Positions 1 to 43,967 of a stretch of DNA of 43,967 bases are shown one piece after another. Made by a program: the position numbers and the translations under genes. The stretch's first letter is position 1. Each line of letters opens with the position of its first letter. A model generated the notes under the pieces. That model saw only the letters and a list, made by a program, of their open reading frames with translations, did no database searches and was not told the origin of the DNA. This DNA is from Lentimicrobium sp. L6 (GTDB lineage Bacteria; Bacteroidota; Bacteroidia; Bacteroidales; UBA12170), in assembly GCF_013166655.1 (NCBI RefSeq), contig NZ_JABKCA010000049.1, positions 1 to 43,967 of the forward strand. The letters run 5' to 3'.

Positions 1-11
1 GTCGCCACTCC
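1..11 (+). rRNA. 3' tail of a 5S rRNA gene (partial)
   Basis: The first bases (GTCGCCACTCC) match the 3' end of the complete 5S gene downstream, which ends GTCATCGCCATTCC. They are followed at once by an intrinsic terminator of the same design as the one behind the complete 5S. This is read as the end of an rRNA operon lying to the left. Only about 11 nt are present, so identity rests on context. Confidence 0.45.
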
Positions 12-20
12 TTTATAATA

Positions 21-52
21 GCAAGTTCAATTTTTTTGAACTTGCTTTTTTT
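21..52 (+). terminator. Intrinsic terminator after the partial 5S rRNA
   Basis: A perfect 10-bp stem (GCAAGTTCAA, 21-30, with TTGAACTTGC, 36-45) encloses a 5-nt T loop and is followed by a run of seven T. It would end the rRNA operon to the left. Confidence 0.8.
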
Positions 53-56
53 ATAT

Positions 57-82
57 CTCTATGTATTATAGAGTTTTTCTTT
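57..82 (+). terminator. Possible second, back-up terminator
   Basis: A 6-bp stem CTCTAT/ATAGAG (57-62 with 68-73) is followed by a T-rich tract. It lies just behind the stronger hairpin at 21-52. The stem is short and AT-rich, so it is weak, but tandem terminators behind rRNA operons are common. Confidence 0.3.
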
Positions 83-130
83 GCATCTTTTTATACTGTA
101 TATGATTAGTAAAAGCTAATATCAAGATAT

Positions 131-239
131 TATGGTGATTATGGCAGCGGGGTACACCTCTTCCCTTTCCGAACAGAGAAGTTAAGACCGCTAGCGCTGA
201 TGGTACTGCCAATGGTGGGAGAGTAAGTCATCGCCATTC
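131..239 (+). rRNA. rrf: 5S ribosomal RNA (complete)
   Basis: The region contains the conserved 5S core CCGAACAGAGAAGTTAAG (169-186) and the 3' strand motif GATGGTACTGCC. Helix I closes between 132-139 and 230-237 by eight pairs including one G-U. Length is about 109 nt, normal for Bacteroidota 5S. Ends are placed from helix I and could be off by a few bases. No 16S or 23S is in the window. It lies about 120 nt behind the tail of another 5S, so it is either an extra 5S at the end of an rRNA operon or a stand-alone 5S gene. Confidence 0.88.
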
Positions 240-245
240 CTTTTT

Positions 246-281
246 AAAGCGAGTTCAATTTATTTTGAGCTCGCTTTCTTT
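246..281 (+). terminator. Intrinsic terminator of the 5S rRNA gene
   Basis: Stem AAAGCGAGTTCAA (246-258) pairs with TTGAGCTCGCTTT (265-277) through one G-T pair. The loop is 6 nt and a T-rich tract follows. The stem resembles that of the terminator at 21-52 (both have G-AGTTCAA arms), as if the 5S and its terminator were copied together. Confidence 0.75.
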
Positions 282-315
282 GTATAAAACCTATAGATTC
301 CTTTAGATTAATTAC

Positions 316-323
316 TATTTTTG
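316..323 (+). promoter_or_regulatory. Candidate -7 box of the menBA promoter
   Basis: TATTTTTG fits the Bacteroidota -7 consensus TAnnTTTG and lies 15 nt before the menB ATG, giving a leader of roughly 10 nt. No convincing -33 TTTG stands at the expected spacing, so the call rests on one box and position. Confidence 0.4.
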
Positions 324-338
324 TAAAAAAGTATAAAT

Positions 339-1163
339 ATGTCAGAGAAAAGAAATTGGGTCAGTTTATATGACTTCGAAGATATAAGATTAGAGTTTTG
401 GGAAGGAATTGCAAAAATAACTATCAATAGGCCAAGATATTATAATGCATTTACACCTACAACAACAACTGAAATGTCTGTAGCAATGGATATTTGCCGC
501 GAAAATCAAGATGTTTTAACTGTAGTGATTACTGGAGAAGGGGATAAAGCATTTTGTGCTGGCGGAGATCAAAATGTAAAAGGTAAAGGTGGCTATATTG
601 GAAAAGATGGAATTCCACGTTTAAATGTTCTTGATGTACAAAGAAAAATTAGATCTATACCTAAACCTGTAATAGCTATGGTGAATGGATATGCCATCGG
701 AGGAGGACATGTTTTACATGTTGTTTGTGATTTAACTGTTGCTTCTGATAATGCTAAATTTGGACAAACAGGTCCCAAAGTAGGTAGTTTTGATGCTGGT
801 TTGGGTTCCTCATATTTAGCTGCTATAGTAGGACAGAAAAAAGCTAGAGAGATTTGGTTTCTGAATAAGCAATATACTGCTGATGAAGCATTAGAAATGG
901 GGTTAGTTAATAGAGTTGTTCCTTTCGATAAATTAGAAGATGAAGTAGTGGATTGGTGTAAAACAATGCATATGCGAAGTCCAATGGCTTTGAGAATGAT
1001 AAAATTGGGTATGAATGCAGAGCTTGATGGTCAAATTGGGATCCAAGAATTCGCTGGTAATGCAACACTACTCTATTATATGACTGATGAAGCACAAGAA
1101 GGAAAGAATGCCTTTCTTGAGAAAAGAGATCCTGATTTTCATAAATACCCTAAATTCCCATAG
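339..1163 (+). CDS. menB: 1,4-dihydroxy-2-naphthoyl-CoA synthase MenB
   Basis: Crotonase-fold enzyme of menaquinone synthesis that cyclises O-succinylbenzoyl-CoA to 1,4-dihydroxy-2-naphthoyl-CoA in the cytoplasm. At 274 aa it has the usual length. Visible hallmarks are the oxyanion-hole segment CAGGDQ (73-78), GGG at 121-123, the MenB signature [10 protein letters not shown] (143-152) with catalytic Asp152, and the C-terminal [14 protein letters not shown] tail. Gly145 in QTGPKVGS is where class II enzymes carry an Asp. By family knowledge this marks a class I, bicarbonate-dependent MenB. FDAG replaces the more common FDGG. The stop is 5 nt before the menA ATG, so the two are co-transcribed. 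menF and menI lie at the far end of the window. Confidence 0.95.
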
Positions 1164-1168
1164 TGTAA

Positions 1169-2068
1169 ATGAGCAAGTTTAATAATTGGTTAAATGCATT
1201 TAGGCTTCGTACTCTTCCTTTAGCATTAGCCAGTATACTAATGGGAATCGCTGCGAGCGAAATGCATGGTGTTTTTAATTTAGATGTAAGTATATTTGCT
1301 ATTATTACTACTCTTTTCCTTCAAATTCTTTCAAACTTGGCTAATGATTATGGGGATGGTATTAAAGGTACGGACAATGAGAACAGACTAGGACCAAAGA
1401 GAACAATACAATCAGGACTTATTTCTATTGAGGAGATGAGGAATGCGATTATTGTATTCTCCATATTTTCTTTAGTTTCGGGTTTATATTTAGTCTATAT
1501 CAGTCAGATAAATATTCTAGAAATTACAATCTTCATTCTTCTTGGGGTTTTTGCTATTCTAGCTGCTATCTTTTATACTGTTGGTGAAAAATCTTATGGT
1601 TATCGTGGTTGGGGTGATATATTTGTATTTCTTTTTTTCGGTTTGTTGGCTGTATTAGGTTCTTTCTATTTGAATGCAAAATACTTTAGTCTAGATGTTG
1701 TTTTTCCTGCCATCACAGTAGGCCTTTTGAGTACAGCAGTATTGAACCTTAATAATATCAGAGACCTGAAGAATGATAAAGAAAATGGGAAAATGACCAT
1801 TGCAGTTAAGCTAGGGGTGAAAAGGGCAAAATTTTATCATACCTTATTAATTAATCTGGCATTTTTTGCTTTACTGCTTTTCGTCAGTATGAGTGCAACT
1901 GCATGGCAGAATTATTTCGTATTCTTTATGTATCCTTTTTTCCTAATGGATTTATTGAAGATTGATAAAGAAACCGATTTGAAGAAATTGGATCCATATT
2001 TGAAGAAGACTGCATTAAAAACCTTTTTATTGGTTTTAATTTTCACCTTATTAGTATTTATATATTAG
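1169..2068 (+). CDS. menA: 1,4-dihydroxy-2-naphthoate polyprenyltransferase MenA
   Basis: Integral membrane UbiA-family prenyltransferase that joins 1,4-dihydroxy-2-naphthoate to a polyprenyl diphosphate, giving demethylmenaquinone. The 299 aa contain several hydrophobic segments, consistent with eight or nine transmembrane helices. The first Asp-rich motif is NDYGD (59-63). The second polar loop is NNIRDLKNDKENGK (about 193-207). Both are the diphosphate/Mg2+ binding motifs of the family, and the KENGKMTIAVKLG context favours MenA over UbiA. It starts 5 nt after menB and is followed by a strong terminator, closing a two-gene operon. Confidence 0.93.
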   Translation: MSKFNNWLNAFRLRTLPLALASILMGIAASEMHGVFNLDVSIFAIITTLFLQILSNLANDYGDGIKGTDNENRLGPKRTIQSGLISIEEMRNAIIVFSIFSLVSGLYLVYISQINILEITIFILLGVFAILAAIFYTVGEKSYGYRGWGDIFVFLFFGLLAVLGSFYLNAKYFSLDVVFPAITVGLLSTAVLNLNNIRDLKNDKENGKMTIAVKLGVKRAKFYHTLLINLAFFALLLFVSMSATAWQNYFVFFMYPFFLMDLLKIDKETDLKKLDPYLKKTALKTFLLVLIFTLLVFIY

Positions 2069-2086
2069 TAAGTAATGATAAAAGCA

Positions 2087-2125
2087 AAACAGGCTGTTCA
2101 TTTAAATTTGAACAGCCTGTTTTTA
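2087..2125. terminator. Bidirectional terminator between menA and the C25 protease gene
   Basis: AAACAGGCTGTTCA (2087-2100) pairs with TGAACAGCCTGTTT (2109-2122) around an 8-nt loop. A T tract follows on the plus strand, and an A-rich flank on the left gives a U tract on the minus strand. It sits between two convergent genes. Confidence 0.8.
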
Positions 2126-2142
2126 TTGTATTGTTTATTCCA

Positions 2143-5100
2143 TTAAAGTTTAATAAATGGAATAATTTGTTGGTCACCTTTATTATTCAAAAGTTGAATA
2201 TAATAGGTTGTAGGCTTGAATAAATGAGTATTAATTATAAAGCTACTCGAATTACTTCCACTTTCTATCAACTGTCCCATAGTATTAAAGATACGATATT
2301 CAATTTCCTCTTCAGATTTCAGTTTGATATTCAATACTTCTGAAATTGGATTTGGATATAATTGAGCAAGGTTATTATTCTTTGAAGAAGAAATATCTTC
2401 ATTGCCTAAAATAACTGGATTTCCTGGAGGAAGAATAATAAAATCTAACCATGCAGCATCTAAACCACTTTCTCCGGTCTCATCCTTCATATATTCCCAT
2501 TTAAATTCATGAATACCTTCAGTTACTGGGAACATAAATTGTTCAAATAAAACTAAACCACTCCATGCTGAAACTAAATAATCATCTATATAGAAATTTA
2601 GATAATCATGATTTTCTTCACTTGAAACCTGAAGATAGAATGATATTTCATTATCCGCAATTAATTCATATTCTAATGATAAAATGGAACTTTGATTGTC
2701 AGATATTTCACCAGAACGAGCTGAGAAATCTCCATCAACAGTATAATTATCCGCTATTGTCCATTCGAAGTCTCCTGTATTAGTCCAATTAAAACTATCA
2801 AAATTTTCAGATTCCCAATTTTCCACAATGATTCCAATATTGAAATAGAGCTCATTTTGAATAGTGAACGGATTAGCATCTAGCTCAAAAATTATGTTTG
2901 CAATATAGCCTATAGGTGCTGAAACATCTGTGATAATTTCAAAAGTTGCAGCTAAAGTTTCACCAATTTCAATTTGTTCAAAATTTGAGTTGCCTGAGTT
3001 GAGGGTGATAAATTCAGAATTAGGACTTATACTGATAGAACCTGCTGGTAATTTCATATGCCCATTATTCTTGATTTCTATAATTCCTGTAGCAGATTCA
3101 CCTGCATCTAAATAGCCATTTCCATTGCCTTCAGTTTCCTCAAAACTAATGACGCTAAATTCTAAAGAAGGAGCAAAGACTTTAATTTTGAAGGTGCTTT
3201 CCCAAATAGAGTTACCATCAGTAGCAGAGAATGTAAATTCTACATTATGATTATCTGGAATATCAACTGAGGTGTTAAAACTAAAAGCATCAGTAATATT
3301 TATTTCCTCACCCGATGATAGGTTGCCAACAGAATATTCTGAACTTGTAATAGTAATATAAGAATCATCAGTTAAAAGTGAAATAATTACATTTTCAGCA
3401 TCTGCAGAACCAATGTTTTTCACAATAAAATCTAAATCCACGGTTTCATTATAAGCAACGATACCATCCTCAGTTTCATCATTAATGGTATAACTTGTTT
3501 TCATAACATAGGCTCCTTCTGATGGAACAACTAAAATTTCACCTTCGTGACGGTAATAGTTTTGCTTAGTAATTACAATTTTAATGATAGTTCCCTCATT
3601 TTGATTAGGAATGGTTAAATTAGCAATACCATCCTCTATAAATCCATTGGAGATTAACTCTCCATCTACTGAAAGACCAATCAATGAACCATTTTCCCCA
3701 CTGACTTGAATATTTGTAGTCGAAGTAGTTATTCCAGCTTCATAAGCAACTGGATTTTCTATAGGAACTTCAGTGTATACAGTATTAAAAGCATCACCAT
3801 GGTGATGAAATAACCTATAAGTAATAGTTTTCATACTATTACTAGCCCAATTTGTTGAGGATAAGAAGTATTTTCCAGATGCTACTCCAAATGCAGGTCT
3901 AAAATCCCGTTCAGGAATTAGATTCCCACCGTAGTCTGGCATAAAATCTGGCCACATATTGTCATATAAACCCCAAACTAAAGCATCGTTTACAAAACTA
4001 TAGGATACTTGTGTTGGAGCGGTTAGACTTAATGCTCCACCATTTTCATGCCTATGAAATTTTTCAGCGAAACAATTTTCACCTTCATTAAATTGACCTG
4101 TTTGGCAATTAATTGTAAATACATGACTTAATAAGTCAGCATTAGTTAATGAGTTAATATTATTGGTGTTAAAGTCTGGTTCTCCCCATCCATTATAATT
4201 TCCGTGATCTCTATGTTGAAGAATAAAAGCCCCAGCGTTTAGAGCATTGATAACATCAGTTTCAGTGCCACCGGTCCAATTTCCTAATTCGCCAGGTGTT
4301 GCAGGAAGGTATCCTAGACCATTTGGGCCAAAATAGCCTAAAACTGAACTTGTATTTGAAGCTGTAGACCATGGATCTATGGTGGGATTACCTTCGTATA
4401 TAGCATTGATTCTAGTTGGATTTTTTCCAAGGACAGTTCGCATATATCCACCAACGGTCTCAGAACAAATTTGAAACCATCTTTCGGTTTGCCAACCAAG
4501 TGCTGTAATGGGTTCGTTATAAAAAGATTCTAGGGTAGGAGGGTTACGTTCATAATTCACAAATTTGTGTACCAGTACTTCAAATTCTTCATAACTTCTA
4601 CCTGTCATACGGGCAAATACAAAATCAGGAAGGTTGTTTCCGGTAACATCTGCATAATAATTATCTGAGATATAAGTACCTTCATAGGGATGTGTCCATG
4701 AATTAGAAGTAATTCCATTTTCATCTTCACTGTAATCTGCCATTAGTAATACTGCTGATGGAACAGGATCCCAATTATCATATACTTCTTCAAAAAAACT
4801 ATTAATATTTTCAATGTCATTGCCACCAATTTCGTCAACGGTCATTATTTTAGTATGAATACCTTGTTCATTTCGGAATTTTTTTATGGTATCTGCCCAA
4901 GGCAAGAAGTCTATATTATCAGGTACAACAATTAAATATTCACAACCTTCTTCTTTTGTGGTATTCATTCTTTTTGAATAGTCTATAGCAGGAATATCAT
5001 CAATATTATAAGTTAAATCGCTTAAAATTTGATCCCAGAAAGGAGAACGGAATCTATCTTCACCATAGGTGCCTTTTGATTGACTTAATGAGATTTCTAT

Positions 5101-5664
5101 TTCAATATTGTGATGAACCATTAATTCTTTACTTATGGCATTAAATTGGAAAGGTGAAATGGCAATTTGCAAGAATTGCATTCCTCTAATTTCTGATTGC
5201 TCAAAACTTGCAATGCTGCTTGGGTAAAATTCGTTTTTTTGATATTGAACTCCTTTTTTAGCCTTTATACTTTTTTGGGTGTCGAAAGGAATTGGAGCAT
5301 TTGGAGCTAAATTAATACTTTCAATTATTTCTGATTGCGTGCTTTTAATAGCCAAATGAGGAATGGCACCATCGGGAATTAAAATTGATCTACTAAAGAA
5401 AGGAAGCTCGGGAGCCCCTTCAAGGCCAGGAACTAAACTTTCTTGGAATATTACTTTATTGAAATTCTCTCCATCAACTTCAGCTTCAATAAGTGTAAAC
5501 TGATGAATATTAAAGCTTAAGTTTATAACTTCTTGTTTTGAGGAATTAATAATTAATCCTTCTTTACCTTTATTTGCGTCATAAGTATATTGCTGTGCTT
5601 GAAGAAATAAACCAATACTTAAAAATGAAAATATAAAAGTAAATTGTTTTAAAAAATGACTCAT
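2143..5664 (-). CDS. Secreted C25 (gingipain-type) cysteine peptidase with type IX sorting domain
   Basis: The 1173-aa precursor begins with a Sec signal peptide (about 1-23, ending at LQA-Q). A region like the gingipain propeptide follows (about 25-200), then the peptidase C25 domain (about 240-590). The catalytic pair is visible as His487 in HRDHGNYNG and Cys520 in INCQTGQF, followed by ENCFAEKF as in gingipains. After that come beta-sandwich repeats (640-1080) and a C-terminal sorting domain of about 75 aa with LYPNP, typical of type IX secretion cargo. It is therefore expected to be exported to the cell surface or medium. Sequence cannot tell Arg from Lys specificity. The start was chosen at 5664 rather than an ATG 39 nt upstream because it begins the signal peptide directly and a -7-like box lies between the two. 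It appears to be a single-gene unit, convergent with menA. Confidence 0.85.
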   Translation of the reverse strand: MSHFLKQFTFIFSFLSIGLFLQAQQYTYDANKGKEGLIINSSKQEVINLSFNIHQFTLIEAEVDGENFNKVIFQESLVPGLEGAPELPFFSRSILIPDGAIPHLAIKSTQSEIIESINLAPNAPIPFDTQKSIKAKKGVQYQKNEFYPSSIASFEQSEIRGMQFLQIAISPFQFNAISKELMVHHNIEIEISLSQSKGTYGEDRFRSPFWDQILSDLTYNIDDIPAIDYSKRMNTTKEEGCEYLIVVPDNIDFLPWADTIKKFRNEQGIHTKIMTVDEIGGNDIENINSFFEEVYDNWDPVPSAVLLMADYSEDENGITSNSWTHPYEGTYISDNYYADVTGNNLPDFVFARMTGRSYEEFEVLVHKFVNYERNPPTLESFYNEPITALGWQTERWFQICSETVGGYMRTVLGKNPTRINAIYEGNPTIDPWSTASNTSSVLGYFGPNGLGYLPATPGELGNWTGGTETDVINALNAGAFILQHRDHGNYNGWGEPDFNTNNINSLTNADLLSHVFTINCQTGQFNEGENCFAEKFHRHENGGALSLTAPTQVSYSFVNDALVWGLYDNMWPDFMPDYGGNLIPERDFRPAFGVASGKYFLSSTNWASNSMKTITYRLFHHHGDAFNTVYTEVPIENPVAYEAGITTSTTNIQVSGENGSLIGLSVDGELISNGFIEDGIANLTIPNQNEGTIIKIVITKQNYYRHEGEILVVPSEGAYVMKTSYTINDETEDGIVAYNETVDLDFIVKNIGSADAENVIISLLTDDSYITITSSEYSVGNLSSGEEINITDAFSFNTSVDIPDNHNVEFTFSATDGNSIWESTFKIKVFAPSLEFSVISFEETEGNGNGYLDAGESATGIIEIKNNGHMKLPAGSISISPNSEFITLNSGNSNFEQIEIGETLAATFEIITDVSAPIGYIANIIFELDANPFTIQNELYFNIGIIVENWESENFDSFNWTNTGDFEWTIADNYTVDGDFSARSGEISDNQSSILSLEYELIADNEISFYLQVSSEENHDYLNFYIDDYLVSAWSGLVLFEQFMFPVTEGIHEFKWEYMKDETGESGLDAAWLDFIILPPGNPVILGNEDISSSKNNNLAQLYPNPISEVLNIKLKSEEEIEYRIFNTMGQLIESGSNSSSFIINTHLFKPTTYYIQLLNNKGDQQIIPFIKL

Positions 5665-5691
5665 AGAGGTAAGTTTGTGTGTTTGAATGCA

Positions 5692-5699
5692 CAAATCTA
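5692..5699 (-). promoter_or_regulatory. Candidate -7 box of the C25 protease gene
   Basis: TAGATTTG on the minus strand fits TAnnTTTG and sits 27 nt upstream of the chosen ATG, leaving a leader of about 20 nt. It supports the downstream start, since the alternative ATG at 5703 would lie upstream of the promoter. No clear -33 box. Confidence 0.35.
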
Positions 5700-5754
5700 A
5701 CAAAAATGACTAAGAATCCCCCCGATAGTTCAGACTCTTAAGTATTTATTTTGA

Positions 5755-5801
5755 AATATAATAAATAATGCCTACAATTAGCAATTATCTTTGTAGGCAT
5801 T
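5755..5801 (-). terminator. Terminator-like hairpin after the collagen-like gene
   Basis: AATGCCTACAA (5767-5777) pairs perfectly with TTGTAGGCATT (5791-5801). On the minus strand the tail is AT-rich rather than a pure U run. It lies 26 nt past the stop of the collagen-like gene. Confidence 0.6.
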
Positions 5802-5826
5802 AAGTTCAGCTATTTTTAAATTGAGT

Positions 5827-8800
5827 TTATCTTGTAAAACAACATCTAAACGATTTGTTATTACTCATATCTTCTGTACTTGCATCATTACATGAGCCGT
5901 TACCTACTACAGTTGCTGTAGGAGATGCACCAGGTTGACCAGTATTTAACCATTCCCAGTCATTGGTCATATTAGTAGTACCACTGCCTGACTTCTGACA
6001 TGTGTAATACCATTCGTCCCAAGTGCATAAACGGGAATCTTGATCACCACATAGTTTTGAAGCATCCCACCAGGTAATTGCACTTCTTTCATTAACTTCT
6101 ATACAGAACTGTTCATTGATTGCCGACCAATCTCCAGCAGGGCAATCTCTTAAACTCGTTCCAGCAGGACCAATTGGTCCAGTGGGTCCTTGAGGACCTG
6201 TGGCACCATCAATTGTCATGATACTCCATGTACTTCCATTATATATGAAAGAAGCTTTCAATACGATATTATAATAAGCATCGTTTAGACTTGGGTTTGC
6301 AGGATCTCCTGCAGCTAATCCTCGCCAATTGATACTAGTGCCATCTGCTCCTGCAGGACCTGTATTTCCATCTGGTCCCTGAGCACCAGTTGCTCCAGTA
6401 GCACCAACACTTCCTTGTGGTCCAATAGGACCTTGGATTCCTTGAGGCCCAGTAAAATCTTCGCTAAGGAATGTAGTTCCATCTGTATAGGTTATAGTGA
6501 AAGTTCCATTGCCATTATTTACAGTTGATTGGATCCCAAGCCCTGTATTTCCAATTGGTCCTACGACACCTTGGGGACCAATAGGTCCTTGTACACCTTG
6601 AGGACCAGTTAGATCATCACTTATAAAAGTATTCCCATCAGTATAAGTTATTGTAAATGTTCCATTACCATTATTAACAGCAGATTGTATTCCCAAGCCT
6701 GTGGCACCTGTTAATCCAGCAGGTCCTTGGGTTCCAGTGACTCCTGTAGGTCCTTGAGGACCAGTTAAATCATCACTTATAAAAGTATTCCCATCAGTAT
6801 AAGTAATGGTGAAAGTTCCATTTCCATTATTAACAGCAGATTGTATTCCTAAGCCTGTAGCTCCAGTTAATCCAGTTGGACCTTGGGTTCCAGTGGCTCC
6901 TGTTGGTCCTTGAGGACCCGTAAAATCATCACTAATGAAAGTTGTTCCATTAGTATAGGTAATAGTGAAAGTTCCATTTCCATTATTTATAGTGGATTGT
7001 ATTCCAAGTCCGGTAGCTCCAGTTGCTCCTGCTACACCTTGCGGTCCAACAGGGCCTTGTACGCCTTGAATACCTTGTGGTCCTGTTAAATCGTCACTAA
7101 TAAATATAGTTCCATTTGTATAGGTAAGAGTGAAGGTCCCATCTCCGTTATTTATAGCTGATTGTATACCTACTCCATCCGTTCCAGCAGGCCCTGTTGA
7201 ACCACTTTCTCCTTGAGGACCTTGTGGTCCTTCTTGTCCAATAATAGAAGAAATATCTAGTGTGTTTCCAGAACTTATACTTAATGAATTTCCATCTAGA
7301 CTTAAATACTGATTATCTGATGAAGTGATATCTAAGGTTTTGGTGGCAGGATTAAAAAATAAATTCGTCGCACCTGCTCCATTAATTTGCAATTGCTCTC
7401 CTAATTGAACCTCCCCAGAGTTTCCATGATCATCGTTTATTGTAATGGCAGAATGCTCTAATTTTTCATTAGTCACATTGGCATCGGCAATTTTATTAGT
7501 GATGATAGAGGCGGGGTTTAATATCATAACTCCAGTATTTGTTAATTGCGCATCGCCACTCAAATTAACTCCTGTAGCTATATTACTATTATTACCAATA
7601 AATATTTTTCCATTTTCTAGGCTTGGGTCTAAACCTCCTCCAGCTAATCCATTGATTTGATTCTGGAAGTGGGTACTATCTGTTATATTTTTGTTGTATA
7701 AAATTTGAATGGAGTCACTATTAACTGCATCTCGGTAGATGGCACGTGTTATTTCGGCTTGCAAAGAAAAATCTAAAGCATTTATTTGATTTTGAAAGCT
7801 TGTACTGTCTTCAAATATATTTAGTTGATTGATTAAAATCTCTTGAGTGTTGGCAGAAATACTATTTGAATTTTGCAATTCAGCTGAAATAGCTCTTGTA
7901 ATTTCACCCAAAATAGAATTGGTATTGGCATCTATTAATTGTTTGAAATATAATGAATCACCATCGTATGAATTCTGAAGATTAGCAATAGCATCTGTAT
8001 TGATTTGAATATTACTATTATTGATGGCTTCAGACATTATTGCACGAGTTACTTCTTGTAATATGGCATTTTGATTGGCATCGATAAGTGATTTGAGGTA
8101 AATACTGTCAGAAATAATTTTAGAGGTATTATTATCGATGAGGGATTGAAAGTAAAGACTGTCACTTTCAAATGAAATATTATCAAATAGATCTTGGAAA
8201 TATAAACTGTCGCTAATAATTTGGATGGCATTCTGGTTGATAAGTTCTGCCAATTCAGTTTCAGCTCCAATGGCTCTATTCATTTCTTCAATGATACTCA
8301 GATCTAACAGCTCAAGAGCTTCATCTATACTCTGGAAATTTGACTCAAAATACAAACTATCGACTTTTATTTTTGAAATAAGTTCTTGAATTTCTTGAGA
8401 ATTATCGAAAAAACTTAAATCAATACTTCCCCCTTCTTGAAGAAGGCTTAGAATATTCCCTTCCAATTTTATTTTTTGTAGTTCGTTGGTATTGCTAGTA
8501 TCCACTACATTACCAGCAACAGCAGCATAACTAGCCATAGGTACAGATAATAATTGGGAAGTTCCCATCAGTACCCAGTTAGTACCTCCTTGGGGGTCTA
8601 TACTCACTTCAATAAAATGTTCACCAAATCCCCAATCGATATCATTAAATGAACCTTGAGTCATTTCACCATTACCTACTTCAATGTTGATTAGTCCAAA
8701 ACTATTGGTAGTCACAAAATGAGCTTCTAAATAATCAGCTGCATTTTCGCTAGTTATTTTAATTTGAATACTTACGTCGGCATCAGCGATAGGATAGCCA

Positions 8801-8907
8801 GCAGCATCACGAGCCACAGCTTGATATTTAAATGCCTGAGTATTTTGTCCAAAAGCAATGATTTGCAAGAGGAGCAATAAAAATAGAGGTATAGCTTTAT
8901 ATTTCAT
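5827..8907 (-). CDS. Collagen-like, coiled-coil stalk surface protein with Cys-rich C-terminal head
   Basis: The 1026-aa secreted protein has five zones. A signal peptide spans 1-20. A domain at 22-135 (FKYQAVARDAAGYPI...) is one I know from Bacteroidota fibre-like proteins. A helical zone at 180-420 has recurring DSLYFQSLID-type and EITRAI units, suggestive of a trimeric coiled coil. A collagen zone (557-916) has Gly-X-Y blocks broken five times by an insert beginning GIQS at 580, 635, 687, 738 and 791. The C-terminal domain (920-1026) has eight Cys (922, 935, 953, 961, 970, 1006, 1022, 1023) and LCTWDEWYYTCQ, recalling lectin or sulfatase-modifying folds. No type IX tail is seen (it ends CCFTR). 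The gene follows a small type IX-sorted protein by 31 nt, probably in one operon. Adhesion or surface-fibre function is inference; no enzyme activity is claimed. Confidence 0.75.
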   Translation of the reverse strand: MKYKAIPLFLLLLLQIIAFGQNTQAFKYQAVARDAAGYPIADADVSIQIKITSENAADYLEAHFVTTNSFGLINIEVGNGEMTQGSFNDIDWGFGEHFIEVSIDPQGGTNWVLMGTSQLLSVPMASYAAVAGNVVDTSNTNELQKIKLEGNILSLLQEGGSIDLSFFDNSQEIQELISKIKVDSLYFESNFQSIDEALELLDLSIIEEMNRAIGAETELAELINQNAIQIISDSLYFQDLFDNISFESDSLYFQSLIDNNTSKIISDSIYLKSLIDANQNAILQEVTRAIMSEAINNSNIQINTDAIANLQNSYDGDSLYFKQLIDANTNSILGEITRAISAELQNSNSISANTQEILINQLNIFEDSTSFQNQINALDFSLQAEITRAIYRDAVNSDSIQILYNKNITDSTHFQNQINGLAGGGLDPSLENGKIFIGNNSNIATGVNLSGDAQLTNTGVMILNPASIITNKIADANVTNEKLEHSAITINDDHGNSGEVQLGEQLQINGAGATNLFFNPATKTLDITSSDNQYLSLDGNSLSISSGNTLDISSIIGQEGPQGPQGESGSTGPAGTDGVGIQSAINNGDGTFTLTYTNGTIFISDDLTGPQGIQGVQGPVGPQGVAGATGATGLGIQSTINNGNGTFTITYTNGTTFISDDFTGPQGPTGATGTQGPTGLTGATGLGIQSAVNNGNGTFTITYTDGNTFISDDLTGPQGPTGVTGTQGPAGLTGATGLGIQSAVNNGNGTFTITYTDGNTFISDDLTGPQGVQGPIGPQGVVGPIGNTGLGIQSTVNNGNGTFTITYTDGTTFLSEDFTGPQGIQGPIGPQGSVGATGATGAQGPDGNTGPAGADGTSINWRGLAAGDPANPSLNDAYYNIVLKASFIYNGSTWSIMTIDGATGPQGPTGPIGPAGTSLRDCPAGDWSAINEQFCIEVNERSAITWWDASKLCGDQDSRLCTWDEWYYTCQKSGSGTTNMTNDWEWLNTGQPGASPTATVVGNGSCNDASTEDMSNNKSFRCCFTR
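6160..7239 (-). repeat. Internal repeats coding the collagen-like region
   Basis: Codes residues 557-916. Five units of about 51-55 codons each join a collagen block (GPQGPTG-like) to an insert of the form GIQSAVNNGNGTFTITYT. The third and fourth inserts (687 and 738) are identical in protein through DLTGPQG, and their DNA is nearly identical, for example a shared stretch near 6615 and 6770. Such direct repeats allow copy-number change by recombination. Confidence 0.8.
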
Positions 8908-8938
8908 TTTTCTGTTTTTTAAATCGAGGATTCAATAA

Positions 8939-9424
8939 TTATTGTTTAATAATTTTGAAAGTTTTAGTTTGTTGACCAAATACTATTTTCAAAATATAAT
9001 GAGATCTTTCAAAAGATTGAAGGTTCCATTGAATGATGTTATGGCTAGATATTTCTTTTTCTTCTTTTATTAATCGGCCATTGGCATCGAAGAGTTGAAC
9101 AAGGCAATTTTCATTGATTTGTTTTTCAGTATTAATTTTGATATTGACAAAATTGGGAGTAGGGTTAGGGTAAATATCTACTGATACATTATCTAATTTT
9201 ATTTCATCAATAGCAGTAATAATATATAAATCCTGATGAAATCCTTGGGTTAAAATGTAATTTCCTTCAAATGTAGCAATGACAGGTTCCCCAAGAGTCC
9301 AACTTAAAGACACATTCCCATTTTCAAAATGATCACCTGCTGATGCAATAACTTCTGGACTAAGTTGTTGACTATAAGAATTTAATCCAAAAATTACAAA
9401 TACGATTATAATAATTTGTTTCAT
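8939..9424 (-). CDS. Small secreted protein with type IX C-terminal sorting domain
   Basis: A 161-aa precursor with a signal peptide (about 1-19, ending SYS-Q), a short unique part of about 60 aa (SAGDHFENGNVSLSWTLGEP) and a type IX sorting domain from about residue 82 (YPNPTPNFVNIKI to the end). The unique part resembles a small region often found before sorting domains in Bacteroidota and has no known activity. A second in-frame ATG lies 6 nt upstream; the chosen one starts the signal peptide directly. It is the first gene of a unit with the collagen-like gene, so the two products may work together at the surface. That is inferred from spacing only. Confidence 0.7.
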   Translation of the reverse strand: MKQIIIIVFVIFGLNSYSQQLSPEVIASAGDHFENGNVSLSWTLGEPVIATFEGNYILTQGFHQDLYIITAIDEIKLDNVSVDIYPNPTPNFVNIKINTEKQINENCLVQLFDANGRLIKEEKEISSHNIIQWNLQSFERSHYILKIVFGQQTKTFKIIKQ

Positions 9425-9534
9425 GATCATTTGATTTTAATTTCAGTTTCACTCATCATTAGCTGTTTCTACGCAGAGCTATTGAAAATGTTACTTGTTT
9501 GGCGTGTTTTTGAGTTCTCATCCATCAAGCCTAA

Positions 9535-9564
9535 CAAAGTTAAGAATATTGAAGAGGGATATCA
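9535..9564 (-). promoter_or_regulatory. Promoter of the small sorted protein / collagen-like operon
   Basis: On the minus strand TTG (9564-9562) is followed by a 19-nt spacer and TAACTTTG (9542-9535). This fits the Bacteroidota -33/-7 pattern with ideal spacing. It predicts a leader of about 100 nt. Confidence 0.5.
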
Positions 9565-9575
9565 ATTAATGGCAT

Positions 9576-9610
9576 AAAAAAAAGGCTACCTGAATAAGGC
9601 AGCCTTTATG
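9576..9610 (-). terminator. Terminator of the susCDE1 operon
   Basis: On the minus strand AAAGGCTGCC pairs with GGTAGCCTTT with one mismatch, followed by a run of eight T. It stands about 20 nt past the susE1 stop. Confidence 0.8.
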
Positions 9611-9627
9611 AGAAATCTTATTAAAGC

Positions 9628-11457
9628 TTATTGAGCGATATACGACCAAGTAAGCGCATTAATATCAACTGTAAATTCATAAGAACCAGCAGCAGGAACT
9701 TCTAAGTTTCCAGCACTAGGATCGATAGATAAAGTACCATCTGTATCACCAGCTCCATAATTTGTGCCATCCCAAGAACCTTCAGAGGTAAACTTGAAAA
9801 TAAGTTCATCACCAGTAATATCAACTATACCTACGAAAATACCATCAGCATTATCATCAGTTATTGTAGGTGCTGTTGCAGGATCCCATCCTTGATGAGC
9901 ACCAGGAACATATAACATAGCTACAGGAGCATCAGAAACTACAGAATAGGTCATGTCATTTGTATTAACAGTGATAACATAAGTACCATCTGCTTCAACA
10001 GGGATTGCAGCAGGATCTGTACCAGTACCATCATTAACAGCAAGTTCACCAGCATTAGCTCCCATACCATATTGTGGTTGCCATTGACCAAGAACTGAAA
10101 TAAACTTGATACCTTCACCACCAGCAATTAAATCAGCAGTGAGAGTGTATACTCCACCTGTTCCATTAAATGGAATAGCAACAGTATTATCCCAACCTGC
10201 AGCACAACCATCACCTAACATATAAAGTTCTGGATCAGTAGTACCTGCAGATTTAACTGTAAGTGTATAAAGTTCAGTTATAGCATCAATTTCTAATACG
10301 AAATCATATGTTCCATCAGCAAGAGGAACAAAGTTTCCATCACCATTACCTTCGAAATCAGCAGCAGCAGTACCAGCCATTGTTACATCTGGGAAACCGA
10401 TTGATTTACCATTCCAGTCTTGACCTTCTCTAATTTTGAAAGAACCAGCAGTAGTTACTTCAACACCTTCATAAGTCCATGTGTAATTTGTTTCATCTAC
10501 AGCAGGAACAGAAGTAAGAATAGTAACATCCCAGTTATGTTGCTCTCCACCAACTACAAGACCGTCACCAACTAAACCTAGTTCAGTAGCAGAATAGTCA
10601 ATAGTTTCCAAGTCACCAGTTTTAACCATAGTAGCTACAGTACCACCAGTTAGAGACCAAGTTACTGTGATTGTATATTTACCAGGAGTATCATTAACAA
10701 TATTATCTCCACCAGGAACTAATGCATTAACAGCACCACCATAGTTAGAGTTAACTTTGATACCAGCATTTCCATCACCAAGATCAAAATCGGGGCTTAA
10801 GATAACTTTCCAACCATTAGAATAACGGAATTTGAAATCAGCTTTAGTCATGACGATGTCAGTACCTGAGAAAGTCATAGTATTAAGATCGAAAGTAGCA
10901 TCTAATTGAGTACTTCCACCCCATCCACCAGGAGTAGCAGCACCAATAACACCCCAAACCACTTTAGCTACAGTTACAACTCCCAATTCTGAGTCATAAG
11001 CAATATGGTATAAACCATCTTCAGATACTGTGAAAGGTGTAGTTGATTCAACTAAAGAACCACGATATAAACCTAAAGTAGGCTCATCACCATCAAGGTC
11101 TGCTTCAGCAACCATTCCGAAATCAGCACCAGGACCATAAATAGTCTGAGTAGCACCATCAACAGTAATAATATTGAATCCTTCAGTACCACCTTTAATA
11201 GCAACATAAAGATCCATTAATTCTGCTCTATCTTCTTGTAAAACTTCGTTACGAGTGATAGCCATTTTACCTTTAGTATCGAAATCAACTAAGGCTGTTC
11301 CAGCACCTTTAACATAAGTTCCATCCAATACGATTACTGGAGGAGTATCATTTGTATCATCGTCATCATCTTTGGTACAGGATGTACTAATTAATGCGAA
11401 TGACATTAACATTACCCATGCGATATGGGTTAATTTGAAAAGATTATTCTTTTTCAT
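9628..11457 (-). CDS. susE: SusE/SusF-like outer-membrane alpha-glucan-binding lipoprotein with five modules
   Basis: A 609-aa lipoprotein. The signal peptide ends at lipobox Cys27, followed by TKDDDDDTND, an acidic stretch that in Bacteroidota marks export to the outer face of the outer membrane. The rest divides into about five beta-sandwich modules: 45-165, 167-285 (WGVIGAATPGGW), 292-402, 410-506 (LYMLGDGCAAGWDN, GQWQPQYGM) and 513-608 (LYVPGAHQGWDP). Repeated Trp/Tyr at equal places fits starch-binding modules of SusE/SusF. It has no visible catalytic motif and would hold glucan for SusC/SusD. It is last in susC1-susD1-susE1, 69 nt after susD1 and before a terminator. Two of its modules match the extra modules inside SusD2. 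The exact polymer bound cannot be read from sequence. Confidence 0.85.
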   Translation of the reverse strand: MKKNNLFKLTHIAWVMLMSFALISTSCTKDDDDDTNDTPPVIVLDGTYVKGAGTALVDFDTKGKMAITRNEVLQEDRAELMDLYVAIKGGTEGFNIITVDGATQTIYGPGADFGMVAEADLDGDEPTLGLYRGSLVESTTPFTVSEDGLYHIAYDSELGVVTVAKVVWGVIGAATPGGWGGSTQLDATFDLNTMTFSGTDIVMTKADFKFRYSNGWKVILSPDFDLGDGNAGIKVNSNYGGAVNALVPGGDNIVNDTPGKYTITVTWSLTGGTVATMVKTGDLETIDYSATELGLVGDGLVVGGEQHNWDVTILTSVPAVDETNYTWTYEGVEVTTAGSFKIREGQDWNGKSIGFPDVTMAGTAAADFEGNGDGNFVPLADGTYDFVLEIDAITELYTLTVKSAGTTDPELYMLGDGCAAGWDNTVAIPFNGTGGVYTLTADLIAGGEGIKFISVLGQWQPQYGMGANAGELAVNDGTGTDPAAIPVEADGTYVITVNTNDMTYSVVSDAPVAMLYVPGAHQGWDPATAPTITDDNADGIFVGIVDITGDELIFKFTSEGSWDGTNYGAGDTDGTLSIDPSAGNLEVPAAGSYEFTVDINALTWSYIAQ

Positions 11458-11517
11458 AAGTCTAATTTTTGATAATTATTTAATCAGTTAATAAATTATA
11501 TTTTGTTTTTGTAATGA

Positions 11518-11525
11518 CAAAGATA
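11518..11525 (-). promoter_or_regulatory. Possible internal -7 box before susE1
   Basis: TATCTTTG on the minus strand lies in the susD1-susE1 gap, about 60 nt before the susE1 ATG. It fits TAnnTTTG, but there is no -33 box at the right distance. It could give extra susE1 transcription. Confidence 0.25.
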
Positions 11526-11526
11526 G

Positions 11527-13014
11527 TTAATTTCCTAAATTGGGGTTACCATCGATAGCCCATTGTGGAATAGGGAAGATTTCTTTCTCAGCAGTCTGAG
11601 CTTCTTTTTCCCACCAAGAGTTTCCCCATTTACCAAAACGGATTAAATCTTGACGTCTATGACCTTCCACAAACATTTCGCGACCTCGTTCTTCAAGAAG
11701 TTGATCTAATGTACATCCACTATAAGGAGAAACATTTGCTCTTGTTCTTATTGGGTTCACCCATTCGTCACCACTATTTCCTAGTCTAATTTCACATTCA
11801 GCTTTCATTAAGTAAAAGTCTGACAAACGGAATAACGGAAAATCGTTGGATAAATTTTCTTTGGCACCTTTTTTTATTTCATATTTACCAATTCTTGCAC
11901 CAGTTGTTCTAATTTGTTCTGGAGAAAAATCATCTGTCATTGACAATGCTGGCAAATATGGATCGATAACTAGAGGCTCTCCTAATACACTTTCTATGAT
12001 TTCTTCACCAGTACTAGCATATTGCGGACCCCAAATAAAATGAGCTTCTTTTCTTAAATCAATATCTTCATAGGTATCAAAATGAGTAGGTACAACAGCA
12101 AAACCATTCCATGGTCCTACAGGCATATCATAAGTAAGGTTATGTTGATAATGTAGTGTTCTCATATGCAGTCTAAAACCTTCGAAGTTGTTTTCGTCAT
12201 AAGGAATAGAGAAAATAATTTCTGGAGAAGCATCATTATCAGTTACAAATGGCGACTTTACATCATTTGCAAGACTATAAGGACCTGACATTACACTATC
12301 ACAATATTGGTTAGCTTTTGACCATTGTGCAGTTCCAGTATATACTTCAGCATTAATATAAAGCTTCGTTAATAAGGCAAAAGCCATATTTTTAGTAGCC
12401 ATATATTTTAAATTACCTTGATTTAAATACTTTAAGTTTTGTTCAACAGTCGAAACTAAACTGTCATAAATAGCCTCACGTTCAATTTTTTCTGGTAAGA
12501 AACTTTCAGCTTGAACTGAAGTTACATAAGGAACATCACCATAATTATCGATTAATAAATAATAGAAGAAAGCTCTTAAAACTTCTAATTCTGCAATTTT
12601 AGCTTTGATATCATCACTGTCACCAATGCTTTCTAATTGCCCAATTGTTTGGTTACAAACTGTAACTCCACCCCAAAAGAGGCTCCACATTCTATTTACA
12701 CCTTCGATATCATTTGTCCAACGATGCGTGTGCATATCGGCCCATTTTCCACCATCAAACCAGTCAGCACCTCTAGTAGGTCCACAAAGTTCATCTGATG
12801 TAATTTCTTGAGCCAAAAACCACCAACCATTATCATCAGCCATATTTTGTAGTTGTTTATAAGCGTTAACACTTAATGTAGCAACCTGGTCGCTGTTCTC
12901 AGGATATAATTCTGCTGGTATTTGATCGTAATATTTTTCGTCGAGTTTCGTACATGAAGATGACAAAAACAATAGAATTACGAATAAAGATGATATAATT
13001 TTTATATTTTTCAT
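11527..13014 (-). CDS. susD: SusD-like nutrient-binding lipoprotein (set 1)
   Basis: A 495-aa SusD/RagB family protein, normal in length. The lipoprotein signal ends at Cys21 (SSSC-TKLDEKYY). The helical TPR-like scaffold is recognisable in LRAFFYYLLIDNYGDVPYVT and AFALLTKLYINAEVYTG. The C-terminal signature is RLSDFYLMKAECEIRLG and EERGREMFVEGHRRQDLIRFG. It sits as a lid on SusC1 at the outer membrane and delivers glucan. It begins 13 nt after susC1. The segment from THFDTYEDIDLRKEAHF runs straight through, in contrast to SusD2, which has about 200 residues inserted there. Confidence 0.93.
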   Translation of the reverse strand: MKNIKIISSLFVILLFLSSSCTKLDEKYYDQIPAELYPENSDQVATLSVNAYKQLQNMADDNGWWFLAQEITSDELCGPTRGADWFDGGKWADMHTHRWTNDIEGVNRMWSLFWGGVTVCNQTIGQLESIGDSDDIKAKIAELEVLRAFFYYLLIDNYGDVPYVTSVQAESFLPEKIEREAIYDSLVSTVEQNLKYLNQGNLKYMATKNMAFALLTKLYINAEVYTGTAQWSKANQYCDSVMSGPYSLANDVKSPFVTDNDASPEIIFSIPYDENNFEGFRLHMRTLHYQHNLTYDMPVGPWNGFAVVPTHFDTYEDIDLRKEAHFIWGPQYASTGEEIIESVLGEPLVIDPYLPALSMTDDFSPEQIRTTGARIGKYEIKKGAKENLSNDFPLFRLSDFYLMKAECEIRLGNSGDEWVNPIRTRANVSPYSGCTLDQLLEERGREMFVEGHRRQDLIRFGKWGNSWWEKEAQTAEKEIFPIPQWAIDGNPNLGN

Positions 13015-13027
13015 TTTTTATTCCTCC

Positions 13028-16003
13028 TTAAAATGTTGCTGTTAAACCAAAAGTTATTGTTCTGGTATTAGGATAGACATTATATTGATCCCAACCATAG
13101 GTAAGCCCATTATAATATATTTCTGGGTCAGCACCACTGTATTTTGATAATGTGAATACATTATTTACAACAGCAAATAGTTTTAAATTACTAATCCATT
13201 TTATATTTTGAGTGTTGAAATTATATCCTAGAGAAATATAATCTAATTTAACAAATGAAGCATCCTCTAGATATTCAGTGGCTATAACTGCAGTTGTTAC
13301 ACGACCTTGTTCAGCCCAATCTAATGCTTCTTCTACAGCATTTAATTCAGGTAAATCAAAAGGTGCATCCATAAACATTTGTGTTGCATTATATTTCTGA
13401 TGACCAATCATTGATCTAAATGAAAAGTCTAAGGTCCAATTTTTAAAGAAAGTCATATAGTTAGCCCAACCCAACTCAATATCTGGGTTTGGAGAGCCAA
13501 CAAATTTTCTTTCTGCATTTGCCATTTGGTCAGTATATCCTCCTGTTTTAGACCTGAAAATAAACTGTCCATTTTGAATAGTTGCAATTTCTGGCAAATA
13601 AAACTCACTAACTTCATGTCCCTGTTGGTTTCTAATTAAATAAAAACCATCACCTATAGCACCACGTCCTGAAACGTAACCTCCATTTTGAAAACCATCA
13701 TCACCAGTTCCACCTTCACTCACTAATTCAATCCATTTAGATTTATTATGAGCCATTGTTAAAGATGTTTTGTAAGAGAAATTCGATTTATTAATAACAT
13801 GTGCTTGTAAATACAATTCAATACCTCTATTTTCAATATTACCAGCATTGTCAAAAGTAACAGCAGCTAAATTTGATCCTTCTGAGGAAGTAGATCTAGG
13901 GTATAAAAGATCTGTAGTGTTTTTATAATAAACTTCTAGACTACCATTAATTTTACTGTTGAATATCGCAAAATCAATACCTAAGTTAGTTTCAGCTGTT
14001 CGTTCCCACTTTAAATCTGGATTATCATTACGAGCAGCTACAAAGGTAATTACTTGATTGCCATTTTCAGGGTTAGTAGCAAGTCCACTAGATATGTATG
14101 ATACTTGACTGCTTCCTGGACTGAAATCTTGATTCCCAGAAACTCCATAACTTGCTCTAAGTTTTAGCTGATCTAGCCAAGTGACATTTTCTAAAAAATC
14201 TTCTTCTTGCATGTTCCAAGAGGCAGAAGCTGTTGGGAACCAACCCCATTTGTTATTTTTACCAAATTTGGATGAACCATCTCTTCTTAAACTACCAGTT
14301 AAATAATACTTTCCTTTATAATTGTATTGAGCTCGTCCGAAGAAACCGATTAGAATATCATCAGGATTTCTATAAGACCCAACATCGCCCCAAACAACAT
14401 CGGTAAATGTTCCTAGGTTATTAGCTCCAATATAGGGAGACTGAGGGTCTCTAGCTTGGGCATTAAATCCTTTAGAGGTTTTTTCACTCCAAGAATATCC
14501 AGCCATAAAATTAATATTATGAACTTCATTAATACTCTTTATATAAGTTAAATAAGCTTCTAATTGTTTGTTATCTTGCGTGTGATAGCTTCTGCTTCCG
14601 TATCCATCATCTGCTGAGGCATATACACCCTTAGGGCGGAAATACGTATATTCTTGATCTGTTCTTTTGTAACTAAGTGTAGCAGTTCCAGTTAGACCTT
14701 CAAAAAACTCAAAGTCTCCTTTTAAACTTCCTAAATAGCTTTTTGCATCGCGAATATTAGTGATATTATTGATTACAGAAATTGGATTTTCATAATTAAA
14801 TGCTCTCTGAGTCATATCATAACCGCCACTAGAATTATAAACAGGATCTGTAGGGTTCCTAGTTAAAGATTGATAAATAACAGCGTCTTTTCCGAAACCA
14901 TTTAAGTTCTCATAATCATTGTTCTCAAAAGAAGTTATTAAGTTGGCATTTAATGTTAAACGATCTTCAACTCCCTTGTGAGTAATATTCATTTTTGCAG
15001 TAGTTCTTTCTTTCTCAGTACCATTCATAACACCAGTCCAGTTGTTATGATTAATAGAGGCACGGTAATAACTGTTTTCACTTCCACCTGCAAAACTCAA
15101 ATTGTTTTCAGTATTATTTCCTGTTCTGTACAATTCATCTTGCCAGTCAGTGTTGGCTCCACCATCAATAAAGTCAATATTATTTTCACTGGCATAAGCT
15201 CTAATCTGACTAGCATCCAAAACCTGTTCGGTTTTAGCAACACTACTAATAGAATATTTAGTGCTGAAATTAACCTCTGAAACTAAAATTCCATTCTTTT
15301 TACCACCTTTTTTTGTAGTTATGATAATTACTCCATTTGCACCTTGTGAACCATAAATAGCAGTAGAAGCAGCATCTTTAAGAATATTATAACTTTCAAT
15401 ATCTTCAGATGCGATACTTGTAGGATCACCACCAGGAACACCATCAATCACATAAAGTGGACTTGATGAAGCTGTAAATCCTGATGAACCACGGATTCTT
15501 ATAGAAAATCCACCATTCGGGTCACCACCTTTTTTAGTAATGGAAACTCCGGCTGCTTTTCCTTGTAATCCTTGAATCGGATCAGAAAGTGCACCTTGAT
15601 TTAACTCCTCAGCAGTAACATGTGAAACAGCTCCAGTTTTGTCTGTTTTCTTTTGTGTACCATAACCAATAATAATGACTTCATCTAATAACTCAGATTT
15701 TGGAGCAAGGATGATATCAATGGTTGATTGTGCAGCTACAACTTCTTGTTCGTTATAGCCAATGTAAGAATAAACGAGCGTAGAACCTTGTTCAACAGTA
15801 ATGGAATAATTTCCATCGAAATCTGTAGTAGTACCTTGTGTGGTACCTTTTTGAATTACAGAGACACCTATTAATGTAGTTCCATCTTCCGAATCGGTAA
15901 TGGTACCAGTCACGGTGATTTGCTGTGCGTTAGATAGCGATACCATTCCTATCATCAAGAATAGAAAAAGTATAGGCCATTTCCCCAGTTTTTGTAACAT
16001 CAT
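13028..16003 (-). CDS. susC: SusC-like TonB-dependent outer-membrane transporter (set 1)
   Basis: A 991-aa SusC/RagA family importer. The signal peptide ends near residue 26 (LSNA-QQ). A carboxypeptidase-like regulatory domain (about 30-105) is followed by the plug (about 113-232), with the family signatures RIRGSSGF, PLYVIDGVPGG and ILKDAASTAIYGSQGANGV. A 22-stranded barrel follows to the C-terminal phenylalanine. It imports glucan fragments with energy from TonB and pairs with SusD1 13 nt downstream. Two adjacent ATG codons make the first residue ambiguous by one codon. A LacI-type palindrome lies about 100 nt upstream, and a one-mismatch -7 box (TACTTTAG, 16049-16042) stands between, so control by the nearby LacI regulator is likely. 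Confidence 0.94.
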   Translation of the reverse strand: MMLQKLGKWPILFLFLMIGMVSLSNAQQITVTGTITDSEDGTTLIGVSVIQKGTTQGTTTDFDGNYSITVEQGSTLVYSYIGYNEQEVVAAQSTIDIILAPKSELLDEVIIIGYGTQKKTDKTGAVSHVTAEELNQGALSDPIQGLQGKAAGVSITKKGGDPNGGFSIRIRGSSGFTASSSPLYVIDGVPGGDPTSIASEDIESYNILKDAASTAIYGSQGANGVIIITTKKGGKKNGILVSEVNFSTKYSISSVAKTEQVLDASQIRAYASENNIDFIDGGANTDWQDELYRTGNNTENNLSFAGGSENSYYRASINHNNWTGVMNGTEKERTTAKMNITHKGVEDRLTLNANLITSFENNDYENLNGFGKDAVIYQSLTRNPTDPVYNSSGGYDMTQRAFNYENPISVINNITNIRDAKSYLGSLKGDFEFFEGLTGTATLSYKRTDQEYTYFRPKGVYASADDGYGSRSYHTQDNKQLEAYLTYIKSINEVHNINFMAGYSWSEKTSKGFNAQARDPQSPYIGANNLGTFTDVVWGDVGSYRNPDDILIGFFGRAQYNYKGKYYLTGSLRRDGSSKFGKNNKWGWFPTASASWNMQEEDFLENVTWLDQLKLRASYGVSGNQDFSPGSSQVSYISSGLATNPENGNQVITFVAARNDNPDLKWERTAETNLGIDFAIFNSKINGSLEVYYKNTTDLLYPRSTSSEGSNLAAVTFDNAGNIENRGIELYLQAHVINKSNFSYKTSLTMAHNKSKWIELVSEGGTGDDGFQNGGYVSGRGAIGDGFYLIRNQQGHEVSEFYLPEIATIQNGQFIFRSKTGGYTDQMANAERKFVGSPNPDIELGWANYMTFFKNWTLDFSFRSMIGHQKYNATQMFMDAPFDLPELNAVEEALDWAEQGRVTTAVIATEYLEDASFVKLDYISLGYNFNTQNIKWISNLKLFAVVNNVFTLSKYSGADPEIYYNGLTYGWDQYNVYPNTRTITFGLTATF

Positions 16004-16105
16004 ACTATGTTTTTAGTGTTAATTTTTGATTAATAACCCCGCTAAAGTAGTAAATTTTTAGTGATTTACAGTGGTTTTGCTATATAGAAGAGTCAATAAA
16101 GTCCG

Positions 16106-16127
16106 CAATCGTTTGCGAAAACGTTTG
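16106..16127 (-). promoter_or_regulatory. LacI-family operator upstream of susC1
   Basis: Imperfect palindrome CAATCGTTT-GCGA-AAACGTTTG (9-bp arms, one mismatch). The arms are identical to those of the site upstream of susC2/lacI at 24584, with the same 4-bp spacer length. Its centre is about 70 bp upstream of the weak -7 box, a position compatible with activation as well as repression. Confidence 0.7.
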
Positions 16128-16140
16128 ATGTTGACAAATA

Positions 16141-16173
16141 TTAAAAAAGGCCATATTTATTAATATGGCCTTT
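16141..16173 (-). terminator. Terminator of the susCDE2-amylase operon
   Basis: On the minus strand AAAGGCCATATT pairs with AATATGGCCTTT around a 4-nt loop and runs into a T tract. It lies just behind the amylase stop and in front of the susC1 operator, separating the two sus operons. Confidence 0.85.
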
Positions 16174-16195
16174 AAATATTTTGTAAGTAATTTAC

Positions 16196-18040
16196 TTATT
16201 TGAACTGGATGATGGTAGATTCTTTTGCGGGAATCTCAAAATCATCGATAATAATGGTTTCTTTTGAAAAAATATCAGTCCCTTCAATATTAGCTATTTC
16301 CATTTCAGGAAAGCTAGAAGAATTCAACTTTCTACTTCTATTTCCTTTATTGATGATCACCATGATTTTCTGATTTTCATCATATCTAAAGAATACATAT
16401 AATCCACTGTCAGGGGCATAATGCATTAATTTCCCTTGATGGATGGTGCTACAGTTCTTTCTAAAATTCAATAAAGTTTTGAGGAATTCTTGTGCTTCTA
16501 AAGCTTTTGGACTTAAGTTTTCTCCAGTAAATGCATTCACTTTATCATTTGGCCATCCACCAGGAAAATCTGTTCTGATTTCACCATGATCGTGGGAAAG
16601 TGGATTTGACATCAGAATTTCAGTTCCATAGTATATTTGAGGTATTCCTCTTGTGGTGGCAAAGTAAGTTAATCCCATTTTATAGAGCTCAAAATCTTCA
16701 TTCAACTGCGTATAATATCTGTCCATATCGTGGTTGTCGGGAAAGATAACCAAGTTATTGGCATTTGGGTAAACATAGTCACAGGCAATGAGTTCGTATA
16801 GGTTATTTAAACCAGTATTCCATGCTTCCTCTTGTTTTAGGGACTCTACTAGTGTAGCCTGTAAAGGGAAGTCCATTAATGATGGAAGGCATGAGTTTAG
16901 GTTTTTGGTTTGTTCATTTCCTCTTTGCCATTTGGCGATAATAGAGGGGTTTAGGCTCCATTCTTCACCCACTATATTAAAGTTTGGGTATTCATCCATG
17001 ATGGCACAGGTATAGGCTGACATGAATTCTGCTCCTGGATAAGGATGGGTATCGTGACGGATTCCTCCGAGGTCGGCTACTTCAACCCACCAAATGCTAT
17101 TTTGTATCAAATTATCGCGTAGTAGGGGATGATCGCCATTTAAGTCTGGCATTTCACTAACAAACCAGCCTTTTTCGAATTTCGCTTTGTCTGAAGGTGC
17201 CACATAAGGATCATTTATAACTGTTCTGCGGTGATTGGTGATTTGATAAATATCTTTATCATTGATCCAGTCTTGGTCAGGCATATCCTTCATCCACCAA
17301 TGTTCGCTTCCACAGTGGTTCATGATTTGATCCATGATGAGTTTAATCCCTCTTTTATCTGCTTCTTTGGAGAGGAGGATATAATCATCAATTGTACCAT
17401 AGCGAGGATCTATTTTATAATAATCGGTTGTGGCATAACCATGATAAGAAGTACGAGGCATATGGTTAATGAGTATTGGATTCAGCCAAATGGCAGTGAA
17501 TCCCATTTCTTGAATATAGTCTAAATGATCGATGACACCTTGTAAATCTCCTCCATGCCTTGCTTGGTTATCTTTCCTATTGAGCTCATCTCCTAATTCA
17601 TCAAAGTGATCATTATAAGGATTTCCATTGGCAAAACGATCTGGAGTAATGAGATACATCACATCGGAGCTGTTGAAACCTTCTCGCTGAGCTGATTTTT
17701 CTCGTCTGTCTTTTAATTCATATTGTATAGAGGAGGCTATTTTATTATTCTTGAGAAAATTTATTTTAAAGGCATCCTCCGAAAACTTTTCATCGATAGC
17801 AATATAGATAAACAAGTAATTGGAGTTGTTGGTGAGCTCAGTTCTTAAGAGCTGAATCTGTTTATTCTCGATTTCAATTTTATGTTCAGCAATATTCTCT
17901 CCATAAAACATGATTTGTAATTCAGGATTATTCATGTTTTTCCACCAAAAAGGAGGTTCCATTCTTTCAACCAACTCTTCTTGGGCAAAACTATTTATTG
18001 AAAATATAATGGCTAGAATTAAGATTATATATTTCTTCAT
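16196..18040 (-). CDS. susA: Periplasmic GH13 alpha-amylase / neopullulanase (SusA-like)
   Basis: A 614-aa glycoside hydrolase family 13 enzyme. The signal peptide (1-19, SFA-Q) has no lipobox, so a periplasmic location is expected. An N-terminal beta-sandwich of the cyclomaltodextrinase/neopullulanase type (about 25-110) precedes the barrel. Catalytic residues are Asp330 in GGIRHDTHPY, Glu359 in IVGEEW and Asp438 in FPDNHD, with the invariant Arg328. The C-terminal part (about 530-614) is a small beta domain. It would cut maltodextrin brought in by SusC to maltose or glucose. It follows susE2 by 79 nt with a hairpin between, and is the last gene before a terminator. Exact product range is not readable from sequence. 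Confidence 0.88.
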   Translation of the reverse strand: MKKYIILILAIIFSINSFAQEELVERMEPPFWWKNMNNPELQIMFYGENIAEHKIEIENKQIQLLRTELTNNSNYLFIYIAIDEKFSEDAFKINFLKNNKIASSIQYELKDRREKSAQREGFNSSDVMYLITPDRFANGNPYNDHFDELGDELNRKDNQARHGGDLQGVIDHLDYIQEMGFTAIWLNPILINHMPRTSYHGYATTDYYKIDPRYGTIDDYILLSKEADKRGIKLIMDQIMNHCGSEHWWMKDMPDQDWINDKDIYQITNHRRTVINDPYVAPSDKAKFEKGWFVSEMPDLNGDHPLLRDNLIQNSIWWVEVADLGGIRHDTHPYPGAEFMSAYTCAIMDEYPNFNIVGEEWSLNPSIIAKWQRGNEQTKNLNSCLPSLMDFPLQATLVESLKQEEAWNTGLNNLYELIACDYVYPNANNLVIFPDNHDMDRYYTQLNEDFELYKMGLTYFATTRGIPQIYYGTEILMSNPLSHDHGEIRTDFPGGWPNDKVNAFTGENLSPKALEAQEFLKTLLNFRKNCSTIHQGKLMHYAPDSGLYVFFRYDENQKIMVIINKGNRSRKLNSSSFPEMEIANIEGTDIFSKETIIIDDFEIPAKESTIIQFK

Positions 18041-18056
18041 TATTGAGATTATTTAA

Positions 18057-18101
18057 TATAAAAAAGCTGCTTATGAATTAGCAAACTAAAACATAAGCAG
18101 C
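18057..18101 (-). terminator. Hairpin between susE2 and the amylase gene
   Basis: On the minus strand GCTGCTTATG pairs perfectly with CATAAGCAGC across a 16-nt loop, followed by CTTTTTTAT-like U-rich sequence. It lies within an otherwise compact operon, so it may be a partial terminator or RNA-stability element lowering amylase expression relative to susCDE2. Confidence 0.6.
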
Positions 18102-18119
18102 AATGATTTGATCACCTTT

Positions 18120-19253
18120 TTACTGAGGTGTTAAATTATAAGTTTGAGCAGCTAAATCTACTTCAATAAGGTAGGTTCCATCAGCAGGAACAGGAATATT
18201 CACTGGGTCGGGATCTGCTTCAGTTGGTCTGAAAGCTAAACTTCCACCATAACCAGAAGCTCCGTCTACAGTTCCCCATTGTGGCGCCCATTGACCAAGT
18301 ACTTCAACAAATTTGATGCTATTGGCAGTTAAATCAGCTGTAAGCGAGAATTTACCAGCTCCATCATTTGTCATTTCGGTAGCAGCAGTATTGTCCCAAC
18401 CAGCAGGTGAACCATCGCCTAATAAATATAGAGTTGAAGATGCAGCATAAACCTCATATGTAAGATTTGCAGTATCCACAACAATTCTATATAATCCAGC
18501 ATCTGTTGGACATGGCATAGCCACAGGATCTGCTACATCTTCTGTTGGACGGTAAACTAAGTTTCCATTCTCACCAGTTCCGGCATCATCAGTTCCCCAT
18601 TGAGGAGCCCATTGACCAAGAACAGAGATGAATTTGAAGAATAACCCTTCACCTCCTAGATTTGCTATAATGCCAAATTTACCATCAGCAATATGACTGG
18701 CTGGAAGAGCGTCTGTATTTGACCATCCGGGGTCTGTACCATCACCTAACATATAGATAGACTTAATTTTAATTTCAGAAGAATAAGGAGTAATACTAAG
18801 AGTAATGGTTTCAGAAACAGCAGATTCGCTAGTGTTGTTTGAAGTGATATTAGACTTCACACGGAAGTTTAAATTAGCAGCTTCATCAGCAGGGAAATTA
18901 TTGGTGAGAAGCAAAGTATTCATTTGTGCAACTGTATAGTTGATTTCCAATTCTTGGGTGTTTTCTAAGAATATAGGAGATTCAAAATTATTTGATGCTT
19001 CATCCATTTCCACAGTATAAACAGTATTTGCTAAATTATTGAGGTTGTATCCAGTAGCTTTCCATTGAAAGGCATCAAACATTTCAGAAGCATTAGCTTC
19101 CAATAGTACATGAGCAGTTCCGCTGCTGGGGCTTGTAAATACTGGAGCGGCTATTTGCTCTGTATTTAAGATAGGTTCTTTTTCTTCCTTTTCACAAGAA
19201 TACATCAGGAGTAAACTGAACAATCCAAGGTATAATATTGTTATTTTTTTCAT
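18120..19253 (-). CDS. susE: SusE-like alpha-glucan-binding outer-membrane lipoprotein (set 2)
   Basis: A 377-aa lipoprotein. The signal ends at lipobox Cys20 followed by EKEEKEP, an acidic surface-export tag. An N-terminal SusE domain (about 31-158, PVFTSPSSGTAHVLLEANAS) is followed by two similar binding modules (166-269 and 274-377). Both modules contain LGDG...GW and the aromatic motif GQWAPQWGT, the probable glucan-stacking surface. It has no catalytic motif. The start at 19253 was chosen because it opens the signal peptide and leaves a 19-nt gap to susD2; an in-frame ATG 57 nt upstream would overlap susD2. It works with SusC2/SusD2 at the cell surface. Its modules are related to module four of SusE1. 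Confidence 0.88.
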   Translation of the reverse strand: MKKITILYLGLFSLLLMYSCEKEEKEPILNTEQIAAPVFTSPSSGTAHVLLEANASEMFDAFQWKATGYNLNNLANTVYTVEMDEASNNFESPIFLENTQELEINYTVAQMNTLLLTNNFPADEAANLNFRVKSNITSNNTSESAVSETITLSITPYSSEIKIKSIYMLGDGTDPGWSNTDALPASHIADGKFGIIANLGGEGLFFKFISVLGQWAPQWGTDDAGTGENGNLVYRPTEDVADPVAMPCPTDAGLYRIVVDTANLTYEVYAASSTLYLLGDGSPAGWDNTAATEMTNDGAGKFSLTADLTANSIKFVEVLGQWAPQWGTVDGASGYGGSLAFRPTEADPDPVNIPVPADGTYLIEVDLAAQTYNLTPQ

Positions 19254-19272
19254 TGTCTTCGTTTTTAAAAAA

Positions 19273-21468
19273 TTAGTATCCACTGTTTTGTGTAAGATTA
19301 GGGTTAGCACCTATATCTGTTGATGGAATAGGAAATAGATTATATTTTTCATCAACAGCAGTACCTGTAGCTACATTTCCTTTCCAATCCCAAAGATAAT
19401 TACCACTAGTGAATTTACCGAAGCGAATGAGGTCGGTTCTTCTGTGACCTTCCCAATACAATTCTCTAGCCCTTTCATCTAATAAGAAATCAAGAGTTAA
19501 ATCTGCAGCTGTAATGTTTTGAGAATCCTCACCAAAAGCTCTGGAGCGAACTCTGTTTACATATTCTACGGCTTTTCCTAGGTCACCATTACCACCTCTA
19601 ATAACAGCTTCAGCATACATCAAGTAGAAATCAGCCAATCTGAAGACAGCATAGTCATTATCTGGATAGGTTAAATCAGAACCAATACTTCCATCTCTAT
19701 TGATATTTCTAAACTTGGTGATGGCATAACCTTCAGTAAATTCAAAGATATTGTCAATCATTAATGTTTGACCATCAGCATGAAAAGCTGCACGAGAATC
19801 GTAAGAAGGAGCAGAGAATAATTCAACTAAATAAGTATAATCTGGAGCTCCAAGTTTGAGGCTGATTTTATAGGTTCCAGGAGCTGCAATAGCTATATTG
19901 TCTCCTCCCTCAGTTAGGATGCCGTCAGCACCAGTATCACCATAGTTTAGGTCCCAAGCATCATTAGCACGGAATTTAATTTCACCTTCTGCAAGGTCTG
20001 TAGTTAGTTCCCACATAGAAGTTTCGCTATTATAAACCATATCTTGGTCGGTATCCCATCCACCAGCAGTAGCAGAACCAATAAGTCCCCAATACGTATT
20101 TAATAAGGTATATGTTTTAGCAATTGTATCTACATTGATTTTATAGTATCCTGCATCGGAAGCAACAATATTTGCACCGCTTCTGTCTAAAGTTCCATCA
20201 GCATCATCATCACCCCAATCGTATGACCAGTCAGGATTAGTTGTAAATTTAAATTCTGTGCCTGCATCAGGGAAATTTAAGTATCCTTCATAAGTTCCAT
20301 CATCAAGTACTGAAGCCAATACAGTTTCAGTATTACTTGGGTCCCAACCTTGGTGTGAACCGGGTACATATAATAATGGATAGTCGTTTAACTGTGGAGT
20401 AGGTGATAGCTTTAATGTCTCCTCGGTAATCTCTGGGTAGAATTTCTTAACGAAAGCACTTGTTGTACGAGTTCCTCCCCATCCACCATCGATACCAAAA
20501 GCAGCAGGATCCATAGTTCCACCAACTGCAGCATGAATGATAAAGGTCATACCTCCCCATGTACGAGTACTTATTCCATCAAATGTAACTGGGAAAATAA
20601 CCTCAGAGCTTAAATGATTGTCAGCATTGAAATTATTGAAATAATTGTCTTCTAGTGAATAACCACCATCAATAATTTTACTACAATACTCAATAGCTTC
20701 AGTATTCATTTCAGAGTTGATATAAACATTTGCATTTAAATACAATTTGGCTAAAAGCGCCCAAGCAGCAGCTTTGTCAGCTCTTCCATATTCATTTGTT
20801 TTAGGATCGGGTAATTGACTTTCAATTGACTTTAATTCACCTTCAACATAAGCAAATAAAGCAGTTCTATCTATTTGTGTAGGTTGGAATGCTCCAACAG
20901 CATCGTTCTCAGTTACAAAAGGAGTGCTTCCATACATATCAAGCGCATGATAATAACTTAAGGCTCTTAAGTAACGAGCTTCTTGTCTATAGGCAATAAT
21001 ATTGGTTTTGTCATCTCCTGTGATATTTCTTTCAGATAATTTATCATCAGTAGATTCTCTAATGAACTCATTACATAAAGAAATTTGATAGAAAATACGA
21101 TTATACATGGCAGTAACAAATTCATTTGAAGCTGTCCAATCCATGTCATGATAATCTCTTAAGTTACCATCGTTCCAAGCAATAACAGCTTCATCTGTTG
21201 TTAACTCTTGAGCTTTCCAATATTGTCTTAAATAGGTTGAAAACCCTTCGTCGATACCTGCTATATCGGGTTGTCCGGCAGGACCTTCTTGTCCACTAAC
21301 AGAAAGGCCAGCATATAGTTTGGCCAGTACATTATAGTAATTAGCAGGGTTTTCATATACAGAGGCGGATGTGATCACAGTCTCATCCAAAGGGGTGGTG
21401 TCTAAATCTTTCATGCATGAAGAAAGACCAAGAGCCAATACTAATAATATGATATAATATTTTTTCAT
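19273..21468 (-). CDS. susD: Multimodular SusD with two inserted SusE-type glucan-binding modules (set 2)
   Basis: A 731-aa SusD/RagB lipoprotein, about 200 residues longer than usual. The lipobox is Cys18 (LSSC-MKDLD). The SusD part is normal at both ends: 20-350 with LRALSYYHALDMYGSTPFVT, and 556-731 with RLADFYLMYAEAVIRGG and ERARELYWEGHRRTDLIRFG. Between FVKKFYPEITEE and SYDSRAAF lie two modules. Module A is 365-455 (LLYVPGSHQGWDP) and module B is 459-549 (YWGLIGSATAGGWDT). Both resemble modules of SusE1 (LYVPGAHQGWDP at 513 and WGVIGAATPGGW at 167). The reading frame is open throughout, so it is a true insertion, not two genes. It should carry additional starch-binding sites on the SusC2 lid. 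The gene starts 18 nt after susC2. Confidence 0.92.
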   Translation of the reverse strand: MKKYYIILLVLALGLSSCMKDLDTTPLDETVITSASVYENPANYYNVLAKLYAGLSVSGQEGPAGQPDIAGIDEGFSTYLRQYWKAQELTTDEAVIAWNDGNLRDYHDMDWTASNEFVTAMYNRIFYQISLCNEFIRESTDDKLSERNITGDDKTNIIAYRQEARYLRALSYYHALDMYGSTPFVTENDAVGAFQPTQIDRTALFAYVEGELKSIESQLPDPKTNEYGRADKAAAWALLAKLYLNANVYINSEMNTEAIEYCSKIIDGGYSLEDNYFNNFNADNHLSSEVIFPVTFDGISTRTWGGMTFIIHAAVGGTMDPAAFGIDGGWGGTRTTSAFVKKFYPEITEETLKLSPTPQLNDYPLLYVPGSHQGWDPSNTETVLASVLDDGTYEGYLNFPDAGTEFKFTTNPDWSYDWGDDDADGTLDRSGANIVASDAGYYKINVDTIAKTYTLLNTYWGLIGSATAGGWDTDQDMVYNSETSMWELTTDLAEGEIKFRANDAWDLNYGDTGADGILTEGGDNIAIAAPGTYKISLKLGAPDYTYLVELFSAPSYDSRAAFHADGQTLMIDNIFEFTEGYAITKFRNINRDGSIGSDLTYPDNDYAVFRLADFYLMYAEAVIRGGNGDLGKAVEYVNRVRSRAFGEDSQNITAADLTLDFLLDERARELYWEGHRRTDLIRFGKFTSGNYLWDWKGNVATGTAVDEKYNLFPIPSTDIGANPNLTQNSGY
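19819..20406 (-). other. Inserted segment of susD2 coding two SusE-type binding modules
   Basis: Codes residues 355-550 of SusD2. Each module shows the GW-D...FKF/IKFR...W...GD.D..G.L pattern of tandem starch-binding modules of SusE/SusF. The order (LYVPG type, then WG type) is the reverse of that in SusE1. Boundaries are estimated from where similarity to SusD1 stops and resumes. Confidence 0.75.
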
Positions 21469-21486
21469 GATTTTATTTTCTTTGGA

Positions 21487-24462
21487 TTAGATATTTAATT
21501 TTAAGCCTAGTACGAAGTTTCTAGAGCGTGGATAAACATTATTATCAACGCCACCAAATACTTCAGGATCAAGACCAGAATATTTTGTAAGAACAAATGC
21601 ATTTTGCACTGTGAAAGATACATTAAGGTCTGATTTTTCACTAAAAAGTTTGCTAAATGTATATCCCAATCTAATATAATCCATTCTAAAGAAAGAAGCA
21701 TCTTCTAGATAGTAATCTGAGAAATATTCATAATTACTAAAGTTAGTTTCAAGAGCGTCTTGTGTTACATTTATTAAATACTGAGTGTTGTTATACATTT
21801 GACCAACAGCTCCAGTAGAAGAACGAACATTATTATAGACATAATTTCCAATGTTACCATGACCTGCAAAGCTCAATTCTAATTGTTTGTAAGTAAATCT
21901 AGAGTTGATACCAAATGAATAATCTGCTGTAGGTTTATGAACTCTATATTTATCATCATCAGTAATAGTACCATCACCATTTCTGTCTACATAAAGGCCT
22001 TGTATGGGTTTACCTGCTTCATCATAAACTTGTTCATAAACATAGAATGAATTCATTGGGTAACCAACAGTATGAATTTGAATATTATTTCCTACACCAC
22101 CACTGATTCCTCCGGTTGGAACGCCAATATAATCTGGATCATCATTTAGTGTTAATTTGGTGATTTTGTTTTCATTATAATTCATGTTTACACCTAATTC
22201 CCAATAAGTGTTTTGAGTAGAAATAATTCGTCCCGTTAAAGTAACTTCATAACCTTTGTTTTCCATAGAACCAATATTGGTTAAGATATAGTTAGACAAG
22301 TTTGATCCAGCAGGTACAGGAATGAAATTAATCATATCATCTGTGGTTTTCTCATAATATTCTAAGGAACCAAATATTCTATCTCTAGCAAAACCAAAAT
22401 CTAAACCAACATTAAGCGTTGTTGTTTCTTCCCATTTAATATCTGGGTCATAACCACTAGGACGTAAGGTATATACAAATTGATTTCCGAATTGATACAT
22501 AGCTGTCATTTCACTCCACATATATAACGGAAGGTAAGGATAATTAGATGTTCCAATATCTTGTTGACCTGTGACACCCCAACCTCCTCGTAATTTCAAT
22601 TGAGATATGGCATTCACATCTTTCAGGAATGATTCTTCATTAATTTTCCAAGCTAAAGCAACGGAAGGAAATATACCAGCTCTAGTATCCTTAGAGAATC
22701 TGGAAGAATTATCATTTCTAACTGTAGCAGTTAAAAGATATTTCTCGTTAAGAGTATAGTTTAATCTACCAAAGAAAGATATTAAATAACTTTCAGTTGG
22801 TCTAATTGGACCATCTACAATATCAGTTTGAGAGATATTACTGTTATATCTATAGTCGTTACGATAAAAATGCTGCCAAGAATAACCAGCTGTCACATCA
22901 AATTTTGATTTAATGGACTCAATAGTTTTAGTATAATTTAAGTAAAAATCTAAAGTATTGTTTCTTTTGGCTTGAGAATAGTGATTCATGGTACCACCAA
23001 TGAGGTTACCATCTCCATCAATGTCCCAAGAACTTCTTGCATTCATCGGAACATCTATTCTGCCTCTTGAACCACTAACATCGAAAGCCATATTCAGGTT
23101 GGCACGAAGTTCGGGTAAGAAATGGAATTTATAATCAGCCATAAAGTTTCCTAAATATCGGCTGACTTCTGAACGATCTTCTCTTTGTTCTAGCATTCCA
23201 ACTGGGTTAGCAGGAGCAATAGTTATTGGATTCCCATTATCTTGCAACCATTCCCAATACCCACCATAGGCGTTTCCTTCGTCTCGAACAGGTTGAGTAG
23301 GGTCAAATGTTACAGCATTACCTATAGCACCATTATCGGCAAATCGGGTTTCTGTAAACATAGTTTTTATATTGAAATTTAGTTTTAAGTAATCATCAAA
23401 GAGTGTAGGGCTTAATGAAACGGCTGCAGTAGTTCTTTTGTAATTAGAAGTATTTACAATACCATTTTGGTCCATATATCCTAGAGATACATAATAAGGT
23501 ATGTTTTCTGTACTTCCCTTTACGCTAACGGTGTGGTCTTGGCTAAAAGAATTACTCATGATTTCTTTTTGCCAATCGGTATTTGCAGTTCCTAATAAGG
23601 CCGCTTGAGTGGATTCCTCTCCAAAATAGCTTTTGATTTGGCTTCTGAATTGATTTGCATCAAGAGACTCTATATAGGCAGGAATAGTATTTACCGTAGC
23701 TTTTCCATTATAAGTCAATACAAAAGGAGCTCCCTTTGTACCTCTTTTGGTAGTCACCTGAATAACACCATTTGAAGCTCTAGAACCATAAATAGCAGTA
23801 GCACTCGCATCTTTTAGTACCGTCATAGATGCAATATCATCAGGGTTAATAGTACTTAAGGGATTACCTAATCCAGAAATTCCATCATTATCCACTGGAA
23901 TACCATCGATGACCACAAGTGGATCATTGTTTGCACTCATACTAGCACTTCCTCTAATTCTTATAGTGCTACCACCACCAGGTGCACCATCAGTAGTAAC
24001 TTGAACACCAGCAATTTTACCTGTAAGTAGTTCTTGCGGAGAAGTGATAACACCTTGGTTAAAGTCTTTTTCACCAATAGTGGCCACAGCTCCTGTTGCA
24101 TCCCCTTTTTTTACTTCACCATAACCAATAACTACAATTTCATTTAAAATCTCTGATTTGTAGTTCATGCTGACATTAATTCGAGTACCAGATACTAGAA
24201 TCTCTTGTTCCTCATAACCAATGTAAGTGAAAATTAATGTAGCACCTTCATTAACGGAAATAGAATACCTTCCGTCGATATCGGTAATGGTACCATTCAT
24301 AGTACCTTTTTCAAGAACAGTTACACCAATTAAGGTAATACCGTCTGATTCATCAATTATTGTCCCGTCCACAGTCGTTTTCTGACCATAAACCATAACT
24401 GAAAATCCAAATGCTAAAATTAAAAGGCATAAGGACCGTAGTTTTTGATAAATTTGTAACAT
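21487..24462 (-). CDS. susC: SusC-like TonB-dependent outer-membrane transporter (set 2)
   Basis: A 991-aa SusC/RagA importer, by chance the same length as SusC1 but clearly diverged. The signal peptide ends near residue 26 (MVYG-QK). The carboxypeptidase-like regulatory domain (about 30-105) has the GVTVLEKGT and DGRYSI motifs. The plug has IRIRGSASMS, PLVVIDGIPVDN and VLKDASATAIYGSRASNGV, then the barrel follows to the C-terminus. It is the first gene of susC2-susD2-susE2-amylase and diverges from the LacI regulator, with a LacI operator in the 193-nt shared upstream region. It imports alpha-glucan oligosaccharides, judging by the company of SusE modules and the GH13 enzyme. Confidence 0.94.
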   Translation of the reverse strand: MLQIYQKLRSLCLLILAFGFSVMVYGQKTTVDGTIIDESDGITLIGVTVLEKGTMNGTITDIDGRYSISVNEGATLIFTYIGYEEQEILVSGTRINVSMNYKSEILNEIVVIGYGEVKKGDATGAVATIGEKDFNQGVITSPQELLTGKIAGVQVTTDGAPGGGSTIRIRGSASMSANNDPLVVIDGIPVDNDGISGLGNPLSTINPDDIASMTVLKDASATAIYGSRASNGVIQVTTKRGTKGAPFVLTYNGKATVNTIPAYIESLDANQFRSQIKSYFGEESTQAALLGTANTDWQKEIMSNSFSQDHTVSVKGSTENIPYYVSLGYMDQNGIVNTSNYKRTTAAVSLSPTLFDDYLKLNFNIKTMFTETRFADNGAIGNAVTFDPTQPVRDEGNAYGGYWEWLQDNGNPITIAPANPVGMLEQREDRSEVSRYLGNFMADYKFHFLPELRANLNMAFDVSGSRGRIDVPMNARSSWDIDGDGNLIGGTMNHYSQAKRNNTLDFYLNYTKTIESIKSKFDVTAGYSWQHFYRNDYRYNSNISQTDIVDGPIRPTESYLISFFGRLNYTLNEKYLLTATVRNDNSSRFSKDTRAGIFPSVALAWKINEESFLKDVNAISQLKLRGGWGVTGQQDIGTSNYPYLPLYMWSEMTAMYQFGNQFVYTLRPSGYDPDIKWEETTTLNVGLDFGFARDRIFGSLEYYEKTTDDMINFIPVPAGSNLSNYILTNIGSMENKGYEVTLTGRIISTQNTYWELGVNMNYNENKITKLTLNDDPDYIGVPTGGISGGVGNNIQIHTVGYPMNSFYVYEQVYDEAGKPIQGLYVDRNGDGTITDDDKYRVHKPTADYSFGINSRFTYKQLELSFAGHGNIGNYVYNNVRSSTGAVGQMYNNTQYLINVTQDALETNFSNYEYFSDYYLEDASFFRMDYIRLGYTFSKLFSEKSDLNVSFTVQNAFVLTKYSGLDPEVFGGVDNNVYPRSRNFVLGLKLNI

Positions 24463-24583
24463 ATTTGATTTGTTTGATGTGTTATTAAAATAACATAGTT
24501 TTGATTAAAAATTCAAAGCACTAATTTAAGAAAAATTAACATGAATAACAGGAAATCAATATTATAATAAAATATAGCTAACG

Positions 24584-24605
24584 CAATCGTTTTCACAAAC
24601 GTTTG
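24584..24605. promoter_or_regulatory. LacI-family operator between susC2 and lacI
   Basis: CAATCGTTT-TCAC-AAACGTTTG has 9-bp arms identical to the site upstream of susC1 (16106-16127). It stands in the divergent region between the regulator gene and the sus2 operon. Its right arm supplies the TTTG of the likely lacI -33 box, so binding should also affect lacI itself. Confidence 0.75.
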
Positions 24606-24631
24606 CAGTTGAAAAAAAATGTGTAATTTTA
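24602..24631 (+). promoter_or_regulatory. Candidate promoter of the lacI-type regulator
   Basis: TTTG (24602-24605), an 18-nt spacer and TAATTTTA (24624-24631, one mismatch to TAnnTTTG) lie about 25 nt before the ATG. The -33 box overlaps the operator, which suggests autoregulation. Confidence 0.45.
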
Positions 24632-24655
24632 TACCATAAAACTAAGAATAATCAC

Positions 24656-25663
24656 ATGAGTAGACACCCAATCACCATAAAAGATATAGCTAGAATTCTT
24701 AATGTCTCCGTTTCCACGGTGAGTAGAGCTTTAAAAGATCATCCGGATATTAGTAAAGCTACTAAAAAATCGGTGCAAGATATGGCTCGTGAACTCAATT
24801 ATCGGCCTAATGAAATTGCATTGAGTTTAAAGAATAGAAGAAGTAAAATTATTGGGATTATGGTACCTCAGTTGGTACATCATTTTTTCTCTTCTGTGAT
24901 TGAGGGTGTTGAGAATGTAGCCTATGATCAAGGCTATCAAGTTATGATTTATCATAGTGATGAATTATTAGAAAGAGAATTGCAATTGATTCAGTCTTTT
25001 ATGTCCTATAGATTGGATGGTTTAGTGGTTTCTATGAGTAAGGAAACCAAAGATTTTGCTCACTTTAATAAACTCTCACAACTGGGCGTCCCCATTGTGT
25101 ATTTTGATAGAGTTCCTGAAGGCGATTATAATAAAGTTTTATTTGATGATTATCAAGGTGCTTTTGATGCCGTTCAACATATGATAGATTGTGGATGTAA
25201 GAAGATTATTCATTTTGCAGCCTCCTCAAGTATGGATATTGGAAAAAAGAGAAAGCAAGGGTATATTGATGCATTGAAAAAGAATGGATTAGAGGTGAAT
25301 GATGCCTTTATTGTAGAATGTGATACCTATGAATGTGCTTTGAAATCTGCAGAGGATATACTCTATTTGTTTCCTGATTTGGATGGGATTTTTGCGGTTA
25401 ACGATTTAACAGCAATTGGAACGATGAAGCAATTGGTGAAAAAAGGCAAGAGAATTCCTGAAGATATTAAAGTAATGGGCTTTACTAATGAAACGAGTTC
25501 CGCTATTTATTCGCCAAGTTTGAGTACAGTGGATCAACAAGGTGTGCAAATGGGAGAGGAGGCTGCTAAACTCTTATTAGACAATATGGATGGGATAAAG
25601 CGTGCCATAACCAAAACCATCTCGGCTAGTTTAGTTTTACGAGAATCAACAGGAGTAAAATAG
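24656..25663 (+). CDS. LacI-family transcriptional regulator of the alpha-glucan locus
   Basis: A 335-aa LacI/GalR family regulator. The N-terminal helix-turn-helix is ITIKDIARILNVSVSTVSRAL (6-26), followed by the hinge region LNYRPNEIALSLKNRRS. A periplasmic-binding-protein-like effector domain (about 62-330) carries GIMVPQ, GLVVS, FDRVP and GIFAVNDLTAIG. The effector is probably a maltodextrin or related sugar, inferred from neighbours. It diverges from susC2 with a LacI-type palindrome in between. Matching sites lie upstream of susC1 and the cytoplasmic glucan block. Its stop is only 8 nt from that of the convergent mobA-like gene, with no terminator visible between. Confidence 0.92.
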   Translation: MSRHPITIKDIARILNVSVSTVSRALKDHPDISKATKKSVQDMARELNYRPNEIALSLKNRRSKIIGIMVPQLVHHFFSSVIEGVENVAYDQGYQVMIYHSDELLERELQLIQSFMSYRLDGLVVSMSKETKDFAHFNKLSQLGVPIVYFDRVPEGDYNKVLFDDYQGAFDAVQHMIDCGCKKIIHFAASSSMDIGKKRKQGYIDALKKNGLEVNDAFIVECDTYECALKSAEDILYLFPDLDGIFAVNDLTAIGTMKQLVKKGKRIPEDIKVMGFTNETSSAIYSPSLSTVDQQGVQMGEEAAKLLLDNMDGIKRAITKTISASLVLRESTGVK

Positions 25664-25671
25664 TTGAGTAA

Positions 25672-26235
25672 TTACCAGTCGTTTGGTAAATCTTTTTGAG
25701 AATTAAAATTTCTAAAACATGTTTGTAAAGCATCTTCATGAGAAAGTTTGATGATATTATGTGATCTGCTTCTGATAAAACTAATAAGTTTTACCTTCTT
25801 GCTTTTGATATGCTCTTGCATGCTTTCCAGAATGCTTTTATGATAAAAACCAATGAGTGGATGTATTTTTCCGTCAGCTGTTTCAAATAATAGGATTTCC
25901 TCACCATTATAAGTATCAATGAGCTTTTGAATTAATTCTTCGGAAATAAATGGGCTGTCACAGGGCAGTATTAAATTTAATGCTAGATTTGATTCCATTA
26001 ATGAAGAATATAATCCGCCCATAGGCCCTAGTTCTGGATAAATATCATGGATAACTGGATATCCAAAACGAAGATAATCTTTTTGATTGGCAGATATTAA
26101 AATTTTCGTGGAAAATATTTGCGCCATTTCTAGGGCATATTCTATCATTTGTTTCTTCCTGAAAACAAAAAGTCCCTTATCAGTACCAAACCGACTGCTT
26201 TTTCCCCCTGATAAAATAATAGATCCGAATTTCAT
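25672..26235 (-). CDS. mobA: MobA-like molybdenum cofactor guanylyltransferase
   Basis: A 187-aa nucleotidyltransferase of the MobA/MobA-like fold. The N-terminal LSGGKSSRFGTDKGL (about 8-22) is the NTP-binding signature, followed by LGPMGGLYSSL and LILPCDSPFI (metal-binding Asp). MobA attaches GMP to molybdopterin; relatives in this fold act on other cofactors or sugars, so substrate is moderately certain. The start at 26235 begins the beta-strand before the signature. An upstream in-frame ATG would add 26 residues with no family similarity, and a -7 box lies between the two. It has no functional link to the sugar genes. Convergent with the LacI gene. Confidence 0.8.
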   Translation of the reverse strand: MKFGSIILSGGKSSRFGTDKGLFVFRKKQMIEYALEMAQIFSTKILISANQKDYLRFGYPVIHDIYPELGPMGGLYSSLMESNLALNLILPCDSPFISEELIQKLIDTYNGEEILLFETADGKIHPLIGFYHKSILESMQEHIKSKKVKLISFIRSRSHNIIKLSHEDALQTCFRNFNSQKDLPNDW

Positions 26236-26240
26236 ATATG

Positions 26241-26248
26241 CAAAAGTA
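26241..26248 (-). promoter_or_regulatory. Candidate -7 box just before the mobA-like gene
   Basis: TACTTTTG on the minus strand fits TAnnTTTG and ends only 5 nt before the ATG. Transcription would begin at or near the start codon, giving a leaderless or almost leaderless mRNA. No -33 box is evident. Confidence 0.35.
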
Positions 26249-26317
26249 CTATAATATTCAGTATGGATTGTGAATCGAAGTACCACGAAAAATATCTTTA
26301 AATTGCCATACAATTTA

Positions 26318-26325
26318 TATCTTTG
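26318..26325 (+). promoter_or_regulatory. Candidate -7 box of the M20 amidohydrolase gene
   Basis: TATCTTTG is a full match to TAnnTTTG, with TTTA 17 nt upstream as a weak -33. It overlaps a TTG codon in frame with the gene, which argues that translation begins at the ATG at 26341, not at the TTG. Confidence 0.4.
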
Positions 26326-26340
26326 AAAAAAATTGCAAGC

Positions 26341-27546
26341 ATGCTACTTAAAGAGAGAATACTGAGTTTGTCTGAAGAACTTTTTGAAACCATTAATGGA
26401 CACAGAAATTGGCTTCACCAACATCCTGAAACTGCTTTTGAGGAGTTTAAAACAGCTAATTATATCTGTGCATTTTTAAAGGAGCAAGGCATTAAATATG
26501 AATATGGTATTGCTAAAACGGGGATAGTTGGAATCATAGAAGGCAAGAATCCTCAGAAGAAGGTCATTGCACTTAGAGCTGACATGGATGCTTTGGAAAT
26601 TAAGGAGGAAAACGAAATTCCTTATAAGTCATTAAATGCGGGAATGATGCATGCCTGTGGTCATGATGCTCATATGGCATCATTAATGGGAACATTGAGT
26701 ATTTTAAATCAAATAAGAGATCAATTTGAAGGCACTGTTAAATTTATTTTTCAGCCTTCGGAGGAGAAAAATCCCGGTGGTGCTAGTGTTATGATTAAAG
26801 AAGGAATTCTTGAAAATCCAGCACCAGAAAGTATCTTCGGACAACATGTTTATCCAGATTTAGAAGTTGGAAAAGTGGGTTTCAGACCAGGGAAGTATAT
26901 GGCAAGTACCGATGAGATATATTTAGATGTACGAGCTAAAGGAGGACACGGAGGAATGCCACATCAAATTATTGATACTGTATTGATTGCATCGCATATC
27001 ATTGTGGCATTACAACAGATAAGCAGTAGACGAGCCAACCCGACTATGCCCACAGTTTTATCCTTTGGTAAGTTTATAGCAAACGGACAGACTAATGTAA
27101 TTCCAAGTCATGTTCGTATAGAAGGAACCATGCGTACTTTTAATGAGGCATGGAGGCAAGAGATGCATCAAGAAATCAAGCAAATTGCCTCAGGAATAGC
27201 AAAAAGTATGGGTGGAGGTTGCGAGGTTGAAATAAGTCATGGTTATCCATTTGTAGATAATAATGAGGAACTAACATTAAGAGCAAAACAGAATGCTATT
27301 GAGCTTTTGGGTGAAGACTTAGTTGTGGATTTAGATATGCGAATGACTGGTGAAGATTTTGGTTTTTATTCACAAGAAATACCAGGGTGTTTTTACCGTT
27401 TTGGAACAAAAAATGAAAAGCTAGGTATTCAATCTAAACTTCACACACCAACATTTGATATTGACTCAGATGCACTAAAAACGGGTATGGCCCTTATGGC
27501 ATGGTTGGCTATTAAAGAATTACAAAATGTTGCGAATCAAATTTAA
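26341..27546 (+). CDS. M20-family metal-dependent amidohydrolase (N-acyl amino acid / peptide deacylase type)
   Basis: A 401-aa cytoplasmic M20D peptidase-like amidohydrolase, without a signal peptide. Metal ligands fit the family: Cys106 and His108 in MHACGHD, Glu142 in SEEKNPGG, His169 in GQHVYP and His368 in LHTPTF. The small dimerisation domain contains AKGGHGGMPH. Relatives cleave N-acyl amino acids, hippurate, auxin conjugates or diaminopimelate derivatives; which applies here cannot be told. The ATG at 26341 was chosen because the in-frame TTG 18 nt upstream is part of a promoter box. No operon partner is evident; a 208-nt gap follows. Confidence 0.85.
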   Translation: MLLKERILSLSEELFETINGHRNWLHQHPETAFEEFKTANYICAFLKEQGIKYEYGIAKTGIVGIIEGKNPQKKVIALRADMDALEIKEENEIPYKSLNAGMMHACGHDAHMASLMGTLSILNQIRDQFEGTVKFIFQPSEEKNPGGASVMIKEGILENPAPESIFGQHVYPDLEVGKVGFRPGKYMASTDEIYLDVRAKGGHGGMPHQIIDTVLIASHIIVALQQISSRRANPTMPTVLSFGKFIANGQTNVIPSHVRIEGTMRTFNEAWRQEMHQEIKQIASGIAKSMGGGCEVEISHGYPFVDNNEELTLRAKQNAIELLGEDLVVDLDMRMTGEDFGFYSQEIPGCFYRFGTKNEKLGIQSKLHTPTFDIDSDALKTGMALMAWLAIKELQNVANQI

Positions 27547-27754
27547 AAGCTCTACTTTTACATCTGCTTATTTAAAATCAAATTTATTGCCAATCATTTA
27601 CTTGAATTAAATGCTTAAGTCTGTCATGTTGTTGGTTGCTAGTGCTGTATGATGGGTTTGAAATGGGTTGACGAATATAAAACTGTTTGGTAGAAGAAAA
27701 AATATTCTATTGGCACTTTATGCGTTTGATTACTAGAGAATAAAAATTAACGTC

Positions 27755-28864
27755 ATGTTGGAGGATAAAAAGAAAGTTTTAATTGTAGATGATTCAATAA
27801 CCAATTTGCAAGTTATTGGCAAGATGCTTGAAAGAGAACAATTTCAAGTTATTTTTGTTGAGAGTGGTTATGAAGCCCTAAATCTTTTAAAAGAGAATTA
27901 CATGCCGGATATTCTTCTTCTTGATATTATGATGCCGGGTATGAGTGGTTTTGATTTTAAGGAACAAATTAATAAACATGAAATCTGGAAAACAATTCCA
28001 GTTATTGTCATTAGCGCCCTGTATGAGCAAAATGATAAATCAACAGCATTTGAATTGGGCTGTGTGGATTTCATGGTTAAGCCGATTCACAAGCTTGAGG
28101 TTTTGCACCGGATAAATGTGCAGTTAAACGCTAAAGAACAACAAAGGCAATTAAATACCATAAACTCAGAACTTCAAGAGGCCAATAAATCTAGAGATAA
28201 AATTTTTTCTATTATATCTCATGACTTGAGAACTTCTATAGGGAACATAAAAAATGTTTTTAGGTTTATTTTGGATGGTCTAATTGATCCTAAAGAGGAT
28301 TTTGAGCTTTTATCCGATGCTGAAATCACAGCACGTAATACTTATAATCTTTTAGAGAATTTATTGTTTTGGGCGAAATCTCAACAAGGCCAAATCATTT
28401 ATCGTCCGGAGTTGATTAATTTATCACGACTAATTTCCGGAATTGTGGAAATGGAAAGAGGTTCTATAGTAAGTAAAGAAATAGAACTAGTTGAAGCAGT
28501 TCCTGCAGATTTCTTTGTTTGGTCAGATAAAGTACTACTTTCCATTGTTGTTAGAAACCTTTTGGCTAATGCCGTTAAATTTACGGATGAAAAAGGTAAA
28601 ATTATCATCCAAGCACTGCCAGACGTAGATAAAATTAAACTTTCCATTATTGATAATGGAGTTGGAATGAATGAAGAACAATTGAATAAAATAAAAGGTA
28701 AAGAAACCTTCACTTCGATGGGTACTCATAATGAAAAGGGCACTGGATTAGGATTGATTCTGGTTAAAGATTATGTGGAGACATGTAATGGAGAATTTGA
28801 GGTGAAGTCAGTTCTTAATGAAGGCAGTGAGTTTATTGTTTTTTTACCTATAGAAGAAGATTGA
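27755..28864 (+). CDS. Hybrid receiver-histidine kinase (receiver domain first)
   Basis: A 369-aa cytoplasmic protein with no membrane segment. The N-terminal receiver domain (6-125) has the acidic pair Asp12/Asp13, phospho-acceptor Asp57 in LLLDIMMPG, and Lys109. A short coiled coil leads to a HisKA domain with His156 in FSIISHDLRTS and a HATPase domain (about 240-366) with NLLANAVKFT, DNGVGM and GTGLGL. The order receiver-HisKA-HATPase means the kinase may be switched by phosphate from another kinase. Its stop overlaps the start of the next kinase gene (TGATG), so the two are translationally coupled. The 208 nt upstream (27547-27754) show no clear promoter, hairpin or small gene. Target and signal are unknown. 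Confidence 0.87.
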   Translation: MLEDKKKVLIVDDSITNLQVIGKMLEREQFQVIFVESGYEALNLLKENYMPDILLLDIMMPGMSGFDFKEQINKHEIWKTIPVIVISALYEQNDKSTAFELGCVDFMVKPIHKLEVLHRINVQLNAKEQQRQLNTINSELQEANKSRDKIFSIISHDLRTSIGNIKNVFRFILDGLIDPKEDFELLSDAEITARNTYNLLENLLFWAKSQQGQIIYRPELINLSRLISGIVEMERGSIVSKEIELVEAVPADFFVWSDKVLLSIVVRNLLANAVKFTDEKGKIIIQALPDVDKIKLSIIDNGVGMNEEQLNKIKGKETFTSMGTHNEKGTGLGLILVKDYVETCNGEFEVKSVLNEGSEFIVFLPIEED

Positions 28865-31677
28865 TGAAATTATTGTATTCAAAAGCAAAGATTGTATCAC
28901 TAATTATTCTATTTTGTTTTTTATTTATAGGAAATTTAAAATCACATGGTTTCGTTTTTGCCTCCTATGAAAATATATTATTGAATAAGGGTTACAAAAA
29001 TGCGAATGGGTTAAAGGCAGCTAAGAATTTAGAAGATAATTGGTATTGTAATGAGGACAGGTTAGTACTTATTGATAGTTTGCTTAATCAGTATAAGAAT
29101 GATGCTCAGATGACAGAGTATTTAATGATTCAGAAAAGCACTCATTTTAGGTTTTTTTCCAAGCATGATGAGTCTTTGAAAATTTTAGATCAGGCTCTTC
29201 AAAATAAAATAGTATTTAATAAAGGCTTATTACTACAGTTAAAAGCTGTCAGTTACATTCAAGATAATCAACTTGCCCAAGCATATGATTTACTTCTTTT
29301 AGAACAAGAAGTAGAAGAAAATAATACAGATACTATTCGTCTTATATATAATAGAGTTTCTCTAATGAATACTCTAAGGAACTATCGTGATTTATTTTTT
29401 TCGAGCAAATATTATTTTGAAGCATTATTACTAGCTGAAAGCTATGGGAATAATGTAGCTTTAGCTTCCGTGCTTAGAAGATTTGGACACCTTAATACTA
29501 TCGAAAACCCTGATTTTGCAGGAGAACTATTTGCTAAATCTTGGGATATCATGAGAAATGAGAAAAGTGTTCAGAGAATCCGTGGAGCAATATCATATTT
29601 AAAATTTTTAGTTACTCATAATAATTATGAAAAATTTAATATTGTTTTCAAGGAAATAGAAAAAGAACTAGATGAATCTTGTTTTTATAATTTAGCAGGA
29701 ACAATATTTACACTCAATGCATTTAAGTATTCAAAATTACAACAATATGATTCTTCACGAATTTATAATAGTTTGGCTTTAGAATCTCGACTAAAGGGAG
29801 GAGTGGCTCAACTAATTGGAGCTTCGTATTTAAATCTTTTTCAGAATGCTTTGAAAATTAATGAATTAGATGAGGCTTATGAGTGTCTATCTTTGTCAAA
29901 GAGTTATTTATTGCAGAATAAAGCATTGAGTAATAAACGATATTATTTACAATATAAACTTGATTATTATACTATTGTTAATAATACTGATTCTATTATT
30001 GATACTCAAAATCAGTTGATTGGATTAAATGAAAAGTTTTATAAAGAGCAAAATGCATCTTATGTGGCACGGATAAACTTAGAACATAATCTAAAAGTTA
30101 AACTTGAAAGGGAAACCTTTGAAATAGAAATAAAGAGCAGAAAGAGTAAGATTACCTATTTGATAGTTATTTCCTTTTTACTCGTGATTATTATTATTGG
30201 TTTAAGTTATTTATTCGTCAATAAATCTAGAAGGTTTAATATTCTTAAGATTCGCTCAAAAATAAGCTTCGCCAGTATTGATGAATACAAAAAAGAAATA
30301 AAGCAATTAAAAAATGTATTTGAAAATGCTGTAACTGGATTTTTTATACTTGATAGGGATTTTAAAACTCGCTATGTAAATAAGAGAGCGGAAAGTATTT
30401 TTCAATCGCATGAGAAACAGATGGCGTCAAAGCCATTTTCTGATATGTTTTTAGATATATATCATAAAGAAATTGAAAAGGGTTTGGAGAAAGTAACTAT
30501 GACTTTGCAAAATTGCGAGTTGCAGGTGAAACATAGAATTAATGAAAGTGATTTAGTATTAAATCTCTCTTTCTCCCCAATGATCATTAATAATGAACTA
30601 GAATCTATTTTGGTAATTGCTCTTGATATATCCAGTAGGGTTAAAGCACTTGAATTAGAAAAGAAGCAGCGAATGATTCTACAAACTTTGTTTAATTCAG
30701 TTACCGAGTCTATTATATTATTGGATGGCGAAGGAAATATTGAATCCATAAATGAAACTGCAGCAAAACGCCTTGGTAAAACGGTTGAGGAATTAATAGG
30801 AGATAATTATTTTAATCAGTTGCCAGAAATAGTTAAAGCAGGTAGAATTCAGAAAGTGAGAAAATCTATTCAAGATAAAAAGGCAGTTATTTATGATGAA
30901 AATATCGATTCATATAATTCATTAGTTTCTATTTATCCCAGTTTCGATGCTGATGGTGATGTCAATTATATTGCGGAATTTCTACAAGATATTACAGAAC
31001 GGAGGATGGCAGTTGAGCAGATAAATTCTTTAAGGCAAAAAGTATTGAGATCACAAATGAACCCTCATTTTGTCTTTAATTCATTGAATGCAATACAAAG
31101 CTATGTTTTGAAAAATGATGCTAAAAAAGCTGTAAAATATCTAAATAGTTTTGCAAAATTAATTCGGATGATTTTAGATAGTTCTCGATTTGACTATATC
31201 AATCTTGATAAAGAAATACACATTTTGGAATATTACCTAGACTTACAACAACTCAGGTTTGGCGATAAATTTGATTGGTCTTTAAATGTAGATCCTAAAA
31301 TTGATACTGATGGTACTTTAATTCCTGCTATGTTAGCACAGCCATTTATTGAGAATGCTATTGAGCATGGCTTGCAGCACTTAGAAGGTTCTGGTACTGT
31401 GAAAATCAGTTTTGTTAGAGATAAAGAAACTATTGTTTTCAAAGTGGTTGATAATGGAATTGGCAGAGAAGAAAGTAAGAAGTTAGATAAGGGAGAATCT
31501 CGTAGTGCTGAAAGTCTTTCTACAAAGCTATTTAAAGAACGTCTTTATACACTCAATAAATATACCGAACGAAAAATTACTTACGATATCATTGACCTAA
31601 AAGATGAACAGTCAAAGTCAAAAGGTACAATGGTGGTCATTAACTTGCCTATCATCTATAATTCTAATATAGATTAG
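28864..31677 (+). CDS. LytS-type membrane sensor histidine kinase with helical sensor and two PAS domains
   Basis: A 937-aa kinase. An N-terminal signal or anchor (about 8-25) is followed by a periplasmic helical region (about 50-425) with TPR-like alternation such as AQAYDLLLLEQEVEE. One transmembrane helix lies at 430-452 and two PAS domains at about 485-600 and 605-715. The LytS/YehU His_kinase motif QMNPHFVFNSLNAIQ has His735. The HATPase part shows QPFIENAIEHGL and VDNGIGR. Kinases of this class normally work with a LytTR regulator, but none is adjacent. The ATG at 28864 overlaps the TGA of the upstream receiver-kinase gene by one base. An in-frame TTG one codon earlier is less likely. 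Convergent with the branching enzyme gene, 7 nt apart. Confidence 0.88.
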   Translation: MKLLYSKAKIVSLIILFCFLFIGNLKSHGFVFASYENILLNKGYKNANGLKAAKNLEDNWYCNEDRLVLIDSLLNQYKNDAQMTEYLMIQKSTHFRFFSKHDESLKILDQALQNKIVFNKGLLLQLKAVSYIQDNQLAQAYDLLLLEQEVEENNTDTIRLIYNRVSLMNTLRNYRDLFFSSKYYFEALLLAESYGNNVALASVLRRFGHLNTIENPDFAGELFAKSWDIMRNEKSVQRIRGAISYLKFLVTHNNYEKFNIVFKEIEKELDESCFYNLAGTIFTLNAFKYSKLQQYDSSRIYNSLALESRLKGGVAQLIGASYLNLFQNALKINELDEAYECLSLSKSYLLQNKALSNKRYYLQYKLDYYTIVNNTDSIIDTQNQLIGLNEKFYKEQNASYVARINLEHNLKVKLERETFEIEIKSRKSKITYLIVISFLLVIIIIGLSYLFVNKSRRFNILKIRSKISFASIDEYKKEIKQLKNVFENAVTGFFILDRDFKTRYVNKRAESIFQSHEKQMASKPFSDMFLDIYHKEIEKGLEKVTMTLQNCELQVKHRINESDLVLNLSFSPMIINNELESILVIALDISSRVKALELEKKQRMILQTLFNSVTESIILLDGEGNIESINETAAKRLGKTVEELIGDNYFNQLPEIVKAGRIQKVRKSIQDKKAVIYDENIDSYNSLVSIYPSFDADGDVNYIAEFLQDITERRMAVEQINSLRQKVLRSQMNPHFVFNSLNAIQSYVLKNDAKKAVKYLNSFAKLIRMILDSSRFDYINLDKEIHILEYYLDLQQLRFGDKFDWSLNVDPKIDTDGTLIPAMLAQPFIENAIEHGLQHLEGSGTVKISFVRDKETIVFKVVDNGIGREESKKLDKGESRSAESLSTKLFKERLYTLNKYTERKITYDIIDLKDEQSKSKGTMVVINLPIIYNSNID

Positions 31678-31684
31678 TCTGTTA

Positions 31685-33697
31685 TTATACTACTCTTCTA
31701 TAAACTTGAACACTTCTATTTGGAGAATAGATATTCATTTTTGGCATGCCATTCTCATGTTTTGATAAGAATGGTAGATTTCCTTGGATTCTATCGAAGC
31801 CACCAAAATAACCAGCATCGGAATTGAAAACTAATTCATAAGAACCAATCTGAGGAGTCTGAATTGAATAATTAAAAGGACTGTTGATAGGGTGGAGGTT
31901 GAAAACAAAAACTAAGTTTTTGCGTTCAAATGCAATGATATTATTGGTCTCGTCCAGCCAAAGTTCTTGTGGAGCTCCGGATTTTAATATATCATTTTCT
32001 TTAGTAAAAGATATCATCGCCTTATCAAACTCTGAAAGATATTGGTATTTAAGACTGTCATTCTCTAGTAAAGACCATTGACGTCTAGCATACTGAAAGC
32101 TCCAATTATTTCCTTCTCTAGGAAAATCGATCCATTCAGGATGACCAAATTCATTACCCATAAAGTTGAGATAGGAATCACCACCTAATGAGATGGTCAT
32201 CATTCGCATAACATTATGAAGATTGATACCTCTATCTACAATAATATTGGCGTCATCTTTTTTCATGTGGAAATACATCTCCTGATCCATCAGTCTGAAG
32301 GCAATGGTTTTGTCACCTACCAATGCTTGGTCATGAGATTCAGCATAGGCAATGGTTTTAATATGATAGTTTCTATCCACCATCGTGTGATAGAGCTGTT
32401 GCATATTCCATTCTTCATCGCTTTGTTCTTTGAGGAGCTTGATCCAATTGTCAGGAATTCCCATGGCCAAACGGTAGTTGAAGCCAAGGCCTCCATCCTC
32501 AATGGGGTGGCATAAACCTGGCAAGCCACTCACATCTTCTGCAATGGTAATGGCATTTGGATTAATGCTGTGACAAAGGTCGTTGGCCAATTGCAAATAG
32601 GTAACTGCATCAAATTCTACTCCTTGACTAAAATACCCATCTCTATTTCCAAAATCAACTCCTAGACCATGATGATGATATAGCATACTGGTTACGCCAT
32701 CGAACCTAAAACCATCAAATTGGAATTCTTTCATCCAGTATTGAACATTGGAAAGTAAGAATTGTAAAACCTCTGTTTTCCCATAATTGAAAAGCTTAGA
32801 ATCCCAAGCATCATGATATCCTCTAGGTCCTTCGTGGAAATATTGGTCTGGACTACCATCAAATTCATTCAAGCCTTCGAAAACATTTTTCACAGTATGA
32901 CTATGCACAATATCCATAATCACACGAACTCCCATTCCATGGGCAGTATCTATAAGTGATTTGAGTTCTTCGGGAGTTCCAAAACGAGAGGAGGGAGCAA
33001 AGAAATTACTCACATGATAACCAAATGAGCCATAATAAGGATGCTCAGCAATGGCCATAATTTGAATGGTATTATAACCGCATTCTTTAATATATGGAAG
33101 TAGGTTTTCTTCGAACTCAGCATAGGTTCCAACATCAGCTTTTTCCTGTGCCATCCCCACATGAGTCTCATAGATAAACAAACTGTCATCAGCATTGAAA
33201 TCAGCTTTGTTCTTCCATTTATAGTTTTCTTCCATCCATAACTGTCCAGTAAAATCTTTAGTCTCCTCATTTTGCAATAAGCGATTCATATAGGCAGGAA
33301 TTCTAGCTGTGACCCCATTTTCCGTTTGAACTGCTACTTTTATTTTACTACCATGAATGAGTTTTTGATTTTCACTTCTCTTGATTTTAATTTCCCAAAT
33401 TCCATTCTTTTTTAGGCTTAGTGGGTGTGTGAAATATTCCCAATCGTTAAAATCGCCCATTAAATACAAGCCTCTTGCTGCAGGCGCCCATTCTCTATAA
33501 ATGATATAGTCTTTATCTTCAGAAAAATGAAAGCCCATATATTGATAAGCAGAAGCAAAGTTTTTTAAACTTCCGAACTCATTTTCTATGTTCTTTTTTC
33601 TATCAACATATCTTTGATAACGTTCGTAAATATCTTTAGATACAGGCTCTAGCCATGGATCTTCATTAACAATAGGCATTATTTTATATTCACTCAT
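31685..33697 (-). CDS. glgB: 1,4-alpha-glucan branching enzyme, eukaryotic type (GH13_8)
   Basis: A 670-aa GH13 enzyme that moves alpha-1,4 chains to alpha-1,6 branch points in glycogen. It has an N-terminal CBM48-like domain (about 60-160) and a catalytic barrel with Asp333 in GFRFDGVTSMLYHHHG, Glu387 in TIAEDVSG and Asp456 in YAESHDQ, then a C-terminal beta domain. The MLYHHHG motif and ESHDQALVGDKT mark the GH13_8 group that includes fungal and animal branching enzymes; by family knowledge some Bacteroidota carry it too. No signal peptide, so cytoplasmic. It is last in the minus-strand glucan block, 33 nt after the amylase gene. Glycogen synthase is not in the window. Confidence 0.92.
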   Translation of the reverse strand: MSEYKIMPIVNEDPWLEPVSKDIYERYQRYVDRKKNIENEFGSLKNFASAYQYMGFHFSEDKDYIIYREWAPAARGLYLMGDFNDWEYFTHPLSLKKNGIWEIKIKRSENQKLIHGSKIKVAVQTENGVTARIPAYMNRLLQNEETKDFTGQLWMEENYKWKNKADFNADDSLFIYETHVGMAQEKADVGTYAEFEENLLPYIKECGYNTIQIMAIAEHPYYGSFGYHVSNFFAPSSRFGTPEELKSLIDTAHGMGVRVIMDIVHSHTVKNVFEGLNEFDGSPDQYFHEGPRGYHDAWDSKLFNYGKTEVLQFLLSNVQYWMKEFQFDGFRFDGVTSMLYHHHGLGVDFGNRDGYFSQGVEFDAVTYLQLANDLCHSINPNAITIAEDVSGLPGLCHPIEDGGLGFNYRLAMGIPDNWIKLLKEQSDEEWNMQQLYHTMVDRNYHIKTIAYAESHDQALVGDKTIAFRLMDQEMYFHMKKDDANIIVDRGINLHNVMRMMTISLGGDSYLNFMGNEFGHPEWIDFPREGNNWSFQYARRQWSLLENDSLKYQYLSEFDKAMISFTKENDILKSGAPQELWLDETNNIIAFERKNLVFVFNLHPINSPFNYSIQTPQIGSYELVFNSDAGYFGGFDRIQGNLPFLSKHENGMPKMNIYSPNRSVQVYRRVV

Positions 33698-33730
33698 TGA
33701 CCAGGGATTTTAGAGCACTAATTTAAGAAA

Positions 33731-35410
33731 TTAAAATTCAAAAACTTGATAATAATAGGGTTTTAAATTCACAGATATTCCATCATTTACCATGGTATAA
33801 TAAGGGAGTTTAATATTTTCTTTTGAAAAGACATTTTTGAAAACTTGATCTTTTAGTTTTGTGGTGTCTTTTTGTGCAAATTCAAGGGCGTGTCCAGGAA
33901 TAATTACTTTTTGCTCCAATGTTTTATCAGAGAAATTAAGGATAAAAAGCAAACATTTTTTTTCAAAAGATCGGAAATAAGCAAAAACATGATTATGATA
34001 AAAATGATGGTTATATCTATTGGCCCATGTTAAATCATAAAATTCTCCATTTGCTATAATCGGATTGTTGATGCTCAGTTTCAATATCTTCTGATATTCC
34101 TTTTGAAGTAGTTTTTGACTAGAATTTAAGCCAGAACCAGAATAGGCTGACTTTCCTCTCCACTTTTGAATAGTCTCTACATTCCAATAATCGAAAATCG
34201 TTGTTCTGCTATCATCACCACTAAATCCTGTTGAGCCTTGGGCTGCTTCTCCAAATTCTTGTCCGAAATATGTCATGATTGGGCCATTATGCATAGTTGC
34301 ACTAAGTAACATGGCGGGAATGGCTTTTTCTGCTTGTCCAGCAAAATAAGAGGAAGGAATTCTTTGCTCATCATGATTTTCAAGAAAACGGAGCATATAT
34401 TCGTCCAAACCTTGTAAACTTTTCCAACTGTCGCTTAAGGTGCTTGCTGGTTTTTCTCCTCTAAGCACTGCTTTTAATTGGTCATATAATCCTACTTTAT
34501 CGTATAGATAATCGAATTTTCCTTCTTTAATATAAGCTTCATATAGTTGAGGCTGATAGACTTCGCCAATAAATAGAATCTCTGGGTTTATCTTTTTAAC
34601 CTGAGGTATAGCCCAAGCCCAAAAAGCTACAGGAACCATTTCTACCATATCGCAGCGGAATCCATGGATGTTTTTAGCTGTCCAGAATTTGAGTATTTCG
34701 AGCATTCGCTCCCAAGTGTTTGGAATGGGAGAGAAGTGCTGCTGGTAGTGGTTTTGAACATCAACCCCATAATTGAGTTTGATGGTTTCGTACCAATCTG
34801 TTATTTGAGGATGGGCATGAAAGCAATCATTGCCACTAAATTTGGCTGGGTTCTCAATGTATTTTTGCTGTTCACAGAAATCAAGTTTCAAATCTTCACC
34901 AGGTAGGTAATAAAAATTGTTTTGAGGATTAAAGCTTTGGTTTTTGTTATCAGTTTCACCTAAGTCTTGGATTCCCTTTGGCTTGTTCAAACTATTATAA
35001 TCTCGACTTACATGATTGGGAATAAAATCGATGATGGTTTTCATTCCAGCAGCATTTGTTCTTTCAATAAGCTCCTCAAATTCTTTCATTCTTTGTGAAA
35101 CATCCACTGCCAAATCGGGATTTACATCATAATAATCGGTGATGGCATAGGGAGAACCGGCTTTCCCTTTTACTATGCATTGGTCTTGCGACTTAAGCTT
35201 AGGATAATTTGTAGTGGTGGCATGGCGAATAATTCCAGTATACCAAATATAATTGATTCCTAGGTTTCTCGTCTTTTCTAAAGCCTGAGGAGTGAAATCA
35301 TTAAACTTTCCGCATCCATTTTCATGGATATTGCCATTTGGGATTGGTTTTTTGTTTTGGTTTCCGAAGAGTCTGGGTAAGACTTGGTATATTGAGATTT
35401 TTTCTGTCAT
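33731..35410 (-). CDS. Cytoplasmic GH13 alpha-amylase family enzyme
   Basis: A 559-aa GH13 protein without a signal peptide. The barrel starts at about residue 5 (ISIYQVLPRLFGN). Catalytic residues are Asp254 in GFRCDMVEM, Glu283 in FIGEVYQP and Asp347 in FLENHDEQR, with Arg252 two before the nucleophile. The end is a C-terminal beta domain. It probably hydrolyses or rearranges internal maltodextrin or glycogen; bond and product are not readable. The ATG at 35410 was chosen because the upstream in-frame ATG at 35434 falls inside a hairpin between this gene and the kinase gene. It is followed after 33 nt by the branching enzyme gene. Confidence 0.85.
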   Translation of the reverse strand: MTEKISIYQVLPRLFGNQNKKPIPNGNIHENGCGKFNDFTPQALEKTRNLGINYIWYTGIIRHATTTNYPKLKSQDQCIVKGKAGSPYAITDYYDVNPDLAVDVSQRMKEFEELIERTNAAGMKTIIDFIPNHVSRDYNSLNKPKGIQDLGETDNKNQSFNPQNNFYYLPGEDLKLDFCEQQKYIENPAKFSGNDCFHAHPQITDWYETIKLNYGVDVQNHYQQHFSPIPNTWERMLEILKFWTAKNIHGFRCDMVEMVPVAFWAWAIPQVKKINPEILFIGEVYQPQLYEAYIKEGKFDYLYDKVGLYDQLKAVLRGEKPASTLSDSWKSLQGLDEYMLRFLENHDEQRIPSSYFAGQAEKAIPAMLLSATMHNGPIMTYFGQEFGEAAQGSTGFSGDDSRTTIFDYWNVETIQKWRGKSAYSGSGLNSSQKLLQKEYQKILKLSINNPIIANGEFYDLTWANRYNHHFYHNHVFAYFRSFEKKCLLFILNFSDKTLEQKVIIPGHALEFAQKDTTKLKDQVFKNVFSKENIKLPYYTMVNDGISVNLKPYYYQVFEF

Positions 35411-35426
35411 AGTTTCTGTAGTATAA

Positions 35427-35461
35427 AAGAACAAGGCGAATTTAGTAAAAATCGCCTTGTT
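35427..35461 (-). terminator. Hairpin between the P-loop kinase and the cytoplasmic amylase gene
   Basis: ACAAGGCGA (35431-35439) pairs perfectly with TCGCCTTGT (35452-35460) over a 12-nt loop. On the minus strand it is followed by CTTTTATAC, a short U tract. It may be a partial terminator, leaving the amylase and branching enzyme genes less expressed or separately transcribed. Confidence 0.5.
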
Positions 35462-35491
35462 GGTATTATGAGTATTAGCTTTGTGAATTCT

Positions 35492-36127
35492 TTAAGCTTT
35501 CACCACCTGATATTCCATATTCACCAATAAGTGAGCTTTGGGCTTTATAGACTGAACTACTTTGTGCTCTTGCTCTAAAACTCTTGCACGATATTCGTTT
35601 TGAGGTTCTTTGCCTCTCACTTTTTGCGCTTTTTTGGTTTCGTGATAAGTAAGCTCTATGAAAACACCTAAATCTACGCCGTTAGTTTCAACAGCATAAA
35701 GTCCATCAATAATCAACATATCCACTTCTGAATAATCTGTAGTGAGTTGGTCTACTTGCTCTGTCACTAGATCTACACATGGGCCTGTTGATTTGCTTCC
35801 AGTTTTGAACTCTTCTACATTTCTGTAGATGGTATCCCAATCATATTCGCCCAATCCTACAGCCGTTTCAATTCCATTCTCAGTTCTCCATTGTGTTCTT
35901 TCTAATGGGAGAATGCGATAATAATTATCAATATGTAATGGTTTAGCCGTAATCTTATGGCTTTTAAGTTCTTTCGCCACAGCGTGTGCCAATTCACTTT
36001 TTCCGGAACCACTTTCACCTGAAATGGCAATGATAAATTTATTTTTCTTTTGCTCTAAAATGACTTTAACAATATCATGAGCAGCATTTATATGCTTTTC
36101 TGTGATTAATAATACGTCGCCTAACAT
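35492..36127 (-). CDS. Uridine-kinase-like P-loop phosphotransferase of unknown substrate
   Basis: A 211-aa cytoplasmic protein of the uridine kinase/phosphoribulokinase fold. Walker A is GESGSGKS (37-44). HIDNYY follows, like the substrate-binding DxxY loop of uridine kinases, then LIIDGLYAVE at the position of their LIVEG strand. A basic lid region ends RARVLEQEHKVV. It differs from true Udk in several motifs, so the substrate is uncertain. It sits between the beta-phosphoglucomutase/GH65 gene and the amylase gene. Maltose phosphorolysis leaves free glucose and no glucokinase is in the window, so a sugar kinase role is conceivable, but unproven. Upstream is a heptamer tandem repeat. Confidence 0.65.
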   Translation of the reverse strand: MLGDVLLITEKHINAAHDIVKVILEQKKNKFIIAISGESGSGKSELAHAVAKELKSHKITAKPLHIDNYYRILPLERTQWRTENGIETAVGLGEYDWDTIYRNVEEFKTGSKSTGPCVDLVTEQVDQLTTDYSEVDMLIIDGLYAVETNGVDLGVFIELTYHETKKAQKVRGKEPQNEYRARVLEQEHKVVQSIKPKAHLLVNMEYQVVKA

Positions 36128-36133
36128 AAGTCT

Positions 36134-36166
36134 AAGTTTAAAGTTTAAAGTTTAAAGTTTAAAGTT
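36134..36166. repeat. Heptamer tandem repeat (AAGTTTA)n before the P-loop kinase gene
   Basis: Four exact copies of AAGTTTA (36134-36161) and a further AAGTT, 6 nt upstream of the kinase start on the minus strand. It lies in the 69-nt gap behind the GH65 fusion gene. Short unit repeats like this can gain or lose copies by slippage and would change the distance between upstream signals and the start codon. Confidence 0.85.
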
Positions 36167-36196
36167 GGTGCACTCACACAACTCATCCCTCCGTTG

Positions 36197-39100
36197 TTAA
36201 ACTAGGTTGATTATTTCTTTAATATTTTCTTTTAAAGATACTTCTTTTCCTGATATGATCACTGTTGTATTTTGATTTGTTGTGATGCAAATTTCAGATT
36301 TAGAAATATTTATATTGAATTTGACTCCTCTGAATACCATATTGAATTTAATGGTTTTCCAATGTTTTGGTAATTGAGGGGTGATTTCGAGTATTTCTTT
36401 GTGGAGGTTGATTCCTGCATAATTGGTTAAAGCTACCATTACTGTTGAAGCCATTACTCCAGTATGAATGCCTTCTCCAGTAGTTCCGCCTTGAATATCT
36501 ACATAATCACTACCCAAAGCATCTTCGTATAATTCCCAGCTGAGCTTTTCATTATCGATGATATTGGCCAATTGAGCATGAACCACACGGCTTAAGGAAG
36601 AACCATGAGAAGTACGAGCCAAATAGTAATCCAAGTTTTTCTCCAAATAGTTATCTGGAAGTTTATATCCTAAATTCTCGAAAATCTCGTCTACCTCTTT
36701 TTTCTCCAAATTAAAGAAGGTCATTAAAGTATCGGCTTGCTTTGCTACTTTATAATCGTCGGCAGATTTTCCTTCAGCTTTGAGGAGTCTGTCCATGCGG
36801 TAAATGTTGGTGTATTTTTCGCGATAAGCTTTCCAATCTAATTCCTTTAAATCAAAATAACCATCGTATTGCGAAATAATACCCTTCTCGGAAATCACGA
36901 TGTTTAAGTTGGCAGCAATATCGTCCCAATGCAACATTTCCTGATAGGTAAGCTGTATTTTTAATAATACATTCTCCTCTGCAGAGCAGTCCATTTTGCT
37001 GGTGATTTCTTTTACTTTTCCAAGCATCCAGGCCACCATAATATTGGTGTAGGCATTGTCTCTTAAACCACCTTCTTTAGCATCAGGATACATTTCATGG
37101 AATTCATCAGGGCCCATAACTTTGTCGATACTGTATTTCCCAGTTTCTTCATTTTTTGAAGACTTACTAGCCCAGAAACGACATATTTCGAGGAACATTT
37201 CAGCTCCATATTCTTCCATGAATTTTACATCATTGGTGGCTACGAAATATTCATATACATTATATGCAATCGCTAAACTGACATGTCTTTGTAGGCAGCT
37301 ATTGTCTTCGCCCCATTTGCCAGAAAGAGGGTTTAAATGAACAGTTTGTGTTTGCTCACTTCCATCTGATCCACTTTGCCAAGCAAACATCGCTCCTTGA
37401 TAACCATTCTCTTTGGCATATTCGCGAGATTTGTTTAATCGGCGATATCGATACATCAATAATGACTTAGAGATTTCTGGGTAATGGATATTATAGAAAG
37501 GAAGAATAAATAATTCATCCCAGAAAATATGTCCACGATAAGCTTCCCCATGAAGTCCACGAGCAGTTACACTGGCATCTAATTCAGTATTGAATTCAGA
37601 AGCAGAAAGCATCATGTGATAGGAGTGGAGACGTAAAAGTTTTTGACTCATTCTATCTCCTTCTACTTGTATATCTATATCTTTCCAAATCTCAGCCCAT
37701 TTTGCTTTGCTTTCTTCAAAAAGGGTGTCAAATGACTCTAAATCATTTAATTGATCCAGTGCTAAAGTCTCTGGTTTTTTAACTACATGAGAGCTATAAA
37801 TACTGAGGAGCTTTTCAATACTGAAGCTTTGTTTTTCTTTTAAATCTGCCTCATAATAGGCATAAGCACCATCGTACTCTACTTTTGACTTGAAAGTGTG
37901 GTTTTTTGTAGCATCAGAAGTTTGAGCGAAGTGTTTAATAGCTTGGCTTACTGAAATGTTCGATTGACGAGTTTTTACGTTTACGAGTAGCTTCTCATCG
38001 GTTGCATTGGCAGATATAAACTCCAAATGGTTCTGATTTAGAGTGTTATATCTGTTGACTCCTCTGTTTTCAATCTGTCCATCAATTCCAATTCTGAAAG
38101 TGATTTTTCCGTCGAAGTTTAACGGCGTGAACACATATTGTTGTGCTCCAGCATGCTGACGAACCATGCTCGCCATTCTTTTCGATTCAATTTGGAATCG
38201 CTTGCCATCAGCAGCTTTTATGATTAAATTTTTTGAAAATAAGCCTGTCTTGAGGCATAAATGTTTCTTATAAACTTCGAATTCAGCAGTTTTGTAGTCC
38301 CACCATTCGCCATCATTGATTTTAAATTCTATCAATGTCCAGTTTGGGGTATTTACAAAATCTTCGTTGGGAATCATGCGGTCACCAATGGGCGACTCTA
38401 ATGTATTATATAAACTAGCAATATAAGTTCCTGGGTAATGTTTCTCGTCGGCTCGTACTTCTTCCATAGCTCCTCGGTTACCAAAATAACCATTTCCAAC
38501 TGCTAATAATGACTCACGACTTTTTTCTTTGGCCTCCTCATATTCATGATAAGTGATAGACCAATTGTCTTTATCTAAACCATCCTCAAACCATTTATTA
38601 ATGCCTTCGAGTTTGATTTCTTCAATATCTTCGACTACAACATCGGCTCCATTTCTATAAAGCTCCTCAATATTATGCTCACGAGCTAATCCTAATACAA
38701 AACCAAAGTTTCCAGCTTTTCCTGCAGCTACTCCAGAGGAGGCGTCCTCTACAACCACAGCTCTATCATAGCTAACACCTAAATTATCGGCTGCAGTGGT
38801 GAAAATATCTGGTGCTGGTTTTCCATTTAAACCTAAACGAGCAGCATCTGTTCCATCAACTATGGTTTCCACGATATCAAAGACACCAGCGGCTTTTAAT
38901 ACGGAACGGCAGTTTTTACTTGAAGAAGCCACACCCAAACGAAGATTATGCTCTTTCATCTGGTGCATCAGTTCTATAGTGCTATCGAAAGGACTAACGC
39001 CATCACGATCCAATACCTCGTTGAAGGCTTTGTTTTTTCTGTTTCCAAGGCCACAAACAGTGACTAGTTCGATACTGTCTTCTACATCGCCAAATTCGAG

Positions 39101-39343
39101 CTCTATATTACGACTAGCGAGAAAATCCCTAACCCCATTATAGCGTGGTTTTCCATCTACAAATGGGAGATAGTCTTTTACATAATCAAACTCCTGAAAA
39201 GGCTCACCAGTTTCTTGAGCTCTATCCATTAGGTATTCATCAAACATTTTTTTCCATGCTGCGGCATGAACTTCTGCTGTTTTAGTGATAACCCCATCTA
39301 GGTCGAAGATGATGGCATCGAAGTTGAATTTTGAATTTGACAT
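36197..39343 (-). CDS. Fused beta-phosphoglucomutase and GH65 disaccharide (maltose-type) phosphorylase
   Basis: A 1048-aa two-enzyme protein. Residues 5-245 are a HAD beta-phosphoglucomutase with Asp14 and Asp16 in FDLDGVI, SSSK near 140-143, Lys175 in GKPAPD and VVEDASSG. Residues 260-1048 are a glycoside hydrolase family 65 phosphorylase. It has the N-terminal super-sandwich (NGYFGNRGAMEE), the helical barrel with catalytic acid Glu747 in MGPDEFHE, and HGSSLSR near the phosphate-binding site. An inverting GH65 enzyme makes beta-glucose-1-phosphate, exactly the substrate of the fused mutase. The disaccharide is probably maltose given the starch locus; trehalose, kojibiose and nigerose are alternatives. 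No signal peptide, cytoplasmic. Single open frame. Confidence 0.9.
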   Translation of the reverse strand: MSNSKFNFDAIIFDLDGVITKTAEVHAAAWKKMFDEYLMDRAQETGEPFQEFDYVKDYLPFVDGKPRYNGVRDFLASRNIELEFGDVEDSIELVTVCGLGNRKNKAFNEVLDRDGVSPFDSTIELMHQMKEHNLRLGVASSSKNCRSVLKAAGVFDIVETIVDGTDAARLGLNGKPAPDIFTTAADNLGVSYDRAVVVEDASSGVAAGKAGNFGFVLGLAREHNIEELYRNGADVVVEDIEEIKLEGINKWFEDGLDKDNWSITYHEYEEAKEKSRESLLAVGNGYFGNRGAMEEVRADEKHYPGTYIASLYNTLESPIGDRMIPNEDFVNTPNWTLIEFKINDGEWWDYKTAEFEVYKKHLCLKTGLFSKNLIIKAADGKRFQIESKRMASMVRQHAGAQQYVFTPLNFDGKITFRIGIDGQIENRGVNRYNTLNQNHLEFISANATDEKLLVNVKTRQSNISVSQAIKHFAQTSDATKNHTFKSKVEYDGAYAYYEADLKEKQSFSIEKLLSIYSSHVVKKPETLALDQLNDLESFDTLFEESKAKWAEIWKDIDIQVEGDRMSQKLLRLHSYHMMLSASEFNTELDASVTARGLHGEAYRGHIFWDELFILPFYNIHYPEISKSLLMYRYRRLNKSREYAKENGYQGAMFAWQSGSDGSEQTQTVHLNPLSGKWGEDNSCLQRHVSLAIAYNVYEYFVATNDVKFMEEYGAEMFLEICRFWASKSSKNEETGKYSIDKVMGPDEFHEMYPDAKEGGLRDNAYTNIMVAWMLGKVKEITSKMDCSAEENVLLKIQLTYQEMLHWDDIAANLNIVISEKGIISQYDGYFDLKELDWKAYREKYTNIYRMDRLLKAEGKSADDYKVAKQADTLMTFFNLEKKEVDEIFENLGYKLPDNYLEKNLDYYLARTSHGSSLSRVVHAQLANIIDNEKLSWELYEDALGSDYVDIQGGTTGEGIHTGVMASTVMVALTNYAGINLHKEILEITPQLPKHWKTIKFNMVFRGVKFNINISKSEICITTNQNTTVIISGKEVSLKENIKEIINLV

Positions 39344-39380
39344 TTTTATTTAGGTTTTTTATTATCTATTTTATGTATTT

Positions 39381-39535
39381 GCCACGAAGTCACAAAGTCA
39401 CAAAGAGTATTTTGATTTAGTCAATGTTTTAACTTTGTTTCTTAATATTATATGTTTTTTACTATTGTTATTTTTTACTACGCAAAGTCATGTAGTCAAA
39501 ACTTCCTTTAAGTTCTAGTTTTAGTGCCTTTGTGG
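39381..39535. repeat. Intergenic repeat-like element with CACAAAG / CTTTGTG ends
   Basis: The gap between the GH65 fusion gene and the trehalose-synthase-like gene starts with GCCACGAAGTCACAAAGTCACAAAG (repeated GTCACAAA) and ends with TAGTGCCTTTGTGG, roughly its inverse. I recognise this wording as typical of dispersed intergenic elements in Bacteroidota genomes, but no second copy is visible in this window. It has no coding capacity. Confidence 0.4.
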
Positions 39536-39537
39536 TA

Positions 39538-41241
39538 TTATTTTAGCGCAATCCAATAATAAGAATAAGCAGGAATCATTACTTTGTTTTTCAAGGTTCT
39601 GATATTTTGCCCTAGTATATCTTGGAATGGAAAACGACCATCGTAGTCATAACTAATATCAGTTCCAGATAGGTTAATTAGAACTAATATTTCTTCATTT
39701 TCGAATTTTCGTTTGAAGCTTAATAGACCCAATTCATTATTTTCTAGCCACTCAATTTCTCCTCTACCGAAGGCTTTGTATTTATTTCTGGCATTTACCA
39801 TGGCGCTTAAGCCAGCAAAAATCTGTGATTCAAAGGAGTCGCGCTTGTCCAGCTGAGCTTCTACCTCTTCCCAGTTCACTTTTCCACGAACTAAAAACCT
39901 GGTATCATCTTTACCGGTCATCTGAATCATTTCTTTATAGAACTCCTCATCGTTTCCTTTTCCAAATTCGTCACCGTAATATAGTACAGGTGTTCCAGGT
40001 AAAGAAAGCATTAAGCTATATGCTAATTTTATTTTCTGTACATCTTTTTTGAAAAGTTCTGACATGCGAGAAGAAATACCTTCTCCAACTCTAAAATCCC
40101 ATTCTGGTTGGTGGCAATAGTTTTTATGAATATAGGCTCTATCAGCTTCATCCACATAGACCAATTCGAGACTTAACTCATCGTGGCAACGAAGGAAGGT
40201 AAACCATTGGCTATTGGCTGGAATTTCTGGTGTGACTTCTGGGCTCAGGGTTTTTAATACAGGTTCTGCACTTTCCATGCTTAATGCTTTAAACATTTGA
40301 GGCATCAATGGGAAGTGGTAAGCCGCATTACATTCATTACCAGTTTTAATATAATCCACTACATCTTGTGGTTTTTGGCAAGCTTCGGCTAATAATAAAG
40401 TACCTGGACTTAGATATTCACTTACGGCTCTGAAAAATCGGAGGATGGTATGGGTTTTAGGTAAGTTTTCACAATCAGTACCTTCTTCTTTCCAAAGGTA
40501 AGGAATGGCATCGGCTCTAAAACCATCAACGCCTTGCTGCATCCAGAAAGCAATATTTCGGCTCATGTCTAATAAGACAGCTGGATTGCGGTAATTCCAA
40601 TCGGGTTGGAATTCGAAAAAGCGATGGAAGAAATACTCTTCTCCATCTTTTTCCCAATTGCTAGGGCACATGCCTTTAAAAAGAAGACGAGCCTCTTTAT
40701 ATTTTTCAGTGTCTTTATTCCAAATGAAATAATCGCGATAGGGATTGTCTTTTCCTTTACGAGCTTCTTGAAACCATGGGTGTTCCATGCTGCAATGATT
40801 CATGGCAATATCGAATATTACCTTGATACCTTTACTATGTGCATGTTCTAAAAATTCACGAAATTTCACTTGTTGATCTTCTGAAGAAGCCGTGTCGGGC
40901 ATATTAAAAAGCTCTGGACGAATTCTACGATAGTCTTTAATATCGAAACCCGCATCTTTCATGGGTGAATCGAGGATGGGGAGTAACCATAGACAAGTCA
41001 CACCCAAAGAGGCAATATGATCGAGTTTATCTATTAAACCATTAAAATCTTTATTAAACAAATCCACGTAAAGGCTATAAACCACAGCATCTTTATACCA
41101 ATCTGGATTCTCATTAGTAGGGATTTCTTTCTTTAAATCAGTAAGTTCCGAAATGAAACTCTCTAATTTGCTTAAAGGCTCATTTGGATATAGTTCCTTG
41201 AAACTGTTCTTTAAGATTTCAAAATTTTGTGCTTTATTCAT
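39538..41241 (-). CDS. Trehalose-synthase-like GH13 enzyme
   Basis: A 567-aa cytoplasmic GH13 protein nearest to the trehalose synthase (TreS) group. TreS-like words are PDWYKDAVVYSLYV (46-59), LWLLPILDSPMKDAGFD, MNHCSMEHPWFQEAR, DGFRADAIPYLWKEEGTDCENLPKTH and LPGTPVLYYGDEFG. Catalytic residues are Asp244, Glu286 (LLLAEA) and Asp354 (RCHDE, where TreS has RNHDE). The GDGIGDF motif near the start is absent, replaced by NKDFNGLIDKLD. TreS interconverts maltose and trehalose; the changes leave room for an alpha-glucosidase or amylase. It is the first gene of the cytoplasmic block, and LacI-like half sites lie 100-145 nt upstream. Confidence 0.78.
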   Translation of the reverse strand: MNKAQNFEILKNSFKELYPNEPLSKLESFISELTDLKKEIPTNENPDWYKDAVVYSLYVDLFNKDFNGLIDKLDHIASLGVTCLWLLPILDSPMKDAGFDIKDYRRIRPELFNMPDTASSEDQQVKFREFLEHAHSKGIKVIFDIAMNHCSMEHPWFQEARKGKDNPYRDYFIWNKDTEKYKEARLLFKGMCPSNWEKDGEEYFFHRFFEFQPDWNYRNPAVLLDMSRNIAFWMQQGVDGFRADAIPYLWKEEGTDCENLPKTHTILRFFRAVSEYLSPGTLLLAEACQKPQDVVDYIKTGNECNAAYHFPLMPQMFKALSMESAEPVLKTLSPEVTPEIPANSQWFTFLRCHDELSLELVYVDEADRAYIHKNYCHQPEWDFRVGEGISSRMSELFKKDVQKIKLAYSLMLSLPGTPVLYYGDEFGKGNDEEFYKEMIQMTGKDDTRFLVRGKVNWEEVEAQLDKRDSFESQIFAGLSAMVNARNKYKAFGRGEIEWLENNELGLLSFKRKFENEEILVLINLSGTDISYDYDGRFPFQDILGQNIRTLKNKVMIPAYSYYWIALK

Positions 41242-41287
41242 GATAAAAACCTTGATGATTTGTTCAATTTGTTTAATTCCTTTTATG

Positions 41288-41295
41288 CAAATCTA
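41288..41295 (-). promoter_or_regulatory. Possible -7 box of the cytoplasmic glucan block
   Basis: TAGATTTG on the minus strand fits TAnnTTTG and lies 47 nt before the ATG of the trehalose-synthase-like gene. No -33 box at the usual distance. The LacI-like half sites begin about 50 nt further upstream. Confidence 0.3.
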
Positions 41296-41343
41296 GTAAC
41301 AAAAGGAGTGGTTTATACTAAGATACAAAAAGTATGGGACTTT

Positions 41344-41386
41344 CAATCGTTTGCGTTAAAAAGTTTTGCATTGGTAACGTTTGCGG
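41344..41386. promoter_or_regulatory. Degenerate LacI-type operator upstream of the cytoplasmic glucan block
   Basis: CAATCGTTTGCG (41344-41355) repeats the left arm of the two perfect-arm sites, and AACGTTTGCGG (41376-41386) repeats the right arm. The CGTTTGCG cores start exactly 30 bp apart (41348 and 41378), about three helical turns. The close 22-bp palindrome of the other two sites is not kept (AAAAAGTTTTG stands where AAACGTTTG is expected), so it is a weaker or differently spaced site. Confidence 0.5.
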
Positions 41387-41453
41387 TTTGTGGGATTGGG
41401 GAAAATGCTTAAAATTGAAATTATCAGTAAATTCACGTATAAATTAGGTGTAA

Positions 41454-41461
41454 TATTTTTG
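41454..41461 (+). promoter_or_regulatory. Candidate -7 box of the sorted protein gene
   Basis: TATTTTTG fits TAnnTTTG and lies 33 nt before the chosen ATG at 41495. It supports that start over in-frame codons further upstream. Confidence 0.35.
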
Positions 41462-41494
41462 ATATATTTACATGCTGCATATAAAACAATAAAT

Positions 41495-42343
41495 ATGAAA
41501 AAGAATTACTATTTAACTTTTGCTATCATCCTTATATCATCATTTAATGCATTGAGCCAAGAATTTCCTACCCGAGGAGAAGTCTATGATTATGAAATTG
41601 GGGATGTTTTTCATATGGTAAATACTGAAAAGGCAGGGGAATATGGTGAGTGGTATTATACAGATAGTATTGTTAGAATTAAAAAAGTAATTGATAAAGT
41701 TTATTCTATCAATAATGATACTGTAATATTTGAATTTTTTGTTAAAGAAGCTAAGATATTTGAGTATCAGCCCAATATATATAGTGAGTATGAGCTGACA
41801 TTATATTATACAAATTTGGATGAAATTGTGTCAGGAGATTCTATAATAGAGGATCCTGAAGTCTTTAATGGTAGAAAAATGGTGCTTTTTGATACGATTT
41901 ATATTGAGGGCGCAGAAGAGGATCGCTATGAGAGAAGTTGGGTAATAGGTTGTGGCCAAACAAAAAATAATAGCGATTACTTTTCTTGGGCTAACATTAT
42001 GAGACAATTATATACAAGGGAACTAGTCTACTTTAAAAAAGGAGAGGAAGAATGGGGTGAAGAGCTAGTTATGGTTGGGGTAGAGGAGGATATTTTTGAA
42101 AACAATTTTACAGTATTTCCAAACCCAGTTCAAGATAGGCTATATATTTCAACCCATATTGCCAGCCAGAATCAATTTTCGATTCAATTTTATAATTCCA
42201 CAGGTCAATTGATGAATACTCTTAGTGTCTCATCGAATGATGTATACGTAGATATGAGTAATTATTCCAATGGGTTGTATTATGTTAAACTCCTTAATGA
42301 AAGCGGAAGTATCCTTGCAAAACAGAAAGTTTTGAAAATTTAA
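41495..42343 (+). CDS. Secreted protein of unknown function with type IX sorting domain
   Basis: A 282-aa precursor with a signal peptide (1-22, ALSQ-EFP). A central domain of about 180 residues is rich in acidic and aromatic residues (GEVYDYEIGDVFHM near its start) and I do not recognise it. A type IX C-terminal sorting domain follows from about residue 204 (FTVFPNPVQDRLYIS, then the STGQ and NGLYYVKL strands). It should be moved across the outer membrane by the type IX system. The ATG at 41495 starts the signal peptide; in-frame upstream codons add a non-signal sequence. It is divergent from the glucan block and convergent with menF; no functional link to either is visible. Confidence 0.72.
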   Translation: MKKNYYLTFAIILISSFNALSQEFPTRGEVYDYEIGDVFHMVNTEKAGEYGEWYYTDSIVRIKKVIDKVYSINNDTVIFEFFVKEAKIFEYQPNIYSEYELTLYYTNLDEIVSGDSIIEDPEVFNGRKMVLFDTIYIEGAEEDRYERSWVIGCGQTKNNSDYFSWANIMRQLYTRELVYFKKGEEEWGEELVMVGVEEDIFENNFTVFPNPVQDRLYISTHIASQNQFSIQFYNSTGQLMNTLSVSSNDVYVDMSNYSNGLYYVKLLNESGSILAKQKVLKI

Positions 42344-42376
42344 AATAGTCTAGTCTGATTTATCTCAGAATAGAAA

Positions 42377-43396
42377 TCATAAAAATGCACTCAAGGTCTG
42401 AGCTTTATTTTCAGTTTCTTGATACTCATCTTCTGCAATACTATCTTTTGTAATTCCTCCACCTAAATATAAATGGAAAGCCTCATCATCGATTTGCATA
42501 CAGCGTAGATTGACGAATAAATGGAATTTCTGAGGAGCGTAAATACCAATAAATCCAGTATAATATATTCGATCGTGCTTTTCAATTTGCAATAGGAAAT
42601 CTTTAGCTTTTTGAGTTGGTGTGCCACAAACGGCAGGAGTGGGGTGGAGTTGGAGGAGTAGCTGGGTGGCGATGGTCGCTGCAGCCATAGCGGAGAAATC
42701 ACTTCGTATATGTGCAACTGGGCCAGCAATAGCACTATAAGGTTCTGATTGTGTGAAATTGAGCATATGACTTTTGAATAGACTTCTGATATAATTCTGA
42801 ACCCAAATTTGCTCGTCCTGCTCTTTTACTGGCCAGACCAAATCCTCTGCATTTTCTTTGTCTATCACCTTAGTTCCTGCCAAAGCCATAGTCTCAAATT
42901 TAGACTCCTCAAATTTTGCTAAGGTTTCTGGGCTTGCGCCACACCAGATTTGCCCATTAGGCAATTGAGTGAGGTAGACAAAAGCATTGGGGTATTTATC
43001 ACATAATTGAGTAAATACCTGCTTAATGGATTTGTCATTTCTTTTGAAAGCTTGTACTCTACTCAATACTACTTTTTTCAGTTCTCCTTTTTCTATTTCT
43101 TCAATAATTTGATGAACTTGCTTTTGGTGTTCTTTAGCTGAAGCATGATGTGTCTCGAAAGGCTTCGATTTAAAATCTAAGGCTAAATCAATCCATTCTT
43201 CAGAATTTATTCTTTTTGTATGCTTAGAATTAAATGCAAATATGGGGCAAGCTGATTCTTCATCAAAGGGAGTCATTATAAAATGACTTTCTTTTAAATC
43301 ACAGATTTTCTCGATGATACGTGCTTTACTTGAATTATAATATAGTTCAGTTTGCTGGGGGAGTCTATAAACTACAAATGAAGGACTCTTTGTCAT
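42377..43396 (-). CDS. menF: Isochorismate synthase (MenF/EntC family)
   Basis: A 339-aa chorismate-utilising enzyme that turns chorismate into isochorismate, the first step of menaquinone synthesis. Family motifs are KKVVLSR (107-113, with the catalytic Lys), ASPETL (154-159), ALAGT (171-175), LHPTPAVCGTP (250-260), YYTGFIG and LGGGITKDS near the C-terminus. MenF and EntC are hard to separate by motif; the thioesterase partner and the menBA pair elsewhere in the window favour menaquinone. It begins 2 nt after the menI stop. MenD, its usual next gene, is not here; a type IX-sorted protein gene converges instead. Confidence 0.88.
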   Translation of the reverse strand: MTKSPSFVVYRLPQQTELYYNSSKARIIEKICDLKESHFIMTPFDEESACPIFAFNSKHTKRINSEEWIDLALDFKSKPFETHHASAKEHQKQVHQIIEEIEKGELKKVVLSRVQAFKRNDKSIKQVFTQLCDKYPNAFVYLTQLPNGQIWCGASPETLAKFEESKFETMALAGTKVIDKENAEDLVWPVKEQDEQIWVQNYIRSLFKSHMLNFTQSEPYSAIAGPVAHIRSDFSAMAAATIATQLLLQLHPTPAVCGTPTQKAKDFLLQIEKHDRIYYTGFIGIYAPQKFHLFVNLRCMQIDDEAFHLYLGGGITKDSIAEDEYQETENKAQTLSAFL

Positions 43397-43398
43397 TT

Positions 43399-43815
43399 TT
43401 ATTTTTCTTTAGACTCTAAAATGAAATTGGTTAAACGAGCTATAGATACCAAACGCTCCTGCTCATCGAAGATTTTAATATCCCAAATATGGGTGTTTTT
43501 TCCAAGGTGAATAGGTCTAGCTTCTCCTATCACATAGCCACTTCGCACCGCTCTTAAATGGCTGGCATTTATTCCGGCTCCACGAGAAGTTTTATTGGAA
43601 TTAGGACCAATAATAATATGAGAACCCACACTACCAATAGTTTCAGCCAAAGCTAAACTAGCACCGCCATGTAATATTTTAAAAGGCTGGAAAGTTCTTT
43701 CATCCACAGGCATTTTAGCACGGATTAGGTCTTTTTCCACTGTAATCATTTCAATATTCAAAGCTTCCATTAAGGTGCCTTTGCTCATGCTATTTACTTG
43801 ATCTATTAAGCTCAT
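43399..43815 (-). CDS. menI: Hotdog-fold 1,4-dihydroxy-2-naphthoyl-CoA thioesterase (MenI-like)
   Basis: A 138-aa PaaI/YdiI-type hotdog thioesterase. The active-site helix reads LHGGASLALAETIGS, with catalytic Glu58 as in E. coli MenI, followed by RGAGINASHLRAVRSG. Placement directly before menF (2-nt gap) points to release of dihydroxynaphthoate from CoA in the menaquinone pathway, between the MenB and MenA steps. The ATG at 43815 was chosen since residues before it (from 43842) are not typical of the family. The 125 nt upstream to the window end show no gene and no clear promoter. Confidence 0.82.
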   Translation of the reverse strand: MSLIDQVNSMSKGTLMEALNIEMITVEKDLIRAKMPVDERTFQPFKILHGGASLALAETIGSVGSHIIIGPNSNKTSRGAGINASHLRAVRSGYVIGEARPIHLGKNTHIWDIKIFDEQERLVSIARLTNFILESKEK

Positions 43816-43967
43816 ATAAAGATTGGGGTTTCGTATAAACAAAATAAAGAAAAATTATTGATTCTAACACGAATTTCATTTGAGGTATTATAAAGCATTT
43901 TCGGCTAATGTTGGGTCACATAAAAAATTATGGGGAGCAATGGTTTTTAGCCTTTTCATAATTTAAA

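Follow-up and report, generated by a model that had tools for sequence, protein, structure and literature searches.

A SusD transporter lid with two SusE-type modules inserted at a loop where related proteins bear one or both

The locus described here raises the question of what a pair of SusE-type modules does in the middle of a SusD protein, and by which route it arrived there. The protein, SusD2, is encoded in a window of 43,967 nt (the whole stretch of DNA that was analysed). Translation of the plus strand gives many stops, that of the minus strand a 731-aa protein. The length given in the initial annotation, which named no strand, is thus borne out for the frame read from the minus strand. 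The features referred to in the following are:

24656..25663, plus strand: LacI-family regulator, divergent from susC2-susD2-susE2-GH13 (Pfam)
21487..24462, minus strand: susC2, TonB-dependent receptor, directly upstream of susD2 (Pfam Plug and TonB_dep_Rec_b-barrel)
19273..21468, minus strand: susD2, 731-aa SusD lipoprotein-like protein with a two-module insert (translation, Pfam, NCBIfam)
20431..21411, minus strand: SusD core, N-terminal part, residues 20-346 (alignments with 3jys and 3ck7, conservation, model)
19801..20430, minus strand: whole insert with linkers, residues 347-556 (alignment of relatives, length count)
20101..20400, minus strand: module A, residues 357-456, X25/SusE-type beta-sandwich (Pfam X25_BaPul_like, model, fold match)
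19813..20100, minus strand: module B, residues 457-552, SusF_SusE-type beta-sandwich with KFRAN..W motif (Pfam SusF_SusE, alignments, model)
19276..19800, minus strand: SusD core, C-terminal part, residues 557-731 (Pfam SusD_RagB, PDB alignment)
18120..19253, minus strand: susE2, directly downstream of susD2 (Pfam SusE N-terminal domain and two SusF_SusE stretches)
16196..18040, minus strand: GH13 enzyme with cyclomaltodextrinase N- and C-terminal domains (Pfam)
9628..11457, minus strand: susE1, multi-module SusE/F-type protein, the comparison sequence of the initial annotation (Pfam SusF_SusE, 4 stretches)

The gene order is LacI regulator, susC2, susD2, susE2 and GH13, followed by another susC-susD-susE set. 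The window further contains a GH13 gene with CBM48, two more GH13 genes and a GH65 gene. Judged from the sequence, the surroundings of susD2 appear to fit an alpha-glucan locus. The window also encodes a Peptidase C25 (gingipain-type) protein with a propeptide and a Por secretion tail (2143-5703), a 1026-aa protein with collagen-type triple-helix repeats (5827-8907) that adjoins a small Por-tail protein (8939-9430), and a 1048-aa protein in which GH65 domains are fused to a haloacid-dehalogenase-type domain (36197-39343).

SusD2 is a SusD protein whose core comes in two parts. Pfam places SusD-like_3 (PF14322) at residues 96-244 (34.3 bits) and SusD_RagB (PF07980) at residues 576-731 (124.7 bits), both above the curated cut-offs. 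Between these domains, X25_BaPul_like (PF22058) matches residues 370-433 (29.2 bits, cut-off 27) and SusF_SusE (PF16411) has its best stretch at 462-555 (50.6 bits, cut-off 27.5). The best matches among solved structures, which put the protein in the SusD fold, are 3jys and the SusD of B. theta. Both alignments consist of two pieces (38-346 and 556-731 for 3jys, 44-349 and 567-731 for B. theta SusD) that leave the insert without a match. The NCBIfam SusD model NF033071 scores 419.5 bits (E 1.5e-125) and does not reach its curated cut-off of 725 bits; we therefore assign SusD2 to the wider SusD family only, outside that narrow model. Its N-terminus reads ...LGLSSC, by eye a putative lipobox. 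According to Pfam, the SusE N-terminal domain (PF14292) is absent from SusD2 (P0001) and present in P0003. That is, the insert consists of modules of SusE type, and SusD2 is not itself a SusE.

The initial annotation had read residues 355-550 as SusE-type modules built into the SusD lid. As an observation this is confirmed, and the interpretation is supported by the Pfam matches, the split PDB alignments and the structure model. The borders were close, but the linkers on either side of the modules extend to residues 347 and 556. SusD1 (P0004) shows no SusF_SusE or X25 match in Pfam. The likeness to SusE1 holds as well (40% identity to SusD2 residues 364-455, E 4.6e-11). The module order described as swapped is swapped with respect to SusE1 but not in general: the adjoining SusE of relatives has the A-B pair in the order of SusD2, with 50-59% identity to the SusD2 insert.

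The model of the insert (pLDDT 93.6, pTM 0.87) predicts two SusE/F-type beta-sandwich modules and not an extended SusD loop. Its nearest solved folds are SusF and SusE (tied), followed by X25 starch modules. The model of the whole protein is moderate (mean pLDDT 76.6, pTM 0.66) and weak at the junction of core and insert, with low confidence (48-65) in the blocks 301-360; the linkers of the two predicted modules are weakly ordered. A single-sequence phmmer search of residues 351-559 against the PDB gave no match up to E 1. A 13-row profile of the insert matched BT3088 SGBPdex (E 2.5e-4 and 0.002) and gave one weak match (E 0.23), while a full-length SusE profile found BT3088 (E 2.7e-21) and the SusE structure 4fem (E 7.1e-20), where the 4fem alignment ends before the FRAN motif. 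The kinship of the insert to SusE/SusF is based on Pfam, the neighbouring genes and the fold. Within module B, the motif K-F-R-A-N..W is invariant in the 8 aligned SusDs that carry both modules (A+B), and also across one SusD and 12 SusE pairs. It is looser in inserts that consist of module B alone (B-only), e.g., KFRPDN or KFRLDD.

We also compared the core with the SusD of B. theta, whose starch-site residues we take to be R81, W96, W98, N101, Y296 and W320 (numbering fixed on the alignment with SusD2). Four of the six are kept or aromatic in SusD2, i.e., R81, W98, W304 for Y296 and W330 for W320, while W96 and N101 are replaced by I and G. The lid thus seems to retain most of its own starch site. 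Among 101 unique cores, with one gapped per column, R81 is R in 100/100, and W98 and W330 are W in 99/100 each; the three are conserved across all four architectures (no module, A, B, A+B), with B-only represented by 3 cores. Counted from W330, the linker begins 17 residues and module A 27 residues further on.

In the relatives aligned, the inserts lie at a common place, after an 'FVxKF'-like helix and before 'DxRAxFxTDGQ'. Between the core halves we count a median of 7 residues in SusDs without a module (range 3-86, n=64), 109 with B (99-114, n=23), 117.5 with A (116-149, n=8) and 211 with A+B (197-216, n=25; L125, cut at its N-terminus, was left out of these statistics). Most insert-free SusDs have a loop of a few residues here. 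Some distant ones are longer (55 residues in L025, 48 in L045 and L048, 42 in L047), and the SusD of B. theta has about 45-55 residues that do not align. That one or two modules recur at a single loop identifies this loop as a permissive site of the SusD lid. Two SusDs of family f173 (L156 8253-10124 and L157 7817-9688, genomes G1045 and G1014) carry some 85 residues in this loop to which neither module profile matches, and no separate Pfam domain is found there in L156, which alone was run; these are perhaps a further kind of insert.

How widespread is this architecture? Among 30 related loci, 29 were aligned with both SusDs of the window (L023, which is cut, was left out), and the insertion is found in 7 of them (L001-L006 and L015). 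Genomes of the order, class and phylum, in overlapping samples, were searched with a profile of 8 insert-bearing SusDs, where two candidates were scored per genome. In the order sample (393 genomes), at least 143 have a match at 1e-60 and at least 18 have an A+B SusD, 16 of them complete (G316 is cut by a contig end, G010 has an assembly gap). The class sample (395 genomes) has at least 84 with a match, with at least 5 A+B (the own genome and the cut G481 included) and at least 2 B-only cases. For the phylum (395 genomes), a match at 1e-100 is found in at least 85, with at least 3 A+B (own included), at least 8 with module A alone (A-only) and at least 3 B-only. Within the own genus, 4 of 11 genomes carry the A+B insert (G000, G002, G003 and G010, own included).

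Two families were covered more densely. At least 27 of 249 genomes of f173 have a matching ORF of 611-664 aa (up to 4 candidates scored per genome), and each of the 23 matching SusDs read out of these 27 has one B module; the family is probably Flavobacteriaceae, given that Salinimicrobium adjoins its member G961 in the SusD core tree. For f203, which belongs to another class, an ORF of 639-670 aa matches through module A in at least 12 of 92 genomes (up to 12 candidates per genome), and the 8 of 12 that were read are all A-only. Altogether, open frames were read for 57 SusDs with an insert (26 A+B, 8 A-only, 23 B-only) from several families and two classes, one with an assembly gap and one cut by a contig end. 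Trees and counts exclude L009 and L175 (near-copies), L023 (cut), and L029 and L030 (core score below 350), and L156, L157 and L158 are counted as having no SusE module. Two further candidates were dropped: the larger inserts suggested by long tblastn spans (up to 3.3 kb) turned out to be SusDs of no more than 742 aa, the remainder of the span being the downstream SusE, and an apparently shorter form (L004, 692 aa) shows unknown residues, i.e., an assembly gap, in the alignment.

Next to the insert-bearing SusDs, a SusE gene is mostly still present. A SusE-type gene follows directly downstream in 23/26 A+B, 8/8 A-only and 22/23 B-only loci (the one B-only miss is a contig end), and in 49/64 insert-free loci, where 3 of the 15 misses have no downstream frame in the stretch fetched. 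The adjoining SusE still has the A-B pair in 15/26 A+B loci. In the other 11, the window included, no adjoining SusE with the pair occurs in the stretch read, and 3 of these have no SusE-type gene directly downstream. That is, the pair is doubled in some loci and found in SusD only in others. By the profiles used, the A-B pair is missing from susE2 of the window (18120-19253), whose two modules belong to a third type (YMLGDG...FKFISVLGQWAPQWG), and the SusE of L001 and L002 is likewise without the pair. The SusE genes of L113 and L118-L121 end in sequence that resembles the third-type modules of susE2.

The origin of the modules was studied with trees from quick searches with SH-aLRT support only. 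In the SusD core tree (101 cores, insert removed), the four insert states need at least 10 changes, and a single clade of the 26 A+B cores is rejected (AU p 4.7e-5). In the pair tree, on the other hand, the 26 A+B inserts are all on one side and the 47 SusE pairs on the other (SH-aLRT 93). Inserts in one clade on cores that are not imply that the pair was either gained once and often lost, or passed between SusD genes. For the single-module inserts, the best matches are mostly SusE modules. The 8 A-only inserts are placed with 7 SusE A modules from the same family (support 94), and their best match outside the group is an own-family SusE in 7/8 cases and an A+B insert in 1/8. The first 3 B-only inserts fall together with 13 SusE B modules (95, starred), of which 6 belong to their own loci and 7 come from three others. 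In an enlarged B tree, where the earlier SusE rows of 14 loci were left out and 3 of these loci read anew, the 23 B-only inserts group (support 84) with 17 SusE modules, 15 of which belong to B-only loci. Their best outside match is a SusE module of a B-only locus in 22/23 cases and an A+B insert in 1/23, while the A+B modules have theirs in SusE throughout (26/26 for A, 26/26 for B). A GPD motif is found in 17/23 B-only inserts and 30/45 SusE modules of those loci, compared to 0/26 A+B inserts and 5/72 other SusE modules. This count replaces an indel that had seemed common to the B-only inserts and their SusE, and that failed with more sequences.

These observations can be read as repeated capture or as a single event. 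The latter would be one ancestral A+B insertion; the pair would then have been lost precisely in many cases, or reduced to A or B, and gene conversion with the adjoining SusE would give single modules the look of local capture. Such a history would place the 26 A+B inserts on one side of the pair tree, as found, and the AU tests on about 100 columns leave a single clade of all inserts unrejected (A p 0.129, B p 0.146; p 0.227 for the enlarged B set). It would, however, require many precise losses given the rejected clade of A+B cores and the number of state changes, and it sits poorly with a GPD motif that the B-only inserts have in common with the SusE of their own loci and that no A+B insert has, as well as with the grouping of the A-only inserts with the SusE A modules of their own family. 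We regard the single insertion as possible but doubtful. The better supported of the two is repeated capture at one loop, most likely from a SusE gene like the adjoining one. It is not proven, given the non-rejection in the AU tests, the quick trees and the single-module trees, where the A+B inserts are not one clade (8 changes for A, 3 for B). Holding them together in the A tree is not rejected either (p 0.162), and in the enlarged B tree they do form one clade, with a support of only 75. The stronger claim is that at least three Bacteroidota lineages independently took modules (A, B, or A+B) from SusE of their own kind, that the A+B cassette also came to sit on distant SusD backbones, and that the lid thereby has the function of SusE in cis, as a natural covalent SusCDE; we give this about even odds.

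With regard to function, our main reading, to which we assign a probability of roughly 70%, is as follows. A starch-type SusD lid would have received a tandem SusE-type (X25) pair in one loop, just past the helix downstream of a Trp in its own starch site, most likely from a SusE gene of the next-door kind, with repeats of the event at the same loop (A, B, A+B). The modules would bind alpha-glucan and, tethered by linkers, hold starch beside the SusC entrance. One pair per lid would fix the ratio at 1:1, and capture would depend less on docking of a separate SusE to SusCD, a step that the grafted pair could bypass in these bacteria. Chains might then be passed on to the site of SusD itself or to an enzyme at the surface. 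As far as sequence can tell, an extra starch grip on the lid is the likely role of the insert, by putative binding. The single-insertion history concerns the origin alone and is compatible with this function. We hold the main reading slightly less firmly because two of the six site residues are lost and B-only inserts conserve the FRAN motif less strictly. One setting also counts against it: in L123 (7566-11158 and 2727-4505), the gene after the A+B SusD encodes a GH53 protein (galactanase family) and no SusE; this is not an obvious starch setting. A gene on the opposite strand there codes for a protein with a Por secretion tail and SusF_SusE-type modules, of which the B profile counts five, and L124 resembles L123 by sequence and module profile.

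The modules could instead serve mainly in assembly, by gripping SusE, a GH13 at the surface or the rim of SusC, with sugar binding lost or unused. The SusE-type gene that still adjoins in most loci read may make extra binding sites seem redundant, and the lid from which the insert extends presumably moves. Yet the motif of module B is invariant in the 8 aligned A+B SusDs and in the comparison of one SusD with 12 SusE pairs, though looser in B-only inserts, and the 11/26 A+B loci without an adjoining SusE pair fit a move of the binding modules to SusD; we thus consider an assembly role unlikely. Loops can tolerate domain insertions, such that the insert might be a neutral passenger of the fold. 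For 57 open-frame SusDs from several families and two classes, in which the same module types and the same loop recur, this is very improbable. The window is one contig of a 195-contig genome, which brings an assembly artefact or chimera to mind. The same architecture in independent assemblies already refutes this for practical purposes, and B-only copies occur in single-contig genomes (G1224, G1275, G1138).

Whether the starch proteins SusE and SusF stay on SusCD or meet it only briefly is debated, and SusDs with built-in modules bear on this. In the passages available of PMC7618045, a mobile SGBP domain of the levan system is described as a glycan grappling device, the starch system is considered possibly more dynamic than the levan and dextran systems, the predicted starch SusC is said to offer no extra surface for more lipoproteins, and stable docking of SusE/SusF to SusCD is put in doubt. 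SusDs with SusE modules fix the ratio and the place of the modules covalently and are thus ready-made test objects for a glycan anchor on the lid. They also suggest that SusD length and domain content are worth checking when alpha-glucan loci are annotated. A full-text literature search, which covered titles and abstract openings and few subscription papers, gave no description of a SusD with inserted SusE modules, nor are such modules mentioned in the available parts of PMC11093988, PMC8211771, PMC10316084, PMC7618045, PMC11267923 and PMC9112005. The SusD lid family and the module family are known; their combination and the insertion hotspot did not come up in this literature search.

Compared to known systems, the SusDs of B. 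theta (3ck7-3ckc) and B. vulgatus (3jys) have no module at this loop, and the B. theta residues W96 and N101 are not kept in SusD2. The 'looped' alpha-glucan SusD of marine Flavobacteriia is likewise of starch type and has, close to the binding site, a loop of some 17 residues, i.e., a loop and not a folded module, and the available part of the report does not mention inserted SusE modules (PMC11093988). Sca5 X25-2 of Ruminococcus bromii (7rpy) belongs to a scaffoldin of another phylum, not to a SusD. The starch-binding domains of SusE (4fem, 4fch) and SusF (4fe9) sit on separate lipoproteins with an N-terminal domain of their own, whereas SusD2 has the module pair inside a SusD and lacks that domain. 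The closest precedent found is SusG with CBM58 in its domain B, from the part of PMC11267923 available to us: in it, as in SusD2, a carbohydrate-binding module interrupts an outer-membrane protein of the Sus system, but its host is an amylase and not the transporter lid, and its module is from another family.
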